Positions 1-64,000 of a stretch of 64,000 nucleotides of DNA are shown in pieces. Made by a program: the position numbers and the translations under genes. Source of the stretch: Pseudovibrio axinellae (GTDB taxonomy: Bacteria > Pseudomonadota > Alphaproteobacteria > Rhizobiales > Stappiaceae); the NCBI RefSeq assembly GCF_900110875.1, contig NZ_FOFM01000001.1, forward strand, positions 124,001 to 188,000, in the 5' to 3' direction. Below the pieces are notes generated by a model, which had not been told where the DNA came from, searched no databases, and was given only the letters and a program-made list of their open reading frames with translations. Numbering within the stretch: position 1 is the stretch's first letter; the number at the start of each line of letters is the position of its first letter.

Positions 1-1
1 T

Positions 2-3000
2 AAATGGCTTTCTTTAGCGCAAGGTGGCGTCGAAGAATTCGTTGCCAATAGCGGCGATGAAGAAAAAAAGACGGAAAAGATTACTGATATTTTGGCCAAG
101 TTGGATGCGGATAAAGAAGTTATTCGCAAGGCACAAGACTTTCAAATCGAACTTGCTCGACACCCCGCTTTGCTCAAGCTAACGCATAAAAACAAGAAAA
201 TGCCCTGGATGAGCGGCGATATGCAGTCAGAAGTCGATTCCTACGCAGATGTGAAGGCTGATACGCCCCTTATCCCAGCTAAGGATGTCGACGCACTGCT
301 CGCGGCCTTTGGCAAAATCCTGGAGCGCCAGGCTGAAATGCTTTCAGCTACAAAGACAGACGGCAAGACCCGACTGTTCACCGATGAAGACATAACACGT
401 GAACTTTGGACACCTTTGATACGTGAGGGTATCATTCCTTCAAATATCGTTCCAGATAAGTACAGCCAATTTGCCCAAATGTTCAAAGGTTCCTCTGAGA
501 TCTATGAGGGGAAATTGGAGGAACATAGCGAAACGGCTTCCAAATACGAAAACACCTTAGAAGCCATCGGATTTGCACGGGATGTGGTTTCCTTGGCAGG
601 AAGCCTGGGTAGCAATGCCCTTACGATCGCAAATTTTGACGACCAGACTCATTCTCGTGCGGAAAAGCGCGAGATTGCCGCCAAACGACAGGTCTTGAAA
701 GGCAACCAGGACAAAATAACATCTGATCTGGCAACACAATTACAAATGAAACCTGGCGCGACAGATGGTGAGGTTCTCGACAAAGCAGCCGAGGTTGGCG
801 GTTTTGAAGCTCAAATCACTCATTACCAAAATATCGAGGATGCGCAGATTAAACTTGTCGACAAGTTGGTGGGGCAAACCAAGCTATTTGAAGAAGAAAA
901 GGCATTGCTCACGATGTCAACGTCCTTGCTGGATGCAGGACTTGCAACCACTGAGAAAGGCCTAAAGTTCTCTGAACGCGAGAAAAATATCAAGACAACA
1001 CTCATCTTTGCCCAGGACGTTGCCGACACTGTGGCAACCCAGATGAAACTTGTACTTGAAGGCGCATCCAAAACCTACGAGCACGAACAACACCAGATCA
1101 CAGATCAGGTTGAATTTGCGGGAACAGCAGACAAAGACACATTACAAGGCCTCTCATACGCCTCCGGAGCTATGAGTTTATTTATTGAATCCAACCAGGT
1201 GGCACGTAAGATCACACTGGCTGTGAAAGCGAAAACCAACAAGGAAAAAGAGAATGCGGTTTTACAGATCGCGGGTTCAATGGCAGATTCTCTTGCTGAA
1301 CTTTTCTTCACAATGGGAGATGTGCAAGGGCATGTGGATACCGGTAAGAAGGATTCAAAACATACACGAGCAGATGAAAGCAAAGCCTACGCATATGGCA
1401 GCGTCGGTCCTGGCCCCGGCAATGAAGACGATCAGACAGAGCTTATTGGAGTTGCGATTAAGGCGTTCTTTGTCGCGAGCGTGAATGTGGGTGCCGCCGT
1501 TAAAGCGCTCAAAGAGCGGAACTACCTCTCCTTTACTGAATCCCTTATGCTGGGGATGGTGCAAGCAGCCTCCTCTGCAACCACAGGCCCATTGGCCGCA
1601 ATGGCCAAACCTGAAATTGAGCTAAATACCGATGCGCAGAGAGCGCAGTTAGATAAGCTTACTCCCCAAGAACTTCTGGACAGCAAGCTCGAGCGCTCTG
1701 GCTGTAACTTTACACGTACAGAACGTGAAGCCTTTCTCGATGGTTTTGACGACCCAAGTTACTTACACACGATCACCAACAACATTCGCGAAATGCAGGA
1801 TGCCTTTCGCGAAACGAAAAAGGACCCGCAAGTATCTGAGGAACTCACGAAACGCACCAACACAGCAATTCAGAACCTCGAAGCGAAAAAGTCGTGGGAC
1901 GCACTAGCAGATTTTAAGAGGAAACAATCCAACCCCGCGGAACGTGATGCCTTTATGAAGGAGCTCGAAGCAGACGTTGATGCTGAAACAAAGGCATTGA
2001 AAGACCTGATCAAGGAAGCATCCCCCCCTCCCAACCCTGAGGATGCCGTCGCCCTGAGAAAGTCTTTGGCCGCGATCGATAAGCTCATCGCTGACATTAA
2101 GGCCTCTGAAATGAAGTACAAACTCATTGAGAAAGTGGCAAAAGGAGGCGTGCAGGTTCTAGTACGTGTTGTACCTGCGACCGGAATGGTTGAAGCGTGC
2201 CGTAAGTTAGCCTTTGACGCAATTGCGCTAGGGAAGAAGTCTGCCGAGGTTGAAAAATGGCGCAAAAATGTAAAAATGGCGCAGACTAGCAACTCCCCGT
2301 ACTACCACGCCGCAAAGGAGCGTCATACACAGGCAGCTGTTCAGGTTAGTCAAAAGACAATCAACACATTCCTTTCAATCATCGGTGTGATATCAGAAAC
2401 TGCTCGGATCGTAGATTCAACACAAGCAGCCACAGGTTTATCCGTTGCCAAGAACATGGCACAGGCGCTGTCTGACTTTGGGTACAAAACCTATGGCCGA
2501 GCGAAGGTTGTCTTTGGTTGGAGGAAGTACCTTGACGCCCGCAAAAACCCTGAGAACCGAAAAAAAGCAAGGGAAGCTATCGCGTGGAACTCGACACTTG
2601 CTAAGTGTGTCCTAGCCTATGGGATCGTTGAAGAGCGCGATCCGATAGCCCAACAAGTTGGGCGTAACTGCGGCCTGACGCCAGAGGTCCTTGTATCAAA
2701 CAGCGATGTTTGCTCTGCTGTCGTTCGGTACTTTGAAACATTATATAGTGAAGATCCTGTCGTTCTGCGCCGCGTTCCCAAAGTGGCAAGTTGGCACCCG
2801 GGGACACCTGACCTCACCCTTAAAAGCTGGTTCAGTTTTAAGCGGGCAGCCTCTCAAAAGGCTTACCCGTTGATGTCAAAGGAGGACTGTAAAACACCCG
2901 CGATTGAGCAAGCGATGAAGGCGTTGCATACGTTATGCAATGGCGATCCATTTAACTACCCTTCAATACGAGATAGTTTGTTCTCAGAGGAGACGTGGCA

Positions 3001-3229
3001 AGACAAAATCGTTTCATATGCGACAGAGGCTAAACTACATCTGGAGGCGCTTGAGAAAGAATTTGCTGGCTACCGCCCACTCACCGCCGAACCGACCGAC
3101 CCTAAGACCCAAGTTTGGAAGGCCGGCGTATTGCATGCTGAGATGAGGGAGGTTGCAGACTCGCTGCATGCACAGGCAACCTTGATCCTTCGAGAGGCGA
3201 AGTCTGACCTAAAAGCATACAGTTCATAA
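2..3229 (+). CDS. Very long helical protein of unknown function, 5' end outside the window
   Basis: The reading frame is open from base 2, so the gene starts upstream of the window. The TTG at 92 is only the first start-like codon in view. About 1,075 codons are visible. The protein is rich in Glu, Lys, Ala and Gln, with long amphipathic helical stretches. A few short hydrophobic segments lie around residues 450-530 counted from the TTG. I see no signal peptide, catalytic motif or repeat that I can name. It ends 118 bp before the convergent sdaA, with a hairpin between them. It could be a cytoplasmic coiled-coil scaffold, or the C-terminal part of a large secreted effector or toxin. I do not recognise the family, and the missing N-terminus would be needed to judge. 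Confidence 0.75.
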   Translation, partial: KWLSLAQGGVEEFVANSGDEEKKTEKITDILAKLDADKEVIRKAQDFQIELARHPALLKLTHKNKKMPWMSGDMQSEVDSYADVKADTPLIPAKDVDALLAAFGKILERQAEMLSATKTDGKTRLFTDEDITRELWTPLIREGIIPSNIVPDKYSQFAQMFKGSSEIYEGKLEEHSETASKYENTLEAIGFARDVVSLAGSLGSNALTIANFDDQTHSRAEKREIAAKRQVLKGNQDKITSDLATQLQMKPGATDGEVLDKAAEVGGFEAQITHYQNIEDAQIKLVDKLVGQTKLFEEEKALLTMSTSLLDAGLATTEKGLKFSEREKNIKTTLIFAQDVADTVATQMKLVLEGASKTYEHEQHQITDQVEFAGTADKDTLQGLSYASGAMSLFIESNQVARKITLAVKAKTNKEKENAVLQIAGSMADSLAELFFTMGDVQGHVDTGKKDSKHTRADESKAYAYGSVGPGPGNEDDQTELIGVAIKAFFVASVNVGAAVKALKERNYLSFTESLMLGMVQAASSATTGPLAAMAKPEIELNTDAQRAQLDKLTPQELLDSKLERSGCNFTRTEREAFLDGFDDPSYLHTITNNIREMQDAFRETKKDPQVSEELTKRTNTAIQNLEAKKSWDALADFKRKQSNPAERDAFMKELEADVDAETKALKDLIKEASPPPNPEDAVALRKSLAAIDKLIADIKASEMKYKLIEKVAKGGVQVLVRVVPATGMVEACRKLAFDAIALGKKSAEVEKWRKNVKMAQTSNSPYYHAAKERHTQAAVQVSQKTINTFLSIIGVISETARIVDSTQAATGLSVAKNMAQALSDFGYKTYGRAKVVFGWRKYLDARKNPENRKKAREAIAWNSTLAKCVLAYGIVEERDPIAQQVGRNCGLTPEVLVSNSDVCSAVVRYFETLYSEDPVVLRRVPKVASWHPGTPDLTLKSWFSFKRAASQKAYPLMSKEDCKTPAIEQAMKALHTLCNGDPFNYPSIRDSLFSEETWQDKIVSYATEAKLHLEALEKEFAGYRPLTAEPTDPKTQVWKAGVLHAEMREVADSLHAQATLILREAKSDLKAYSS

Positions 3230-3295
3230 GAGTTAACACGTGAGCGAGCAGACTAACGGCTTATTCTCTTTGCTTGAATTTGCAAGGTATATGAA

Positions 3296-3321
3296 AAAAG
3301 CTGGCGCAGAGGCCAGCTTTT
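3296..3321. terminator. Bidirectional intrinsic terminator
   Basis: AAAAGCTGGC at 3296-3305 pairs perfectly with GCCAGCTTTT at 3312-3321 around a 6-nt loop. The A and T flanks give a U-tract on both strands, as expected between the convergent long-protein gene and sdaA. Confidence 0.8.
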
Positions 3322-3347
3322 ACAACTTTTATGGTCTCATAAAGAGC

Positions 3348-4718
3348 TTATGCAGCGGCCTCTGGGACCACTTTGAGTGCAAGACCACCCTGGGACGTTT
3401 CGCGGTATTTCGGACACATGTCTTTACCTGTCTCGTACATTGTCGCAATGACTTTATCGAGTGAGACACAAGGGTCAGAATTACGACGCATCGCCATGCG
3501 GGTTGCGTTGATCGCTTTTACAGATGCGATTGCATTTCGCTCAATACATGGGACCTGGACCTGACCCAGCACAGGGTCACAAGTAAGACCCAAATTGTGC
3601 TCCATGCCAATTTCAGCGGCGATACATACCTGTGAGGCGCTGGCACCCATCAACTCTGCAAGGCCAGCTGCGGCCATAGAGCAAGCAACACCCACTTCAC
3701 CCTGACAACCAACTTCAGCGCCTGAGATGGAAGCGTTCGTTTTGTACAGAGCCCCAATGGCTCCTGCTGCAAGGAAAAACTTGGTGTAGTGTTCAGATTC
3801 AATGCGTTCAATAAACTTATCGTAGTACGCGAGAACGGCAGGAATAATACCCGCGGCTCCATTGGTTGGAGCTGTCACAACGCGACCACCTGCTGCGTTT
3901 TCCTCAGAGACAGCTAAGGCGAACATATTGATCCAGTCAACTGTTGCCATTGGGTCATTACTGTTGCGCTCGGTTGCTGTGAGCTGACGATGTAGGGCAG
4001 CGGCGCGGCGCGGAACCCGCAATGGGCCAGCCAGCAGGCCTTCTGTGTTGCATCCTCGTTCGATGCCGTCACGCATCACGTTCCAGACACGACCAAAGCT
4101 TTCGCGTAATTCTGTTTCACTGCGGTATGCTTTTTCATTTTCCATAACCAATGCAGAAATGCTCATGCCGTTTTTGCGGCAATGCGCGAGCATCTCAGCT
4201 GCATATTTGTAAGGATATGGAACAGATATTTCACTCGTAGAATCTTTGCCAAAATTCTCTTCATCAACGATAAAACCACCGCCAATGGAGTAATAGGTTT
4301 TGGAGAGGATATTCTCTCCACCCGCAAACGCATGAATGGACATGCCGTTTTCATGCAGTTCCAGCGCTGGGCGGTGGAATGTGATTGCGTCATTGGGAAA
4401 ATCAACAACATGGCAGTGCATCCCTACTGGGAGACGTCCGGTCTGTTCTACCCTCTGGATAAATTCCGGAATACTATCGATATCGACAGTTTCCGGGCTG
4501 TTACCGCCAAGGCCCATGATGATTGCAGTGTCCGTATGGTGCCCTTTACCTGTCAAAGATAACGAACCGTAAACGTCGACCGTAATACGTGTTACATCAC
4601 GTAGCTTATCCATTGCCCGGAGGTTATCAATGAACTGTTTTGCCGCTTTCATAGGACCAACAGTATGAGAACTAGAGGGGCCTACACCGATTTTGAAGAT
4701 ATCAAAAACACTGAACAT
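3348..4718 (-). CDS. sdaA: L-serine ammonia-lyase (L-serine deaminase), iron-sulfur type
   Basis: Deaminates L-serine to pyruvate and ammonia in the cytoplasm using a [4Fe-4S] cluster. The protein has 456 residues, the size of the single-chain E. coli SdaA/SdaB enzymes. The N-terminus carries the family motif VGPSSSHT near residues 12-19. The three cluster cysteines fit the family spacing: Cys338, Cys380 and Cys391. It lies downstream of a SdaC-type serine permease on the same strand, so the pair imports and consumes serine. A hairpin separates the two genes and may lower sdaA expression relative to the permease. Family assignment is firm. The choice of symbol among sdaA, sdaB and tdcG is convention. 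Confidence 0.96.
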
Positions 4719-4745
4719 AACATGAACCTTAGTGGGATAAGAAAA

Positions 4746-4767
4746 CCGGTGCCCCGGGGGACACCGG
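4746..4767 (-). terminator. Hairpin between sdaC and sdaA
   Basis: CCGGTG at 4746-4751 pairs with CACCGG at 4762-4767 around a GC-rich loop that can pair further. On the minus strand it is followed by TTTTC; on the plus strand by TTGTTTTTT. It sits in the 71-bp gap of the sdaC-sdaA pair and may act as a partial terminator or mRNA stabiliser. Confidence 0.55.
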
Positions 4768-4789
4768 CTTGTTTTTTGGTTAGACCTTC

Positions 4790-6067
4790 TTAGATGAGGT
4801 CCTTAACGATCGCGGAGATCGCGATGATGCCCATAACGGTGATGAAGATGTTAGACAGCGCGCCGTCGTATTTCTTCATGCTAGGGACTTTTTTGATTGC
4901 GAACATTGGCATCAGGAACAGGATTGCAGCGATGAACGGTGCACCCAGGCCTTCAATCATGCCAAGTACGGATGGGTTGATGATTGCAACACCCCAGACG
5001 GAGAAGAAGAAGAATGCAACAAGCAGTGTGTTGAATTTCTTTTCGCCCATGCTTTCGACAGCTTTTGGAGCGGACTTCTTAGCGATGCCAGCAAGACCTT
5101 CTTTTGCACCAAGGTAGTGACCAAAGAAGGAGGAGAAGATTGCAAGGAACGCAACCAGTGGACCCATGAAGGAGATCAGTGGGCTGTCAAACACGTTTGC
5201 AAGGTAAGACAGAACTGGCAGGTTTTGCTGTTTAGCTTCCATCAGCTGTTCTGGGGTCAGTGCAAGAACGCAGCTGAATACGAAGAACATAACGAAGCCA
5301 AGAAGCATCACAGATGCGCGCTTCAGGATGATATCGGATTTTGCAACCGCATTATCGCCATGTGCTTCACGCTGAGCCAAAGCCATGGAGGATACGGCTG
5401 GGCTGTGGTTGAAGGAGAAGATAAGCATTGGAATGGTGAGGTACACCACTGTCAGTAAAGTTCCGGTTTCTGGAATACTATCGAAGCTCATTGCTTCAAA
5501 AGACCAGGAAGGGATGAGGTATACTGACATACCAAACAGGATGAATACCAGCGGGTACACCAGAAGTTCTGTTGCGACGAGCATCAGACGGCGGCCCAGG
5601 ATCATCACGCCCATCATCATTGCAACGAGCACGCCTGAGAGCAACCAACGAGGGACTGCCGGCATTGCCAACTGATTGACGATAAAGCTGTCGATGGTGT
5701 TGGTAATCGCGTTACCATAGATCAATACGATTGGATAAATCGCAAAGAAATAGAAGAATGTAATCAGCAAGCCTGCTGTTTTACCAAAATGCTCTTCAAC
5801 CACGTCGGTGATGTCTGCATCTTTGCGCTTGGAGGAAAGCACAAAACGAGCAAGTGCGCGGTGAGAGAAGTAGGTCATAGGACCAACGAGTGCTGCGATC
5901 AGGATCAGCGGCCAGAAGCCTTCAAGGCCTGCGCGGATCGGCAGAAACAGAACACCAGCACCTACGGCAGTGCCGAACATAGACAAAGACCAAGTAAGGT
6001 CTTGCTTGGTAAACTTTACCGATTCTTTTGGGGCGACTTCAACTTCGGTCGCTTGTATGCTTGACAT
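4790..6067 (-). CDS. sdaC: Serine/threonine permease of the HAAAP family (SdaC-like)
   Basis: Inner-membrane proton-coupled amino-acid permease, most like SdaC/TdcC, with about 11 hydrophobic segments. The N-terminal membrane segment contains [13 protein letters not shown], typical of the hydroxy/aromatic amino-acid permease family. An in-frame ATG at 6094 exists, but I prefer the ATG at 6067 because GGGGAAATAAGAAA directly precedes it. That gives about 425 residues, the usual length. The neighbouring serine deaminase makes L-serine the likely substrate. Substrate assignment beyond this context is inference. Confidence 0.9.
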
Positions 6068-6094
6068 TTTCTTATTTCCCCATGTGCCACTCAT

Positions 6095-6764
6095 GTGCCC
6101 TAGGAGAATTTCCCAACCTCACTAGGACCGGGAACTGATATACTTATGTTAAAATTTAAAGACTATACGTTTAAATACACAACGAGCGCGCCATATTAAC
6201 GCAGAGATATGATATGCGACTTCCGTTTAATATCTTGAGACCCATATGACCCTGCAACAATCCGCCGCGGTTTGGTAAATAGTTAAACTTAAACGCTTTT
6301 GTATCAGTAGGAGCAACAATCACGTTTAAGTAAGGACACTATCTCAAAAAGACATATATGCGGATTCTCCAATATTCAAAGTCAAGCTATTGCAACACAA
6401 GGGCATATCTCGAATTTGCCACATTTCAAATTATGGCTGTACTTTTTGACGAGCACTATTGCATCCTGATGTATGCCAAAACCAAACAAAAACATTTCGC
6501 TCTTGAAGACGACAATATGCCTCGCCCGTGCACGTTTTGAAAGCCTGACGAAGACCTCTGATTTTACGAAATTACACAAATGCATACATTTAATAATATC
6601 AGAGGAAAATTCACAATTACTTTGATGTTTCCTTTTGAATTCAACCAGAGGGTCAAAATTTAATCTCTTACACCTGCTACTCAGAGGTGATTCATAGCGC
6701 GAAGCAAGACAGCTGGCTTCCAGATGAACTGAGAGATCACCTGTAAGCCTTTGATGGATTAGCG
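6095..6764. other. Gene-poor, AT-rich spacer upstream of sdaC
   Basis: Only short, overlapping and opposed open frames lie here (about 60-67 codons, near 6358-6585), without convincing ribosome sites or recognisable products. The part next to 6094 must hold the sdaC promoter, but I cannot point to one confidently. No RNA gene or repeat was recognised. Confidence 0.5.
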
Positions 6765-7457
6765 TCAGGACGTGGGTTTCGACTTTTCTTCATCAATCCA
6801 TAGAAGGCTATCGCTTGGATAGGTAAAGCCGGTTTCATTTGCCAGTTGTTTTAGAAACCCAATCATGAAATCAGTGCGCTCTCGTGCAACTTCACGCCCT
6901 TCCTTTGTTTGCATCGTTTTGTGAAGTTGCAGCAACTTCAATGCAAAGTGGTCGACGCCAAATGCTTTATCATTCAGCTCGCGATTGCAGGCGAAAAGGT
7001 CACCGCCATCAAAGAGATTAGAATCCATAACTTTGGCGATATAAAATGTACGCGCGATACCAATCGCGCCCAAAGACTCCAACCGGTCTGCATCCTGCAA
7101 AATTTTGGCTTCAATAGACTGTGGCTCAATTTCAGCAGAAAAACTATGCGCCTCAATAGCATGTTGTATCTGCTTAATTTTATCTTCAGAGACTCCCAAT
7201 TCGGTTAGGATTGGAACAGCAGCTTCAGCAGAAAGCCGTGATGCTTTGGATCGATCAGGAGAATTCTTAGGAACATTGACCAGATCGTGCATGTAGGCTG
7301 AAGCAATCAACACCTCCTCATCCCCCTCTCCGCGACGCCTCGCAATCTCACAAGCAGCAAGCTTGACACGGCGGGCATGAAACAAATCATGACTGGCATC
7401 TGCGCTCTGATCGTGGGCTATCAGAGCATCTTCCAGGTTCTTTTCAAACTCAATCAT
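6765..7457 (-). CDS. HD-domain phosphohydrolase, YedJ-like
   Basis: Cytoplasmic metal-dependent phosphohydrolase of the HD superfamily, 230 residues. The HD metal ligands are visible: His27 in DLFHARR, the doublet His57-Asp58 in YMHDLVNVPK, and Asp122/Asp124 in LQDADRLESLG. The DADRL motif is typical of the YedJ-like subgroup, whose physiological substrate is not established. The gene stands alone between sdaC and the TRAP transporter genes. The start ATG has only a weak ribosome site. Confidence 0.85.
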   Translation of the reverse strand: MIEFEKNLEDALIAHDQSADASHDLFHARRVKLAACEIARRRGEGDEEVLIASAYMHDLVNVPKNSPDRSKASRLSAEAAVPILTELGVSEDKIKQIQHAIEAHSFSAEIEPQSIEAKILQDADRLESLGAIGIARTFYIAKVMDSNLFDGGDLFACNRELNDKAFGVDHFALKLLQLHKTMQTKEGREVARERTDFMIGFLKQLANETGFTYPSDSLLWIDEEKSKPTS

Positions 7458-7693
7458 GGGAACTCACTTCAAACAAAACGAAAAGCTATTCTAGGGCAGG
7501 CAGTTAAGCTTTACGAGCCTAAACTACGTCAGCCGAGGCGTTGTCGCCCAAGGCAGAATTTGTTGCTGAATATGCAGCAGGCTTACAAAAAATCTCTCAA
7601 TCTGCCAAAAGAATGAATGCACTAGCTTTCGCGTATCGCCGTGTGCCAATCCTATTGTAGGCCAACACTGTTCTTGGCTCCTTCTACAAGGCC

Positions 7694-8956
7694 TTAACCT
7701 AAGAAAAAAATGGAGATATTTGGAACAAACGTGACGAGCAGTAACACCAAGAGCATAAGCAGCACAAAGGGAATGACAGACCTGGCGACCGTCCAGAAGC
7801 TCTCCTTAAATGTCTGCGAAGCTACCAGAAGGTTTATGCCAACTGGGGGTGTCAGAAGCCCAATTTCAAGATTGATGACCATGATAACACCCATGTGCAC
7901 CGGATCGATGCCGTAAGCTGATGCAACGGGTAATAAGAGGGGAGCCATAATCAACAGAGCAGATATGATTCCCATAAAGAAACCAACCAGCAGCAAAAGC
8001 AGGTTAAGCGTAAGCAAAAACATCCACTTTTGTTCCACCTGAGACGATATCCAATCTGCAAAATAGCTTGGGACTTGCTCCGTGGTCATGACCATATTCA
8101 AGGTCGCAGCTATAGCGAGAATCGGTAGTAGGCCACCAAGGAGTTGGCTGGTATGCACGACAGCCTGAAACAACTGAGAAAGACTCAGTTCTCTATAAAT
8201 ACAGCACTCAACAATCAGGGCGTAACAAAGAGCAACGGCTGCACTTTCAGTTGCAGTGAAGTAGCCAGAGAAGATGCCACCAAGCAAGATAACCGGCATC
8301 ATTAAGGACCAGCTTCCCTTTGATATAGCCTTTCGCGTCGCAACAAAGTCAAAGGGCTCACTTGGTAAATTCCTATTTGACCATGCAGCGTAGGCAGTCA
8401 GCAAAAAAGTCAACAATAGCCCTGGAATTACTGCTGCCAGAAACATATCGGTAATGGATGTGTCCGTGACTAATCCATAAATGATCATCGGAATACTGGG
8501 AGGGATAATTACGCCCAAAGTACCTGCACTTGTGAGAGCCCCAAGCGAGTAGCTTGTTGCGTATCCCTGCTCTCTTAATGCCGGGTACAAAACCGATCCC
8601 ACTGCCAGTAAGGTAACTATGGACGAACCCGAAAATGCTGCAAAAAAGGCGCAGGACAATACAGCTGCAACTCCGAACCCTCCAGCAATACTTCCAGTCA
8701 GTTCTTTTAGGACCCGCACAAGGCGCTCTGCTATTGCACCTCGGCTCATTATACACCCGCATAATAGGAAAACAGGAATGGAGAGGAGGACTTCGCGGTC
8801 TAACGCCGCCCAAAAGTCCTCCGCCATGAAGACCAGCTCTCCGTCGCTGTACATCAGCTGCACAGCTCCGCCAAGCACCATAAGAATAACAATCAGGTTT
8901 AGCCGCAGCACGAGCATGACCAGGATTGCTAAAGTAAGCAAAACTGCTCCGGTCAT
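7694..8956 (-). CDS. dctM: TRAP transporter large permease subunit (DctM)
   Basis: Large membrane subunit of a tripartite ATP-independent periplasmic transporter, which imports carboxylates with a sodium or proton gradient. About 12 hydrophobic segments are visible. The ATG at 8956 overlaps the stop codon of the small permease (ATGA), and the resulting 420 residues match the normal DctM length. The longer open frame reaching to 9070 would intrude deep into dctQ and is rejected. The C-terminal half has the typical NLEIGLLTPPVGINLLV segment. Substrate unknown. Confidence 0.95.
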   Translation of the reverse strand: MTGAVLLTLAILVMLVLRLNLIVILMVLGGAVQLMYSDGELVFMAEDFWAALDREVLLSIPVFLLCGCIMSRGAIAERLVRVLKELTGSIAGGFGVAAVLSCAFFAAFSGSSIVTLLAVGSVLYPALREQGYATSYSLGALTSAGTLGVIIPPSIPMIIYGLVTDTSITDMFLAAVIPGLLLTFLLTAYAAWSNRNLPSEPFDFVATRKAISKGSWSLMMPVILLGGIFSGYFTATESAAVALCYALIVECCIYRELSLSQLFQAVVHTSQLLGGLLPILAIAATLNMVMTTEQVPSYFADWISSQVEQKWMFLLTLNLLLLLVGFFMGIISALLIMAPLLLPVASAYGIDPVHMGVIMVINLEIGLLTPPVGINLLVASQTFKESFWTVARSVIPFVLLMLLVLLLVTFVPNISIFFLG

Positions 8957-9453
8957 TCCAAATCCAAGTCCGTTGGTTTGATTGAGGGTGAGAACGCAAA
9001 TAACAAATGCCGAAGAGCATTGGAACAAAAGGCATAAGGTAAGATGAGCTGAAACCACCAGAGCTTCCAATCTAAGACCGGAACCAAGAACCCAATTTCA
9101 TAAGAGGAGCGCACCAGCTCGAACGCAATGTAAGCGGCGAGCAAAAACAACAGCCCGCTGAAAATATCCCCGAGTCGTTGCAAACGTTTTTGCCAAAAAT
9201 AAGAAAACAAATTGTCTGCAAATTTGGGGCGGAAGTGAGTTCCAGACGTGGTTGCAAGACCCATGCCCAGCATACCTGCAAAAATTGCAGCAAACAGAGC
9301 GACTTTGCCCGCATGAATAAGCGATGTACCAAAGAATTGCCGTGCCGTGATATCAGCTAGCAGCGCTAATAAGGCGACGACGTAAGCAAGCGTTGCAAGG
9401 GCTGCTTCAAATCGAAATAGCAGTTTCAAAAATCTCTTTGTCAAACTCAACAT
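8953..9453 (-). CDS. dctQ: TRAP transporter small permease subunit (DctQ)
   Basis: Small membrane subunit of the TRAP transporter, 166 residues with four hydrophobic segments, the family norm. It lies between dctP and dctM in the standard order and is translationally coupled to dctM by an ATGA overlap. DctQ proteins diverge strongly, so the call rests on size, topology and position. The motif ITARQFFGTSLIHAGKVA in the second segment resembles the conserved dctQ core. Confidence 0.92.
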   Translation of the reverse strand: MLSLTKRFLKLLFRFEAALATLAYVVALLALLADITARQFFGTSLIHAGKVALFAAIFAGMLGMGLATTSGTHFRPKFADNLFSYFWQKRLQRLGDIFSGLLFLLAAYIAFELVRSSYEIGFLVPVLDWKLWWFQLILPYAFCSNALRHLLFAFSPSIKPTDLDLE

Positions 9454-9497
9454 GGCCTTTTAAATCGCCCAAGGCCCAAATGCGGGACCATCGCAGC

Positions 9498-10496
9498 TTA
9501 GTGAGAACAAGCTCTTTGTGCTTCAACGATTTTCGGCCAAGTTCTAGCTGATTCCCCGCCAATTGAATTTATGAGCTCGTTGCGTGACGGAAGCACAGCA
9601 GATTTCCACTTAGCTCGTTGAGCTGGCGTCAACCTATGGACCTCCCCGCCTGTTTCCTCATAGCTGACAATCATCTCCTCGGTCATTTCACGCACCTCCT
9701 TGCGTAAATTCTGCAAGGGAACAAGTGAGCTTTCTATGCTGTCTCTTTCATCTTCACTAAGTTTGTTCCACGTGCGCATGCTCATTACAAACACACCTGA
9801 CTGATGAAGGTGTGATGAGAGTGTTAAATGAGGCGCAAGTTTAGTCATCCCGGTCGCGATATAGGTCATAGCTGCCAACGTGCCCCCATCGACCATTCCG
9901 GTCTGGAGCGCGGATGCTGTTTCACTCAGGGGGAGAACCACTCCATTTGCTCCCATCCCCTTCCAGAAATTGATAGAGTATTTGGCCGGAGCTGCCCTCA
10001 TTGCTACCCCTTGCACGTCGCTTGGAGATATCAGAGGCTTTTTCCCAAACGTATGAATCCAACCAAGTTCATTCCATTGAAGCAGTTTTAGCCCCTTTTC
10101 CTCTAAGAGCGGTTCAAATACTGGGGCCAAATACTTATCCATCGCGCAATCAACCTGCTCATAACTCTCCCAGAGAAAAGGAGTACCCATGAGCGCCATT
10201 TCAGGCACCACCGTCGAGAACGCAGTCATTGATGTGCCGAGCAAATCAATGCGGCCTCGAATGGTTTTTTGCAACATAACATGCTCAGAGCCGAGTTGAC
10301 CTGCATGAAACTGCTTCACCTTGATCGCCCCATCCGTTTTAATTGCAACTTGTTGCGCGATTGAATCCATGTGGTCAATCCATGGTGTTCCCATGGGCGC
10401 ACTCGTCGCCAATTTGAGCTCTGTCACTGCCTTGGCGTCGCCCGTAAAACTCAATAAAGAAAGCGCGACACCCAGCGAAAAGATATGCAAATTCAT
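9498..10496 (-). CDS. dctP: TRAP transporter periplasmic solute-binding protein (DctP)
   Basis: Periplasmic binding protein that captures the substrate for DctQM. I place the start at the ATG at 10496, which follows GGAGTGGGGTGG and opens a clean signal peptide (hydrophobic stretch, then cleavage near GDAKA-VTE). The GTG at 10520 is a weaker choice. The mature protein shows DctP features: ATSAPMGTPW, the FHAGQLGSE motif, and the AMRAAPAKYS arginine region that normally binds the substrate carboxylate. It is divergent from a TetR regulator. A carboxylate substrate is expected, but which one is unknown. Confidence 0.93.
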   Translation of the reverse strand: MNLHIFSLGVALSLLSFTGDAKAVTELKLATSAPMGTPWIDHMDSIAQQVAIKTDGAIKVKQFHAGQLGSEHVMLQKTIRGRIDLLGTSMTAFSTVVPEMALMGTPFLWESYEQVDCAMDKYLAPVFEPLLEEKGLKLLQWNELGWIHTFGKKPLISPSDVQGVAMRAAPAKYSINFWKGMGANGVVLPLSETASALQTGMVDGGTLAAMTYIATGMTKLAPHLTLSSHLHQSGVFVMSMRTWNKLSEDERDSIESSLVPLQNLRKEVREMTEEMIVSYEETGGEVHRLTPAQRAKWKSAVLPSRNELINSIGGESARTWPKIVEAQRACSH

Positions 10497-10625
10497 CGTC
10501 CACCCCACTCCCCAAATCACTCTCGCATTCGTCCAATATCCCTAGCCCAAAACCAATAGTTGATATAGGTTGACAGTAATATTGACAATTTTAAACCTTA
10601 AGTCATCGCCTAGTTTGAGAGTGAC
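10497..10625. promoter_or_regulatory. Divergent control region of dctP and the TetR gene
   Basis: This 129-bp spacer must hold promoters for both directions. Two TTGACA hexamers lie at 10570-10575 and 10582-10587, reading towards the TetR gene. No strong -10 box stands at the ideal distance, so the promoter call is weak. Confidence 0.35.
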
Positions 10626-11294
10626 ATGAAATCTTATAAGCCAAAACAGAAACGAGGCTATGAGGCGGAGCAGAATTTTCTGCAAGCTGCAAAAACAATT
10701 TTTGCTAGAGAGGGCGTATCCCGCGCGCGCGTCTCTGATATCGTTCAGTTGGCAGGCTCCTCAACCGGAAATTTCTACTTTCGCTTCAAAAATAAAGAAA
10801 TGTTATTTGAGCGGTTGTTTGAAATTTTTGAAGAGTACGTCGCAAAAATCGTGAAAGAAATTTATGACCCGACCAAATCACTTGAGGGAATCATCTATTT
10901 CACAACAGCACTAAACCATAGGATACTTATAGAAAATGTAGGGCTTTATCGCGCTGCTCATGAAATTTCGACTAAGAAGCCAGAAACCTGGACCCGGTTT
11001 CAAGCGCTCTCCAAGACAACAGCAGATCACATTATTACACTTTGCGCGCCCTACAAGGCGCAAATTCCATTTGATGACTGGGAGGTGCAAGTGCGTAAGG
11101 CCATCTTGCTGATTAGTGGTTTTATTGCCAACCAAGCTATACGAAACGCAGGCCCTGCTCACTTTGGATCTCAGGACTTGGTTGATATGCTCTTTATGGC
11201 AGCTATGGGCGTACTTGGCCTTGCCCCGCCTAAAGACTTTGGAGCAACAAAACTCAAGATCCATCAGACTTTAGAAGATGAACGTTTTTCCTAA
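10626..11294 (+). CDS. TetR-family transcriptional regulator beside the TRAP operon
   Basis: DNA-binding repressor-type protein of 222 residues. The N-terminal helix-turn-helix is clear: a helix ending AAKTIFAREGV, then ISDIVQLAG-type recognition helices and the GNFYFRFKNKEMLF motif of TetR proteins. It is divergent from dctPQM and 73 bp upstream of the acyl-CoA ligase gene on the same strand, so control of either or both is likely. The C-terminal ligand domain does not reveal the inducer; a carboxylate or its CoA ester would fit the context. Confidence 0.88.
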   Translation: MKSYKPKQKRGYEAEQNFLQAAKTIFAREGVSRARVSDIVQLAGSSTGNFYFRFKNKEMLFERLFEIFEEYVAKIVKEIYDPTKSLEGIIYFTTALNHRILIENVGLYRAAHEISTKKPETWTRFQALSKTTADHIITLCAPYKAQIPFDDWEVQVRKAILLISGFIANQAIRNAGPAHFGSQDLVDMLFMAAMGVLGLAPPKDFGATKLKIHQTLEDERFS

Positions 11295-11367
11295 AGCATA
11301 AGGTTTTGAAATATAGTAATATACTAGGAAAGGCCCTAAACGGGACGGAATTAATTTGGGGGGAATA

Positions 11368-13002
11368 ATGTCTGATACACTTCGTGCTCCAGCATGGACG
11401 CCTACTGTATTTACCAAGCCAATCGACACGAATGCCTACAGATCTGTTATCGATATATTTGAGGAGGCAAATAGTCGTTTTTCAGATCATGTTGCATTCA
11501 CCAACTCTGGACAATCGCTCACCTTCAAAGAGGTTGATGAAAAGTCCCAAGCAGTTGCTGCCTACCTACAAAACGAGCTGGGCCTGAAAAAAGGTGACCG
11601 TGTCGCCATTATGCTACCGAACATACTAGCTTTTCCCGTCGTCATGTTTGGTATTTTGCGTGCTGGTTTGGTTCAAGTCAACGTCAACCCGTTATATACG
11701 CCGCGCGAGCTTAAGCATCAGCTCAACGATGCTGATACGAACACCATTTTTGTGTTTTCCGGCTCAAGCGCTACGCTCGCTGAGATCATTGAAGACACAC
11801 CAGTTAAAAACGTTGTTATCGCCAATGTAGGTGATGCTTCTGGTGCAAACCTCCCCTCGCCACCAGCCCACGAAATGTTTACTGATCGCTCAACTGTCAA
11901 CGATATTATCTCAGTTGGTGAGCGCCTCGACTTTGAAGCACCGGTCGTCTCCCCGACCGATCTGATCTTCCTGCAGTACACGGGTGGAACGACGGGCCTT
12001 TCAAAGGGGGCAGCGCTGAGCCATGGCAATCTTGTTGCAAACATAATGCAATTTGATGCAGCCACCGATGGCTTTATGACTGCTGGCGAAGAAATCGTTA
12101 TCACGGCATTACCGCTTTACCACATCTTTGCGCTTATGGTGAATTGCCTGTCCTTCTATTGGCTTGGCTCTCGTAACGTGCTCATAACAAATCCTCGCGA
12201 TATGCTTGGCTTTGTCGCTGAGCTGAAGAACTGGAAACTCAGCGTTATTACCGGGGTAAACACTCTCTTTAACGGGCTTTTGCATACACCTGGTTTTGAT
12301 GAAGTGGACTTCAGCAATTACCAGTTCGCCATGGGCGGTGGCTCTGCTATTCAGCGCGCAATCTCGGACAAATGGAAGCTCGTGACAGGTCATCATATCA
12401 TTGAAGGTTACGGCTTGAGTGAGACGTCTCCAATCTTGTCAGTGAACCCGTTCGACAGTACCGAATTCACCGAGACTGTTGGTCAATCTATGCCAATGAC
12501 AGAAATCAAGTTGTTGGACAGCGATGATCAGGAAGTTCCACTTGGTCAGCCTGGTGAACTTTGCGCACGCGGTCCGCAGATCATGCAGGGGTACTGGCGC
12601 AAACCAGAAGCAACCTCAGCTGTGATGACACAAGATGGTTTCTTCCGCACTGGTGACATCGCGATCATGGACAGGCGTAACAACTTCAAGATTGTTGATC
12701 GCAAGAAAGACATGGTGCTTGTCTCCGGCTTTAACGTGTATCCCGCTGAAGTTGAGGCTGTCATCGCCGAGATACCAGGAGTCGTTGAGGTTGCCGTTGC
12801 CGGAGCCAGTGATGAACGTACGGGTGAAGCAGTGAAAGCGTTTGTCGTGCGCAGCAATGACAGTGTCACCCCTCAATCAGTTCAAGAATACTGCCACGAT
12901 GCATTAGCTGCTTATAAAGTGCCAAAACAGGTTGAGTTTTTGGAGGAACTTCCAAAGTCAACGGTAGGTAAAATTCTACGTCGGGAACTGCGTGACAGGT
13001 AG
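11368..13002 (+). CDS. fadD: AMP-forming acyl-CoA ligase (long-chain fatty acid type)
   Basis: Activates a carboxylic acid with ATP and CoA to the acyl-CoA, via an acyl-AMP. The protein has 544 residues. The P-loop-like motif YTGGTTGLSKG lies at residues 204-214, and the EGYGLSET and TGD motifs and the C-terminal KDMVLVSGFNVYP hinge and PKSTVGKILRRELR lysine region follow. The ATG at 11368, preceded by GGGGGGAATA, is preferred over the TTG 12 bp upstream. Close relatives include FadD and medium-chain or aromatic acyl-CoA ligases, so substrate length is uncertain. It may act on the acid imported by the adjacent TRAP system (inference). Confidence 0.93.
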   Translation: MSDTLRAPAWTPTVFTKPIDTNAYRSVIDIFEEANSRFSDHVAFTNSGQSLTFKEVDEKSQAVAAYLQNELGLKKGDRVAIMLPNILAFPVVMFGILRAGLVQVNVNPLYTPRELKHQLNDADTNTIFVFSGSSATLAEIIEDTPVKNVVIANVGDASGANLPSPPAHEMFTDRSTVNDIISVGERLDFEAPVVSPTDLIFLQYTGGTTGLSKGAALSHGNLVANIMQFDAATDGFMTAGEEIVITALPLYHIFALMVNCLSFYWLGSRNVLITNPRDMLGFVAELKNWKLSVITGVNTLFNGLLHTPGFDEVDFSNYQFAMGGGSAIQRAISDKWKLVTGHHIIEGYGLSETSPILSVNPFDSTEFTETVGQSMPMTEIKLLDSDDQEVPLGQPGELCARGPQIMQGYWRKPEATSAVMTQDGFFRTGDIAIMDRRNNFKIVDRKKDMVLVSGFNVYPAEVEAVIAEIPGVVEVAVAGASDERTGEAVKAFVVRSNDSVTPQSVQEYCHDALAAYKVPKQVEFLEELPKSTVGKILRRELRDR

Positions 13003-13023
13003 TGCATTTTTTTGTGTAAAGCG

Positions 13024-13054
13024 AAAGCCGCAGTTTTATAGCTGCGGCTTTTCT
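13024..13054. terminator. Bidirectional terminator after fadD
   Basis: AAAGCCGCAG at 13024-13033 pairs with CTGCGGCTTT at 13042-13051, followed by TTC. It separates the convergent acyl-CoA ligase and DUF1330 genes. Confidence 0.85.
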
Positions 13055-13064
13055 ATGTTGAAAC

Positions 13065-13352
13065 TTACACGCCTTCGACGATGATGATGTTGGCAATACC
13101 CGCATTTTCGCGATGCTTCTTAGCGCTCTGATATTCCTCGCTGTTGTAGCAAGCCATAGCAGATTCCATATCTTCGAATTCGATGACCACATTGCGCGCA
13201 TGACTGTCGCCTTCAAGGCTTTCGTACCTGCCACCACGCGCCAGGACATTGGCATTGTACTTTTTGAAAGCTGCTGAAGCCCCGTATGCGTAAGGCTTAT
13301 ATGCTTCTGGGTTGGTTACAGTCACATGTGCGATCCAATAGGCTTTTGGCAT
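13065..13352 (-). CDS. DUF1330 family protein
   Basis: Small protein of 95 residues with the ferredoxin-like dimeric alpha-beta barrel pattern of DUF1330: MPKAYWIAHVTV opening strand, ARGGRYESLEG, then VVIEFEDMESAMACYNS and YQSAKKHRE near the end. No catalytic role is established for the family; related barrels (EthD, NIPSNAP, antibiotic monooxygenase folds) act on small ring compounds. It is the last gene of the minus-strand pyrimidine group, 79 bp downstream of the NCS1 permease with a hairpin in between. A link to pyrimidine breakdown is suggested by position only. Confidence 0.9.
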   Translation of the reverse strand: MPKAYWIAHVTVTNPEAYKPYAYGASAAFKKYNANVLARGGRYESLEGDSHARNVVIEFEDMESAMACYNSEEYQSAKKHRENAGIANIIIVEGV

Positions 13353-13376
13353 TTGTTCCCTTTCGTCCTTAAATAA

Positions 13377-13404
13377 AAAGCGGCGGTTGTTCTGCCGCCG
13401 CTTT
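13377..13404 (-). terminator. Hairpin between the NCS1 permease and DUF1330 genes
   Basis: AAAGCGGCGG at 13377-13386 pairs perfectly with CCGCCGCTTT at 13395-13404 around an 8-nt loop. On the minus strand the A-run on the plus strand becomes a short U-tract (TTTTTATTT). It probably terminates or attenuates transcription from the permease gene. Confidence 0.75.
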
Positions 13405-13431
13405 CGATCTCTTCTCGAAATTGTCCTAGAC

Positions 13432-14931
13432 CTATTTGTTGAGGATTTTCGCTAGGATCAGGTAAGCGACGCCTGAGACGAACAATCCAACAAACCAAGC
13501 GTAGGTGTAGATCATCGCAAAGAACGGAGATGCCGCTTCTGAGAGGCCCACGCCAGCAAGGAAGCCAGGAAGGTTTGGCAAAATTCCGATTACCAATGCC
13601 AGCACGCCAGCCCAGTTCCAGCCACCAGAGCCGGAATAGATGCCGTTGTGCTTGAACAGGTCTTCAACGTTCAACTTGGTTTTACGCAGAATATAATAAT
13701 CAGCCAGCATGATACCTGCGATTGGGCCCAATAGTGCAGAGTATGCAATCAACCAGCCCACGATGTGGTTGACCAGCACCCATGGAAACATCACAAGACC
13801 GATGGCCGCTGTAATGTAACCGCCAGTGCGTAAGTTGATGGACTTTGGTGCAAGGTTGGAGAACCCGTGCGCCGGAGCAACAACATTTGCAGCCAAGTTT
13901 GTGGTCAAAGTCGCGACAATTAGCGCGAACAAAGCGATAATGATACTCGTACCGCCCATTTTTTCTGCCAGTACGATTGGGTCCCAGATTGCCTCACCAA
14001 AGATCACAACCGTTGCGGATGTAACAGCAGAAGCGATGAACGCAAACAGCGCCATTGGAATTGGAAGGCCAATGGCCTGTCCCATAAACTGATCTTTCTG
14101 GCTTTTCGCATAGCGCGTGAAGTCAGGAATGTTGAGCGCAAGTGTCGCCCAAAAACCCACCATACCTGTGAGGCTTGGCCAGAAGACAGACCAGAACTGC
14201 CCTTCTTTGGGCTGACCTTCCGCAAATTGGCTTGGCGTGGATAGCATTGCGCCAAAACCACCTGCATTTACATATGCCCATGCCAGCAAGGCCAGGCCCA
14301 TTGCGAGCAAGAATGGGGCTGCATAAGTTTCCAGCCAGCGGATGGATTCCGTTCCGTTTTTGATGAAGTAAAGATGCAGAGCCCAAAATGCGATGAAACA
14401 AGCAAACTGACCAGCGTTAATACCAAGGATCGGTAGTGGATCACCAGCAATTGCTCCGCTCATGAGCGTATTTAAGATCACATAAATCGCGGAGCCGCCA
14501 ACCCAGGTCTGGATGCCGAACCACCCACAAGCTACGATACCACGGGCTACGGCTGGCAGTTTTGCCCCAGCAGGGCCAAAGGATGAGCGCAGCAAAACCG
14601 GAAATGGAATGCCGTATTTTGTCCCTGCATGCCCGATAAGTACCATTGGAACAAGGACGATGGCGTTGGCAAGCAGAATAGTCATTACTGCCTGGTCCCA
14701 GCTCATGCCCGCACCAATCAAGTAGGATGCAAGCAAGTAAGTCGGGATACAAACGACCATGCCCACCCAAAGTGCAGAAATGGAAACCCAGTTCCATGTT
14801 CGCGCAATTGGTGCCGTTGGCAACTGGTCTTCATTATACAGGTCGGCATCAATGCCGACCAGTTCTTGATGGATAATACCAAACTCGTCGGGCACCACTG
14901 AACCAGCGGAGCCGACTGCTGAACTTGACAT
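13432..14931 (-). CDS. NCS1-family nucleobase/cyclic ureide permease
   Basis: Inner-membrane symporter of the nucleobase:cation symporter-1 family, whose members import uracil, cytosine, allantoin or hydantoins. The ATG at 14931 follows GGTGAGGGGGAATTATCTT and is preferred over the upstream GTG at 14949, giving 499 residues with about 12 hydrophobic segments. Family signatures are RTWNWVSISALWVGM in helix 1 and GWFGIQTWVGGSAIY, with the Trp/Gln pair that contacts the base in this family. It lies 108 bp downstream of the dihydropyrimidinase gene, with a terminator hairpin between. Context favours uracil/thymine or a related ring; the exact substrate is inference. Confidence 0.92.
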   Translation of the reverse strand: MSSSAVGSAGSVVPDEFGIIHQELVGIDADLYNEDQLPTAPIARTWNWVSISALWVGMVVCIPTYLLASYLIGAGMSWDQAVMTILLANAIVLVPMVLIGHAGTKYGIPFPVLLRSSFGPAGAKLPAVARGIVACGWFGIQTWVGGSAIYVILNTLMSGAIAGDPLPILGINAGQFACFIAFWALHLYFIKNGTESIRWLETYAAPFLLAMGLALLAWAYVNAGGFGAMLSTPSQFAEGQPKEGQFWSVFWPSLTGMVGFWATLALNIPDFTRYAKSQKDQFMGQAIGLPIPMALFAFIASAVTSATVVIFGEAIWDPIVLAEKMGGTSIIIALFALIVATLTTNLAANVVAPAHGFSNLAPKSINLRTGGYITAAIGLVMFPWVLVNHIVGWLIAYSALLGPIAGIMLADYYILRKTKLNVEDLFKHNGIYSGSGGWNWAGVLALVIGILPNLPGFLAGVGLSEAASPFFAMIYTYAWFVGLFVSGVAYLILAKILNK

Positions 14932-14996
14932 AAGATAATTCCCCCTCACCTTACACGCAGCGGAACCCCTCTTGATTTCCCCGCTACTTTTAAAAT

Positions 14997-15023
14997 AAAG
15001 CTCACGTACCCCACGTGAGCTTT
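14997..15023 (-). terminator. Terminator-like hairpin after the dihydropyrimidinase gene
   Basis: AAAGCTCACGT at 14997-15007 pairs perfectly with ACGTGAGCTTT at 15013-15023 around a 5-nt loop. On the minus strand it is followed by ATTTTA. It lies between the dihydropyrimidinase stop and the permease start, so the permease may have its own promoter or depend on readthrough. Confidence 0.75.
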
Positions 15024-15039
15024 GAACTTTGCCGTCAGG

Positions 15040-16494
15040 CTAAACGCCTGCTGGCATTAAGTCGGGTCGACGCTCAACTTTACGCGGCGCAGTAATCTCT
15101 TTCCACTTCGACAATGCAGCGTTGACCGGAGCATTTGGCTCTCGTCCAACAAATTCACCATGACCTGGTTCAACCTTAATTGTGCTTTCCTCAATCGCGA
15201 CTTTGCCGCGTGTGAGTGTAAAGCGTGGCAAACCGATCACTTCCTTGCCTTCAAAAACATTATATTCAACGCAAGACTGTTGTCGTGAGGCCGATATCGT
15301 CTTGGAGCGGTTTGGGTCCCAAACAACAATATCTGCATCCGCACCTTCAAGGATCGCGCCTTTTTTGGGATAGATATTGAGGATCTTAGCAATATTTGTA
15401 GACGTGACAGCCACGAACTCGTTCATCGTCAAGCGACCTGTACGAACACCAGTTGTCCATAACATTGGCATACGGTCTTCCAAACCACCTGTGCCATTGG
15501 GAATCCGTGTAAAATCACCTACGCCAAAACGCTTTTGCTCAATCGTAAAAGCACAATGGTCGGTTGCTACCACCTGTAAAGAACCAGACTGGAGGCCAGC
15601 CCAAAGGCTATCCTGGTGTTGTTTATTACGAAACGGTGGTGACATGACACGTTGTGCTGCATGATCCCAGTTCGGATTTGAGTACTCGCTATCGTCCAGT
15701 GTCAAATGCTGGATCAAAGGTTCACCATAGACACGCATGCCCTTTTGACGGGCGCGGCGGATTGCTTCATGGGCCTGTTCACAGCTTGTATGCACGATGT
15801 AGAGTGGCACTCCTGCCATATCTGCGATCATAATCGCACGGTTTGCTGCCTCACCTTCCACCTCTGGCGGACGAGAATAGGCATGCGCTTCGGGCCCGTT
15901 ATTGCCTTCTGACAACAGCTTTTGTTGCATTGTAGCGACAATATCGCCGTTCTCTGCATGAACAAGTGGCATTGCACCAAGGGCTGCACACCGCTGGAAG
16001 GATGCAAACATCTCGTCATCATCCACCATTAACGCGCCTTTGTAGGCCATGAAGTGCTTAAAGGTATTGATACCGCGATCAACCACTTCTTGCATTTCGT
16101 TGAAGACCTGCTCACTCCACCATGTGACTGCCATATGGTAGGAGTAATCTGCGCAAGCTGCACCGGACTTTTGTTGCCAAATGGCAAGGGCTTCCATCAT
16201 GGACTGACCGGGCTCAGGTAGGCAGAAATCAACCACCATGGTTGTTCCGCCAGCCAGACCAGCTCTTGTGCCAATTTCAAAGTTATCTGCTGAATGCGTC
16301 CCCATGAACGGCATTTCCAGATGTACATGGGGATCGATCCCGCCCGGCATCACGTAGCATTCGGAGGCATCAAGTGTTTCATCACCGGAAAGGTTCTCAC
16401 CAATCTCGATGATTTTATCGCCATCAACGAGTATATCGGATTTGTACGTTCTGTCGGCAGTTACAATAGTACCGCCTTTAATCACTGTGGTCAT
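15040..16494 (-). CDS. hydA: Dihydropyrimidinase (D-hydantoinase)
   Basis: Binuclear zinc amidohydrolase that opens 5,6-dihydrouracil or dihydrothymine (and 5-substituted hydantoins) to the N-carbamoyl beta-amino acid: step two of reductive pyrimidine degradation. The protein has 484 residues. All metal ligands are present: His56 and His58 (DPHVHLE), carbamylated Lys152 (FMAYKG), His179, His235 and Asp312 (ATDHCAF). It lies 43 bp downstream of the beta-ureidopropionase-type gene and is almost certainly in one operon with it. Allantoinase is less likely given the FMAYKGALMVDDDE region, typical of dihydropyrimidinases. Confidence 0.95.
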   Translation of the reverse strand: MTTVIKGGTIVTADRTYKSDILVDGDKIIEIGENLSGDETLDASECYVMPGGIDPHVHLEMPFMGTHSADNFEIGTRAGLAGGTTMVVDFCLPEPGQSMMEALAIWQQKSGAACADYSYHMAVTWWSEQVFNEMQEVVDRGINTFKHFMAYKGALMVDDDEMFASFQRCAALGAMPLVHAENGDIVATMQQKLLSEGNNGPEAHAYSRPPEVEGEAANRAIMIADMAGVPLYIVHTSCEQAHEAIRRARQKGMRVYGEPLIQHLTLDDSEYSNPNWDHAAQRVMSPPFRNKQHQDSLWAGLQSGSLQVVATDHCAFTIEQKRFGVGDFTRIPNGTGGLEDRMPMLWTTGVRTGRLTMNEFVAVTSTNIAKILNIYPKKGAILEGADADIVVWDPNRSKTISASRQQSCVEYNVFEGKEVIGLPRFTLTRGKVAIEESTIKVEPGHGEFVGREPNAPVNAALSKWKEITAPRKVERRPDLMPAGV

Positions 16495-16537
16495 ACTCTT
16501 GGTCTTTCAACTGAAATAGATCAATGATCGCAGGTAG

Positions 16538-17809
16538 TTATTCTGCCGGCTCTGATGCGTCCTGTACGATTCCAGCATATTCAAGCACTGCGTGAAATAA
16601 GACATCAGCTCCTGCTGTTGCCCAGGTTTGAAAGATCTCTTCATCTTCATTGTGGCTGAGCCCATCAACACATGGGCACATGATCATTGCTGTTGGCGCG
16701 ACACGGTTGATCCAACACGCATCATGGCCTGCGCCTGAAATGATGTTACGGTGCGAATAGCTCAAGCGCTCTGCTGCTGCGCGAACCGCTGAGACACAGC
16801 CTTCATCAAAGGTAACTGGGTCAAAATGGCCAACGGCTTCAATCTCAATTTCAAGGCCAAGCTCGGCAGCAATGTCCGGGGCTTGTGCTTCCAACTTCGC
16901 TTTCATTCCATCCAAAACATCTTGATGCGGGGATCGGAAATCGATGGTGAAAATGGTTTTGCCAGGAATCACATTGCGGCTATTGGGATAAACATCACAG
17001 TGACCGATCGCGCCCACCGCTTCTGGTTGATTTTCCATCGCAATCTGGTGAACAAGTTCGGTAATACGGGCCATACCAAGGCCTGCGTTTTTTCGCATGG
17101 GCATTGGTGTTGAGCCAGTGTGACTGTCTTTTCCTGTGAGGGTCACCTGAAGCCACCAGAGCCCCTGTCCGTGTGTGACGACGCCAATGTCTTTCTCATC
17201 AATTTCGAGGATTGGCCCCTGCTCTATGTGCAACTCAAACATCGCATGTAGTTTGCGCGCTCCAACAGGTTCATCCCCTACGTAGCCGATACGCTTCAGC
17301 TCATCGCCAAACTTTTTGCCATCCGCATCTTCACGTTCATAGGCCCACTCCTGCGTGTGCATGCCCGCAAAAACGCCAGAGGACAGCATAGCTGGCGCAA
17401 ACCGCGTACCTTCTTCATTTGTCCAGTTTACAACCTCAATCGGACGCTTTGTTTTGATGCCACGCTCACGCATGGAGCGTACCACTTCCAATCCGGCTAA
17501 TACGCCTAAAACGCCATCGAATTTGCCCCCAGTGGGCTGCGTATCAAGGTGAGAACCGATCATAATTGGATCTAGACTTGGATCTTCCCCTTCCAAACGT
17601 GCGAACATGTTGCCCATGCTATCAATATGCATGCTCATGCCTTCTGCCTCACACCATTTGGTAAAGAGCCTGCGACCCTCAGCATCCTCATCTGTGAGCG
17701 TTTGCCTGTTATTGCCACCACGAACGCCGGGTCCGATTTGAGCCATTTCCATTAGACTTCGCCACAGTCTATCACCATTAACACGATGATTTGAGCCAAG
17801 TTTACTCAT
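16538..17809 (-). CDS. hyuC: Beta-ureidopropionase / N-carbamoyl amino-acid amidohydrolase (M20 family)
   Basis: Metal-dependent amidase of the hydantoinase/carbamoylase family. It hydrolyses N-carbamoyl-beta-alanine (or beta-aminoisobutyrate) to the amino acid, CO2 and ammonia: step three of reductive pyrimidine degradation. The protein has 423 residues. M20 metal ligands are visible: His87 (GSHLDTQPTGG), Asp98 (GKFDGVLG), Glu132/Glu133 (WTNEEGTRF) and His194 (ELHIEQGP), plus a conserved SGAGHDAC motif. It is the first gene of the minus-strand group, facing the control region shared with cofG. Allantoate amidohydrolase is a close relative, but the dihydropyrimidinase neighbour argues for ureidopropionase. 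Confidence 0.93.
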   Translation of the reverse strand: MSKLGSNHRVNGDRLWRSLMEMAQIGPGVRGGNNRQTLTDEDAEGRRLFTKWCEAEGMSMHIDSMGNMFARLEGEDPSLDPIMIGSHLDTQPTGGKFDGVLGVLAGLEVVRSMRERGIKTKRPIEVVNWTNEEGTRFAPAMLSSGVFAGMHTQEWAYEREDADGKKFGDELKRIGYVGDEPVGARKLHAMFELHIEQGPILEIDEKDIGVVTHGQGLWWLQVTLTGKDSHTGSTPMPMRKNAGLGMARITELVHQIAMENQPEAVGAIGHCDVYPNSRNVIPGKTIFTIDFRSPHQDVLDGMKAKLEAQAPDIAAELGLEIEIEAVGHFDPVTFDEGCVSAVRAAAERLSYSHRNIISGAGHDACWINRVAPTAMIMCPCVDGLSHNEDEEIFQTWATAGADVLFHAVLEYAGIVQDASEPAE

Positions 17810-18381
17810 AGGTCTCTCCGATAACGCATTCTCAACGTTGTGTTATTCGACTTCCCCGCCTTCTATTCTTTGCGGAAGACAACAGGGTTGCCAGTATTAT
17901 TTAATCTCCCAAAGGAGCATAAAAAAATATATCGATGAGGGCTTTCACAGGATTCAAGCTGGCTCTCGTTCTTCGACATGCAAAACATGAAGCGATCATG
18001 CTCTTACAAGCTCCCAGAAAGTACATCAAAAATCCAAGAAGTCAGATTTCCCGTAGGGTTATTGATCCTGCCTGTAACAGATAGACATAATCTACAGAGA
18101 CCTTTCAATCACGCAATAGAATAAGTCATCTTAAACCTTGGAAGCTCCCCTCCCAAAACTTGGCTTAAATTGGACCAAACAGTCAATTATCTGTCAACCC
18201 ACCTTCCATATGGATCGATTTTAGCAGTCTCCTTCCCAAATTTGCCTTTCATTCCAACAAGTAAACGAGACAGGAGCTTCGTAATGGGTTCAAAATCGAG
18301 CACTTGAGCCAGATAAAACTCCACAGTTTCCTAATATTTATTGATGAGAATATTGAAGCCCACAGAATCAATTCACTATAT

Positions 18382-18616
18382 TTGCATACAAATAAAATTT
18401 AGATTTTGGATAGCTGCATATTTTTGCAGACACGGTAAACTTTTACGCAATTTAGCTTTATCAAACCAAATACTGCAAAGCACTTTTACATAAGATATTG
18501 CAACATATAGCTTTTTGTTGCTGCGAAACGGTATCTATTTTGCATATTTTATTTGCAGTGCAGCATATTTATTCCGTTCAATAGATATTTCACGCTTGAC
18601 TAACCGCGCATTGCAG
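18382..18616. repeat. Cluster of TTGCA/CTGCA and GCATATTT motifs upstream of cofG
   Basis: At least eight TTGCA or CTGCA pentamers occur in 235 bp, starting at 18382, 18414, 18424, 18473, 18498, 18540, 18553 and 18612. GCATATTT occurs three times (18416, 18542 and 18563). One pair forms CTGCATATTTTTGCAG (18414-18429), and GCAACA/TGTTGC forms a further dyad near 18500-18521. The density exceeds what AT-richness alone suggests and is compatible with tandem binding sites of a regulator. Confidence 0.4.
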
Positions 18617-18624
18617 ATATTTTT

Positions 18625-18640
18625 TTGACCGAGAGGTAAA
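18625..18640 (+). promoter_or_regulatory. Candidate RutR-type operator overlapping the cofG ribosome site
   Basis: TTGACCGAGAGGTAAA fits the E. coli RutR palindrome as I remember it (TTGACCA-2-TGGTCAA) at 11 of 14 defined positions. It ends six bases before the cofG ATG and contains its ribosome-binding GAGAGG. The overlap means the resemblance could be accidental. It is listed because a RutR-like regulator is encoded at the other end of the operon. Confidence 0.3.
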
Positions 18641-18646
18641 AAAATC

Positions 18647-19786
18647 ATGCTGACAGCTGACCAAGCACGACACCTGGGAAACGCACGCGGTTCAGATCTT
18701 CGCGATTTGATGCAGCAAGCTGCAGCAGTAAAGCGCCAGTATTGGGGCGAGACTGTCACCTACTCCCGTAAAGTTTTTGTGCCATTGACCAATATGTGCC
18801 GTGACACCTGCACCTATTGCACGTTTGTAAAACACCCTAGTTCTCCCGAGGCTCATATCATGACGCCTTCGCAAGTCATGCAGACTGCCCGCTCCGGGGA
18901 GAAAACGGGTTGCAAAGAGCTGCTTTTTAGTTTGGGTGAAAAGCCAGAGCTACGGTATGAGCACGCAAAGAGCGCGCTGGCAGCACTTGGTTACGATACC
19001 ATGATCGGTTATCTGGCCGATGTTTGCGAAATGGTATTGCAAGAGACCACGCTTCTTCCGCATGTGAATGCAGGCACGTTGAGCGATGATGAAATTGATC
19101 AACTGCGCCCTTATGCGGCCTCCATGGGCATGATGCTGGAAACCACTAGCAAACGCCTGATGAAGAAAGGCCAGCCACATTACGGTTGCCCAGACAAGTC
19201 CCCGCTTCAACGATTACGCACACTTGAACGCGCTGGCCAGAAGAAGGTTCCGTTCACAACAGGATTGCTGATCGGCATTGGCGAAACGTGGGGGGAGCGC
19301 ATTGAAGCGCTTGAAGCCATCAATGCCAGCCACGCTCGGTACGGGCACATTCAGGAAGTCATCATCCAGAACTTTCAACGCAAACCAGGCATCAGCATGG
19401 AAAACTCTCCTGAGCCGTCACTGACTGACATGCTACGCACGCTGGCCGTTGCACGCCTTATACTCTCGCCAGATATCAGCCTCCAGGCACCACCCAACCT
19501 GAATGAGCGGCACATCGAGTACCTGAACGCGGGTATCAATGATTGGGGCGGTATATCTCCTGTCACCATTGATTTCATTAATCCGCAGCATCGCTGGCCG
19601 GTGATCGAGGAATTAGCGAAATCGACGCAGTTGGCTGGTCAGAATCTAGAGGAAAGACTGACTGTCTATCCAAGCTATTTAACTGAGAAGACCGAGTTTA
19701 TTAATCCGGATGTTCTCTCCAAGTCACAAGGACTTTGGGAAAAAATTGGAACTTCTACGGCGCGTCACATAGGAGGTGTTCTATGA
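18647..19786 (+). CDS. cofG: FO synthase subunit 1 (7,8-didemethyl-8-hydroxy-5-deazariboflavin synthase, CofG)
   Basis: Radical-SAM enzyme that joins with CofH to form the deazaflavin chromophore FO of coenzyme F420 from a tyrosine adduct of the ribityl-uracil intermediate. The protein has 379 residues. The SAM cluster motif C-x3-C-x2-C is at Cys51, Cys55 and Cys58 (NMCRDTCTYC). The CofG hallmark FVPLTNMCRD and the C-terminal WGGISPVTIDFINP region are clear. It is the first gene of the plus-strand F420 operon, and its stop overlaps the cofH start (ATGA). CofG and CofH are separate proteins here, unlike the fused FbiC of actinobacteria. Confidence 0.96.
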   Translation: MLTADQARHLGNARGSDLRDLMQQAAAVKRQYWGETVTYSRKVFVPLTNMCRDTCTYCTFVKHPSSPEAHIMTPSQVMQTARSGEKTGCKELLFSLGEKPELRYEHAKSALAALGYDTMIGYLADVCEMVLQETTLLPHVNAGTLSDDEIDQLRPYAASMGMMLETTSKRLMKKGQPHYGCPDKSPLQRLRTLERAGQKKVPFTTGLLIGIGETWGERIEALEAINASHARYGHIQEVIIQNFQRKPGISMENSPEPSLTDMLRTLAVARLILSPDISLQAPPNLNERHIEYLNAGINDWGGISPVTIDFINPQHRWPVIEELAKSTQLAGQNLEERLTVYPSYLTEKTEFINPDVLSKSQGLWEKIGTSTARHIGGVL

Positions 19787-21057
19787 CTTTATATCGGTTC
19801 CCTGATACAGCGCACGATACGCTTTCCTCACAAAATCTCAGCCCTTTTATCCGTGATATTTTGAGCAAGGCGTTGACCGGCATCGAAGTGTCTCAGGCCG
19901 AAGGTGAAGTCTTGTTTCGTGCACAAGCGAATGACTTCCAGGCAATTGCCGATGTGGCAGATATTCTTCGACAACGCACCTGTGGTAATCGCGTGGGGTT
20001 TGTCATCAATCGGAATATCAATTTCACCAATGTTTGTTACATGGGCTGCACGTTCTGCGGCTTTGCCAAACGAAGCGAAGACCCCGCAGCAGAGTGGCTT
20101 ATCCCGGAACAGATAGTCGTTCGCGCTCGCGAAGCATGGAACCGCGGCGCAACTGAAGTATGCATTCAAGGTGGATTGCATCCCAAAATGTCTGGGACTT
20201 ATTACCGTGAGATTGTTCTTGCTATCAAAGAAGCACTCCCAGACATGCATATTCATGCATTTTCACCATTTGAGGTTTGGTATGGCGCTTCGAAGACCAA
20301 ACAGAGCTATGTGGACTTTCTTCAAGACCTAAAAGATTGTGGCCTTGGATCTATGCCGGGGACGGCAGCTGAAATTTTGGATACAGATATTCGCCGCCAG
20401 CTGACCCGCAATAAGCTCAGCACCGAGAAGTGGGTTGAAATTATCAAGGCAGCTCATCATGTTGGTCTCCCAACTACAGCAACGATTATGTACGGTCATA
20501 TTGATGGCCCCGAGCACTGGGCAGCTCACTTAAGTCTCCTTCGTGACATACAAAAGGAGACTGGCGGCTTTACTGAGCTGGTACCCTTGAGTTTCGTTCA
20601 TTCAGAGAGCCCATTGTATACCCAAAACCCGGAGAGCGTACGCCCTGGACCAACCAATTTGGAAGTGCGTAAAATGCACGCCATTGCACGCATCATGCTG
20701 AATGGGTGGATCGATAACATTCAGGTGTCATGGACAAAACTGGGTGCGGAGTTTGCCCGCGAACTGCTGATGTGTGGTGTCAATGATTTAGGCGGCACGC
20801 TGATGAATGAAAGTATTTCCCGATCTGCAGGCGCTGCACATGGCCAGGAAATCACGGCCTATGAGATGTGCCAAGTCATCCAGAGCTCTGGAGAACAGCC
20901 AATACAGCGAAATAGCATTTACGGCGTGATTGACGACTTTTCAACGGGTCTCCCAGAGCAACAAGCGCCGTTGATTAAGCGCCAAAACTCTGAGCTTCTG
21001 GGTTTTCTTAGCGAGAACAAAAATGCTCCAGCACAGGCTCTGGAAGGCACTGGATGA
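19783..21057 (+). CDS. cofH: FO synthase subunit 2 (CofH)
   Basis: Radical-SAM enzyme that couples tyrosine to 5-amino-6-ribitylamino-uracil, giving the substrate of CofG. The true start is the ATG at 19783, after AGGAGG at 19771-19776 and overlapping the cofG stop. The open frame continues upstream without meaning. The protein has 424 residues, with the cluster cysteines Cys85, Cys89 and Cys92 (NVCYMGCTFCGF). ARIMLNGWIDNIQVSW and GGTLMNESISRSAGA near the C-terminus are typical of CofH. It overlaps cofD by ATGA, showing tight translational coupling. Confidence 0.96.
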   Translation: MTLYRFPDTAHDTLSSQNLSPFIRDILSKALTGIEVSQAEGEVLFRAQANDFQAIADVADILRQRTCGNRVGFVINRNINFTNVCYMGCTFCGFAKRSEDPAAEWLIPEQIVVRAREAWNRGATEVCIQGGLHPKMSGTYYREIVLAIKEALPDMHIHAFSPFEVWYGASKTKQSYVDFLQDLKDCGLGSMPGTAAEILDTDIRRQLTRNKLSTEKWVEIIKAAHHVGLPTTATIMYGHIDGPEHWAAHLSLLRDIQKETGGFTELVPLSFVHSESPLYTQNPESVRPGPTNLEVRKMHAIARIMLNGWIDNIQVSWTKLGAEFARELLMCGVNDLGGTLMNESISRSAGAAHGQEITAYEMCQVIQSSGEQPIQRNSIYGVIDDFSTGLPEQQAPLIKRQNSELLGFLSENKNAPAQALEGTG

Positions 21058-22034
21058 CAAACAAGGCCAAAGTAAAAGTCACGCTCATTGCTGGTGGCGT
21101 GGGCGGCGCCAAAATGGCGGAAGGTTTATATCACTTAGATAATGTTGCGCTGTCTATCATTGGCAACATTGCAGATGACGAAGCATTTCACGGCCTGTGG
21201 GTTTCACCAGATATCGACACACTCACCTATACGCTCTCGGATGTGATTGATCGTGACCAAGGCTGGGGGGTGGCAGATGAAAGTCATCGAACATTGGAGA
21301 CCCTGTCCAAACTGGGTGATGATACATGGATGTCACTGGGAGATCGTGATTTTGGTCTTCACATTTGCCGTACACATCGGCGTGCCTGTGGTGATCGCCC
21401 CACGTTGATCGCCCGCGATATCGCCAAGAGTTTCGGTTTAACATGCGATATAGTTCTACCCACAGACGATACCGTCCAAACCCGAGTAAGGTCTGATCAG
21501 GGCTGGCTGAGTTTTCAGGAGTATTTCGTCAAAGAACGCTGCGCACCCGAGGTTCGGGAATTGCAATATGAAAATATTGAAAAAGCGCAAGTGACGAACG
21601 AAGCTCTTGAAGCACTTGGAACCGCTGACCTTATTGTGATCGCTCCCAGCAATCCATTAGTCAGTATTTTGCCGATCCTAAAGGTGCCCGGTGTTTTAGA
21701 GGCAATCAAAGCCTCCAGTGCACCGAAAATTGGTGTTTCACCAATCATCAATGGCGGCGTGGTGAAAGGGCCAGCCGATCGGATGCTGGCCTCCTTGGGT
21801 TATGACGCGACCGCCTTTGGAGTTGCGCAAATTTATGCAGGCTTTCTGGATGGCTTTGTGATCGATCACGCTGACGCGCAGCATGTGCCGGCAATGCGTG
21901 AACTTGGCCTGAACACCCACTTAGACACTATCCTTATGAAAACGCGCGAGGACAAAATACGTCTTGCTGAACAGCTACTCGGCTTATCTGGTGTATTGGA
22001 CAGCATAGATTTAGTATCTGAGGGGGGAAACTGA
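21054..22034 (+). CDS. cofD: 2-phospho-L-lactate transferase (CofD / FbiA type)
   Basis: Transfers the phospholactyl (or equivalent) group from the guanylylated precursor to FO, forming F420-0 or its analogue. The protein has 326 residues. The nucleotide-binding GGVGGAK motif lies at residues 14-20, followed by the FO-contacting stretch IIGNIADDE and the GLWVSPDIDTLTYTL segment of the family. The C-terminal part has SPIINGGVVKGPADRML, also a CofD hallmark. Position fourth-overlap-style within cofG-cofH-cofD-cofC supports the call. The actual precursor (2-phospholactate, PEP or 3-phosphoglycerate) cannot be told from sequence by eye. Confidence 0.95.
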   Translation: MTNKAKVKVTLIAGGVGGAKMAEGLYHLDNVALSIIGNIADDEAFHGLWVSPDIDTLTYTLSDVIDRDQGWGVADESHRTLETLSKLGDDTWMSLGDRDFGLHICRTHRRACGDRPTLIARDIAKSFGLTCDIVLPTDDTVQTRVRSDQGWLSFQEYFVKERCAPEVRELQYENIEKAQVTNEALEALGTADLIVIAPSNPLVSILPILKVPGVLEAIKASSAPKIGVSPIINGGVVKGPADRMLASLGYDATAFGVAQIYAGFLDGFVIDHADAQHVPAMRELGLNTHLDTILMKTREDKIRLAEQLLGLSGVLDSIDLVSEGGN

Positions 22035-22684
22035 TGACGGAGAAACTCGTCAAAACCCTCATCGTGGTGCCCGTAAAGGACTTTGCTCTGGCAAAATCAC
22101 GTTTAGGGCCACACTTGGACGCAGTTGAGCGTGCGAAGGTGGCAGAAAACCTGTTTGCACAAACTCTGTCTTTCTTACAAGAGGTCCAGCACCGTAATCG
22201 AATTGCCGTCGATGTTGCTGTGGTGACCAGCTCAGAAGAAATTGCTGAACGAGTCGGCACTGGTTTCGCCCACCTCATACGCGAGGCACAGGTGGCTGGG
22301 TTAAACTCAGCTTTAGCAACAGCAGCAGATTGGGCAAGCACCCACAACTACGAAACCCTTTGCGTTTTGCCTGCAGATATTGCAGCTCCTGATTTTGAGG
22401 AGTTTGAGCGCATCCTTAGTCTTGGAGGGAAACCACTCTCTCTTACGCTGTGTCCTTCTCACGATTATGGCACCAATGTCCTTGTCGTAACGCCGCCTAA
22501 TGCGATCACATTCACGTATGGAAGTGCTTCATTCTTGAAGCATCAAAAACAGGCAGCCGAGCGCGGTCTTGAATGTATCATCGCCCCCTCCTCATCCTTT
22601 TCTAGAGATATCGACTATATGGAAGATTTGACGGTGGCTCAGCCGATGCTCCTTACAAAACTGTCTGAGCGGAGAGCTGTTTGA
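22034..22684 (+). CDS. cofC: 2-phospho-L-lactate (or PEP / 3-phosphoglycerate) guanylyltransferase (CofC)
   Basis: Activates the three-carbon acid with GTP for use by CofD. The protein has 216 residues with the nucleotidyltransferase start VVPVKDFALAKSRLGP, and VLPADIAAPDFEEFE as the metal-binding core. The motif CPSHDYGTNVLVVTPP is the CofC-specific substrate region. It overlaps cofD by one base (TGATG). Known CofC enzymes differ in using 2-phospholactate (archaea), PEP (mycobacteria) or 3-phosphoglycerate (Paraburkholderia/Mycetohabitans), so which F420 variant is made here is open. Confidence 0.92.
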   Translation: MTEKLVKTLIVVPVKDFALAKSRLGPHLDAVERAKVAENLFAQTLSFLQEVQHRNRIAVDVAVVTSSEEIAERVGTGFAHLIREAQVAGLNSALATAADWASTHNYETLCVLPADIAAPDFEEFERILSLGGKPLSLTLCPSHDYGTNVLVVTPPNAITFTYGSASFLKHQKQAAERGLECIIAPSSSFSRDIDYMEDLTVAQPMLLTKLSERRAV

Positions 22685-23454
22685 TGCATTCAGTTTCACT
22701 CCACGCGATCCCCGATATTCCAGAAATCAAACCGGGAGATGAGCTCCCAAAAATCCTTGGCGATGCCATTGAGGCATGCGGACTATCTTTGAAGGACGGA
22801 GATGTCCTGACATCCGCTCATAAGATTTTCTCTAAGGCTGAGGGGCGTATCGTCAACCTGACAACCGTTACTCCCTCCCAAGATGCTAAGCGCTATGGGG
22901 AGGAGCTTAACAAAGACCCACGCAAGGTTGAGGTGATTTTGCAGGAGAGTCGCCGGGTGGTCCGTCATTTCAAACGGCCGACGCAACACGAAGGAACCAT
23001 AATCTGCGAGCACAAGCTTGGTTTTATTTCTGCCAATGCTGCCGTGGATGAATCCAACAGTGGTCAGGACCAAACCCTGATTTTGCTCCCAGAGGACCCC
23101 GATACCAGTGCAAGGCATATGCAAGCCGCTTTGTCCAAGCGCTTCAACGTTCGCATTGGATTTGCAATCACCGATACATTTGGGCGGCCTTGGCGCTTAG
23201 GGCAGGTAAATGTGGCAGTGGGCCTTTCCGGCATTCCTGCCACCATCAAAGAACAGGGCAACACGGACGCGCATGGGCGGGTCTTAAACGTCACTGAGCC
23301 TGCATTTGCTGATGAGTTGGCTGCTGCGTCTGGTCTCGTCATTTCAAAAGCGGGGCAAACACCAGTTGTTCTGTTTCGTGGGTTGAGCTGGAATTTCACT
23401 GAGAGTTCAGCGCAGAACTTAATCAGATCCCAAAAGGAGGACATGTTCCGATGA
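22684..23454 (+). CDS. cofE: Coenzyme F420-0:L-glutamate ligase (CofE)
   Basis: Adds gamma-linked glutamates to F420-0 using GTP. The ATG at 22684 overlaps the cofC stop by one base, giving 256 residues. CofE hallmarks are [35 protein letters not shown] and [15 protein letters not shown]. It is a stand-alone ligase: it lacks the C-terminal nitroreductase-like domain of mycobacterial FbiB, which reduces dehydro-F420. If PEP were the precursor, a reductase would have to be encoded elsewhere. Overlap with the next gene by ATGA. Confidence 0.95.
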
Positions 23455-24119
23455 CATTAGCGATTATCGGAGGAACCGGGCCGCAGGGCCAGGGGCTCGC
23501 ACTTAGGTTTGCCCGCGCTGGCATTCCGGTGGCCCTGGGTTCTCGTGATGCTGCCCGAGGCAAGGACATTGCAAAAGATCTTATGAGTAAACTCCCAAAA
23601 GCAGCTGCTCATATCGAAGGTATGGGCAATGAAGATGCCGTTACTGCTGCAACCGAATGCGTGATGCTCGCGGTGCCCTATGCAGCGCATAACGCTACGC
23701 TTGATGCTCTGAAGCCGCACCTTACTGGCAAAATCCTCATTGATATTGTGGTGCCACTTGCTCCAGGCGACCCGAAGACCGTCGAAATGCCACCAGAAGG
23801 CTCTGCCACGGAGGCTGCGCAGGCGTTGCTTGGGCCAGATATTCCGGTTGTAGGAGCGTTACATAACGTTTCTGCTACAACCTTGAACAACCTTGAGTGG
23901 GCAATCAACTGCGATATCCTTGTATGCGGAGACAGCCTTGAGGCACGTAAGGTGGTGATGGAGCTGGTCAACAAATTGGACGTGAAGACTTATAACAGCG
24001 GCAACGCCAAAGCCGCACGTTGCATAGAAGCTATTACTCCAATTCTTATTCGCCAGAACATTTCAAAAGCCGTGCCATTCACACATGCGGGCATTCGTAT
24101 TTGGGCACCGGATCACTAA
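23451..24119 (+). CDS. npdG: NADPH:F420 oxidoreductase (Fno/NpdG)
   Basis: Transfers hydride between NADPH and F420, here most likely making F420H2 for the next enzyme. The protein has 222 residues. The N-terminal Rossmann motif [15 protein letters not shown] begins at residue 5. Ser31-Arg32 in GSRDAARG stand where the 2'-phosphate of NADP is bound in this family. The central [14 protein letters not shown] and the [14 protein letters not shown] segment are typical of NpdG. It is translationally coupled to cofE and 32 bp before the LLM gene. The ribosome site AAAGGAGG is near perfect. Confidence 0.94.
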
Positions 24120-24151
24120 TTACGTTACTTTAAGAAGTGGAGGAGAGAGAC

Positions 24152-25186
24152 ATGGACTTTGGTATTTGTTTTAAAGGGTTTGTAGAGCCTGACCGCGCAC
24201 GCGCACTTGTCCGACAAGCTGAAAATGCAGGCTTTAAGTACTGCTGGTTTTATGACAGCCACATTTTATGGCGCGAAAGCTATGTAGCAATGGCGATGTG
24301 TATGGAGCACACAAAAACCATGCGATTTGGGCCGTGTGTGACCAACCCGAACACCAGGGACTGGTCTCATGCAGCCAGCTTGTTTGGATCACTTGCAAAG
24401 CAGTCTGGCGGCCGTTTTGACATTGGTCTGGGTCGCGGCGACAGCGCTGTACGTGTGATGGGCAAGAAACCTGCTCCGCTGAAGCGCCTAGAGGAATTCA
24501 CCCATGTTGTAAAAACGCTGGTGCGCGGTGATGAAGCGCAATACGGTGAATGCCCTGAGCCCGTAAAATTTCCTTGGGCTGATGGCTACGAGCTTCCTGT
24601 ATGGGTTGCTGCATACGGCCCCAAAGCCTTGAACTCTGCCGGGCGTGTAGGCGATGGACTAATATTGCAGATTGCTGAGCCAGCAATTTGTAAATGGCTG
24701 GGTAGCCAAGCGATTGCAGCCGGTGAGGAAGCAGGCCGCGACATGAGCAATTTCGGCATTATGGCTGCTGCGCCAGCACACACTGGCTCATTGGAAGAAG
24801 GAATTGAGAAGACCAAATGGTTCCCCGCTATGGTCGGCAACCACGTTGCAGATATCGTAGAAAAATACGGCTCAAATAGCGACCAGGTACCGGAAAGTCT
24901 GACATCTTACATCGAAAATCGTCGCGGCTACGATTACTCCAAGCATGGTCAAAGCGATAATCCCTTCTTAGATTTCATTACCGATGACATCGTTGAAAGC
25001 TTTGCTGTTCTGGGCCCACCAGAAAACCACATTAAAAAACTAAACAAGCTTAAGGATGCTGGCATTACCCAGTTCAACATTTACCTGGACAGTGGCGATG
25101 AAGAAAAAATTATTGCTGATTATGGTGAGAAGATCATCCCTGCGTTCACTACCGAGAACACAAGACTATCGGAACCTGTGAGCTAA
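24152..25186 (+). CDS. LLM-class F420-dependent oxidoreductase; candidate uracil/thymine reductase
   Basis: Luciferase-like TIM-barrel protein of 344 residues, start ATG 24152 after GGAGGAGAG. The N-terminal MDFGICFKGF strand, YCWFYDSHILWRE near residues 30-41, GPCVTNPNTRDW, RFDIGLGRGDSAVRVMG and VWVAAYGPKALN match the F420-dependent branch of the LLM superfamily. By eye it resembles the CPS_4612-type subgroup, but this is unverified. It is the last gene of the F420 operon, so it is the best candidate for the cofactor's user. With dihydropyrimidinase and ureidopropionase divergently encoded and a RutR-like regulator next door, reduction of the pyrimidine 5,6 double bond is a specific, untested proposal. 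An oxygenase role like RutA, or another substrate, remains possible. Confidence 0.85.
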   Translation: MDFGICFKGFVEPDRARALVRQAENAGFKYCWFYDSHILWRESYVAMAMCMEHTKTMRFGPCVTNPNTRDWSHAASLFGSLAKQSGGRFDIGLGRGDSAVRVMGKKPAPLKRLEEFTHVVKTLVRGDEAQYGECPEPVKFPWADGYELPVWVAAYGPKALNSAGRVGDGLILQIAEPAICKWLGSQAIAAGEEAGRDMSNFGIMAAAPAHTGSLEEGIEKTKWFPAMVGNHVADIVEKYGSNSDQVPESLTSYIENRRGYDYSKHGQSDNPFLDFITDDIVESFAVLGPPENHIKKLNKLKDAGITQFNIYLDSGDEEKIIADYGEKIIPAFTTENTRLSEPVS

Positions 25187-25194
25187 CATAGGCT

Positions 25195-25218
25195 GACCGG
25201 GCAGGTAAAAGCCCGGTC
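25195..25218 (+). terminator. Terminator-like hairpin at the end of the F420 operon
   Basis: GACCGGGC at 25195-25202 pairs perfectly with GCCCGGTC at 25211-25218 around an 8-nt loop. The following TACTTCTTGC is only a modest U-tract. It marks the likely end of the cofG to LLM transcript, 8 bases after the LLM stop. Confidence 0.6.
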
Positions 25219-25273
25219 TACTTCTTGCAATGGGTGTCTTTTAGACAACGCATGCCAAGAGTGAGGAGCTCAC

Positions 25274-25333
25274 ATAACTACAGAAAAGCAATAGTTATCC
25301 GTGTCAGTTAGTTCATCACGACTTTTCTAACTG
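25274..25333. promoter_or_regulatory. Two inverted repeats upstream of the RutR-like gene
   Basis: ATAACTA (25274-25280) faces TAGTTAT (25292-25298), and CAGTTAG (25305-25311) faces CTAACTG (25327-25333). Both use TAACT/AGTTA half-sites and lie 100-160 bp before the regulator start. They may be operators for autoregulation. The first resembles the ATAAC...GTTAT dyad at 17821-17846 beside the amidohydrolase gene. Confidence 0.35.
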
Positions 25334-25435
25334 AGCTGAACTTGATATCAGCAACTTGTTTTCGTTAGTGCTCATGTGTTCAATCCCTCCGAGCTTTCGG
25401 TTTCGCCTCGGGGGTGTCGCAGTTTGGAAAAAATA

Positions 25436-26065
25436 ATGGCTAAGGCTTCTGAGGCAAAAGGCAAAACACGCATTCAGATAGAGAAGACTGAGAAGATCCT
25501 CGCAGCAGCACTTGATGTTTTCTCAACCTACGGATTTCGTGGATCTACGATTGATCAGGTTGCACAGAAAGCCGGATTATCGAAGCCGAACCTCTTTTAT
25601 TACTATGATAGCAAGGACGCTATACATGCCGAGCTGATCGAACGTTTGCTTTACATTTGGCTAGACCCGCTACATCAGCTCAACCCTGAAGGCGAACCTA
25701 TCGAAGAAATTTGCTCCTATGTAAAACGTAAGCTTGAAATGGCACGAGATTACCCGCGGGAGAGTCGGTTATTTGCCAATGAAATTTTGCAGGGTGCGCC
25801 GCGTATTAACACTCTGATTGCTGGGCCATTAAAATCTCTGGTGGACGAGAAAACGACAGTGATTCAAAGCTGGATCGATGCAGACAGGATCGCTGAGACT
25901 GACCCATATCACTTGCTATTTTCAATTTGGTCGACCACACAACACTACGCAGATTTTGACAGTCAGGTCCAAACACTACTTCCAAGTGAGCGAATAAAAA
26001 ATAGGTTCCAGGATGCAGCAGCCCATCTGGACCGTATGTTCCGAAAGAGTCTTTCTCCGCATTAA
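25436..26065 (+). CDS. RutR-like TetR-family regulator, probable pyrimidine sensor
   Basis: TetR repressor-type protein of 209 residues, start ATG 25436 (GGAAAA upstream); the open frame reaching back to 25376 is not needed. The N-terminal helix-turn-helix ends in KPNLFYYYDSKDAIH. The C-terminal domain strongly resembles E. coli RutR: RDYPRESRLFANEILQGAP, LVDEKTTVIQSWI and the block IWSTTQHYADF. Trp75, Trp165 and Gln169 fall where I recall the RutR uracil-pocket residues. RutR binds uracil and thymine and controls pyrimidine catabolism. Its place just behind the F420/LLM operon suggests that this operon and the divergent hydrolase operon respond to pyrimidines. It is convergent with btuD, only 9 bp away. 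Confidence 0.87.
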   Translation: MAKASEAKGKTRIQIEKTEKILAAALDVFSTYGFRGSTIDQVAQKAGLSKPNLFYYYDSKDAIHAELIERLLYIWLDPLHQLNPEGEPIEEICSYVKRKLEMARDYPRESRLFANEILQGAPRINTLIAGPLKSLVDEKTTVIQSWIDADRIAETDPYHLLFSIWSTTQHYADFDSQVQTLLPSERIKNRFQDAAAHLDRMFRKSLSPH

Positions 26066-26074
26066 GCACAAGTG

Positions 26075-26836
26075 CTACAAGCGCGCTGCTGGTGTAATGA
26101 TAGGCCCCTGCTCTGTTTTTACAATTTGCGCACTCACGCGGTAAACATCTTGCACGCGCTCTTGTGTCAAGACTTGCTCAGGCGTGCCGCAGGCGACCAC
26201 TTTTCCATCTTTTAACATAACCAACGTGGTGCAGAGTCGGGCAGCATAGGTCCAGTCATGCAGGCTTACCAGCATAGAGGTGCCTTGTTCCCTTAGGTTT
26301 TGAAAAATCTCGCTCAGTTCGAGCTGATGTTCCGGGTCAAGACCAGCAGTGGGTTCATCTGCAACAATCAATGGCGTCTTTTGCATGAGCGCACGACCGA
26401 GAAGTGCTCTTGTTTTTTCGCCACCTGAAACCTGAAGGATCGATGACTTTCTGATCGTTTCTAGGCTCAGGCTTTTTATGATCTGCTTACGTTGCTCTTT
26501 GTATTTTGGGGTGCGTACAGAACCTCCAACTGCCTCGCAGCCCAGGGCGAGAACGCGTTCAACGGTTAGGTCCCATGCAACATCGCGCTCCTGCGCCACG
26601 TAAGCAACATGCCTGGAAAGTTGTTTTACCGAAATGCTTGAAAGAGGCTGTCGGCCATAGCTGATTTCTCCGCAAGAGGGGATCAAACCCACCAATGCCT
26701 TCATGAGCGTGGATTTACCTGAGCCGTTGGGACCAATTAGCCCAACAATCTCGCCCCTACCAATCTCCAGATTGATCGATGACAGCACCTGACGCTGGCC
26801 ATAGTTGGCCGACACGTTGTTAAGTTGAAGTAACAT
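26075..26836 (-). CDS. btuD: Vitamin B12 ABC transporter ATP-binding protein (BtuD)
   Basis: Cytoplasmic ATPase subunit of a FecCD/BtuCD-type importer, 253 residues. Walker A GPNGSGKST near residues 36-44, signature QVSGGEKTRALLGRAL and Walker B LIVADEPTAGLDPEH are present. Its start overlaps the btuC stop (TGATG). The upstream receptor gene follows a cobalamin riboswitch, so cobalamin rather than iron-siderophore is the likely cargo. In the signature, SGGEK replaces the more usual SGGEQ, a minor variation. Confidence 0.9.
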   Translation of the reverse strand: MLLQLNNVSANYGQRQVLSSINLEIGRGEIVGLIGPNGSGKSTLMKALVGLIPSCGEISYGRQPLSSISVKQLSRHVAYVAQERDVAWDLTVERVLALGCEAVGGSVRTPKYKEQRKQIIKSLSLETIRKSSILQVSGGEKTRALLGRALMQKTPLIVADEPTAGLDPEHQLELSEIFQNLREQGTSMLVSLHDWTYAARLCTTLVMLKDGKVVACGTPEQVLTQERVQDVYRVSAQIVKTEQGPIITPAARL

Positions 26837-27834
26837 CAGATCAATGCCCTGCGTTGTTTAAGAATTAGCCACAGGAAGAACGGCGCGCCCACAAGAGCGG
26901 TCAAAACACCAAGTTTCAAGTTGGATTGGGGGCCAAACAGCTTCACGGCGATGTCGGCCAGTGTTAATAAACATGCCCCAGCAAGGGCACTTGGAAGCAA
27001 CAGGCGGGCTGGTTCATCGTCAACCATCTTTCGCAGCAGGTGCGGCACAATTAGTCCAATAAAACCGATAGTGCCTGTTACAGCAGTCACAGCTCCCACA
27101 CTTGCTGCGGTTCCAGCAATTGCACAAAACCGAAGTGTTGGCAGTGAAACGCCCATTGTATGCGCAGTCTCCTCCCCCAATGACAACGCGTTCAGGCCTT
27201 TGCCTGTGACGAAAAGTAGGCCCCAGCCAACCATGATAAAGGGAGCAATAATGTACAGATGCTGCATAGAACGATCATTTAACGAACCCAACATCCAAAA
27301 TACGATTTCCATAGCAGCGAAGGGATTGGGCGAGAGATTGAGAGCCAGCGACGTGAGTGCTGTCGCAATACTTGAGATAGCAACACCTGCCAGTATGAGC
27401 GTTAGTGTTTGCCCGCGCCCACCCGCCAGTAAAGGCAAAAGCGCCGCTGCAATACCTGCACTCGCCAATGCAAAGATGGGCAACGCAAACGGCATTGTGA
27501 GTGTTATGCCTGTATAGATAGCAATGACCGCGCCAAGACTTGCTGAGGAACTCACCCCAATTAAACCTGGCTCAGCCAGAGGGTTTCGCAAAAGACCTTG
27601 CAGAACAGCTCCAGACAGCCCCAGCGTGGCACCTGTGATCACGCCAAGCAGAGCACGGGGCACGCGAATTTCCCATAGCACTGTTGAAACTGGCGTATCT
27701 TGCGTAGACAACGCTGCATTTATCAGTTGCGGAAGCGACAAATCTGCTGCGCCAAGCATTAAGGAAGCCAAGAACAGCGTTGCTGTTATTATACTCAGCG
27801 CCCAGATAAGCACGGCATCTGACGTGTATTTCAT
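26836..27834 (-). CDS. btuC: Vitamin B12 ABC transporter permease (BtuC)
   Basis: Inner-membrane permease of the FecCD family, 332 residues with about 10 hydrophobic segments. The opening WEIRVPRALLGVITGATLGLSG, the LAEPGLIGVSSSASLGA segment and GTIGFIGLIVPHLLRKM are typical of the family. It overlaps btuF by ATGA and btuD by TGATG, so the three genes form one translationally coupled unit downstream of btuB. Confidence 0.92.
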   Translation of the reverse strand: MKYTSDAVLIWALSIITATLFLASLMLGAADLSLPQLINAALSTQDTPVSTVLWEIRVPRALLGVITGATLGLSGAVLQGLLRNPLAEPGLIGVSSSASLGAVIAIYTGITLTMPFALPIFALASAGIAAALLPLLAGGRGQTLTLILAGVAISSIATALTSLALNLSPNPFAAMEIVFWMLGSLNDRSMQHLYIIAPFIMVGWGLLFVTGKGLNALSLGEETAHTMGVSLPTLRFCAIAGTAASVGAVTAVTGTIGFIGLIVPHLLRKMVDDEPARLLLPSALAGACLLTLADIAVKLFGPQSNLKLGVLTALVGAPFFLWLILKQRRALI

Positions 27835-28712
27835 TTGGGTTGCACCCCTAGTCGAGATGACTCTCTTGCAAGTTTTTCAATGGCTTGGGTCACAAACGGC
27901 AGACCGCAAATTGTGAATTTATCATCCACTTTGACGCGACCGTTATTTCCAAGTGTCCGCATCAAGGCGGGGTGAGCAAGGAGCTCAAAGGCCAAAGCCG
28001 GCTTGTCAGAAAACTGGCTACCCTCAACGAGCAATTGTGGATTTTCAAGGATCAGTATTTCAAGTGGAAGCTTGCTCGTCTTTTTCAAACCCAAATTGCT
28101 TGCAATGTTTTGCAAGCCAGCCGTTTCGATAAGTTCATTAACGAGACTGCCATCTCCAGCGGTGTACCCGTTGGCATAATAAACCCCTGCCCGCAATTTT
28201 TCGTCAGGTTGTCCTTGAACAAAATGTTGGATTGCAGTTTCAAACTGGCTGGCAATCTGTTCCGCCTTTTCTTCCCTGTCCAGAAGCTTACCGAGCCGGC
28301 GAAGTTCACTGGCAACACCAAAAAGTGTGCGTACGGGGGAGACCTGTACAACCTTGATACCAAGCCGGCGTAGCATTTGAACGGTTGTTTGATTGGTATA
28401 GGTGCCTGCAATCACCAAGTCGGGCTTCATCAGAAAGATTTCTTCCGCGCGCCCGTAGTTCACCTTAAAGTTAGAAGCCTTATCACTCATCACAGACAGA
28501 TTAGGGTCGGACGCTAGCTTGGAAACTGAGAGTAACTGGTCTTCTTGCGCCAGCAACATAGCGAATTGATCGGTACAAAGGTTCATGGACACAACCCGCT
28601 TAGGCGCTGTGGTGTCATCCGGCTCTGCGCATGCTGGCAGCGAGCTGACACTAAGACATGCCAGCAGTACCGCCCCAATTCCCATTTTGACCGCGTTTTT
28701 CATGTTGTCCAT
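27831..28712 (-). CDS. btuF: Periplasmic vitamin B12-binding protein (BtuF)
   Basis: Periplasmic helical-backbone binding protein of 293 residues with an N-terminal signal peptide (about residues 4-30, ending near PACAE). The motif PKRVVSMNLCTDQFAMLLA starts the mature domain, as in BtuF/FhuD-like proteins, and EEIFLMKPDLVIAGTYTNQ follows. It delivers cobalamin from BtuB to BtuCD. Siderophore binding is the main alternative, made less likely by the riboswitch upstream of btuB. Confidence 0.88.
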   Translation of the reverse strand: MDNMKNAVKMGIGAVLLACLSVSSLPACAEPDDTTAPKRVVSMNLCTDQFAMLLAQEDQLLSVSKLASDPNLSVMSDKASNFKVNYGRAEEIFLMKPDLVIAGTYTNQTTVQMLRRLGIKVVQVSPVRTLFGVASELRRLGKLLDREEKAEQIASQFETAIQHFVQGQPDEKLRAGVYYANGYTAGDGSLVNELIETAGLQNIASNLGLKKTSKLPLEILILENPQLLVEGSQFSDKPALAFELLAHPALMRTLGNNGRVKVDDKFTICGLPFVTQAIEKLARESSRLGVQPK

Positions 28713-28828
28713 TTAAGACCCGAGATTGTCTTTCAAAGCCAATGGTTGCCCCTTGTAGCTCCTATTGTTCTGAAAACAAACGCTCTTTATTTGCTGGATC
28801 CTACACTGATAGAGAAAAACACAGCACA

Positions 28829-30646
28829 TTAGAAACTTGCACTCAAACCTGCGTAAACCGAAAGACCCGGTGTTTGATAGTTGTCGATACGCTCATAATC
28901 CTGATCAAGCAGATTTTCGCCGCGCACATAGAAGGTCAGGTTTTCATTGTGTTGGTAGGATGCTTTTACATTAACAAGCAGGAACGCATCTAGTTCACCT
29001 TCATCTTCAATGCCAGAAACATAACTGGCGTCAAGGTTTAGCGCCAGAACATCTATCGGCTTGTAGGCCATACCAAGGTTCACATCGTGCAACGGAACCC
29101 GTTCCAGACGCTTTCTATCTGGCCCAACCGCCCAAGTGTATGTGTACGCACCGTTGAAGCTCAAGTTTGCGGAGAAATCCCAGACCGCAGAAACTTCTGC
29201 GCCCTGACTACGGGATGTTCCCGCGATTTGCTCGTACTTATAGGTCGCGGGATCGTTGATGATGAGGTCATTCGTAAGGATATGAAAATAGCTAAAAGAC
29301 AAGCTGACACGGTCATCAAATAGGTCCTGATCTATGCCGATATCATAACTTATGCTGGTCTCTGGCTCAAAATCAGGATTGCCAGAATAGCTGTCGTACA
29401 ATTCATAGGATGATGGTGCCCGAAAGCCATTCCCAAGGCTGCTGCGAAATCGCATCCCCTCCGAAACCTGATAGGAGAGAGTTCCCCGTCCAGTTAAATA
29501 GCTACCGTAAGCATTGTGTTCATCCAACCGAACTGAACCACTTACGTTGAGTGCTTCAACAGGGTTCCAAAGGGCTTGCACAAAGCCGCCGGCAACATCA
29601 ATGACCTGATCCTGACCTTTGACATTTTCACGGCTCCAATCTCCCCCAAAGTTGAGCCGGAAGCTCTCGCCCGCATCCCAGTCGTTTAAGAGTTCAAGCT
29701 TTATGCGGTTTCCTTTAGCCAAATAACCGCTGCTATAATCGCGGGTAAAATCAGAAAGCTGAACAGAGGCATCAGTTGTCATGCTCTCATCCAACCAGAG
29801 GTAGTTGGCTCCAACCTTTCCAAAGTGCTGCGTTACATCGACCTCTTTATTGGCTGCAGGATCATTTCCGCCGTCATATTCAGATGTACCCTCAACACTG
29901 CGGGCAGAGAAATAAAGGTTAAAACTCTCAGTGGCGTCGAACGACCCTTTGGCGGAGAGTGTCGTGTTTTCATAACCATCATCATCTGCAGGACGCCCAT
30001 TTGGTGAAACCGCGCTGAAACCATCGGTTTGGAACCGCTGAATATTTACGGCAATATCTGCCATTTCAGCGGCAGCCTTGAAGCCATAGGATGCATTCAC
30101 AGTCCCATAACTACCGGCCTCAAACATGCCGCTATGCTTTACCAGGCCAGGCTCTGCACTCTTTGTTATAATATTGATGACACCACCGACGGCCTGTCCT
30201 CCGTAAAGCGCACTTTGAGAACCTTTGAGTATTTCAATTCGCTCAACGTCATTGACCAGCATGTGCTCCAGCCGCGCTTCAACCTGCGGCGAACTTGGGT
30301 CAGAGATATCGATACCGTCGACAAATACCTTTATATAATAATTACTTAAGCCGCGCATACGCAAAGAACTTGCCTTTCCTGCGCCACCATTTTGCGAGAA
30401 GGAAATACCTGGAAGCTTTGTCAGATATTCAGATACGAAGGTTGCCCCACCCTCTTTCAGGTCCTCTTCCGTCACCACATGTGTTGTGGAACCAACTTTA
30501 CCTGCCTCGGTTTCCATTCGCGTAGCAATGATGATGATATCATCAAGGTCTGTTTCATTTGCAAAAGAAGTCTGAGGGAAACAAAGAAGGGTCGAGAAGG
30601 CTAGCCCTGATTTTAGGATTGCGGAAGTCCGCGAAGTGTTACGCAC
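28829..30646 (-). CDS. btuB: TonB-dependent vitamin B12 outer-membrane receptor (BtuB)
   Basis: Outer-membrane 22-strand beta-barrel receptor of 605 residues, the BtuB size. A signal peptide ends near TSFANE, followed by a TonB-box-like DDIIIIATR segment. The plug domain shows SSLRMRGLSNYYIKVFVDGIDISDP and the ERIEILKGSQSALYGGQAVGGVINI hallmark. The C-terminus ends in the aromatic LSASF signature of barrel proteins. The start is a GTG about 190 bp downstream of a cobalamin riboswitch, whose presence supports cobalamin as substrate. Confidence 0.93.
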   Translation of the reverse strand: MRNTSRTSAILKSGLAFSTLLCFPQTSFANETDLDDIIIIATRMETEAGKVGSTTHVVTEEDLKEGGATFVSEYLTKLPGISFSQNGGAGKASSLRMRGLSNYYIKVFVDGIDISDPSSPQVEARLEHMLVNDVERIEILKGSQSALYGGQAVGGVINIITKSAEPGLVKHSGMFEAGSYGTVNASYGFKAAAEMADIAVNIQRFQTDGFSAVSPNGRPADDDGYENTTLSAKGSFDATESFNLYFSARSVEGTSEYDGGNDPAANKEVDVTQHFGKVGANYLWLDESMTTDASVQLSDFTRDYSSGYLAKGNRIKLELLNDWDAGESFRLNFGGDWSRENVKGQDQVIDVAGGFVQALWNPVEALNVSGSVRLDEHNAYGSYLTGRGTLSYQVSEGMRFRSSLGNGFRAPSSYELYDSYSGNPDFEPETSISYDIGIDQDLFDDRVSLSFSYFHILTNDLIINDPATYKYEQIAGTSRSQGAEVSAVWDFSANLSFNGAYTYTWAVGPDRKRLERVPLHDVNLGMAYKPIDVLALNLDASYVSGIEDEGELDAFLLVNVKASYQHNENLTFYVRGENLLDQDYERIDNYQTPGLSVYAGLSASF

Positions 30647-30836
30647 GATAATAGTCCATCACTCACAGCACATTTGTATGTGCCATGCTTTTGTTTGCAT
30701 TGTACGTTGAATGGCAACCGCCTCATTGCCTCTTTATTAGAAGCAGAGCCGCAACCATTCAGGCGCACTGTGAATGTCACCTGAACGGAGTACCGCCCCT
30801 TAACACGCCCCGTGCTATGGGTGAGTGACTGCATTT

Positions 30837-30990
30837 GGCAGGTCTCCTGGCTTGCGCGTCGTCGCTAATACTCAGCCTTCCCAAGGTCGCTTTTAGAAGC
30901 TTCCTCAGTGGCATATTTGAGCCGTAGCTCTGCGCCTACAGTTGCGGGGGCAGCCACGGCTTTGGTGAATGAACCGTGTTCCCTTTTAAT
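30837..30990 (-). ncRNA. Cobalamin (adenosylcobalamin-type) riboswitch
   Basis: Read on the minus strand, the leader has the conserved blocks in order: AAAAGGGAAC near 30983, the B12-box core GCTGCCCCCGCAACTGTA (30937-30954), GCCACTG (30906-30912), GGGAAGGC (30875-30882) and the 3' hallmark GCCAGGAGACCTGCC (30837-30851). It precedes btuB. A further stem, TTCAGG/CCTGAA at 30758-30785, lies in the expression platform. B12 binding should repress btuB and the downstream uptake genes, probably at translation, as no clear terminator U-tract is seen. Confidence 0.93.
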
Positions 30991-31307
30991 TTTTACCTCA
31001 TGGATAAAAATACCAAGTGCATGGGTATTGATCAGAAGTCCGGCCTACTCGTCAACCCATCACAGGAGCGTTCTGACAGAAACTCGACCAAATTCCTGTG
31101 GAACTCACTGATTTTGTCAGTCAGCACAGAACTACAAGATGTTGTAGTGGGACTTACATATAGCGCTCGAACTTGTGGTAGAGCACTTTTTATAGTGGGG
31201 TTATTGAGTTGTATGCACAGTTCTGCGGGTAAGTAATCAGGCCTACGATGTTGATCTACACACATGGCTTTGGTGTCTCTATAAGCATAAGGTTCATCCG
31301 GCTTCAT

Positions 31308-32201
31308 TCAGCTCATAAAAATCAAAGCACATCCCATAATTACAAGACCTGCCCCAATCCACGCACCAAGCGCTGGGAACTCTTTGGTTCGCCACCACAA
31401 AACCGGTAGCATCATCGCTGGCGTGGTGGCAGAAAGCGTTGATACAATGCCCACCTCTCCACCGCTTAGTGCATAAAGGATGAGCGTCATGCCGATACCC
31501 ATTCCAAGCAACCCCGACAAGGAGGCCACAGCGACGATCTCCTTATTGATCGGGTTGGCCAGTTTGAAAGGACGGCCGGGCAAGTAAAACAGAACCAACA
31601 ATCCGATAGCAGCAATTGAGCAGCGCATTAAGGATATCGCAACCGGATCGGCGCCACTCGCCATCACAGGCCGAATGATGATCGACCCAACTGATTGTGA
31701 AAGTGCTGCTAATGTGCCAAAAAGGACACCAATTACAACAGGCCCTTTAATCGCCTCCCACTTATGAAGTTGGTCTTTTCTTTTCCCAAAAGCAATGGCG
31801 AATAGTACACCAACAAGCACACAAGCAATTCCAATCACGGACTGAATCGACAACTCCTCATGCAGGAATAACCAACCGAGCAATGCCGACATAGGCGCAT
31901 TCATAGCGAACAGAATAGCTGTTCGGCGCGGCCCCATGCGATTGAGTGTTAGGAAGAGCAATGTATCTCCCATAAAAATACCGATGAAGCCCGATACAAA
32001 AATGAGGAATGCGTGACTTGAGTCGACCGTATTCCACGTGCCTGTCACCAAAACAAAAATACCGAGAAAAACAACCACAAACCGCATACGCACACAGTTG
32101 AAACCGATTGCCCCAAGGTGTGCAGCTGGCTTTGCGGAGATAAGGCCGCCCACAGCCCATGTGGCAGCTGCGCCGAGTGCTGCAACTTCAAATAAAAACA
32201 T
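31308..32201 (-). CDS. DMT-superfamily transporter (EamA family)
   Basis: Inner-membrane protein of about 297 residues with ten hydrophobic segments in two EamA repeats. The ATG at 32201 is preferred to the in-frame TTG at 32213. The first repeat ends in FAMNAPMSALLGWLFLHEELS and the second carries ATTPAMMLPVLWWRTKEFP, in the positions where EamA proteins have their conserved proline/glutamate segment. Members export amino acids or other metabolites, or import nucleotide sugars; no substrate can be read here. It lies upstream of the riboswitch-btuB region on the same strand but is separated by about 320 bp. Confidence 0.88.
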   Translation of the reverse strand: MFLFEVAALGAAATWAVGGLISAKPAAHLGAIGFNCVRMRFVVVFLGIFVLVTGTWNTVDSSHAFLIFVSGFIGIFMGDTLLFLTLNRMGPRRTAILFAMNAPMSALLGWLFLHEELSIQSVIGIACVLVGVLFAIAFGKRKDQLHKWEAIKGPVVIGVLFGTLAALSQSVGSIIIRPVMASGADPVAISLMRCSIAAIGLLVLFYLPGRPFKLANPINKEIVAVASLSGLLGMGIGMTLILYALSGGEVGIVSTLSATTPAMMLPVLWWRTKEFPALGAWIGAGLVIMGCALIFMS

Positions 32202-32507
32202 ATGCGGATCCAAGCAACGAAGCTACGGCAACAGCGTAGACAAATTGAACGTTCATCAGAACTAAAGCTGTTGTAATTGCCGTGCAAGCCTCGTTTGATG
32301 AGCTTAGAGCTTTAAAAGGGCACCCTTTATTTGCGAGAGATTTTCCGCACCTGGAAAAAATGGCTGAGCTGCGTTAACTAAACTACCTTACTTTACCCTG
32401 CGCAATTTTAAACTTTTTACGCGTATTGGGTAACTATTCAACGTGCGGATTGTTTTTTTGCTCCTTCCTGTTCTGCGTTTTCCCATCACATCTACTTGCC
32501 TATTTGC

Positions 32508-33223
32508 ATGTTTAAATCTGGAGTTTTCCAAGCAAGATATCGATATTGCCCGCGCAACAAAAATGAAACCAATCGCACAAGTCGCTCAGCATCTCGAAAT
32601 TCCTGAGCGTGCTCTGGATCCTTATGGACGTTTCAAGGCCAAAATACACCTTGATGAGATGCCTGATCTAGAAAACAAACAATATGGAGAACTCATACTT
32701 GTTACAGCGATCTCTCCAACTCCAGCAGGAGAAGGGAATGAGCAATCTGGAGCGACACGTAAAAAACTGCCAGTCTTATGGAGTACCTGTGATTGTTGCA
32801 ATAAATCGCTATACACCAGACACGGACCAAGAAATCGATACAATTGTCAAAGGGATGGGGCAACTTGGAAACCAAGCCGTACCTTGCACCCATTGGGCAG
32901 ACGGATCTGCAAAAAATCTATGGTGCCTCAAAAGCCACCTGTGATCAGTCAGTTAAAGATCAACTCAAAGCCTATGAGGAAGAAGGCTATGGTCATCTAT
33001 CTGTTTGTATGGCCAAAACACCTTAATCGTTCTCAACAGACCCTACACTTCTCGGAGCTCCCTCTGATTATAGCATACACATAGCAGCCGTAAGACTGTC
33101 TGCTGGCGCTGGTTTCATCGTGGCATTGACGGGGACATTATGGTCATGCCAGGTCTTCCACGCCGACCTGCTGCCGAAGTCATCGGTATTGATGAGGCTA
33201 TTCAGGTTGAAGGGGTATTTTAA
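32508..33223 (+). pseudogene. fhs: Decayed formate-tetrahydrofolate ligase gene
   Basis: Fragments of formyltetrahydrofolate synthetase can be read in order but in different frames. An N-terminal piece (KQDIDIARATKMKPIAQVAQ, then LVTAISPTPAGEG) breaks exactly at the ATP-binding loop. Next comes NLERHVKNCQSYGVPVIVAI with CTHWADGSA, then [18 protein letters not shown]. The last pieces are STDPTLLGAPSDYSIHI and the C-terminal GDIMVMPGLPRRPAAEV, ending at TAA 33221. Compared with the roughly 557-residue enzyme, about 280 residues after the P-loop are deleted, and at least four frame changes are needed. The gene cannot make an active enzyme. Its end overlaps the convergent lyase-like gene by four bases. 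Confidence 0.85.
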
Positions 33224-34350
33224 TCAACGTCGGAGCGATGTGGACCTCTGCGAAACCTGTCCAGATACACGGTAGATTGCAAGTCATCACGATCATAATC
33301 CCGGTAATGCCCGAATTTGAAGTATTGGGTATCACCAGAAAACTTGTCGTTGCCGATATATCCGGTCACACGGGCAATGAATGTCCCGTTGGCCCAGATT
33401 TCAATGATCCCCTGCCCTTCACGGCTTCCCTTGACCCGATAGCGCATATCAACCCATCCATCTGTCGGGTCAGGGAGAACAGGGTTGTCTGAAAGCTCAA
33501 TCTTGATCCCAGGGTAATCGGAATAGGTCTCGGGGTCTGCAAGGAACGGGAACTTGGAGGTGTCTTGTTTCTGGATTGCTTCCTTGAGTTCTTCGAGGGT
33601 CATTCCGCTTTGTAAGAACTCACCTGAGGTTCGACTTGCATCATTCTTGTTGCGAAAGCCTTGTCTATCCAAACTAAGCATCTGTTGTAGGTCTCGGGAG
33701 AAATCCTTGTAGTCTTGCTTATAACTTCCGTCTGCCTGCGCAACAAGCTTGCGGATTTTGTTGTGTTGTACAGTGATGTGGAACACCCCGTTATCAAAAC
33801 GTTGCGCCAGAAACGGGCTTCCGCCAGAATCTTCTTTCCACTGACCTATGACCCAGCGCGTTGAGCCTGCTGGCCATACCGTACCTTCAATCTGGAAACT
33901 AAAAGAGTACCAGACTTCATCGCCAAACTTGCAGCGCTTTTGCCGCGCCACCCAAAGCTCGTTCTTTAGGTTGCCTTCTGAATCCAACTCATCATCCCCA
34001 AAGACCGTGATCGCAAGTGAGTGCTTTCCATCACGCACCACTTTGCTTTGGATCTGAAAGTTCTCAGGCTTGTTCATCCGGTGAATATCCCAATCATCCG
34101 CGCTCGGGTATTCATTGAAATCATCAATCATCACCGCGCATTGCGTCTGCTGCATTTCATCTACATGTACCCCACCCCCAGCTTGGGGCGTTTCGATAAC
34201 AACTTTTTTGCTCGCGGATTCTGTCGGGCTAACTGGTTCCTTGCCGTTTGCACTAGCAAGAATGGGAGAGGCTACCACCGCAATTCCAATAATCGCAAAA
34301 ATCAAGGGCGTGAACATTTTGAAGGTTTGGCGTAGATCTGAACCCGGCAT
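33220..34350 (-). CDS. Secreted heparin-lyase-I-like (polysaccharide lyase fold) protein
   Basis: Exported protein of 376 residues with an N-terminal hydrophobic segment (about residues 13-33) acting as signal or anchor, then a low-complexity linker. The rest reads as a beta-jelly-roll of the heparin lyase I type: WYSFSFQIEGTVWPAGSTRW, VIGQWKED, FLAQRFDNGVFHITVQHN, then GWVDMRYRVKGSREGQGIIE and IWANGTFIARVTG. Members bind or cleave acidic polysaccharides. I cannot confirm catalytic His/Tyr residues by eye. An acidic central insert (about residues 215-275) is not part of the usual core. It could degrade marine glycans or modify the cell's own polysaccharide. Confidence 0.72.
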   Translation of the reverse strand: MPGSDLRQTFKMFTPLIFAIIGIAVVASPILASANGKEPVSPTESASKKVVIETPQAGGGVHVDEMQQTQCAVMIDDFNEYPSADDWDIHRMNKPENFQIQSKVVRDGKHSLAITVFGDDELDSEGNLKNELWVARQKRCKFGDEVWYSFSFQIEGTVWPAGSTRWVIGQWKEDSGGSPFLAQRFDNGVFHITVQHNKIRKLVAQADGSYKQDYKDFSRDLQQMLSLDRQGFRNKNDASRTSGEFLQSGMTLEELKEAIQKQDTSKFPFLADPETYSDYPGIKIELSDNPVLPDPTDGWVDMRYRVKGSREGQGIIEIWANGTFIARVTGYIGNDKFSGDTQYFKFGHYRDYDRDDLQSTVYLDRFRRGPHRSDVD

Positions 34351-34470
34351 CTTCTCTCCCGCAATTTCGGCGCTGGATTAAATTGAGTTGGGGGCAAATC
34401 TAGAGAAGAGTTATTGCTGTCCTCAAAAAAGGCTATCAAGTTTTTTCAAAGGATTTAACGAAAAACCTCA

Positions 34471-35001
34471 TTAGGCAGGCGCGAAGATCAATTCCTCTGC
34501 CTCTTCCATCGACATTTCTACAACCTTACGGGCAAGCGAGAATGAAAAGCCTGCCCTTACGAGACTTGCAAGCTCCTTTTCTCTCCTCAAATCCAATGGT
34601 TTGGTCCGCCAGGGTCCCATGCGCCTGCGTTTGGCAAGCAATACAGCTGCACGTTCCTCATCATGCACTTCGTCTTCAAAAGCTGTTTGAATATCTTCGC
34701 CAGAGACCCCTTTTGAATTCAACTCAAGTGTAAGTTTTGACCGCGACTTACCCTTAGAAGTGCCTGTCCTGACCTTGCTTTGTGCGAACCGAAGATCATC
34801 GATGAACTTGTGGTCTCGGCAAAAGCAAACCACAGGTTCTATCAGCTCATAGTGTTGGTGCGGGTCATCTTCTGCCTCTCTGGCACGCCTTTCAATCTTG
34901 CGTTTTAAAACACGACGCAAGCTATCCTCAGAGGCGTTATATCTATTCAGATAGTGTAGCGCTGCCCGTCGTAGATACTCAGCAGTAATTTTATTACTCA
35001 T
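34471..35001 (-). CDS. recX: RecX family regulatory protein
   Basis: Small helical RecX-type protein that restrains RecA filaments. I start it at the ATG at 35001 (MSNKITAEYL), about 176 residues; the open frame back to 35049 adds unconserved residues. RecX features are the helical triplets with YLNRYNASEDSLRRVLKRKI, FIDDLRFAQSKVRTGTSKGKSRSK and LELNSKGVSGEDIQ. It is not next to recA here. It lies between the lyase-like gene and fpr with no evident link to either. Confidence 0.88.
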   Translation of the reverse strand: MSNKITAEYLRRAALHYLNRYNASEDSLRRVLKRKIERRAREAEDDPHQHYELIEPVVCFCRDHKFIDDLRFAQSKVRTGTSKGKSRSKLTLELNSKGVSGEDIQTAFEDEVHDEERAAVLLAKRRRMGPWRTKPLDLRREKELASLVRAGFSFSLARKVVEMSMEEAEELIFAPA

Positions 35002-35151
35002 TGAAGTCACGCCCAGCCAAAAACAGGTTACAGCCCGCCCAGCATGCAACCTACTTCAATCTTCCTTGCAGATACTCTCACGCGAAAACAAGAAAGCACT
35101 TTCCGAGAACACCTCATCCAGAACATGAGCTATCACAGTTTGCCTGCCAAT

Positions 35152-35964
35152 TTAGCCAACAAATGCTCGCTCAACAACAAAATCACCAGGGTGGTTATTA
35201 GAGCCCTCCGTGAAGCCCCGCTCCTCTAAGAGCGCTTTAGTATCAGCAATCATATGCATGGATCCGCAAATCATAGCACGGTCTTCAGAGGCATTTAGAG
35301 GCGGCACGCGCAGCTCTTCAAAGAGTTTTCCGGATTCAATTAAATGCGTAATGCGTCCTTCTCTCTTGAAACGCTCTCTCGTAACAGAGTTGTACAGATG
35401 CAACTTTCCAACAGCAATTTCACCAATCAAGGGGTCATAGGAAATATCTGCCAAGAGTTCCTCCCCATAACGAAGCTCCGCAATCTCACGCGTAGTATGT
35501 GTCAGGATAATTTCATCGAATTTTTCATAGGTTTCCGGATCACGAATAAGGCTTGCAAACGGAGCAATGCCAGTGCCCGATGAAAACATATAAAGGCGTT
35601 TTGCTGGAGAAAGTGCGTCAAGGACCAGAGTTCCGGTTGACTTTTTCTTCAGAAGAACATGATCCCCTTCCTTGATTTGTTGAAGGTGCTGGGTCAGCGG
35701 GCCATCTGGAACTTTGATAGAGAAAAACTCTAACTCCTCATCCCAAGCTGGGCTGGCGATGGAATATGCTCTGACGAGTGGATTCCCCTCAATCATCAAA
35801 CCAATCATCACAAACTCTCCAGAACGAAATCTGAAGCTTGCTGGGCGGGTGATTTTGAACCTGAAAAGGCGATCTGTGAAATGGGTTACTTCCGTAACCG
35901 TTTCTACAAAAACATTTGCAGGAACTGCGTTCTCCAATTCCGCACCCTTTATGATCTGGTTCAT
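35152..35964 (-). CDS. fpr: Ferredoxin/flavodoxin-NADP+ reductase
   Basis: FAD enzyme that moves electrons between NADPH and ferredoxin or flavodoxin in the cytoplasm, 270 residues, a little longer at the N-terminus than typical bacterial Fpr. The FAD motif RAYSIAS is at residues 65-71. The NADP-binding stretch FSSGTGIAPFASLIRDP and the MICGSMHMI motif follow. The C-terminus ends FVVERAFVG, the form seen in alphaproteobacterial and other subclass IA-like enzymes. It stands alone upstream of recX. Confidence 0.93.
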   Translation of the reverse strand: MNQIIKGAELENAVPANVFVETVTEVTHFTDRLFRFKITRPASFRFRSGEFVMIGLMIEGNPLVRAYSIASPAWDEELEFFSIKVPDGPLTQHLQQIKEGDHVLLKKKSTGTLVLDALSPAKRLYMFSSGTGIAPFASLIRDPETYEKFDEIILTHTTREIAELRYGEELLADISYDPLIGEIAVGKLHLYNSVTRERFKREGRITHLIESGKLFEELRVPPLNASEDRAMICGSMHMIADTKALLEERGFTEGSNNHPGDFVVERAFVG

Positions 35965-36534
35965 CGCTCACTCTGCTCCATTTAATCGATTTGGCAAAGC
36001 TTAATCCAACATGGAGGCTGAGCTGAGGCACATGCAGCTAATTAAGCGCGTCGGAGTGAATATTTCTTTTCCAGTTGCTTGCCTCGTTAGAATCCACATC
36101 TTCTGTCCTCGTAAGACATGGGAGTTTGCGAGTTTCATTTGTGTTCGAGGGAATGATCGGAACACCTTCTTCCGAATTTATTATGGAATTTAATCAAGTT
36201 ATTCGAACTTGAAGTGATCCAAGTCCAATACATTGATAGCGTTAGTAAATTGAGCGTTCGCGACCAGAGTGCTCAACAATAAGCGCTTGGTTTGCGGGGA
36301 TCTAATCAACTTGGGAATATTGAACTGGCAGGCATAGGTATATTGCATGATTGATCAAAGCCGAGCACAGGAAATCAACAGCACCAGCATTCATGCCGTC
36401 CAGGACGCGGAATTAAGATATCAATCTTGCTTGGGATATTTTTTAACCAGTGCCAGCGCCCTATCGGCACTCACCAAAAGCGTGCCCTTTGATTGGATTA
36501 TGGCGACGCAGGAACGCTCATAGTTGGCGTGAGA
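35965..36534. other. Spacer between fpr and the EAL-domain gene
   Basis: The only frame worth noting is 36347-36523 on the plus strand (58 codons, ATG to TAG), without a good ribosome site or a recognisable product; it may be a remnant. No RNA gene, terminator or repeat was identified. The fpr promoter must lie just above 35964. Confidence 0.45.
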
Positions 36535-38184
36535 CTAGTATAGCTCAACCTTAGGGGCACCCATTTCCTCTGGGGTACCAGAGGCCTTCTCGGCCTCTTC
36601 CAGAACTCGGACGGGGTTGCACCTATCTGAGAAAATGTCCTCTGCGAATTCAAGGTATTCGCCAGCTGGCAGTGGTTTTGAAAAGATAAAGCCTTGAGCT
36701 GAAGACACTCCAAGTTCACGCAACAGCACAATCTGTTCGTACTTCTCTACACCCTCGGCAATGATGCCCATATTCATAGTGTCAGCCAATTCGGCAATAG
36801 CATCAACCAAACGGAAGGCGTTTTCCTCTGAGCCAAGCGGATCGATGAACATCTTATCGATCTTTACAACATCCATTCCCAACTTTTGTAGGTAAGCTAA
36901 GCCGCCATGGCCTGTTCCAACATCATCGAGTGCAACACGTATGCCATGCGCTTGCAGTTCAGCGATAACCTTTCTCGCCAAATCAATGTCTTCAAGTGGT
37001 TGCCGCTCTGTAACTTCCATCACCACCTGACTAAGGGCGATTGGAGAATCCTCATAAATGTCCAACAGATCATCTACAATTGAACGGTCGTTAAAATGGC
37101 CTGCAAATAGATTTACCGAGAGTTTCAACTCTGGATGCCTGAAGTATAGCTCACCAAGGTCCTCAATCGACTGGCGCATGATATTGCGGGTCATTTCAAA
37201 GATATGCCCGGAGGTCTCAGCGTAGGTCATAAACTGCCCGGGTGGTACCATCTTTCCATTTGGAAGCTGCCACCTCATGAGCATCTCACAGCCTTGTAGT
37301 TCTCCAGTCACAATATCAACCACTGGCTGATAGTAGGGGATGAACTCGCCGTTACGAATGGAGGCAACAAAATCGTCTTCTGCGTCCTTCTCGGGCTTCC
37401 AGGAGAGCCAGACCACCAAAGTGATGAGTAAGATTGCAATGCCTGAGCACGCTATGACGGCGACGATTTTTAGTTCTCGGACCAAACCCATGATCGCATT
37501 ACGATCGCTTTTGATCCTGACATTAATGGGATAGATCGTTGAAGCAGCGTACTCTTCGATAAAGTCACTCCCCATCATCACAGGATGGTCAGCGTTACCA
37601 AGCGGATCAACCCAGACATGATCGCGGCCCAGACGGACCTCTATTTCCAAAGCGTGACGCAGATAATCAGGTCCGGGTTCAATCGCCAAAACTGTTGGCG
37701 AAATATTGGCAATCAATCGCCACCCATTCTCCAGCTTCCAGGAAACCAGTGCCGTACGAATACCCTGGTACTCCATCCAAGACATACCAATTCCAACACG
37801 AGGTGCATCTGGTTTCAGCACTGGAAGGATACTATTCCCGCGACGGTTTTGGGCAGGCACATAACACATTGGAACGCCGCGATGATCGACGATACCGATC
37901 GCACTAATCACGGCATTTTGAGAAAGTGTCTTTTCAAAGTCACCTTGGTTTTGTCGTGTACAGGACGTCAGGCCCTTCAGTTGCATTTGCCGCAAAGCTT
38001 CTACGCCATCAGAGATAGCTGCTTCGCTTCGCGATATGTAGCGGTCGGCAATAGCGATCATCTCGCTTCGTGCATTATGCATCGCGAAGTTCTCAAGTAT
38101 CATATTGCCGATAACCAGTGGCAACAGAGCCAATCCCAAAGCAATCAAAATTGCGCGGACAAATACAAAATAATGGCGAGACAC
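36535..38184 (-). CDS. Membrane c-di-GMP phosphodiesterase with CSS-type periplasmic sensor and EAL domain
   Basis: Inner-membrane protein of 549 residues. Helices at about 10-30 and 238-262 enclose a periplasmic domain with two cysteines (Cys75 in TSCTRQ, Cys107 in MCYVP), the layout of CSS-motif sensors that respond to periplasmic disulfide state. The cytoplasmic EAL domain keeps the catalytic set: Glu300 (the signature reads EML, not EAL), Asn358, Glu390, Asp420-Asp421 (DDVGTG), Lys441, Glu477 and Gln497. Activity as a c-di-GMP phosphodiesterase is therefore likely. The start is a GTG with AAGG upstream. Confidence 0.9.
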   Translation of the reverse strand: MSRHYFVFVRAILIALGLALLPLVIGNMILENFAMHNARSEMIAIADRYISRSEAAISDGVEALRQMQLKGLTSCTRQNQGDFEKTLSQNAVISAIGIVDHRGVPMCYVPAQNRRGNSILPVLKPDAPRVGIGMSWMEYQGIRTALVSWKLENGWRLIANISPTVLAIEPGPDYLRHALEIEVRLGRDHVWVDPLGNADHPVMMGSDFIEEYAASTIYPINVRIKSDRNAIMGLVRELKIVAVIACSGIAILLITLVVWLSWKPEKDAEDDFVASIRNGEFIPYYQPVVDIVTGELQGCEMLMRWQLPNGKMVPPGQFMTYAETSGHIFEMTRNIMRQSIEDLGELYFRHPELKLSVNLFAGHFNDRSIVDDLLDIYEDSPIALSQVVMEVTERQPLEDIDLARKVIAELQAHGIRVALDDVGTGHGGLAYLQKLGMDVVKIDKMFIDPLGSEENAFRLVDAIAELADTMNMGIIAEGVEKYEQIVLLRELGVSSAQGFIFSKPLPAGEYLEFAEDIFSDRCNPVRVLEEAEKASGTPEEMGAPKVELY

Positions 38185-38432
38185 TACGATGACCTTAGAA
38201 ATGCAAAATACAGCAACTCATTTTTATGATTAACGCTTAATTAAAACTGTAAAAAACGACCAGGCAAGACAAACGATCCCCAGATGCTTTTACAGTTTGT
38301 ACAGAACTAGGTGAAAGTTCCACCTTTTCTCTTCATGACGTTCATTTTTGACTGTGGAATACACGCTGTACTAACTCACATGTGCGACCATTGCCTTCAA
38401 AATGCCTCATTACTGCAAATCAGGAGCCAGTC

Positions 38433-39626
38433 ATGTATACTCCTTTTCTAAGGTACCGTATGTGCTTACGCTTAGTTTTACTGAGCCTGTGTTCCATTTT
38501 TATGTATGCCAGCATGAGTGTTGCCCAAACTGGTCAGAGTGATCCAATCGCGTTTTCCTTTTTGCAAAGCCTGAAGGACAAGGGCCTGATAGTCACTTTT
38601 ATAGGGCCTATTACCATCACGGATGACATTCTGACGATTGATGGACTTGAGGGGCACCTGAAAACAGATGGTAGAAAGCATTTCAAATTCGGAAGCTTGG
38701 CTCTTTCGGGTGCCAGCATGGAAACAAATAATCGGCTATTTATAAGTGACTTCGCTGCCTACAAATTTGAAATTGACGAGCCCAAATTTGCTTTTTCCGC
38801 CGATAGCATCCTCATCAGCGACCTTTACTTATCCAAACCGGCCACACAGGGCGATGCAATCTCAGGCCTTACAAGCTCCCTATATTCATCAGCTGAGATC
38901 CTGAAATTACACTTCCTGGATCGTTCAAGTGGTCATTCAATGCCCATTGAGCGGGTCACCGTGACTTTTGACACGGCTAATGGCGGTTTCCCGATATCTG
39001 CAGCTATCCAGGTGAACGCGATCAGTTTGAACCAATCGGTATTTGGCCCTCCTCAACAACAGATGCTCAACGCACTGGGGCACACACAATTGACTGCGGA
39101 TATTGCTTTTGAGGGGGAATGGAATGGAGTCACTGGTCAGCTCAACGTTGAAAGTGCATCGTTGGTTCTGCGTGATCTCTTCACAGCTCAACTCTCCGCA
39201 AAGTTTAAAGGACTAACAGAAACGGTTCTCAAACAAATGGCTAAACTTGCTGCAAAGGACAATGTGATTGCACTCGACCAACTTCAAAACACTGCAGTAT
39301 CCAGTTTCAGCCTATCGCTTATCAATAATGGTGGGTTAGACGAGCTGCTTAAACAGCAGGCCCGCAAACACAATCAGTCTCAAGACGCTTATGTACGTAG
39401 GCTCACGGAACAAGCGGAGAGGCAGTTTGGAAGAATACCTGACCGTGCGAAGAGTTTGGAATTTACCGAAGCGGTCTACAATTTCTTGCAAAACCCACAG
39501 AATATAACGGTTCAAGCTACCCCTAAGTCACCAGTCAGTGTGATACATATTCTTGGGGTATCTGCAATTTCTCCACTTTCTATCGTTTCTTTGCTTGGCA
39601 TTACCCTTGAAGCAAATATAGACTAG
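38433..39626 (+). CDS. Exported protein of unknown function, first of a tandem paralogue pair
   Basis: Start ATG 38433 follows AGGAG; the open frame back to 38382 lacks a ribosome site. The 397-residue product has a signal peptide ending near SVAQTGQ. The rest alternates beta-strand-like segments, suggesting a beta-rich periplasmic protein, with a helical section (KQQARKHNQSQDAY). Its C-terminus, NFLQNPQNITVQATPKSP then VIHILGVSAISPLS, aligns by eye with the end of the next protein, SFAGNPTNIKVTLAPDNE then IMQLGGLAALAPQQ. The two genes are 36 bp apart and probably co-transcribed. I do not recognise the family. Confidence 0.78.
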   Translation: MYTPFLRYRMCLRLVLLSLCSIFMYASMSVAQTGQSDPIAFSFLQSLKDKGLIVTFIGPITITDDILTIDGLEGHLKTDGRKHFKFGSLALSGASMETNNRLFISDFAAYKFEIDEPKFAFSADSILISDLYLSKPATQGDAISGLTSSLYSSAEILKLHFLDRSSGHSMPIERVTVTFDTANGGFPISAAIQVNAISLNQSVFGPPQQQMLNALGHTQLTADIAFEGEWNGVTGQLNVESASLVLRDLFTAQLSAKFKGLTETVLKQMAKLAAKDNVIALDQLQNTAVSSFSLSLINNGGLDELLKQQARKHNQSQDAYVRRLTEQAERQFGRIPDRAKSLEFTEAVYNFLQNPQNITVQATPKSPVSVIHILGVSAISPLSIVSLLGITLEANID

Positions 39627-39662
39627 GCAAGAACCCTTTCCCTAGCAAACAAGGTCTATTTT

Positions 39663-41783
39663 ATGCCTTTTAAAATCTCAAAGCGGCAGGGTTTATTTGC
39701 CGCTTCAATCACTGTTTTAGGCTTAGCTGTGCAGCCTGCGTTCGCAAGCCCTGCGACAGACCTCATTGACAAATATAATGCTTGGTATCTGGAAAGTGGT
39801 TTTGAAAAAGCCTCTTATGCAGAAGCTATTGAAACTGGGGATACGACAGAGCTTCGCGACTATAATGTTGCTGGCATTTTTACCATCAAGAACGATGAGG
39901 GTGAGCCAACCCTGTCTTTCTACGCCGATATCAACATTCCCAAAATGATCATTGAAGATTCAGCCGTAAACGGTGATGTTTACAGCTACGGCTCAATGAA
40001 AGTTGCGAATGCCACATACGAGATTCGTCTTATTGACGAAGACGAGGCACCCGAAGATATCGCCAGGGCTAGTTCACTGGAAACCGTTGCTGTCATCTCC
40101 GGCGCAATCTCAGGTTATTCTGTTGTAGATTACGCTGAGGAATGGGCTGAACGACCAGCACTAAAAGAAGGCATGACCCAAGAGGCTTTCTTGCAGCTGC
40201 TCGGCCTTTCCTTAAATTCAAGCTATGCTGGCTCGTCAATCGACGAAATGACAGTCACATCGAAAATGGCGGAAGCTTTCGGAAATAATACTGTTTTCAC
40301 TGGCTTTAAGACTGGCTCGTTCCAAGACGGCGTCACACAGAGCATTAGCCTTGAAAGCTATTCGTCCGTAGCGACAAGTATGGGTATTGCTTCCGATCCT
40401 AAATCTGAAGTAAAGACCACGACAACAACAACCTATGACAACCTAAAAATAAACGATCTCGACATTCGCCCGCTGCTCGCGTTTTTCAAAGTAGCTGAAG
40501 CCCCTAGCAACAACTATATCAGCAGTTATTCTTCCGAAGCCATCAACATGGAAATCCTTGTTGATGGGGCGAAGTCCTACGACCCAATCGGCCTGATAAA
40601 ACTATCTGCAGCTTCGAGCTCTGGGAAAGACCTTTCCATTGAAGGAGGAGATGGCCTTAAACTACTCTCGCTCCTTGAACGCTTAAAAAGTTCACCTAGC
40701 GGCGCACATGATGACCTATTCGTGGAGCTCCTAGGTGCCATTGGTTCATACAATATTGGGTATTTCGATCTAAAGGATCTCAGCGTTACGTCATGGGACC
40801 CTATTCGAGCAAGACGTATGAATGAGATTTCGCCAAGTTTTGAAATGAAACTTGCGTCCTTGTCACTATCAGATTTAGGCCTTGTTGGACTTGGCAACCT
40901 CACATTGGAAGGTTTTCATGGCGCAGTTGAAGGTGACGATGCCATTTTTGATATTGGCTCCTTTGAACTAACCGGTGTGTCTTGGCCGAGCGCGCAGGAA
41001 ATTTATGCTACGAGCAAAAATACTTCAGCTGGTCCACAAGCAGCACTCGCCCTTGCACCAACAATTGAAAAGTTCTCTATCACAAACGCGGAAGCCCAAG
41101 GTGGCGATCTGCCTACGCCAGTTTTCCTTAAAGAGCTGACGATCGAGATGGGTAACCATATCGGGCCTATTCCGACACAAATTTCTGATGTAATTGACAC
41201 ACTGAGCTTTGATGCAGCGTTACTTGATGAGCCAATTGCTAAGACTGTATTGGGACGTTTGGGAATTGAACGCGTAACGCTTAATCAGAACTTCAAAATC
41301 GCTTGGGATGAAAATACCAATGATCTCACTATCGAGCAATTCGAGTTCGAGCTTAAGGGTGGCGTAAAGCTTCGCGCTGACATCCAACTTGGTAACATAC
41401 CGCGCAGCCTCTTTGAAAATCCGTTCAACGCGGAAGCTGTTGTTGCTTTGGCAACTTTCAAAGGTGCTCAGATTGAAGTGATGGAATCCCCTCTTGTAAG
41501 CGAATTACTGGCCGCGCAAGCTGAACAGTCTGGCGTTCCAGCGGAAATGCTGACTGCTATGATGGTGGATGGCACTTTGCAACAAGCAGGACCACTGTCG
41601 GAGATTACATTCATGAAGGAGCTTGCGGAAGCTGTAAAAAGTTTTGCAGGCAACCCTACGAACATTAAAGTTACGTTGGCACCAGATAACGAAATCTCAA
41701 TCATGCAACTGGGTGGCTTGGCTGCTCTTGCCCCTCAGCAGCTGCCTGAATTGTTAGGCGCAACAGTGAACTACACTGAATAA
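39663..41783 (+). CDS. Large exported protein of unknown function, second of a tandem paralogue pair
   Basis: Protein of 706 residues with a signal peptide ending near PAFASPA. It is acidic and built of repeated beta-like stretches in the pattern strand - KLASLSLSDLGLVGLGNLTL - strand, without transmembrane segments or catalytic motifs that I can name. The last 160 residues parallel the whole second half of the preceding 397-residue protein, so the two appear to be duplicates, one longer by an N-terminal extension. A periplasmic or surface role is inferred from export and composition. A strong terminator follows. Confidence 0.8.
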   Translation: MPFKISKRQGLFAASITVLGLAVQPAFASPATDLIDKYNAWYLESGFEKASYAEAIETGDTTELRDYNVAGIFTIKNDEGEPTLSFYADINIPKMIIEDSAVNGDVYSYGSMKVANATYEIRLIDEDEAPEDIARASSLETVAVISGAISGYSVVDYAEEWAERPALKEGMTQEAFLQLLGLSLNSSYAGSSIDEMTVTSKMAEAFGNNTVFTGFKTGSFQDGVTQSISLESYSSVATSMGIASDPKSEVKTTTTTTYDNLKINDLDIRPLLAFFKVAEAPSNNYISSYSSEAINMEILVDGAKSYDPIGLIKLSAASSSGKDLSIEGGDGLKLLSLLERLKSSPSGAHDDLFVELLGAIGSYNIGYFDLKDLSVTSWDPIRARRMNEISPSFEMKLASLSLSDLGLVGLGNLTLEGFHGAVEGDDAIFDIGSFELTGVSWPSAQEIYATSKNTSAGPQAALALAPTIEKFSITNAEAQGGDLPTPVFLKELTIEMGNHIGPIPTQISDVIDTLSFDAALLDEPIAKTVLGRLGIERVTLNQNFKIAWDENTNDLTIEQFEFELKGGVKLRADIQLGNIPRSLFENPFNAEAVVALATFKGAQIEVMESPLVSELLAAQAEQSGVPAEMLTAMMVDGTLQQAGPLSEITFMKELAEAVKSFAGNPTNIKVTLAPDNEISIMQLGGLAALAPQQLPELLGATVNYTE

Positions 41784-41801
41784 GGTATAAGAACACAAAA
41801 G

Positions 41802-41841
41802 AAAAAATCCGCTGTGAGTTTTTGCTCACAGCGGATTTTTT
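41802..41841 (+). terminator. Strong intrinsic terminator
   Basis: TCCGCTGTGAG (41808-41818) pairs perfectly with CTCACAGCGGA (41825-41835) around a 6-nt loop, flanked by A6 and T6. It ends the exported-protein pair and may also serve the convergent ABC transporter gene. Confidence 0.92.
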
Positions 41842-41956
41842 ATAGGTAAGGATCAAGAGGCCTACAGAAACTGCGTATTGATTACTCGGCATTAATGGGA
41901 TGCGAGATCAATCATTGGACCACTCCGCTTTACCGAACCGAACAGCCTAAGACGCT

Positions 41957-43741
41957 CTAAGATTGCTCGTTACTGTTGGTAAATTGTAGTTCACACAGGT
42001 GCCTGTAATAACCATCCATTTCGTAGAGCTGGTTATGAGTGCCACTTTCCAGTAATTTTCCGTGAGACAGGACATGGATTGTGTCGGCATTGCGAACGGT
42101 TGCAAGACGATGCGCAATAGCCAAGGTCGTCCGCCCTTTCATAAGGCGTGCGAGCGCGGCTTGTACTTTGTTCTCGGATTCAGCATCCAAAGCAGAAGTG
42201 GCCTCATCCAGCAACAGGATAGGTGCATTGGAGAGCATTGCGCGGGCGATCGCCAGACGTTGACGCTGCCCGCCAGACAGTCGCGCACCACCCTCACCGG
42301 CTTTGTTGTCGTATCCCTTGTCCATTTTGGAGATAAACTCGTGGGCGTTCGCATTCTTAGCTGCTTCGACCACCTCTTCATCTGTGGCGTGCGGACGGCC
42401 AATCAGGATATTTTCCTTAATCGTTCGATCAAAAAGAAACGTATCTTGTGTAACAATAGCGATGTTATCACGCAGGCTTTTAGTGCTCACATCACGGATA
42501 TCTTGTCCGTCAATCTGAATTTTACCGCTGTTGAACTCATAGAAACGCTCAATCAACGAGAAGACTGTGGACTTACCAGCACCAGATGCACCGACCAGAG
42601 CGGTTACTTCTCCCGCCTTTGCTGTAAAGCTAAGACCGTTGAGAGCTTTCGTTTCACCGTAGTCAAACTCCACGTCTTTAAATTCAACCAAACCACTTTT
42701 CACATTGATCTTTGGCTTGCTTGCACTATCTGGGTGCGCTTCTTCCATATCCAAAAGCTCGTACATCAAACGCACGCCAACGAGTTTTGTATTAAGGTTC
42801 ACTTGTAGACGTGCAAGGCGTTTTATCGGCTCGTAGGCCAATAGCAGTGCTGTAATAAACGCAAAAAATGCTCCAGGATCCTGCCCCAGCGCTATCACAC
42901 TATAGCCGCCATACAAGATGATCAGTGCAATTGCGACACCGCCGAGTGTTTCCATCAACGGAGATGTGCGGGCCGTGAGTTTAGCGATCTTATTTGACTG
43001 CATCTCAACATCGGAAACTGCCGATTCCATAGCCGAGTGCATATTGGTTTCGTAATTGAAGGATTTTACAACTCGAATACCCAAGGCCATCTCTTTCACC
43101 AAAGAGAGGATCATGGTTTGAGAAACGAACTGACTCTTAGCAATCTTTTTGACACGGCGTACCAGCTTGGAGACAGCATAGACTGCTGGTGGCATGATGG
43201 TAAGCGCGATAAGGGAAAGCAATGGGTTTTGCCAAACCATCACGGTGACAAGGCCAAGCACTGACATAACGTCGCGCCCCGCAGCAAGGATAACAAGATC
43301 CATTACGCCGCGCGCTGCACCGGTATTATGACTAAAGCGCGTTGCTAAATCCCCAAAAGTCGTGTGATCAAAATATCTTACGCCAAGACGCGTGACCTTT
43401 TCGAACATTTCGCGTTGGAGCTTTGCAACAATTGAGTTGCCAATCCGGCTCAAGACCACGGTTTGACCGTAAGTTGCTGCACCCTTTGCAAAAAAGATGG
43501 CAAATACAGCGCCAGATATCACGTAGACCATCGTGATATTCTGGTCGATAAAGACCTCATTGATCACGTTCTTCATAATCGCTGCGCTGCCAGCTCCGGC
43601 TGCCGCTGCAATCAACATGAACCCAAATGCGATGATGTATTGATTTCGATACTGACCGAAGTTCTCTTTGAGGAGACGGCGAATAACGCTCGCTGCGCCG
43701 TCCTCATCAGCAAATATCTTTTTGCTTATGGCGTCAAACAC
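41957..43741 (-). CDS. MsbA-like ABC exporter, fused permease and ATPase
   Basis: Half-transporter of 594 residues: six-helix membrane domain (about 30-320) followed by an ATPase domain. Walker A GASGAGKST, the signature LSGGQRQRLAIARAML and Walker B ILLLDEATSALD are intact. The membrane part has the YFDHTTFGDLATRFSHN motif usual in MsbA-type lipid and glycan exporters. Works as a homodimer in the inner membrane. Lipid A or another envelope lipid is the likely cargo; the exact substrate cannot be read. Confidence 0.88.
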   Translation of the reverse strand: MFDAISKKIFADEDGAASVIRRLLKENFGQYRNQYIIAFGFMLIAAAAGAGSAAIMKNVINEVFIDQNITMVYVISGAVFAIFFAKGAATYGQTVVLSRIGNSIVAKLQREMFEKVTRLGVRYFDHTTFGDLATRFSHNTGAARGVMDLVILAAGRDVMSVLGLVTVMVWQNPLLSLIALTIMPPAVYAVSKLVRRVKKIAKSQFVSQTMILSLVKEMALGIRVVKSFNYETNMHSAMESAVSDVEMQSNKIAKLTARTSPLMETLGGVAIALIILYGGYSVIALGQDPGAFFAFITALLLAYEPIKRLARLQVNLNTKLVGVRLMYELLDMEEAHPDSASKPKINVKSGLVEFKDVEFDYGETKALNGLSFTAKAGEVTALVGASGAGKSTVFSLIERFYEFNSGKIQIDGQDIRDVSTKSLRDNIAIVTQDTFLFDRTIKENILIGRPHATDEEVVEAAKNANAHEFISKMDKGYDNKAGEGGARLSGGQRQRLAIARAMLSNAPILLLDEATSALDAESENKVQAALARLMKGRTTLAIAHRLATVRNADTIHVLSHGKLLESGTHNQLYEMDGYYRHLCELQFTNSNEQS

Positions 43742-43811
43742 CTAAAACCCTCAGATTTTCCAGCGAAATCAAGCGAAGATCACCCAATTTGCCACCGGTA
43801 GAAGATGAAAA

Positions 43812-43835
43812 GGCGACCGTAAATTTACGACCGCC
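43812..43835 (-). terminator. Probable aspS terminator
   Basis: GGCGACCGTAAA (43812-43823) and TTTACGACCGCC (43824-43835) form an inverted repeat with two mismatches; on the minus strand CCTTTTC follows. It lies just after the aspS stop and before the ABC exporter gene. Confidence 0.6.
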
Positions 43836-43893
43836 CTCCCTAAGATTTATATCATTATAGCGTGAACCGCCATACCTGCAAATCTGCAGTCAG

Positions 43894-45681
43894 CTATTTA
43901 GCTTCTGGCAGATTGAGGCGAATGTGCAGATCACGAAGCTGTGCCGGGAACACATCTCCCGGAGCACCCATCATCAGATCCTGAGCCTGTTGGTTCATTG
44001 GGAACAGCGTGACTTCACGCAGGTTCTTTGCGCCAACAAGCAGCATCACGATACGGTCAACGCCTGCTGCCATACCACCGTGCGGAGGAGCTCCGTACTG
44101 GAATGCGCGGTACATGCCGCCGAATTTCTCTTCCAGAAGGCTTTCGTCATAACCAGCGATCTCGAACGCTTTCTTCATGACTTCAACCTGGTGGTTACGG
44201 ATCGCACCGGAGCCGATTTCGAAACCGTTACAAACCACGTCGTACTGGTAAGCATTCAGCTCTAGTGGGTCGACATCATTAAGTCCGTCCATACCACCTT
44301 CTGGCATGGAGAATGGGTTGTGACAGAAGTCAACTTTCTTGTTTTCTTCGTCCCATTCGTACATTGGGAAGTCAACAATCCAGCAAAGCGCAAACTGATC
44401 TTCGTCAATCAGGTTCAGCTCTTCCGCTGCACGCGTACGTGCTTTACCTGCAAAGTCAGCAAATTTCTTAGGATCACCTGCTGCGAAGAAGACTGCGTCG
44501 CCTTCATCCAGACCAAGCTGATTGCGAAGCGCTTCAGTGCGTTCTGCACCGATGTTCTTTGCAACCGGGCCAGCACCTGCGATTGTATCTTCTTCTTTAC
44601 GGAAGAAGATATAACCCAGACCTGGTTGGCCTTCGCTCTGTGCCCATGAGTTCATGCGATCACAGAATGCGCGAGAACCGCCCTTAGGTGCTGGAATCGC
44701 CCAGACCTGAACCTTTGGATCGCTTTCGATCATGCGAGCGAACACTTTAAAGCCGGAGCCTGCAAAATGCTCTGTTACTTCCTGCATTTCGATCGGGTTA
44801 CGTAGATCCGGTTTATCAGAGCCGTATTTGCGGATCGATTCAGCGTAAGGAATACGCGGGAATTCCTTAGTTACACGCTGGCCTTCAGAAAACTCTTCAA
44901 ACACACCACGGATCACTGGTTCCATGGTCTGAAGAACGTCTTCCTGAGTAACGAAGCTCATTTCCACATCGAGCTGGTAGAACTCGCCCGGCAGGCGGTC
45001 AGCGCGTGGGTCTTCATCACGGAAACACGGTGCGATCTGGAAGTACTTGTCAAAACCAGACATCATAAGCAGCTGCTTGAACTGCTGAGGCGCCTGAGGA
45101 AGAGCGTAAAACTTGCCAGGGTGAATGCGGGAAGGCACCAAGAAATCACGTGCACCTTCAGGAGACGAGGCTGTGAGAATTGGTGTCTGGAATTCGTTGA
45201 ACTCAGCTTCGTTCATACGACGACGCATGGAATTGATGATCTTTGTGCGTGTCATCAAGTTTGCATGCAGCGTGTCGCGACGCAGGTCAAGGAAACGGTA
45301 TTTCAAACGGATATCTTCTGGGTATTCCAATTCGCCAAAAACAGGCATTGGAAGTTCCTGGGAAGCGCCAAGCACTTCAATATCGCGGATGAAAACTTCG
45401 ATTTCACCGGTGCTTAGATTTTCGTTTGCAGTACCTTCTGTGCGGGTTTTAACCTCACCGTCGATACGGATACACCATTCAGCACGAACGGTTTCAGCCA
45501 GCTTAAATGCAGGAGAGTCAGGATCGACAACACACTGGGTCAACCCGTAGTGGTCGCGCAGATCGATGAACAGCAGGCCCCCGTGATCGCGTACACGGTG
45601 TACCCAGCCAGAAAGGCGAGCGGTTTCACCCACGTTGTTTGCCCGCAGTTCTCCGCAGGTTTGGCTTCGATAACGATGCAT
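43894..45681 (-). CDS. aspS: Aspartate-tRNA ligase
   Basis: Class II aminoacyl-tRNA synthetase that charges tRNA-Asp. Start ATG 45681 follows GAGGACGCT and gives 595 residues ([13 protein letters not shown]), the bacterial length. The open frame reaching 45765 adds 28 non-conserved residues. The anticodon-binding OB domain is N-terminal ([12 protein letters not shown]). Motif 2 [15 protein letters not shown] and motif 3 [15 protein letters not shown] are intact, with the bacterial GAD insertion between them. Alphaproteobacteria often use a non-discriminating enzyme with GatCAB; that cannot be decided here. Confidence 0.96.
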
Positions 45682-45977
45682 AGCGTCCTCAGTGGTAATC
45701 TCGTGAATCATATCATTCAGAAAACTTGTTGACCCATTCAAAAGGTCATCGGCTGGAAAAGACATGCCAGCCTCACAAAGTCAAGTAAGTCTGTGACCTT
45801 GGTGCTATTTCTTGCGCAGATTTCCCGAGTTTCCTCTACCTAAGTGGTTTTCGCGACCCCGACCACACAGAGATTTGTTCAACGGGCGTAGAAAATTGCT
45901 TTTACAACTACTTGATGAGAAAACGGAGAAGTTAGATAGGGACAATCCACTTCGCTTACGCTATAGACTTTGACACC

Positions 45978-47198
45978 ATGAAGATGATCACAACAACACA
46001 AGAGCTTGCTCAAGCGTGTGCAAAGCTTGCTAATTCAGATTTCGTAACAGTTGATACCGAGTTTTTGCGGGAGACAACCTTCTGGCCAAAACTCTGCCTC
46101 ATTCAAATTGCCAATCCAGATTACGCTGTATTGGTTGACGCATTAGCTGAAGATCTGGATCTTGAACCCTTTTTTGCATTGATGCGCAATACGGACATCG
46201 TGAAAGTATTCCATGCAGCACGGCAAGATATTGAAATAATCTATCACCTAGGCGGCTTTGTGCCCTCGCCTTTGTTTGATAGTCAGGTTGCAGCGATGGT
46301 TTGCGGTTTCGGTGATTCCGTTTCCTATGATCAGCTGGTTTCCAAAGTGACTGGCGAACAGATTGATAAATCATCTCGATTTACCGACTGGTCTCGGCGC
46401 CCTTTGACAAACAAGCAGCTCGCTTATGCGCTGGCGGACGTGACATTTTTGCGTGATGTCTACCTGTTCCTTAAGAAGCAGCTAGAGCAAAAAGGCCGCG
46501 ATCATTGGGTAGAAGATGAGATGGCAACTTTGTCTTCTGTCGACACCTACCGCAGTGATCCTGCAAAAGCTTGGCAGCGAATGAAACTACGCGTACGTAA
46601 ACCGCGTGACTTGGCTGTGTTGAAAGAGCTGGCATTTTGGCGAGAGCAGGAAGCGCAAAAACGTGATATTCCGCGCAACCGCGTCATCAAAGACGATGCT
46701 ATTTTTGAGGTTGCAACTCAAAAGCCAGCAACTGCCGAAGCGCTGGGGCACCTTCGTACGATACCACGCGGGTTTGAGCGCTCCCGTCACGCTGAAGATA
46801 TTCTGAATGCAGTGAAGCGAGCTATGGCGGCTCCAGAAGACGAGCTTCCGGAGATTCCAAGGGGTCGCCCGTCTCCTGATGGAGCGTCAGCAGCGGTTGA
46901 TTTGCTAAAAGTACTGCTCAAAATGAAAAGCGAAAGCTTCGGTGTCGCCCCCAAAGTTGTTGCGACTGTTGACGACCTAGACAAGATCGCTTCGACTGAT
47001 GGCGCTGATGTGCAGGCCCTCTCAGGCTGGCGCAGAGAACTGTTCGGGGACGATGCGCTTCGCCTTAAAAGGGGTGAAATCGGCCTTGCTTTTAATGGTC
47101 GTCAGGTCGTCATTTGCGAACAGGGCGAACCCGTTGAGCGCGTGGAAAATACCTCACGTCGGCGCAGCGGCGGAAAAAGCAGCAAATCCAAATCTTGA
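45978..47198 (+). CDS. rnd: Ribonuclease D
   Basis: 3'-5' exoribonuclease in tRNA and stable RNA maturation, 406 residues, divergent from aspS. The DEDD exonuclease residues are visible: DTEF near residue 26, HAARQDIEIIYHLGG near 85-99, and YALADVTFLRDVYL near 154-167. HRDC-type helical domains follow, with WREQEAQKRDIPRNRVIKDD typical of RNase D. The C-terminus has a basic RRRSGGKSSKSKS tail, slightly longer than usual. The aspS-rnd-ppx-ppk order is a known alphaproteobacterial arrangement. Confidence 0.94.
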   Translation: MKMITTTQELAQACAKLANSDFVTVDTEFLRETTFWPKLCLIQIANPDYAVLVDALAEDLDLEPFFALMRNTDIVKVFHAARQDIEIIYHLGGFVPSPLFDSQVAAMVCGFGDSVSYDQLVSKVTGEQIDKSSRFTDWSRRPLTNKQLAYALADVTFLRDVYLFLKKQLEQKGRDHWVEDEMATLSSVDTYRSDPAKAWQRMKLRVRKPRDLAVLKELAFWREQEAQKRDIPRNRVIKDDAIFEVATQKPATAEALGHLRTIPRGFERSRHAEDILNAVKRAMAAPEDELPEIPRGRPSPDGASAAVDLLKVLLKMKSESFGVAPKVVATVDDLDKIASTDGADVQALSGWRRELFGDDALRLKRGEIGLAFNGRQVVICEQGEPVERVENTSRRRSGGKSSKSKS

Positions 47199-47245
47199 TT
47201 GAGAAGTTAATTCCAGATATCAACTTAACTAACTGAAAAATAAGA

Positions 47246-47274
47246 AAAGCCCCGGCAAAACTTGTCGGGGCTTT
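47246..47274. terminator. Bidirectional terminator between rnd and ppx
   Basis: AAAGCCCCG (47246-47254) pairs with CGGGGCTTT (47266-47274), with A/T runs on both sides. It lies between the convergent rnd and ppx genes. Confidence 0.85.
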
Positions 47275-47289
47275 CTTATTTGTATCTCT

Positions 47290-48813
47290 TTAGAGCACCC
47301 TGACTTCAGCTTCTAGATCCATCACTCTACCAAGCTGGTTGAGTCGCTTGGTCAACCGGTCACCCTGCATATCCGCGAGTTCTGCCGGAAGAGCCAGGAC
47401 CAGCTTGCCGTTTACCAGCGAGAGCTTACTTTTAAGTAAAACTCCATTCATGGACGCGCTTATAAGTGCGGCAACCCGCAAGGTTGCACCCAAGATACGA
47501 GCCAACTTCATCAAACGCGTATTGCAAAGGCTTCGGATCGACGGGGACAGAGCATCATCCATGATGCCCTCATAACGATAGAACACGGTGAGCGCCAAAT
47601 AAGCCCTTCCCGCATGGTCGATCCCTACGAAGCCACCATTTGAGACAATATTCAGTGACTGCTGGCCTCGGTAGTCTGGATGAGCACGCCAGCCAATATC
47701 AGTCAACTGACAGGCAGCAACCCTGAGGCGGCGCTCGCCTTCACTTTCGTCAACGCCAGCAACACGCATTGCCTGCTCACTCCACTCCACGACTTCAGCG
47801 GAATAGGATGGATCTCTTGAGCGAAGAACACCAAGTTCATGAGCAGCTGTGATGAGCGGGTCCTGTTTCTTGCCCTCTTCATCAAGCAGGTCGTAAAGGT
47901 AACCTTCACGCACACCAAGTGCGGAGAATACAACTTTATCGGCTTCGCAATGCAAAAGGGTTTGGCGCATCACGGCTGCACCGTACGGTAAAAGTGCACG
48001 CCGAGCCTTGGAGATGACCTGAATGCACGGCTCGTTGCTCAAGTCATCGCGTATGATCTGCTCACAAAACTCGATCATCACCTCTGCTGGCACCGTGTAA
48101 TCATGCATCACATGCAGCGGGTAGCCTTGTTGAAACAAATGTAAGCGCCCAAGCGAGCGCCATGTGCCACCAATAGCGTAAAAATCACGGTTTTTTGCCT
48201 TGCCCAGCCAGTCCGCTTTATCCAGTTCTTCACGTGCGATTTCGTTGGCTAAAGCTAGATCTTTATCAGAGCTTTCCTGCAGGCGAATCCCACCAAGAGG
48301 GAATGTGCGGCCATCACCAATTCCATGTGCACTGATATCGACGAGTTCCAATGATCCGCCGCCAAGGTCTCCAACAAGACCATCAGCACGCCAAAATCCT
48401 GAAAAGACACCCATTGCGGAATAGAAGGCTTCATCGCGACCAGAAAGGATTTGCACCTTTGCTCGGCAAATGCTCTCTACCTTAGCGATGAACGCAGGGC
48501 CATTTTCAGCTTCGCGCGCTGCTGCTGTTGCCAAGATGTGCAGCTCAGTGACGCCAACATGATCACAAACGCGCCGGAAACGCACCAAAGCACGCTGAGC
48601 GGTATCAACATTTTCATCGCCCAATCGGCCAGTGGCACCTACACCGCGACCAAGTCCTGCCAGGATTTTTTCATTAAATAACGCTGTCGGATTACGCGCC
48701 AGTCTTTCGTAAATTACAAGACGGACAGAGTTAGAACCAATATCAATGATTGCTATTGGTCCTGGATCTGTAAATCGTCCTCGAGGCTCATCACTCGTCG
48801 AGATATCTGTCAC
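47290..48813 (-). CDS. ppx: Exopolyphosphatase (Ppx/GppA family)
   Basis: Hydrolyses polyphosphate ends (or pppGpp) in the cytoplasm; 507 residues. The ASKHA phosphate-binding motifs are [16 protein letters not shown] near residue 22 and [15 protein letters not shown] near 143. A C-terminal HD-like helical domain follows. Its start overlaps the 3' end of ppk by 23 bases on the same strand, so synthesis and breakdown of polyphosphate are encoded in one coupled unit. Confidence 0.93.
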
Positions 48814-51022
48814 TATTTGGCCGTTCTACAAAAAGTTTAGGGCTATCACCCTGTAGCGAGCTACCACGACCAGACAGAGATGGGTTCGTCATAAAAAACT
48901 TGTGTGCGTTGAACGGATCTTCATCTGGTTCAGCAACAATGCGTTCATGACTACCGTCTGGAAGCAGACGCCAGCTTTGTTGATTATCTTCAAGATTTGC
49001 AACCATGATCTGATCAAGAACCTGTTTGTGCACTGTTGGCGTTTTAACAGGAACAAGGGTTTCGACCCGGCGATCCAGATTGCGCGGCATCATATCCGCC
49101 GACGAGATATACACATGGGCTTCATCTGAGGGCAACCCATGACCGTTGCCAAAGCAGAAAATGCGGCTGTGCTCGAGAAATCTTCCCACAATAGATTTTG
49201 CGCGAATGTTGTCGGAAAGACCCGGCACACCTGCACGCAGACAACAAATACCACGCACGACCAAATCGATTTGAACACCCGCTTGACTTGCCCGGTACAG
49301 CGCATCAATCACGCCAGGGTCGACAAGGGAGTTCATCTTCATCCAGATTTGACCAGGGCGTCCGGCCTTCGTGTGGGCAATTTCTTCTTCTGTGTGCTGA
49401 ATGATGCGTTTTCTCAGGCTCATCGGAGAGACCGTTAGTCGCTCAAGCTCTCCTGGCTCCGCATATCCTGTGATGTAGTTGAACACTTTTGCTGCGTCAC
49501 GCGCCATTGCAGGTTCTGCTGTAAAGTATGATAAATCAGTGTAAATTCGGGCAGTAATAGGGTGGTAGTTTCCTGTTCCGAAGTGACAATAGGTTCTCAA
49601 ACCACCCTGCTCGCGGCGCACCACCATGGACACTTTTGCATGGGTCTTAAGCTCTAAGAAGCCAAAAACGACCTGCACGCCTGCACGCTCCAGATCTCGC
49701 GCCCACCGGATATTAGCCGCTTCGTCAAAGCGCGCCTTCAACTCTACCAATGCAGTTACTGACTTCCCAGCTTCGGCAGCTTCGGCAAGGGCTCTTACAA
49801 TCGGCGAGTTATTTGAGGTACGGTAAAGAGTTTGCTTGATGGCAACCACATCAGGATCTTGTGCGGCCTGACGCAAGAACTGCACCACCACATCAAAACT
49901 CTCGTATGGATGGTGGACAAGGATATCTTTTTGCTGAATCGCGGCGAAACAATCTCCGCCATGCTCACGAATACGTTCCGGGTACCGCGGGCTATAGGGG
50001 ATAAATTTCAGATCATCACGCTTTACGTTCACAGCCTGAGACAGGTCGTTAAGCGCAAGCAAACCATTGGCGAGGAAGACTTCCTCATCGTTCACTTCAA
50101 GCTCGTTTGCCACGAACGCCCTTAAGCTTTCCGGTGTGCTTTCTTCAATTTCCAAGCGAATAACTGACCCGCGGCGGCGACGCTTAAGAGCTGTCTCAAA
50201 CAGGCGCACCAGATCTTCCGCTTCCTCTTCGATTTCCAAATCAGAATCACGCAGAACGCGAAACGCGCCTTTGCCAAACACTTCGTAACCCGGGAAGAGT
50301 TTACCTATAAACAGCGATATAATCGTCTCGATCGGAATAAAGCGCGTTGCTTTAGGGCCAGCGTCTCGCGGTGTTGGCAAAACAACGAAACGCCCTATCT
50401 GACTCGGCATCCGAAGCAACGCTGTCATGCCTGCGCCGCCATCTACTGGCCTAAGATCAAGAATGAGCGAAAAGCCCAGATTGGGAATAAACGGAAACGG
50501 GTGTGCCGGGTCGATCGCCAGAGGCGTTAAGACAGGGAAGATATGTTGAAGGAAATACTCCTCCAACCAATCTGTTTCCGCCTGGCTCATGTTCTGCGCT
50601 TCAACGATGAAGATCCCCTCGTCAGCTAATTCAGAACGTAACTGACGGAAGCGCGACTGCTGCTCGCTTTGAAGTTTACTCACTTCAACAGAGATTTTCT
50701 CGAGCTGTTCAGATGGCGTTAAACCGTCATCTGAAATCGTAGTGAGGTCAGCGCGCTGCTGCCCTCTCAAGCCCGCCACACGCACCATGAAAAACTCATC
50801 AAGGTTATTGGCAGAGATCGAAAGGAACCGGAGCCGCTCCAACAATGGATGGCTCGGGTTCATTGACTCTTCCAAAACGCGGCGGTTGAATTGCAACCAA
50901 GAGAGCTCACGATTTACAAAGCGCTCCGGTTTTTGCATCAGAGCCAGCCCTGCGTTCACCTCAAAATCTGCGGTGTCGGTGGTCTCATCTTCCAAAGCGT
51001 TCATTTCCGTAAACTCACTCAT
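48791..51022 (-). CDS. ppk: Polyphosphate kinase 1
   Basis: Makes polyphosphate from ATP through a phosphohistidine. The ATG at 51022 follows GGAGGTAAACGG and yields 743 residues; the TTG or ATG further up (51070) is not supported by a ribosome site. PPK1 features: [15 protein letters not shown] at the N-terminus, [40 protein letters not shown] and the C-terminal [19 protein letters not shown] with its active-site histidine. Overlaps ppx by 23 bp; lies downstream of hdaA. Confidence 0.95.
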
Positions 51023-51158
51023 TCCGTTTACCTCCGGAGCCCTTAATCGGGTTTGCCTACTTTGGCTCACCTTGCCTTAGAGTATCGGGCGATTACGCGG
51101 GCATTTTTCTATTTCTAACCATTAGGTTGCATTGGGGTGAGAAAACAAAGTTTTATAA

Positions 51159-51839
51159 TCACTCACCCATACTCTCCAATATTTTGGAGGCCATCACACG
51201 AGAAATTTTCCGACCTGTCGCCAATGCATGCCTATCAAGCATGTCTACCACATTGCGCGCTGCATCCAGTGACCGCTCAATTCGTATCACAAGATAATCT
51301 ATCACACTGGTGTCAACAGTTACCTGACGATCAGAAAAATGCTTAGTCAGGACCATTCTTAGCAGCATATCATCGGGCTCTTCTACCTGAACTGGCGTTG
51401 CCGCGCGGAAGCGGGACGCCAAGTCTTTGGTTTTCAAGTCAAACGTATGCGGCCATTCCCGAGTGGTCATCAGCATATGCCCGCCAGACAAACGAACTGC
51501 ATTGAACAGATGAAACAAGGATGCCTCATCAAATCCGTCATGCAGATCCTCCACTGCGACTGGTCCTGCTTCAGCAAGTGCTGTCAGGTCCAGAAACTCC
51601 AGTTCGTCGCCACCCACGACCTGTGCGCCGCTCAGCTCATGCCAAGCACTTACTAGGTGTGTTTTTCCCGATCCAATTGGTCCTTGCAAAGTAACAATCG
51701 GAGATGGCCATTCCGGCCAATTGGTTATTAGATTGAATGCAGCCTGATTTGACGTTGAAACCAGATAATCATCAACCCCCAATGCCTCCTCATGGGGCAA
51801 GACCAAAGGCAATTGTTGTGGCCCTGTAGATCCTGTCAT
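51159..51839 (-). CDS. hdaA: Regulatory inactivation of DnaA protein (HdaA), DnaA-like AAA+ ATPase
   Basis: Short DnaA homologue (226 residues) that, with the sliding clamp, stimulates ATP hydrolysis by DnaA to prevent re-initiation. The N-terminal QQLPLVL (residues 8-14) is a clamp-binding motif. The AAA+ Walker A is GPIGSGKT at 53-60, followed by the AVEDLHDGFDEASLFHLFN Walker B region. It lacks the DnaA DNA-binding domain IV. It overlaps perM by ATGA, as in many alphaproteobacteria. Confidence 0.93.
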   Translation of the reverse strand: MTGSTGPQQLPLVLPHEEALGVDDYLVSTSNQAAFNLITNWPEWPSPIVTLQGPIGSGKTHLVSAWHELSGAQVVGGDELEFLDLTALAEAGPVAVEDLHDGFDEASLFHLFNAVRLSGGHMLMTTREWPHTFDLKTKDLASRFRAATPVQVEEPDDMLLRMVLTKHFSDRQVTVDTSVIDYLVIRIERSLDAARNVVDMLDRHALATGRKISRVMASKILESMGE

Positions 51840-52927
51840 TCCAGTCCTTCCGTCTTATTGGTATTATTGTTGTGACCTGCATAAAGCGAACTTGCAAGAT
51901 ATTGCCTGAGAGCAAATCGCGCTAGTACCCCAACCACTGCTGCGGCCGGAATTGCTATTAACATCCCCACAAATCCCATCAAAGAGCCGAAAGCGAACAG
52001 TGCAAACATCAGCCAGACGGGGTGAAGACCGACACTTCCGCCTAAAAGTTTGGGTTGGAGAACGTTTCCTTCCAGAAATTGACCAATCGCGAAGACTGCA
52101 AAAACAGCACCAATCATGAAAAAGTCAGGCCAAAACTGGACCAAAGCAACACCAATTGACAGGCTGAAGCCGACAATAGCTCCTACAAATGGAATAAAGC
52201 TGACCAAACCAGCTGTCAGACCGATGAGGAGGCCAAATTTCAGGCCGACGACCAGGAGGCCAAGGGCGTAAAATGTGCCTAGAATCAAACACATCAGAAC
52301 CTGTCCACGTACGAAGCCTGCAACAACTCGGTTCATATCTGCGGCGAGTGTGCGAATTGTGTTTTTGTAATCACGTGGAAGCCAGCTGTCGATGCGGTCG
52401 ATCATGCTGTCCCAATCGAGCAGCAGATAGAAGGCGACGACGGGCGTAACAACAGCTAAGCCTATGATAGATATAAGAGCTTGACCACCACTCCAGATGG
52501 AGGAAAGCAAACCGCCTACGAAGTTTGCTGCTTGACCAACAAAGGATCCCCAGTCAATTTTGCTCGTCTGACCAGACAAACTGTTCAGCCGGTCAAGCTG
52601 TGGACCGAGGTTCTTTCTCAGCAGAGCCTCAAGATTAGTGGCAAGTTCTGGGATATAATCCAAAAATGATATCAACTGCTTAGCCAGTATGGGCACTAAG
52701 ATAAACAGGACCGCGATGAAGAGAATTAAGAATATGAGCAGGATGGTTACAGTTGCCCAAATCCGGCCAAACCCATGCGTTTCCAGATAATCGGCAATTG
52801 GGTCGAGCAGATAGGCGAGTGCCATGCCAGCGACGAATGGTAAAAGAATGCTCTGGAATACCATCAGAAACAGAACAAAGACAGCGAAAGACAGAAGCCA
52901 GAAGAACAACTGTTTGTTTGTACTCAT
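51836..52927 (-). CDS. perM: AI-2E family transporter (PerM-like)
   Basis: Inner-membrane protein of 363 residues with about eight hydrophobic segments. DWDSMIDRIDSWLPRDYKNTI lies in the central periplasmic/cytoplasmic helix of the family, and FIPFVGAIVGF and the NVLQPKLLGGSVGLHPVWLM C-terminal motif are characteristic. Members are thought to move ions or quorum-sensing molecules; function here is unknown. It is divergent from purM and coupled to hdaA by ATGA overlap. Confidence 0.9.
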   Translation of the reverse strand: MSTNKQLFFWLLSFAVFVLFLMVFQSILLPFVAGMALAYLLDPIADYLETHGFGRIWATVTILLIFLILFIAVLFILVPILAKQLISFLDYIPELATNLEALLRKNLGPQLDRLNSLSGQTSKIDWGSFVGQAANFVGGLLSSIWSGGQALISIIGLAVVTPVVAFYLLLDWDSMIDRIDSWLPRDYKNTIRTLAADMNRVVAGFVRGQVLMCLILGTFYALGLLVVGLKFGLLIGLTAGLVSFIPFVGAIVGFSLSIGVALVQFWPDFFMIGAVFAVFAIGQFLEGNVLQPKLLGGSVGLHPVWLMFALFAFGSLMGFVGMLIAIPAAAVVGVLARFALRQYLASSLYAGHNNNTNKTEGLE

Positions 52928-53332
52928 AAAATAACTCCAAAGCGGCGCCTAAAAATGGTGGCCTCTTAAAATCTGGCAATCTGCTTTTTTGCAGAGTGGT
53001 TTTCAAACTTTAGATTGGTTGTAGTTTCCTCAGGCTTATATCGTCAAGTCGCGGCATTGGGTTTGCTAGAGAAGCTAATCTTCCTTTTCGCCCCTGCATT
53101 TTCGAGCTGTGCGGGGATAGTCGAAAATCTTTCCCCCTTACGCGAGATTTTTCAAAGCGCACCTTATTCCCGCAGGCAGGGTTGGTTCTGCACAGGCCAG
53201 AGCATATTTTTAAGATATCAGAGCCCCTTCACACCTGTTTCGGCCTTGCAATTCCCTACAGTTTTGGTTTTATGCCGCCAAAATACATAGGCGGCCCTGC
53301 CGCCACACTCTTGACGATGCGGAGCAGTATCC
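52928..53332. promoter_or_regulatory. Divergent control region of perM and purM
   Basis: No gene is supported in these 405 bases. They must carry the promoters of perM-hdaA and purMN. I see no purine riboswitch or clear palindromic PurR-type site. Confidence 0.4.
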
Positions 53333-54418
53333 ATGAGCCAGGACCAGAACGGCAAAAACGGCCTTACCTATTCACAAGCGGGGGTCGACATTGACGCCGG
53401 GAACGCACTGGTCAAGCGGATCAGCCCTTTGGTGAAAGCAACACGTCGTCCAGGTGCAGATAGTGACATTGGCGGCTTTGGCGGTTTGTTTGACCTTAAA
53501 GGGGCTGGCTTTAAAGACCCTGTTCTTGTTGCAGCCAATGATGGCGTTGGAACCAAGCTTAAGATCGCAATCGATACAAACGTCCATAGTGGTGTTGGCA
53601 TTGACCTTGTGGCCATGTGTGTGAATGACCTTGTCGTACAGGGCGCTGAGCCTTTGTTCTTCCTTGATTATTTTGCAACCGGCGCGCTTGACGTTGATAT
53701 GGCAACGGACGTTGTGGCAGGCATCGCTGAGGGCTGTAAGATCTCTGGTGCGGCACTGATTGGTGGTGAGACTGCTGAGATGCCTGGTATGTATGCGGCA
53801 GGCGATTATGACCTGGCAGGCTTTTCAGTGGGCGCGGCCGAACGGGGAACGCTTCTGCCTTCAAAGGACATTGGCGAAGGTGACGTTCTGCTCGGCCTCG
53901 CATCCTCTGGCGTTCATTCCAACGGCTTTTCGCTTGTGCGCAAGATTGTTGAGCTTTCCGGCCTGAAATGGTCTGATCCTGCCCCATTTGAAGATGGCAA
54001 GACGCTGGGTGAAGCGCTCATGGAGCCTACCCGCATTTATGTAAAGCCTTTGCTGGCTGCAATTAAAGAGACCGGCGGCATCAAAGCTCTTGCTCACATT
54101 ACCGGTGGTGGTCTTCCTGAAAACCTGCCGCGCGTTCTTCCGGAAGGTTTGGCTGCACGCATTGATCTTGCTGCAATCTCCTCACCTGCTGTTTTTGGCT
54201 GGCTTGCACAGACCGGCGGCATTGCACAGTTTGAGATGCTGCGCACGTTCAACTGCGGCGTCGGGATGGTCGTTGCTGTTGCAGCTGACCAAGCTGAAGC
54301 CGTGCGCGAAGTGCTTGAGCGTGAGGGTGAAACTGTTGTTACGCTCGGCACGCTGGAGGCAGCGAAGGACGGCGGCGAGCAGGTTGTGTTTGACGGCGCA
54401 CTGGGTTTTGCCAAATGA
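53333..54418 (+). CDS. purM: Phosphoribosylformylglycinamidine cyclo-ligase
   Basis: Closes the imidazole ring (FGAM to AIR) with ATP in purine synthesis; 361 residues. The ATP-binding [18 protein letters not shown] opening, [25 protein letters not shown] and [21 protein letters not shown] are canonical, as is [21 protein letters not shown]. It overlaps purN by ATGA, forming the usual alphaproteobacterial purMN operon. Confidence 0.97.
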
Positions 54419-55068
54419 GCACGCTGCCTAAAAAACGCGTTGGTGTTTTGATTTCAGGGCGAGGCTCCAACATGCTGTCTCTTATTGAGGCCGCCAAAGC
54501 CCCTGACTATCCAGCGGAAATTGTCGTGGTTGGCTCTAACAAGCCAGAGGCGAAGGGCCTTGAAAGCGCTGCCGATGAAGGCTTTGCAACATTTGCGCTG
54601 GATCACAAGCTTTACGGCAAAGACCGCGAGGCTTTTGAGCGTGATCTTCATGCAAAACTGAAAGAACACAATGTTGATTTACTCGTTCTTGCTGGCTTCC
54701 TGCGGCTTTTAACACCTTGGTTTGTGCAGCAGTGGCAAGGCCGGATGATCAATATCCACCCTGCTCTTTTGCCAAGCTTCCCTGGCCTGCATACCCATGA
54801 ACGCGCATTAAGCGAAGGCGTGCGCATCCATGGGGCGACAGTGCACTTTGTTACCGCAGAAATGGATGTTGGGCCGATCATTGCACAGGGCGCTGTTCCC
54901 GTTCTTGACGGGGATAACCCTGATACTCTGGCGGCGCGTGTTTTGGAAATTGAGCACCAGATCTATCCGAAGGCACTTGCGGCTGTTGCCAGCGGAAAGG
55001 CAAATGTGGATGGGTTCCGCGTTAAGATTGACGGCGCAGAAACCAAGGGTAAAGCCCTTATTTCCTAA
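54415..55068 (+). CDS. purN: Phosphoribosylglycinamide formyltransferase
   Basis: Uses 10-formyltetrahydrofolate to formylate GAR; 217 residues. The folate-site [19 protein letters not shown] and [16 protein letters not shown] motifs contain the catalytic Asn, His and Asp. It needs 10-formyl-THF, which is notable beside a broken fhs gene at 32.5-33.2 kb; FolD would be the usual other source. Confidence 0.96.
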
Positions 55069-55386
55069 TAGGATAAGACCGTTTCTTTAGAGATAAAATG
55101 AGGCCTGCAGATGAGAGTATCTGCCGGCCTTTTTTCGTTTGCGTTGCTATGTGCGTTGGTTTGCGCGATTTGCGTTTTTTCTGCGTTGGTTTGAAAACAC
55201 GCCGAAACCGGCCCCAAGGTACCACGCTGTCGTTTTGCTCTGCCTCGCTCGGGGACTGTGTTCTACGCTCTCTCACCTTCACTATTGACATTTCTTCATG
55301 GGCGCAAACGCCAAGGTGCTGGCATGCGCCACACGCCAAGCGTTGGGTCAAGCGCTTGAAGCATCGCTTGCTCACTGTGTTAACTG
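55069..55386. other. Spacer after purN
   Basis: A terminator follows purN (listed). The rest holds only short frames antisense to each other with no recognisable product. The convergent DMT transporter gene ends at 55387. Confidence 0.5.
55101..55136 (+). terminator. purMN terminator
   Basis: AGGCCTGCAGAT (55101-55112) pairs with ATCTGCCGGCCT (55119-55130) with one mismatch, followed by TTTTTC. Ends the purMN transcript. Confidence 0.85.
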
Positions 55387-56301
55387 TCATTGCCGAAGTG
55401 ACATTATCCCCGCTGCCACTATCAACATAATCCCGGCCATTGATGCTGGGCTTGGGACTTCTGCGAAAAAGACAAGGCTCCAAACAAGCGCAAAACCGAC
55501 ATAGGTAAAATCGAAAATCCCAATCACTGAAGGGGGGCCTTTTTGATAGGCTGTCGCAGCGCCGACACTTCCGATAAGGATCGCCACTGCAAGCATTGCC
55601 ATCAACACCCATTCTGCCACCGCCATTTTGGTCCATGGGGAGAGCAAGAAGCCGATGCGTTGTTCTGGCGCAATCAACAAAAGAGACAGGGCCACGAGTG
55701 AACCGACCACCACAAATGAAATATTGAGCGCAACTGAGAGCATAAGAGGATGGACCGACCGGCATTTCGTGCGGGTCAGGATCATCGCACACGCATAGAG
55801 CACGGCTGATAGAAGCGGCAACAATGTGTACATGTTGAAATCGCCCGCCCTTGGCTGAAGAATGAGCAATACGCCACAAAAACCAATCAGCACGGCGACC
55901 CAGCCAAGAAAGCAAATTCTGTCTTTCGTGATAACAGCTGAAAACAGGATGATGAAAATCGGCAGTGTGTAGTAAGCCGCGGCGGCAACGGACAAATTGA
56001 GGTTAGGCAACGCGAGATAGTAGGCGATCCACATGCCAACAAGCATCAAACTGCGCAGGGCAACCCAACCCAACGCAGTGGGAACACTCAATAATGCTGG
56101 ATTTTTCAGTTTCAAGAACAAAAATAGAACAGGCAGAACCAAGAGTGAGCGCAAGACAAAGATTTGCCAGATGACAAACTGTCCGCTCATTAATTTGACC
56201 AGAGCATCACTTAGGGAAAGTGCCAGGACTGAGAGCGTAATGACCGATACCGCCAAGGGCAGATTGTCGGTGTACCCACTGGCTTGTGGTTGGCTTTGCA
56301 T
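55387..56301 (-). CDS. DMT-superfamily transporter (EamA family)
   Basis: Inner-membrane protein of 304 residues with ten hydrophobic segments in two EamA repeats. Loop motifs such as MSGQFVIWQIFVLRSL and KGPPSVIGIFDFTYVGFALVW are typical of this exporter family (RhaT/EamA type). No substrate can be assigned. It is convergent with purN and lies upstream of no obvious partner; the Moco oxidoreductase gene begins 2.2 kb further on the same strand. Confidence 0.9.
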   Translation of the reverse strand: MQSQPQASGYTDNLPLAVSVITLSVLALSLSDALVKLMSGQFVIWQIFVLRSLLVLPVLFLFLKLKNPALLSVPTALGWVALRSLMLVGMWIAYYLALPNLNLSVAAAAYYTLPIFIILFSAVITKDRICFLGWVAVLIGFCGVLLILQPRAGDFNMYTLLPLLSAVLYACAMILTRTKCRSVHPLMLSVALNISFVVVGSLVALSLLLIAPEQRIGFLLSPWTKMAVAEWVLMAMLAVAILIGSVGAATAYQKGPPSVIGIFDFTYVGFALVWSLVFFAEVPSPASMAGIMLIVAAGIMSLRQ

Positions 56302-56464
56302 TTAAGTGTCCCCCATCAACTTAAAAGAAGATTGGGCGGGGCACCGCGTTTTTGTCAACTGGGTGATTAAGCTCACTACACTGCGCTGGTTCCCTCATAA
56401 GCGCATTGCAGTGAGCCCATATTCATGATGACGGGCCGGTCATTTCCCGTTGGTTTGTCTCGCC

Positions 56465-58573
56465 CTATACCTTGCGTACTGCCACACGAATGTCGTGGAA
56501 AGCCGCGCCGCCGAAGGGGGCTGTCTGGTCTGCGCTTGTGAGCGTGTTGATGCCGTTTCCATTCTCATGAGCAGCGTTGGGCCAGATACCCTCTGCAACA
56601 ATGGTACCTTGTTGTGGCCGGTCGCCAACGCACGCATGAAGGTAGACGTCACCACGGTGGTTAGACAGCACAATCGCATCGCCCTCCTCCACGCCCAGCG
56701 CTGCAGCGTCGAGAGTGTGCAACATAGCTGTGGGACGACCTTCCTTCTTCACAGAGCTTTCTGTTTGTGTAAAGGTTGAATTGAGGAACGAGCGCGCAGG
56801 TGATGTAACCAGACGAAATGGGTAGTCCGATGTCGGCATTTCGTTGACATCCCAGTGGTCTGGAAGCACCGGCATGTCTTGCCAGGACCCCATGGGACCA
56901 TTGTTGGGCGCAGGAATGTTTGCCCAGTCAGGTTTGAAACGAAACTTGCCGTCTTCATAGCCAAAGCCATTGAGGTAGTGGGCTTCTTCAAAATCGGGCT
57001 GACAATCAAGCCAGCGCTTTTCTTCAAGCTCCTGCAATCCGCCAGAGTATTTGGAGTTCTTGAGCATCCAGTCGATATGCTCCCGAGCGGTCATTTTGTG
57101 ACCTTCATGGGCAGTGCCGCCAAGGCGTTCAATCAGCTCGTTTAAAACCCATAGGTTCGGTTTGGCTTCGCCTGGCGCTTCAACAAGTTTGGGACCAAAA
57201 AGGATGTTCTGGTGTCCGCCCCCTTTATAGATGTCGTCGTGTTCCAGAAATTGGGTTGCTGGGAGCACGATATCAGCCATCATGGCGGTCTCTGTCATGA
57301 ATTGCTCGTGAACTACTGTGAACAGGTCTTCACGGGCAAAGCCTTCTTTCACAAGAGTCTGTTCTGGTGCCACAGAAACCGGATTGGTGTTTTGAATAAG
57401 CATGGCGGTGACTGGAGGGCCGTCCATAAGTGCTTCTTTATCACCTGTGAGCACACGTCCGACCTGAGACATATCCAGCTTACGGATTTCATTGTCAGCA
57501 AGCGAGTGGGCTTCGACCATCGCCATATTGAGGCCGAAGATGGCCCCGTTGTTATGAAACGCACCGCCGCCTTCGTATTGGTAGTGACCTCCAACAACAG
57601 CAATACAGCTTGCCGCATGCATGGAAACCACACCGTTGCGCTGACGGGTAAAGCCATAACCCAGACGGAAGAAGGTTTTCTTTGTCTCTCCAATCAGCTT
57701 TGCCAGCTCTTCAATCTGCTCAACACTCAGACCGGTGATCTTGCTGGCCCATTGCGGGCTACGGGTCTTCAGGTGGTCTTCGAGCTGCGCAGGCGCATCT
57801 GCGTATTTTTCCATGTACTCACGGTCTGCATACCCATCGCGGAACAGAACATGCATAACCGCGCAGGCAAGTGCAGCATCAGAGCCGGGCTTCAACACAA
57901 GGCCTATGTCTGCCTGCTTCATTGTCTCTGTCTGATAGACGTCAATGACAACAATCTTTGCTTTGCGCTTTTTGCGCGCCTTAATAGCGTGGGTCATAAC
58001 GTTGACCTGTGTCGCCACGGGGTTCGTTCCCCAGATAACTACAGCGTCCGCAAGAGCCATTTCGCGTGGGTCCGGCCCAGCGAGCTTACCAGTACCCGCT
58101 ATATAACCAGTCCAGGCCATATTGGTACAAAAGGTCTGGTACATGCCTGAGTAACTTTTGGCATTTCGCAAGCGGTTGATGCTGTCGCGCTGAACAAGGC
58201 CCATTGTGCCGGCAAAGAAATATGGCCAGACGCTTTGCGGGCCATGGCGTTTTTCTGCCTCAAGAAACTTTTCAGTGATTTCCTCTAGTGCCGCATTCCA
58301 GCTGATCTCTTCAAACTGGTTTGACCCTTTTGGTCCTGTACGGCGCAGTGGCTTGGTCAAACGCTCTGGGTGGTGGAGACGTTCTGCATAACGGGCAACT
58401 TTCGCGCAAATAACTCCGGCGGTGTACTCATTATCCCGCGCACCATGAATACGGCCAATGCGTCCATCTGCATGTACCTCTACCTCAACTGCACACGTTG
58501 ATGGGCAATCATGGGGACATGCGGAGGCAAAGCGTTGTGGCTTTTCGGGTTTTGTCATGCTCGGCGTACTCAA
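56465..58573 (-). CDS. Molybdopterin-dependent oxidoreductase, catalytic subunit
   Basis: Bis-MGD enzyme of the DMSO-reductase superfamily, 702 residues. An N-terminal [4Fe-4S] motif is clear: Cys19, Cys23, Cys27 and Cys56 (CPHDCPSTC... CAKVARY). MGD-binding stretches include WGTNPVATQVN, DVYQTETMKQADIGLVLKPGSD and MTETAMMADIVLPATQFLEHDDIY. The C-terminal domain ends TAPFGGAAFHDIRVAVRKV. No twin-arginine signal is seen, so it is probably cytoplasmic. No electron-transfer subunit is adjacent. The substrate is unknown; superfamily members act on formate, sulfoxides, thiosulfate or xenobiotics. Start is TTG 58573 or ATG 58558. Confidence 0.88.
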   Translation of the reverse strand: MSTPSMTKPEKPQRFASACPHDCPSTCAVEVEVHADGRIGRIHGARDNEYTAGVICAKVARYAERLHHPERLTKPLRRTGPKGSNQFEEISWNAALEEITEKFLEAEKRHGPQSVWPYFFAGTMGLVQRDSINRLRNAKSYSGMYQTFCTNMAWTGYIAGTGKLAGPDPREMALADAVVIWGTNPVATQVNVMTHAIKARKKRKAKIVVIDVYQTETMKQADIGLVLKPGSDAALACAVMHVLFRDGYADREYMEKYADAPAQLEDHLKTRSPQWASKITGLSVEQIEELAKLIGETKKTFFRLGYGFTRQRNGVVSMHAASCIAVVGGHYQYEGGGAFHNNGAIFGLNMAMVEAHSLADNEIRKLDMSQVGRVLTGDKEALMDGPPVTAMLIQNTNPVSVAPEQTLVKEGFAREDLFTVVHEQFMTETAMMADIVLPATQFLEHDDIYKGGGHQNILFGPKLVEAPGEAKPNLWVLNELIERLGGTAHEGHKMTAREHIDWMLKNSKYSGGLQELEEKRWLDCQPDFEEAHYLNGFGYEDGKFRFKPDWANIPAPNNGPMGSWQDMPVLPDHWDVNEMPTSDYPFRLVTSPARSFLNSTFTQTESSVKKEGRPTAMLHTLDAAALGVEEGDAIVLSNHRGDVYLHACVGDRPQQGTIVAEGIWPNAAHENGNGINTLTSADQTAPFGGAAFHDIRVAVRKV

Positions 58574-58886
58574 TACCTGTTGAGGTTGTTGCGTTCAGGT
58601 ATCTTCCCGCACAACGCTCTGAATTGTTGTTTGGCGCGTTTCTTAATCAAAGCACCAAAGGCGATCCTTTGCCGAAATGCTCTTGCGTTCCAGACGTGTT
58701 CTCACTGCACAAACAGATCAGCGTAAATATGTAAATTGTCAAGAAAGCAGGAGTAAAAAATTCGCGCTTTGGTGGTTTCTTGAAGGTGCTTTCATTCAGG
58801 CCGGGACTGGTAGACCTCCCCTATAGCAGGAGCGCGCGCCTCCAGTGCAGGATCAGTCAGGCTTTACAGGCCGAAGGAGCCTCATA

Positions 58887-59501
58887 TTGCAGGGTATCGA
58901 CGTAATTGCATGGGACTTTGACGGCGTTCTTAACCGCAACAATGTCACTGACCCATTTGTCTGGGTGAAAAGGTTTGAAAAGGACTTTGGCATTTCATGG
59001 AGAACCTTTGCACGTGAAATGTTCACCGATGATTATAGTGATGTTCTGCTTGGACGCGCTGACTTAAAGACGCTGCTCTCCCGGTGGGCGCAGAAGACCG
59101 GCTATCAAGGAGATCTCGACGCATTTCTGCTTTCTTGGTTTGAACGCGATGCCCACCCGGATTTAGAATTGCGCGCTCTTATGGACAAGCTCTCTCATAC
59201 TGCAGTACGTCAGGTGATCGCGACCAATAATGGCGCGCGGCGTACGCGATATATAGAAGAACAAATGCAGTACAAAAAGCGTGTCGATGCTGTTTTCTCC
59301 TCTGGCAGAATGGGCATCGCCAAGCCCAACGCCGAGTTCTTCATGCATATTACGAGTTCATTAGGGGTGCGTGCCGACAGGATGCTTCTGGTTGATGATC
59401 ATAAGGAGAACATCGATGCAGCGCAGACGATGGGTTGGCGGGCTTTGCACTTTACCCCCTCCACCCGCAAGCAGGTTATCGGTGCACTTGAGCCCCGCTG
59501 A
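58887..59501 (+). CDS. HAD-superfamily hydrolase
   Basis: Small phosphatase-like HAD protein. I favour the TTG at 58887 (AAGGAGCCTCATA before it), about 204 residues; a GTG at 58845 is an alternative. The DxD motif WDFDGVLN carries the nucleophile, TNNGARRTRY is motif II, the lysine of IAKPNAEFF motif III, and LLVDDHKENIDAAQTMGW motif IV. The pattern resembles the YihX/alpha-D-glucose-1-phosphate phosphatase-like and epoxide-hydrolase-N-terminal branch, with a small cap. Substrate unknown. Confidence 0.87.
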   Translation: MQGIDVIAWDFDGVLNRNNVTDPFVWVKRFEKDFGISWRTFAREMFTDDYSDVLLGRADLKTLLSRWAQKTGYQGDLDAFLLSWFERDAHPDLELRALMDKLSHTAVRQVIATNNGARRTRYIEEQMQYKKRVDAVFSSGRMGIAKPNAEFFMHITSSLGVRADRMLLVDDHKENIDAAQTMGWRALHFTPSTRKQVIGALEPR

Positions 59502-59510
59502 GCGCGACAG

Positions 59511-60074
59511 CTACTTCTTAACTGCCTCCCACGCCATATTAACCAGACACTCCCGGTCTTCATCAGAAACATAACGCTGCGTACTAAGGAGCGTGTAGGC
59601 TGGCCCGACAATGAGTGCGGATGCGACAGCCCAGGGAATCAGTTTAACCACTCCCTGAACTTCCCAGGTGGCATACAAAGCTTCTCCCTGTAGATGAACC
59701 TTATGAATTTGTTGCTTGATGCAATCAAAGTCAGATTCGCTCTGCGCTCTTACCTTCAACTCCTCAAACAAACGAAACAGTTCAGGGTTTGCGCTCCCCC
59801 ATCGCAGCAACCCGTTCACAGAGGCCTTGATGGCATCCTCTGCGCTTTGTTCTTGCGGTGTATCGCGTACTTCCTTGCTCCAGCCAGCGACCGCCTGCCC
59901 CCACAAAGCTGCCGCGATATCGGCCTTTCGTTTGAAGGAACGATAGATACTGCCCGTTCTCACTCCGCTTTTGACACTGATGTCATCCATAGTCGTTCTG
60001 GCGTAGCCCTTCTTCAGAAACAACTCAAGAGCTGCATCCAAAACCGGCTGATAGTGAATATTATCGATTACCAA
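59511..60074 (-). CDS. TetR-family regulator
   Basis: Probable repressor of 187 residues; the frame opens with TTG at 60074 after AGGTAC. The helix-turn-helix is standard: AALELFLKKGYARTTMDDIS then SGVRTGSIYRSFKRKADIAAALW. No neighbouring gene on either strand is an obvious target; it is convergent with the HAD gene by 9 bp and followed upstream by another TetR gene. Confidence 0.85.
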   Translation of the reverse strand: MVIDNIHYQPVLDAALELFLKKGYARTTMDDISVKSGVRTGSIYRSFKRKADIAAALWGQAVAGWSKEVRDTPQEQSAEDAIKASVNGLLRWGSANPELFRLFEELKVRAQSESDFDCIKQQIHKVHLQGEALYATWEVQGVVKLIPWAVASALIVGPAYTLLSTQRYVSDEDRECLVNMAWEAVKK

Positions 60075-60281
60075 GTACCTACCATTCCAATGCGGCTGCG
60101 TGTCTTTGTAAGACGGGAAAAAGCGTCAATCTAAAATAGTAGCCCGTCAGATCAGCTGCAAATCGAAACCACCGCAATGCAAAAGAATGATTTAAGCAAT
60201 TTGGGAGAATTTAATGTAGATCGCGCCCAGAGTTCGCTTGGCAATCGGCACGCGCTTTTACGCGAACGACTGCTGATACGT

Positions 60282-60905
60282 TTAGAAGCTGTGCCCCTTA
60301 ACCCGGTGGTTGGCAAGCACTTCCAAGCTGAAACCTGCCATCTTGTACAGATCCTCAGGGGGCATGCCATGTTGTACCATGATGGAGATACCCTCAAAGA
60401 CGGTCATATAAAACTGCGCAAGTGGCTTGGCGTCCTGCTCGTCCTTGAGTTCATCCTTACATTGGGTGAATTTAGAGATGAAGTGCTCCATACCTTCACG
60501 CTTCATCTTCTGCAATTCCTTCGACAGATCCGGATCAAGGCCTGCAATGTCCATGAGTGTATGGAAGCGCAGTGCAGTTCCAGCCACATATTGCTCTCTG
60601 GACAATTCGATGAACTCGTAGAGCATAGCCTCTACAGCCGGGTAGATCTCTGAATGCAGAGCAAGGACGGAACGCAGTTGGCGGTAAAACTTGGAAAAGT
60701 ACCAGTGCAAGGCGGCCGCGCAAAATTGCTCTTTCGTGGCAAAGTGGACCTCGATGAATTCCTTAGAGCTTCCGCTTGCCTGGGCAAGGTCTTTCAGCGT
60801 TGCGTGCCGGAAACCTTCCAGCATGAGGACCTTCACGCAGGAATCCAGCGCTGTCTCAAGTTTTGGGGAAAGCTCACCGCTTTGAATGGGGTCGAGGGAA
60901 GACAT
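60282..60905 (-). CDS. TetR-family regulator
   Basis: Probable repressor of 207 residues with a TetR helix-turn-helix (LMLEGFRHATLKDLAQASG, then SSKEFIEVHFATKEQFCAAAL). The HTH recognition part is slightly unusual, with KEFIEVHF replacing the common xxLYYHF motif. The ligand domain contains conserved EFIELSREQYVAG. Effector and targets unknown. It is a second TetR gene beside the one at 59.5-60.1 kb, in tandem but with about 200 bp between. Confidence 0.83.
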   Translation of the reverse strand: MSSLDPIQSGELSPKLETALDSCVKVLMLEGFRHATLKDLAQASGSSKEFIEVHFATKEQFCAAALHWYFSKFYRQLRSVLALHSEIYPAVEAMLYEFIELSREQYVAGTALRFHTLMDIAGLDPDLSKELQKMKREGMEHFISKFTQCKDELKDEQDAKPLAQFYMTVFEGISIMVQHGMPPEDLYKMAGFSLEVLANHRVKGHSF

Positions 60906-61052
60906 GCAGCCAGTATACGTTGCGCTAGGGGACCAGCAATCTCGTTCTTGCGCTATGGAAAACGAGCAACGAAGGCCTGCTTTGCGTCTTGGCTGGTTTC
61001 TTTCATATCTTGTAAAGGGCTGCCCAGCGCATTTAGTTTACGCCTTTTATAC

Positions 61053-61091
61053 AAAAAACCCGCCTGTTGCAGAACGCAGCATGCGGGTTTT
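61053..61091 (-). terminator. ndk terminator
   Basis: AAAACCCGC (61055-61063) pairs with GCGGGTTTT (61083-61091) around a 19-nt loop that may pair internally; the minus strand ends in T6. It lies just after the ndk stop. Confidence 0.75.
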
Positions 61092-61126
61092 AAGTTCTAG
61101 CGTCCAGCGAAAACCGTGGGGCTGGA

Positions 61127-61549
61127 TTAGCCTACGATTTCGGTGCCGGAGAACCAGTAAGCCATTTCTTCAGCAGCAGTTTCAGCAGCATCAGAACCGT
61201 GTACGGAGTTTTCGCCGATGGACAGTGCGAATTCCTTACGGATTGTGCCTTCAGCAGCGTCAGCTGGGTTAGTTGCACCCATAACTTCGCGGTTTTTGAG
61301 AACAGCGTTTTCGCCTTCAAGAACCTGAACGATGGTTGGGCCTGAAGACATGAATTCAGTCAGTTCGCCAAAGAATGGACGCTCTGCATGCACAGCGTAA
61401 AAGCCTTCAGCCTGCTTCAGGGACATCCATACGCGCTTGGATGCAACAACGCGAAGGCCAGCTTCTTCCAGCTTCGCGGTGATAGCACCGGTCAGGTTGC
61501 GCTTGGTTGCATCTGGTTTGATCATGGAAAACGTGCGTTCAATCGCCAT
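61127..61549 (-). CDS. ndk: Nucleoside diphosphate kinase
   Basis: Transfers the gamma-phosphate among nucleoside triphosphates through a phosphohistidine; 140 residues, the family length. The opening [18 protein letters not shown] and the active-site [14 protein letters not shown] (His117) are canonical. Housekeeping gene; upstream 490 bp are gene-free. Confidence 0.97.
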
Positions 61550-62040
61550 CGTTATTACCTGCAGTTTCTATGAGCTTGCAACGGGCAGCTCTCTTTTAAA
61601 AATCTTTATCCTGTGGCGCACAAACGCGCATCACAAAGGTTCGCGCGAGGTATACTTAATCTCCCCCTTAAAAAGCAAGAGGATATATCCGTATTCCCAC
61701 GTTGTTCCGCCTCAAAATCGTACAAAAACAAGGCGTTCTTCTTCTGATCCTGCCCCTAAACTACCTGTAAATACTGCCGCGAATTCACGTTAAGGCAGAA
61801 TTGAGAGGCTATTGTTCGCCCTGCTTTCATAAAAGCACACACGTGACAGAGTGACGCAAAATACTAGCTCCTGAAATAACAAAGCAATTGCAACGCATTA
61901 AGCAACTTCATCACGAGCGTTTATCGGGAGTTGCGACGACTGGTCTCCCCCTTACATGCCCTGTGATTTGAGGTACATCAATTTACAGAGCACCAAAAAC
62001 GGGCATTATTCCAAGCACAAACATGCAAGAGGATACCCCT
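61550..62040. other. Spacer between ndk and the DinB-fold gene
   Basis: Contains the ndk promoter region and the leader of the DinB-fold gene. The only longer frame (61437-61793, plus) is largely antisense to ndk and has no recognisable product. No RNA gene recognised. Confidence 0.45.
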
Positions 62041-62574
62041 ATGAAAGCAGCATTTGAAATGTATGCCGCCTATAATCAATGGGCGAATAATCTGTTGCTC
62101 AAAGAATGCGACGCGATTACTTCAGATGAGTATCATCGCGATCTTGGTGTCTACTTCCATTCCATTCACGGCACCATGGATCACCAGCTCGTGGCTGATA
62201 AGGTATGGCTCTACCGGTTTTCCGGTCAGGGTGACCCGATTGACAGCCTTGATGAGCAAATGACCGGTGATTTTGCGACCTTGAGAGAAAAACGTGCGCT
62301 ACTTGATACCCGTATCTGCTCGGTTATTGACCAGATGCAGGAAAAAGACTTCCTGCGCACCATTATCTATCGCACCGTACGCAAGCCATTGGTCATGCAG
62401 CAGCCCCTTGGCGCGGCATTGTTCCACTTCTTCAACCACCAGACCCATCACCGCGGTCAAGTTCACGCCATGTTGACCCAACTGGGTCGCAGCCCAGCGG
62501 CACTGGATATGATCTACTTCCAACGTGAGACCGGCCACTGGATGGCAAAAGAAGCAGATATGATTACCGCCTGA
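62041..62574 (+). CDS. DinB/YfiT-fold putative metalloenzyme
   Basis: Four-helix DinB-fold protein; start ATG 62041 follows AGAGGATACCCCT, giving 177 residues. A metal site is formed by His48 (HGTMDHQL) and the His133 to His137 group (FNHQTHHRG), the common DinB arrangement. Members include bacillithiol-type transferases and stress proteins, and some bind metals without known reaction. Function here unknown; a perfect terminator follows. Confidence 0.87.
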   Translation: MKAAFEMYAAYNQWANNLLLKECDAITSDEYHRDLGVYFHSIHGTMDHQLVADKVWLYRFSGQGDPIDSLDEQMTGDFATLREKRALLDTRICSVIDQMQEKDFLRTIIYRTVRKPLVMQQPLGAALFHFFNHQTHHRGQVHAMLTQLGRSPAALDMIYFQRETGHWMAKEADMITA

Positions 62575-62631
62575 TCGATCCTGTCTCAGGTTCCGTGGAA
62601 GGCCTCTTGTCTCTCACTGAACGCTAGACCC

Positions 62632-62676
62632 AAAGCAGTTTGCTGTTTTCATTGAAAAGGCAAACTGCTTTTTTTT
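62632..62676 (+). terminator. Terminator after the DinB-fold gene
   Basis: AAAGCAGTTTGC (62632-62643) pairs perfectly with GCAAACTGCTTT (62660-62671), followed by T5. It overlaps the stop of the convergent YfcC-type gene and may serve both strands. Confidence 0.9.
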
Positions 62677-64000
62677 AGCTCAAGTGGACACTCACGGAGA
62701 GCGCCAGCGTGATCAGCACAAACAGCATGATCACCAGCGGCATGCAGAAGTGCAGCCATTTTTGATAGGGCACGCGCCCAATCGCTAGACCGCCCATAAC
62801 CACGGCAAAAGTTGGGTTGAACAGGTTCAACAACCCGATGGCTGATTGAAAGGCAGTGACGACAAACTCCGCCCCTACATCCGAAAAACCTGCAAGCGGA
62901 GCTATGATGGGCATGGAGAGGACGGCCAGTCCCGATGAGGATGGGACAAAGAACGACAGCATAAGCTCCAGCCAAAAAACCACGTTGATGAAAGCGACTT
63001 TGCTCAGTCCGCTCAGGGCTTGCTCTGACCAGTGGAGCACCGTATCGGTAATTAAGCCTGCGTTCATGACCACAACAATGCCGCGCGCCACACCGATGAT
63101 GAGCGCAACGCCCAGAAGATCCTTCGCACCATCAAGGAAGTTGTCTATATAGGCGTGCTCTCCCATACGGGTGATGAAGGCAATCAAGATGGATGAACCG
63201 AGAAACAGGGTCGACATTTCGGCCATCCACCAGCCCAGCGCGGACACCCCATAGACCAGCATGGCGAATGAGCCTGCAAAGATGACCAGCACTCTGGCGT
63301 GTGTGTGTGTGAACTCCGGCAGTTCATCTATGCTCACACCACGCAGAAAGTGTTTTTCGTTGTCTTTTTGCATATCTGCAATAAGTGACTTGGAGTGATC
63401 CGCTTTGACCTTGGCAGCGTAGCGCATGACCCAGAACACACAAAAGCTCCAGCCTACCGCAAGTATCATAAGCCTTAGGCCGATGCCCCTGGTAAACAGG
63501 ATGCCTGCCGCCTCTGAGGCTATGGCTGTGGCGAAGGGGTTGATGGTTGAGCCCAGCGCCCCCATGCCCGCACCTAGCATGATCACGGCGACGCCAGTGA
63601 GAGAATCGTACCCTGCCCGGATCATGATGGAGATCACAAGGGCATAGAACGCCAGCGTTTCCTCTGCCATGCCATCAACTGTACCCCCTAAAGCGAACAG
63701 GGCCATCAAGATGGGGATCATCAATCTTTCCCGCCCTTTTAGCGCCAGCATGACACGAGCTATTCCGGCATCTATTGCTCCGGTACGCTTTACCACCATG
63801 AGATAGCCGCCGATGACCAGGACAAAGACGGCGACATTGATGGCATTGGCCTGTCCGGTCTTGGGGTTATAGAGGCCGGCGATCGGCGCCATGAGAACGT
63901 CTATGGGGCCTTGAGGGTTTCTTGCCACTTCATGATAGCTGCCTGGCACTGGCACTGACGTGCCCAGCTCCGCGTTCAGCGTGCGATCATATGTGCCCGC
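62675..64000 (-). CDS. YfcC-family carboxylate/basic amino-acid carrier, 5' end beyond the right edge
   Basis: Membrane protein with about 12 hydrophobic segments of the YfcC (COG1288/ArcD-like, ion-transporter superfamily) type. The motifs PAGEYxRT-like AGTYDRTLN (at the very edge, in frame), VVVPGSYHE-like SVPVPGSYHEV, GGTVDGMAEETLAFYAL and FFVPSSSGLAVLSMPIIAPL are characteristic. The reading frame stays open to base 64000, so the start is missing; the GTG at 63955 is not the true start. Function (dicarboxylate or amino-acid antiport) is inferred only from the family. Confidence 0.88.
   Translation of the reverse strand, partial: AGTYDRTLNAELGTSVPVPGSYHEVARNPQGPIDVLMAPIAGLYNPKTGQANAINVAVFVLVIGGYLMVVKRTGAIDAGIARVMLALKGRERLMIPILMALFALGGTVDGMAEETLAFYALVISIMIRAGYDSLTGVAVIMLGAGMGALGSTINPFATAIASEAAGILFTRGIGLRLMILAVGWSFCVFWVMRYAAKVKADHSKSLIADMQKDNEKHFLRGVSIDELPEFTHTHARVLVIFAGSFAMLVYGVSALGWWMAEMSTLFLGSSILIAFITRMGEHAYIDNFLDGAKDLLGVALIIGVARGIVVVMNAGLITDTVLHWSEQALSGLSKVAFINVVFWLELMLSFFVPSSSGLAVLSMPIIAPLAGFSDVGAEFVVTAFQSAIGLLNLFNPTFAVVMGGLAIGRVPYQKWLHFCMPLVIMLFVLITLALSVSVHLS

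Follow-up and report, generated by a model that had tools for sequence, protein, structure and literature searches.

A candidate F420H2-dependent LLM enzyme in place of PreTA in a pyrimidine degradation cluster of Pseudovibrio axinellae

Genes and putative regulatory sites of the locus

The window is a stretch of 64,000 nt from Pseudovibrio axinellae (GCF_900110875.1, NZ_FOFM01000001.1:124,001-188,000), in which the region 13065..26065 was examined. Genes were called by NCBIfam bit scores against the curated cut-offs, together with Pfam. The region contains a divergent cluster, in which the genes of an NCS1 permease, HydA and HyuC face cofG-H-D-C-E, npdG, the gene of a TIGR03842 LLM enzyme and a rutR-like gene. 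Every gene that an earlier sequence-only reading had named was recovered in its place by NCBIfam or Pfam model matches. The extent proposed for the system holds from 13432 onward; no part of the system could be assigned to 13065-13431.

Three genes lie on the minus strand. The NCS1 nucleobase:cation symporter (13432..14949; PF02133, 365 bits; TIGR00800, 364 bits against a cut-off of 353) probably takes up a pyrimidine. It is neighbored by the dihydropyrimidinase HydA, or PydB (15040..16494; TIGR02033, 587 against 393), and by an M20 hydrolase of the HyuC / PydC type (16538..17809; TIGR01879, 399 against 204; PF01546). The top-scoring model of HyuC is PRK09290.1-3 (693 against 452), whose label reads allantoate amidohydrolase; the activity of the protein would nevertheless be that of a beta-ureidopropionase. 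A beta-alanine aminotransferase (PydD) was not found within the window.

On the plus strand, the FO synthase subunits CofG (18647..19786; TIGR03550, 464 against 213) and CofH (19783..21057; TIGR03551, 493 against 374) are followed by CofD (21054..22034; TIGR01819, 276 against 257), CofC (22034..22684; TIGR03552, 139 against 105) and the F420-0 gamma-glutamyl ligase CofE (22681..23454; TIGR01916, 236 against 181). The open reading frame of cofH opens at 19735, and inspection gave 19783 as the most likely start. Next come the NADPH:F420 oxidoreductase NpdG, the producer of F420H2 (23451..24119; TIGR01915, 184 against 150), and the LLM-class oxidoreductase (24137..25186; TIGR03842, F420_CPS_4043, 505 against 295), for which we propose the function of an F420H2-dependent uracil/thymine reductase. 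A hairpin, GACCGGGC-8-GCCCGGTC, was read from the sequence on the same strand, 3' of the LLM stop codon (25195..25218), and possibly marks the end of the operon. The last gene, also on the plus strand, encodes a TetR-family regulator (25436..26065; reading frame open from 25376, start most likely at 25436 by inspection). The regulator matches the RutR model TIGR03613, but its score of 219 bits falls under the equivalog cut-off of 368, and it is therefore termed only RutR-like.

Palindromes were scored against a consensus that we take to be that of RutR-type operators. A putative operator, TTGACCGAGAGGTAAA, was located at 18625..18640 (11/14 palindrome; shuffle p = 0.008), where it overlaps the likely ribosome-binding site of cofG. 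Its sequence is identical in the loci L004-L007 and differs by one base in L008. Palindromes of 14/14 lie close upstream of cofG in L045, L050 and L052, as does the 11/14 site of the window. The divergent promoter region contains a footprint (18166..18202) that is identical in the window and L004-L008. The RutR-like partial palindrome inside it (18171-18186) also scores 11/14, a value reached in 5% of whole-intergenic shuffles, and would be weak evidence of an operator on its own. Among palindromes of at least 13/14, 20 of 23 fall in upstream intervals, which make up 4.6% of the DNA. A site at p <= 0.01 was found at 32 of the 58 operon starts, while 21 of the 58, including that of Paracoccus denitrificans (L015; p 0.09), have none at p <= 0.05.

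Distribution of the LLM enzyme, F420 genes and PreA

PreA was not found in the host genome, where the best match to the PreA model scored 47 bits against a cut-off of 335 and the sole DHO_dh protein is PyrD. Since the genome is 99.9% complete, it is unlikely that PreA was lost to an assembly gap. The expectation that no PreTA pair exists elsewhere in the genome was thus borne out. The LLM enzyme of the window is the sole luciferase-family protein of the host; concerning the rut set, no second protein of this family was detected genome-wide, and no rut enzyme was matched by model search among the neighboring genes scanned. The PF04075 profile gave no match in the host genome and none in the controls as well, and is silent on other F420 enzymes.

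Of the LLM loci, 62 span at least 16 kb; hydA or hyuC was present at 30 of them and absent from 32, in agreement with the prediction that the LLM clade occurs together with pyrimidine hydrolases. At least one pyrimidine-pathway neighbor was found at 46 of these loci and none at 16; of the latter, 13 carry an operator-like site scoring 11/14 or more. The gene order of the window recurs in Paracoccus denitrificans (L015), in which no PreA was found (G298). SAR116 records and alphaproteobacterial single-cell genomes contain the cluster, too. On a Streptomyces plasmid, hydA lies directly 5' of a TIGR03842 gene (44% identical), with a CN-hydrolase gene nearby. A Leisingera plasmid holds hydA, hyuC and the NCS1 gene beside the LLM gene; here, genes for an AptA-type aminotransferase and the PntAB transhydrogenase are inserted between hyuC and cofG. 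AptA-like genes were found in 7 of 84 LLM loci, one of them above the AptA cut-off.

The LLM gene is closely tied to the supply of F420. Of 82 related loci, 74 have npdG next to it and 77 have cofD or cofE. In 7 of the 82 loci an F420-glucose-6-phosphate dehydrogenase occurs, never together with NpdG; the electron feeder of F420 is thus swapped while the LLM enzyme stays. Within one family, 248 genomes were sampled, and LLM and CofD are confined to the same 12 of them, a coincidence with a chance of about 1e-20 when kinship is ignored. These facts indicate that the arrangement of the cluster is not due to chance. We also considered scavenging of the precursor FO for those planktonic single-cell genomes in which the locus has no cof genes other than cofD and cofE. 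A search of 12 such genomes detected CofH in 10 (13 of 15 when every genome searched for it is counted), and scavenging is therefore not needed as an explanation.

In the single-family sample, PreA was found in 3 of the 12 LLM genomes and in 203 of the 236 others (Fisher p 7.8e-6, with kinship not fully corrected). One of the 12 genomes (G301) has a doubtful label and was kept in the counts: its locus L018 is titled Nocardioides marinus, while the genome was sampled in the family of Leisingera, and we treated it as mislabelled or contaminated. The anti-correlation between LLM and PreA, which had been predicted, was accordingly observed in this family but is not strict, since PreA is kept in 16 of 40 LLM genomes examined and was not found in 24. 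Replacement is therefore not universal, and in those 16 genomes the LLM system is an addition. A wider sample of the class (289 genomes) contained CofD in 44 genomes and LLM in 4, from which it follows that most alphaproteobacterial F420 serves other ends. PreA was found in none of these 4 and in 48 of the 285 others; as 4 genomes are too few for an anti-correlation, the single-family sample was used.

Parts shared with PreTA loci

The Pyd pathway (PreTA/PydA, PydB, PydC and PydD) has a dihydropyrimidinase, a ureidopropionase-type hydrolase and a RutR-like regulator closely related to those of the window, and its transporter types and omega-aminotransferase occur in relatives of the window cluster. 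Close relatives of the window genes were found in most of 29 PreTA loci: hydA in 22, hyuC in 22 and the RutR-like gene in 19. HydA of the window is up to 87% identical to PreTA-linked HydA, HyuC is 53-76% identical to its counterparts, and the regulator is 32-60% identical to those of PreTA loci. Transporter or aminotransferase types of LLM loci often recur in PreTA loci as well. A single search of locus DNA, applied to both types, detected PreA in 29/29 PreTA loci and in 0/84 LLM loci. PydB and PydC are recognized in the window by sequence models and trees, whereas PydA/PreTA was found neither in the cluster nor in the genome. The first enzyme of the Pyd pathway is an iron-sulfur flavoenzyme of the DHO_dh family, whereas the window has an F420-type LLM enzyme, with F420 biosynthesis in the operon.

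In the HydA tree, the window protein nests with that of the PreTA-linked locus L157 (support 96/95). LLM and PreTA loci are interleaved in the trees of both hydrolases, and supported branches force at least 7 label switches for HydA and at least 5 for HyuC, in tests that correct only partly for kinship.

Proposed pathway and its alternatives

We consider it very probable, from these comparisons, that the locus is a Pyd-type cluster whose first step has passed from the iron-sulfur flavoenzyme PreTA/PydA to an unrelated LLM enzyme that depends on F420H2. The sequence-only reading had put forward this replacement, and the lack of PreA in the host, the co-occurrence with hydA or hyuC and the anti-correlation in one family lend it computational support; the activity of the enzyme is a prediction. 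Uracil or thymine would be imported by the NCS1 permease. F420 would be made by CofGHDCE and reduced with NADPH by NpdG, and the LLM enzyme would transfer the hydride of F420H2 onto the C5-C6 double bond and so form dihydrouracil or dihydrothymine. Ring opening by HydA would follow, and HyuC would release ammonia, CO2 and beta-alanine or beta-aminoisobutyrate. The next step would fall to the AptA-type aminotransferase found in some relatives. The RutR-like repressor would permit synthesis of the cofactor and the LLM enzyme when pyrimidines are present. We infer the reaction of the LLM enzyme, its substrate and the action of the repressor.

There are other possible interpretations of the locus. 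The LLM enzyme may belong to the pathway but act naturally on another pyrimidine or ring, such as hydantoin, cytosine or a modified base, leaving uracil to PreTA where both occur. NCS1 permeases and the HyuC class of hydrolases are known to accept several ring compounds, and the retention of PreA in 16 of the 40 LLM genomes would fit such a division, as would the Leisingera plasmid, since in a second Leisingera genome PreA is accompanied by hyuC and hydA (L133). However, no PreA was found in the host or in the remaining 24 genomes, and HydA, HyuC and the RutR-like gene of the window are near relatives of PreTA-linked ones, the two hydrolases having switched partners repeatedly. We therefore regard a different natural substrate as unlikely.

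The nearest solved structures might suggest a different function, that of a Mer- or Adf-like enzyme of one-carbon carrier or alcohol metabolism that travels incidentally with F420 and pyrimidine genes. The best PDB matches are indeed to F420-dependent Mer (8qq8, 8qpm, 8qpl, 1f07; E 5.5e-29), a member of the same superfamily, some LLM loci lack pyrimidine neighbors, and at that of Paracoccus alcaliphilus (L109) formate dehydrogenase genes and an ABC transporter of another kind are present. Mer differs in family model and substrate, however, and the window protein scores only 122 bits with the Mer model (cut-off 349), far below its 505 bits with TIGR03842. The association with hydA or hyuC, moreover, recurs across gene orders and on the Streptomyces plasmid, and operator-like sites precede operons even where these neighbors are missing. 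An incidental traveller of this kind is thus very improbable. Least credible in our judgment is an FMN-dependent RutA-like monooxygenase. RutA is a member of the same LLM superfamily and acts in uracil catabolism under RutR control, much as is proposed for the window enzyme, but it depends on FMN and oxygen and opens the ring oxidatively, and the downstream genes of the Rut pathway are different, so that HydA and HyuC would be superfluous. The RutA model is absent among the 18 NCBIfam matches of the LLM enzyme, enzymes named as F420-dependent types (Mer, hydroxymycolic acid dehydrogenase, Adf and FGD) account for 9 of the 10 matches in the PDB, and the adjacency of cofD or cofE as well as the lack of rut enzymes among the neighboring genes scanned also argue against this function.

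Several known systems resemble the proposed one in part. Searches of an open-access library gave no paper on an F420-dependent pyrimidine degradation pathway. According to the accessible text of one report, SSGG-03002 / NpsU of mureidomycin and napsamycin biosynthesis in Streptomyces, a putative F420/FMN-dependent oxidoreductase, reduces the C5-C6 double bond of the uracil ring, possibly with F420, as judged by gene disruption and NMR; the same text states that no product was obtained with the purified enzyme in vitro and that the cofactor is unproven (PMC10714638). The likeness lies in the reaction; that enzyme tailors an antibiotic, whereas the LLM enzyme of the window would serve catabolism. 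PydAc of Clostridium chromiireducens is a Pyd variant with a changed electron donor, being described in the available sections as ferredoxin-dependent and still of the PyrD/PydA family (PMC7332683); in the window, by contrast, the enzyme family itself would be changed. For urate clusters of Chloroflexota, a luciferase-family yanthine reductase, putatively F420-dependent, was proposed from gene neighborhood in the text available to us (PMC12507026). There, too, an LLM enzyme is placed where an NAD(P)H enzyme would act on a uracil-like ring, but in a purine pathway and in another phylum.

The wider reading seems to us reasonably probable: in marine Alphaproteobacteria such as Rhodobacteraceae, F420 would be an inducible cofactor, controlled by a pyrimidine repressor and dedicated to the reduction of uracil or thymine by a non-PreTA enzyme, with PreTA and LLM, as well as the electron feeder, swapped repeatedly. 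Only trace amounts of F420 are given for Paracoccus denitrificans in the portion of a 2021 review at hand (PMC8498797). If the cofactor is inducible, this might be because the culture was grown without pyrimidines. In no bacterium outside Actinobacteria, according to the same portion, had an F420-dependent reductase been examined by experiment, and the purpose of F420 in Proteobacteria is called an open question there (PMC8498797). In the Pyd pathway, the uracil reductases that the available text describes fall into one enzyme family (PMC7332683). If our proposal is true, the LLM enzyme would represent a second family of catabolic uracil reductases, unrelated to that one, and would give a reason for F420 synthesis in some Proteobacteria.

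The gene cluster and its host genome

The gene set described in the sequence-only reading was confirmed in the window: the NCS1 permease, hydA and hyuC genes face cofG-cofH-cofD-cofC-cofE, npdG, the LLM gene (24137..25186, plus strand) and a regulator gene. All of these genes but the regulator scored above one or more curated NCBIfam cut-offs. The regulator is RutR-like by model match, but its score was below the RutR cut-off of NCBIfam. The divergent hyuC-cofG intergenic region is 837 bp long, the genes from cofG through LLM are closely spaced, and a hairpin follows LLM in the window sequence. The LLM protein, a TIGR03842 member whose NCBIfam name gives no function, shares 92-94% identity with its counterparts in four Pseudovibrio strains (L004-L007).

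No PreA was found in the host genome (5.13 Mb, 99.9% complete), where the best match to the PreA model reached 47 bits (cut-off 335) and the single DHO_dh protein found was quinone-dependent PyrD. The sole luciferase-family protein found is LLM, and there is therefore no RutA. The host encodes HydA, HyuC and a nucleobase permease, and no known first-reduction enzyme was found in it, LLM possibly excepted.

An uptake set of cobalamin or siderophore type (26075-30646; TonB receptor, FecCD-type permease, ATPase and binding protein) directly adjoins the system, with B12 and F420-0 transporter models below cut-off. It also occurs in Pseudovibrio loci L004-L009, and iron-chelate uptake genes lie near the cluster on the Leisingera plasmid L110. 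Large open frames at 92-3229, 38382-39626 and 39663-41783 showed no Pfam match.

Neighbourhoods and distribution of LLM relatives

Relatives of LLM were fetched from named genomes (the best 80 of 255). The proposed co-occurrence with pyrimidine hydrolases was found, hydA or hyuC being present at 30 of the 62 loci that span 16 kb or more and at least one pyrimidine-pathway neighbour at 46. The divergent order of the window recurs in Pseudovibrio, Paracoccus denitrificans and Thalassovita. A complete Leisingera plasmid carries NCS1-hydA-hyuC-aminotransferase-pntB-pntA facing cofG-H-D-C-E-npdG-LLM-TetR, the aminotransferase being of AptA type (742 vs 500 bits) and the PntAB transhydrogenase genes lying within the cluster (L110, 5266-8283). 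Two SAR116 loci (L027, L029) are on one strand, with hydA, an ABC transporter and an NMT1-type binding protein 5' of cofG, and an AptA-like gene lies 3' of LLM. Alphaproteobacterial single-cell genomes have the order cofD-cofE-npdG-LLM-EamA-hyuC-hydA-ABC-NMT1-aminotransferase, the last gene matching glutamate-semialdehyde aminomutase models below cut-off. At Paracoccus alcaliphilus L109, cof-npdG-LLM was found with hydA absent within 25 kb.

PntA was found at 11 and PntB at 6 of 84 LLM loci, which fits an NADPH demand for feeding NpdG. NpdG and F420-glucose-6-phosphate dehydrogenase never shared a locus, and only one of 82 LLM loci had neither. At the seven loci with the dehydrogenase, the CofG-type gene is long (median 793 residues) and appears to be a CofGH fusion, and the LLM gene is oriented away from the cof genes. 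From this alternation and the CofG-type differences, it follows that the cofactor-making and electron-feeding modules are exchanged around a constant LLM.

On a Streptomyces plasmid (L111, 6067-13017) a CN-hydrolase gene, hydA and a TIGR03842 gene lie near one another, an arrangement that suggests the same pathway in Actinomycetota. The Caballeronia plasmid L112 (12001-15991) carries an apparent remnant that comprises part of an LLM gene together with hydrolase, alanine dehydrogenase and pntB genes. Contigs of L014, L018, L020, L022, L024, L025, L026, L028 and L032 end shortly upstream of cofG, several inside pntA, perhaps at repeated DNA.

Among 248 genomes from the family of Leisingera, which we take to be Rhodobacteraceae, LLM and CofD each occurred in 12, and these were the identical genomes (chance about 1e-20, kinship ignored). 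PreA was present in 206, and the expected anti-correlation was observed: 3 of the 12 genomes with LLM had it, vs 203 of the 236 without LLM (Fisher p 7.8e-6). Of the 80 LLM genomes, 40 were searched and 16 had PreA, these being genomes of Leisingera, Limimaricola, Thalassovita, Epibacterium, Shimia, Tritonibacter and the doubtful L018. The L018 record is titled Nocardioides marinus yet has a Leisingera-type cluster, and is probably mislabelled or contaminated. In 289 genomes of the wider class, CofD was found in 44 and LLM in 4, all with CofD; F420 therefore serves another purpose in other lineages of the class.

Comparison with PreTA loci and RutR-type sites

With the same search (E 1e-5), PreA was found at all 29 loci of the PreA-containing comparison set and, within the locus DNA, at none of 84 LLM loci. 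HydA and HyuC were each present at 22 of the 29 PreTA loci (52-87% and 53-76% identity to the window proteins) and a RutR-like regulator at 19 (32-60%); NMT1/ABC transporter, NCS1 or AptA-like genes also occur at many. In the HydA tree (50 rows; long branch, L111) the window HydA groups with PreTA-linked L157 (96/95). Its supported branches require seven or more changes between LLM and PreTA linkage, and those of the HyuC tree (52 rows; long branch, L112) five or more. None of 500 shuffles gave linkage labels as clustered as those observed, a result to be expected among kin. The simplest reading is that one uracil reductase was repeatedly exchanged for another on a common hydrolase background.

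The RutR target is a palindrome of about 16 bp (PMC10891134).

We scanned 1.67 Mb in 93 loci (80 relatives, four plasmid loci and nine PreTA loci) with the E. coli RutR consensus. There were 23 sites with 13 or more matches out of 14; 20 of them fell in windows upstream of pathway genes (76 kb in total; binomial 2e-24), and exact matches numbered 6 for the real palindrome vs 0 for 40 palindromes with shuffled half-sites. At 58 evaluable operon starts (100 shuffles each), 32 were at p <= 0.01 and 37 at p <= 0.05, 21 had no significant site, and 22 had at least 12 matches. The putative window site (11/14, p 0.008) lies immediately upstream of cofG and is kept in Pseudovibrio. The same motif is found near the rutR-like or hyuC gene at PreTA loci, for example 14/14 in L133. 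At least 11 matches were found at 13 of the 16 LLM loci without pyrimidine neighbours; on these putative sites, a regulatory link can hold where the genes are not adjacent.

The predicted reaction and its possible advantages

Pyrimidine routes are given as oxidative, reductive, Rut and URC in PMC12507026, where a yanthine reductase of the F420 luciferase family is put forward for Chloroflexota as a proposal only; the NADPH, NADH and ferredoxin variants described in PMC7332683 all belong to the PydA/PyrD family, and the role of F420 in Proteobacteria is left open (PMC8498797). Our searches of an open-access library gave no account of pyrimidine degradation by an F420-dependent route; a subscription paper could exist.

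The closest solved structure to LLM is Mer (E 5.5e-29). LLM with F420H2 would reduce uracil at C5-C6, a predicted activity that is chemically natural because F420H2 is a strong hydride donor, capable of reducing activated double bonds. The reading of the system as LLM-based, F420-dependent pyrimidine degradation is supported by several computational lines. As a matter of speculation, its potential advantages may include iron sparing relative to PreTA, and PntAB with NpdG might pull the reduction to completion.
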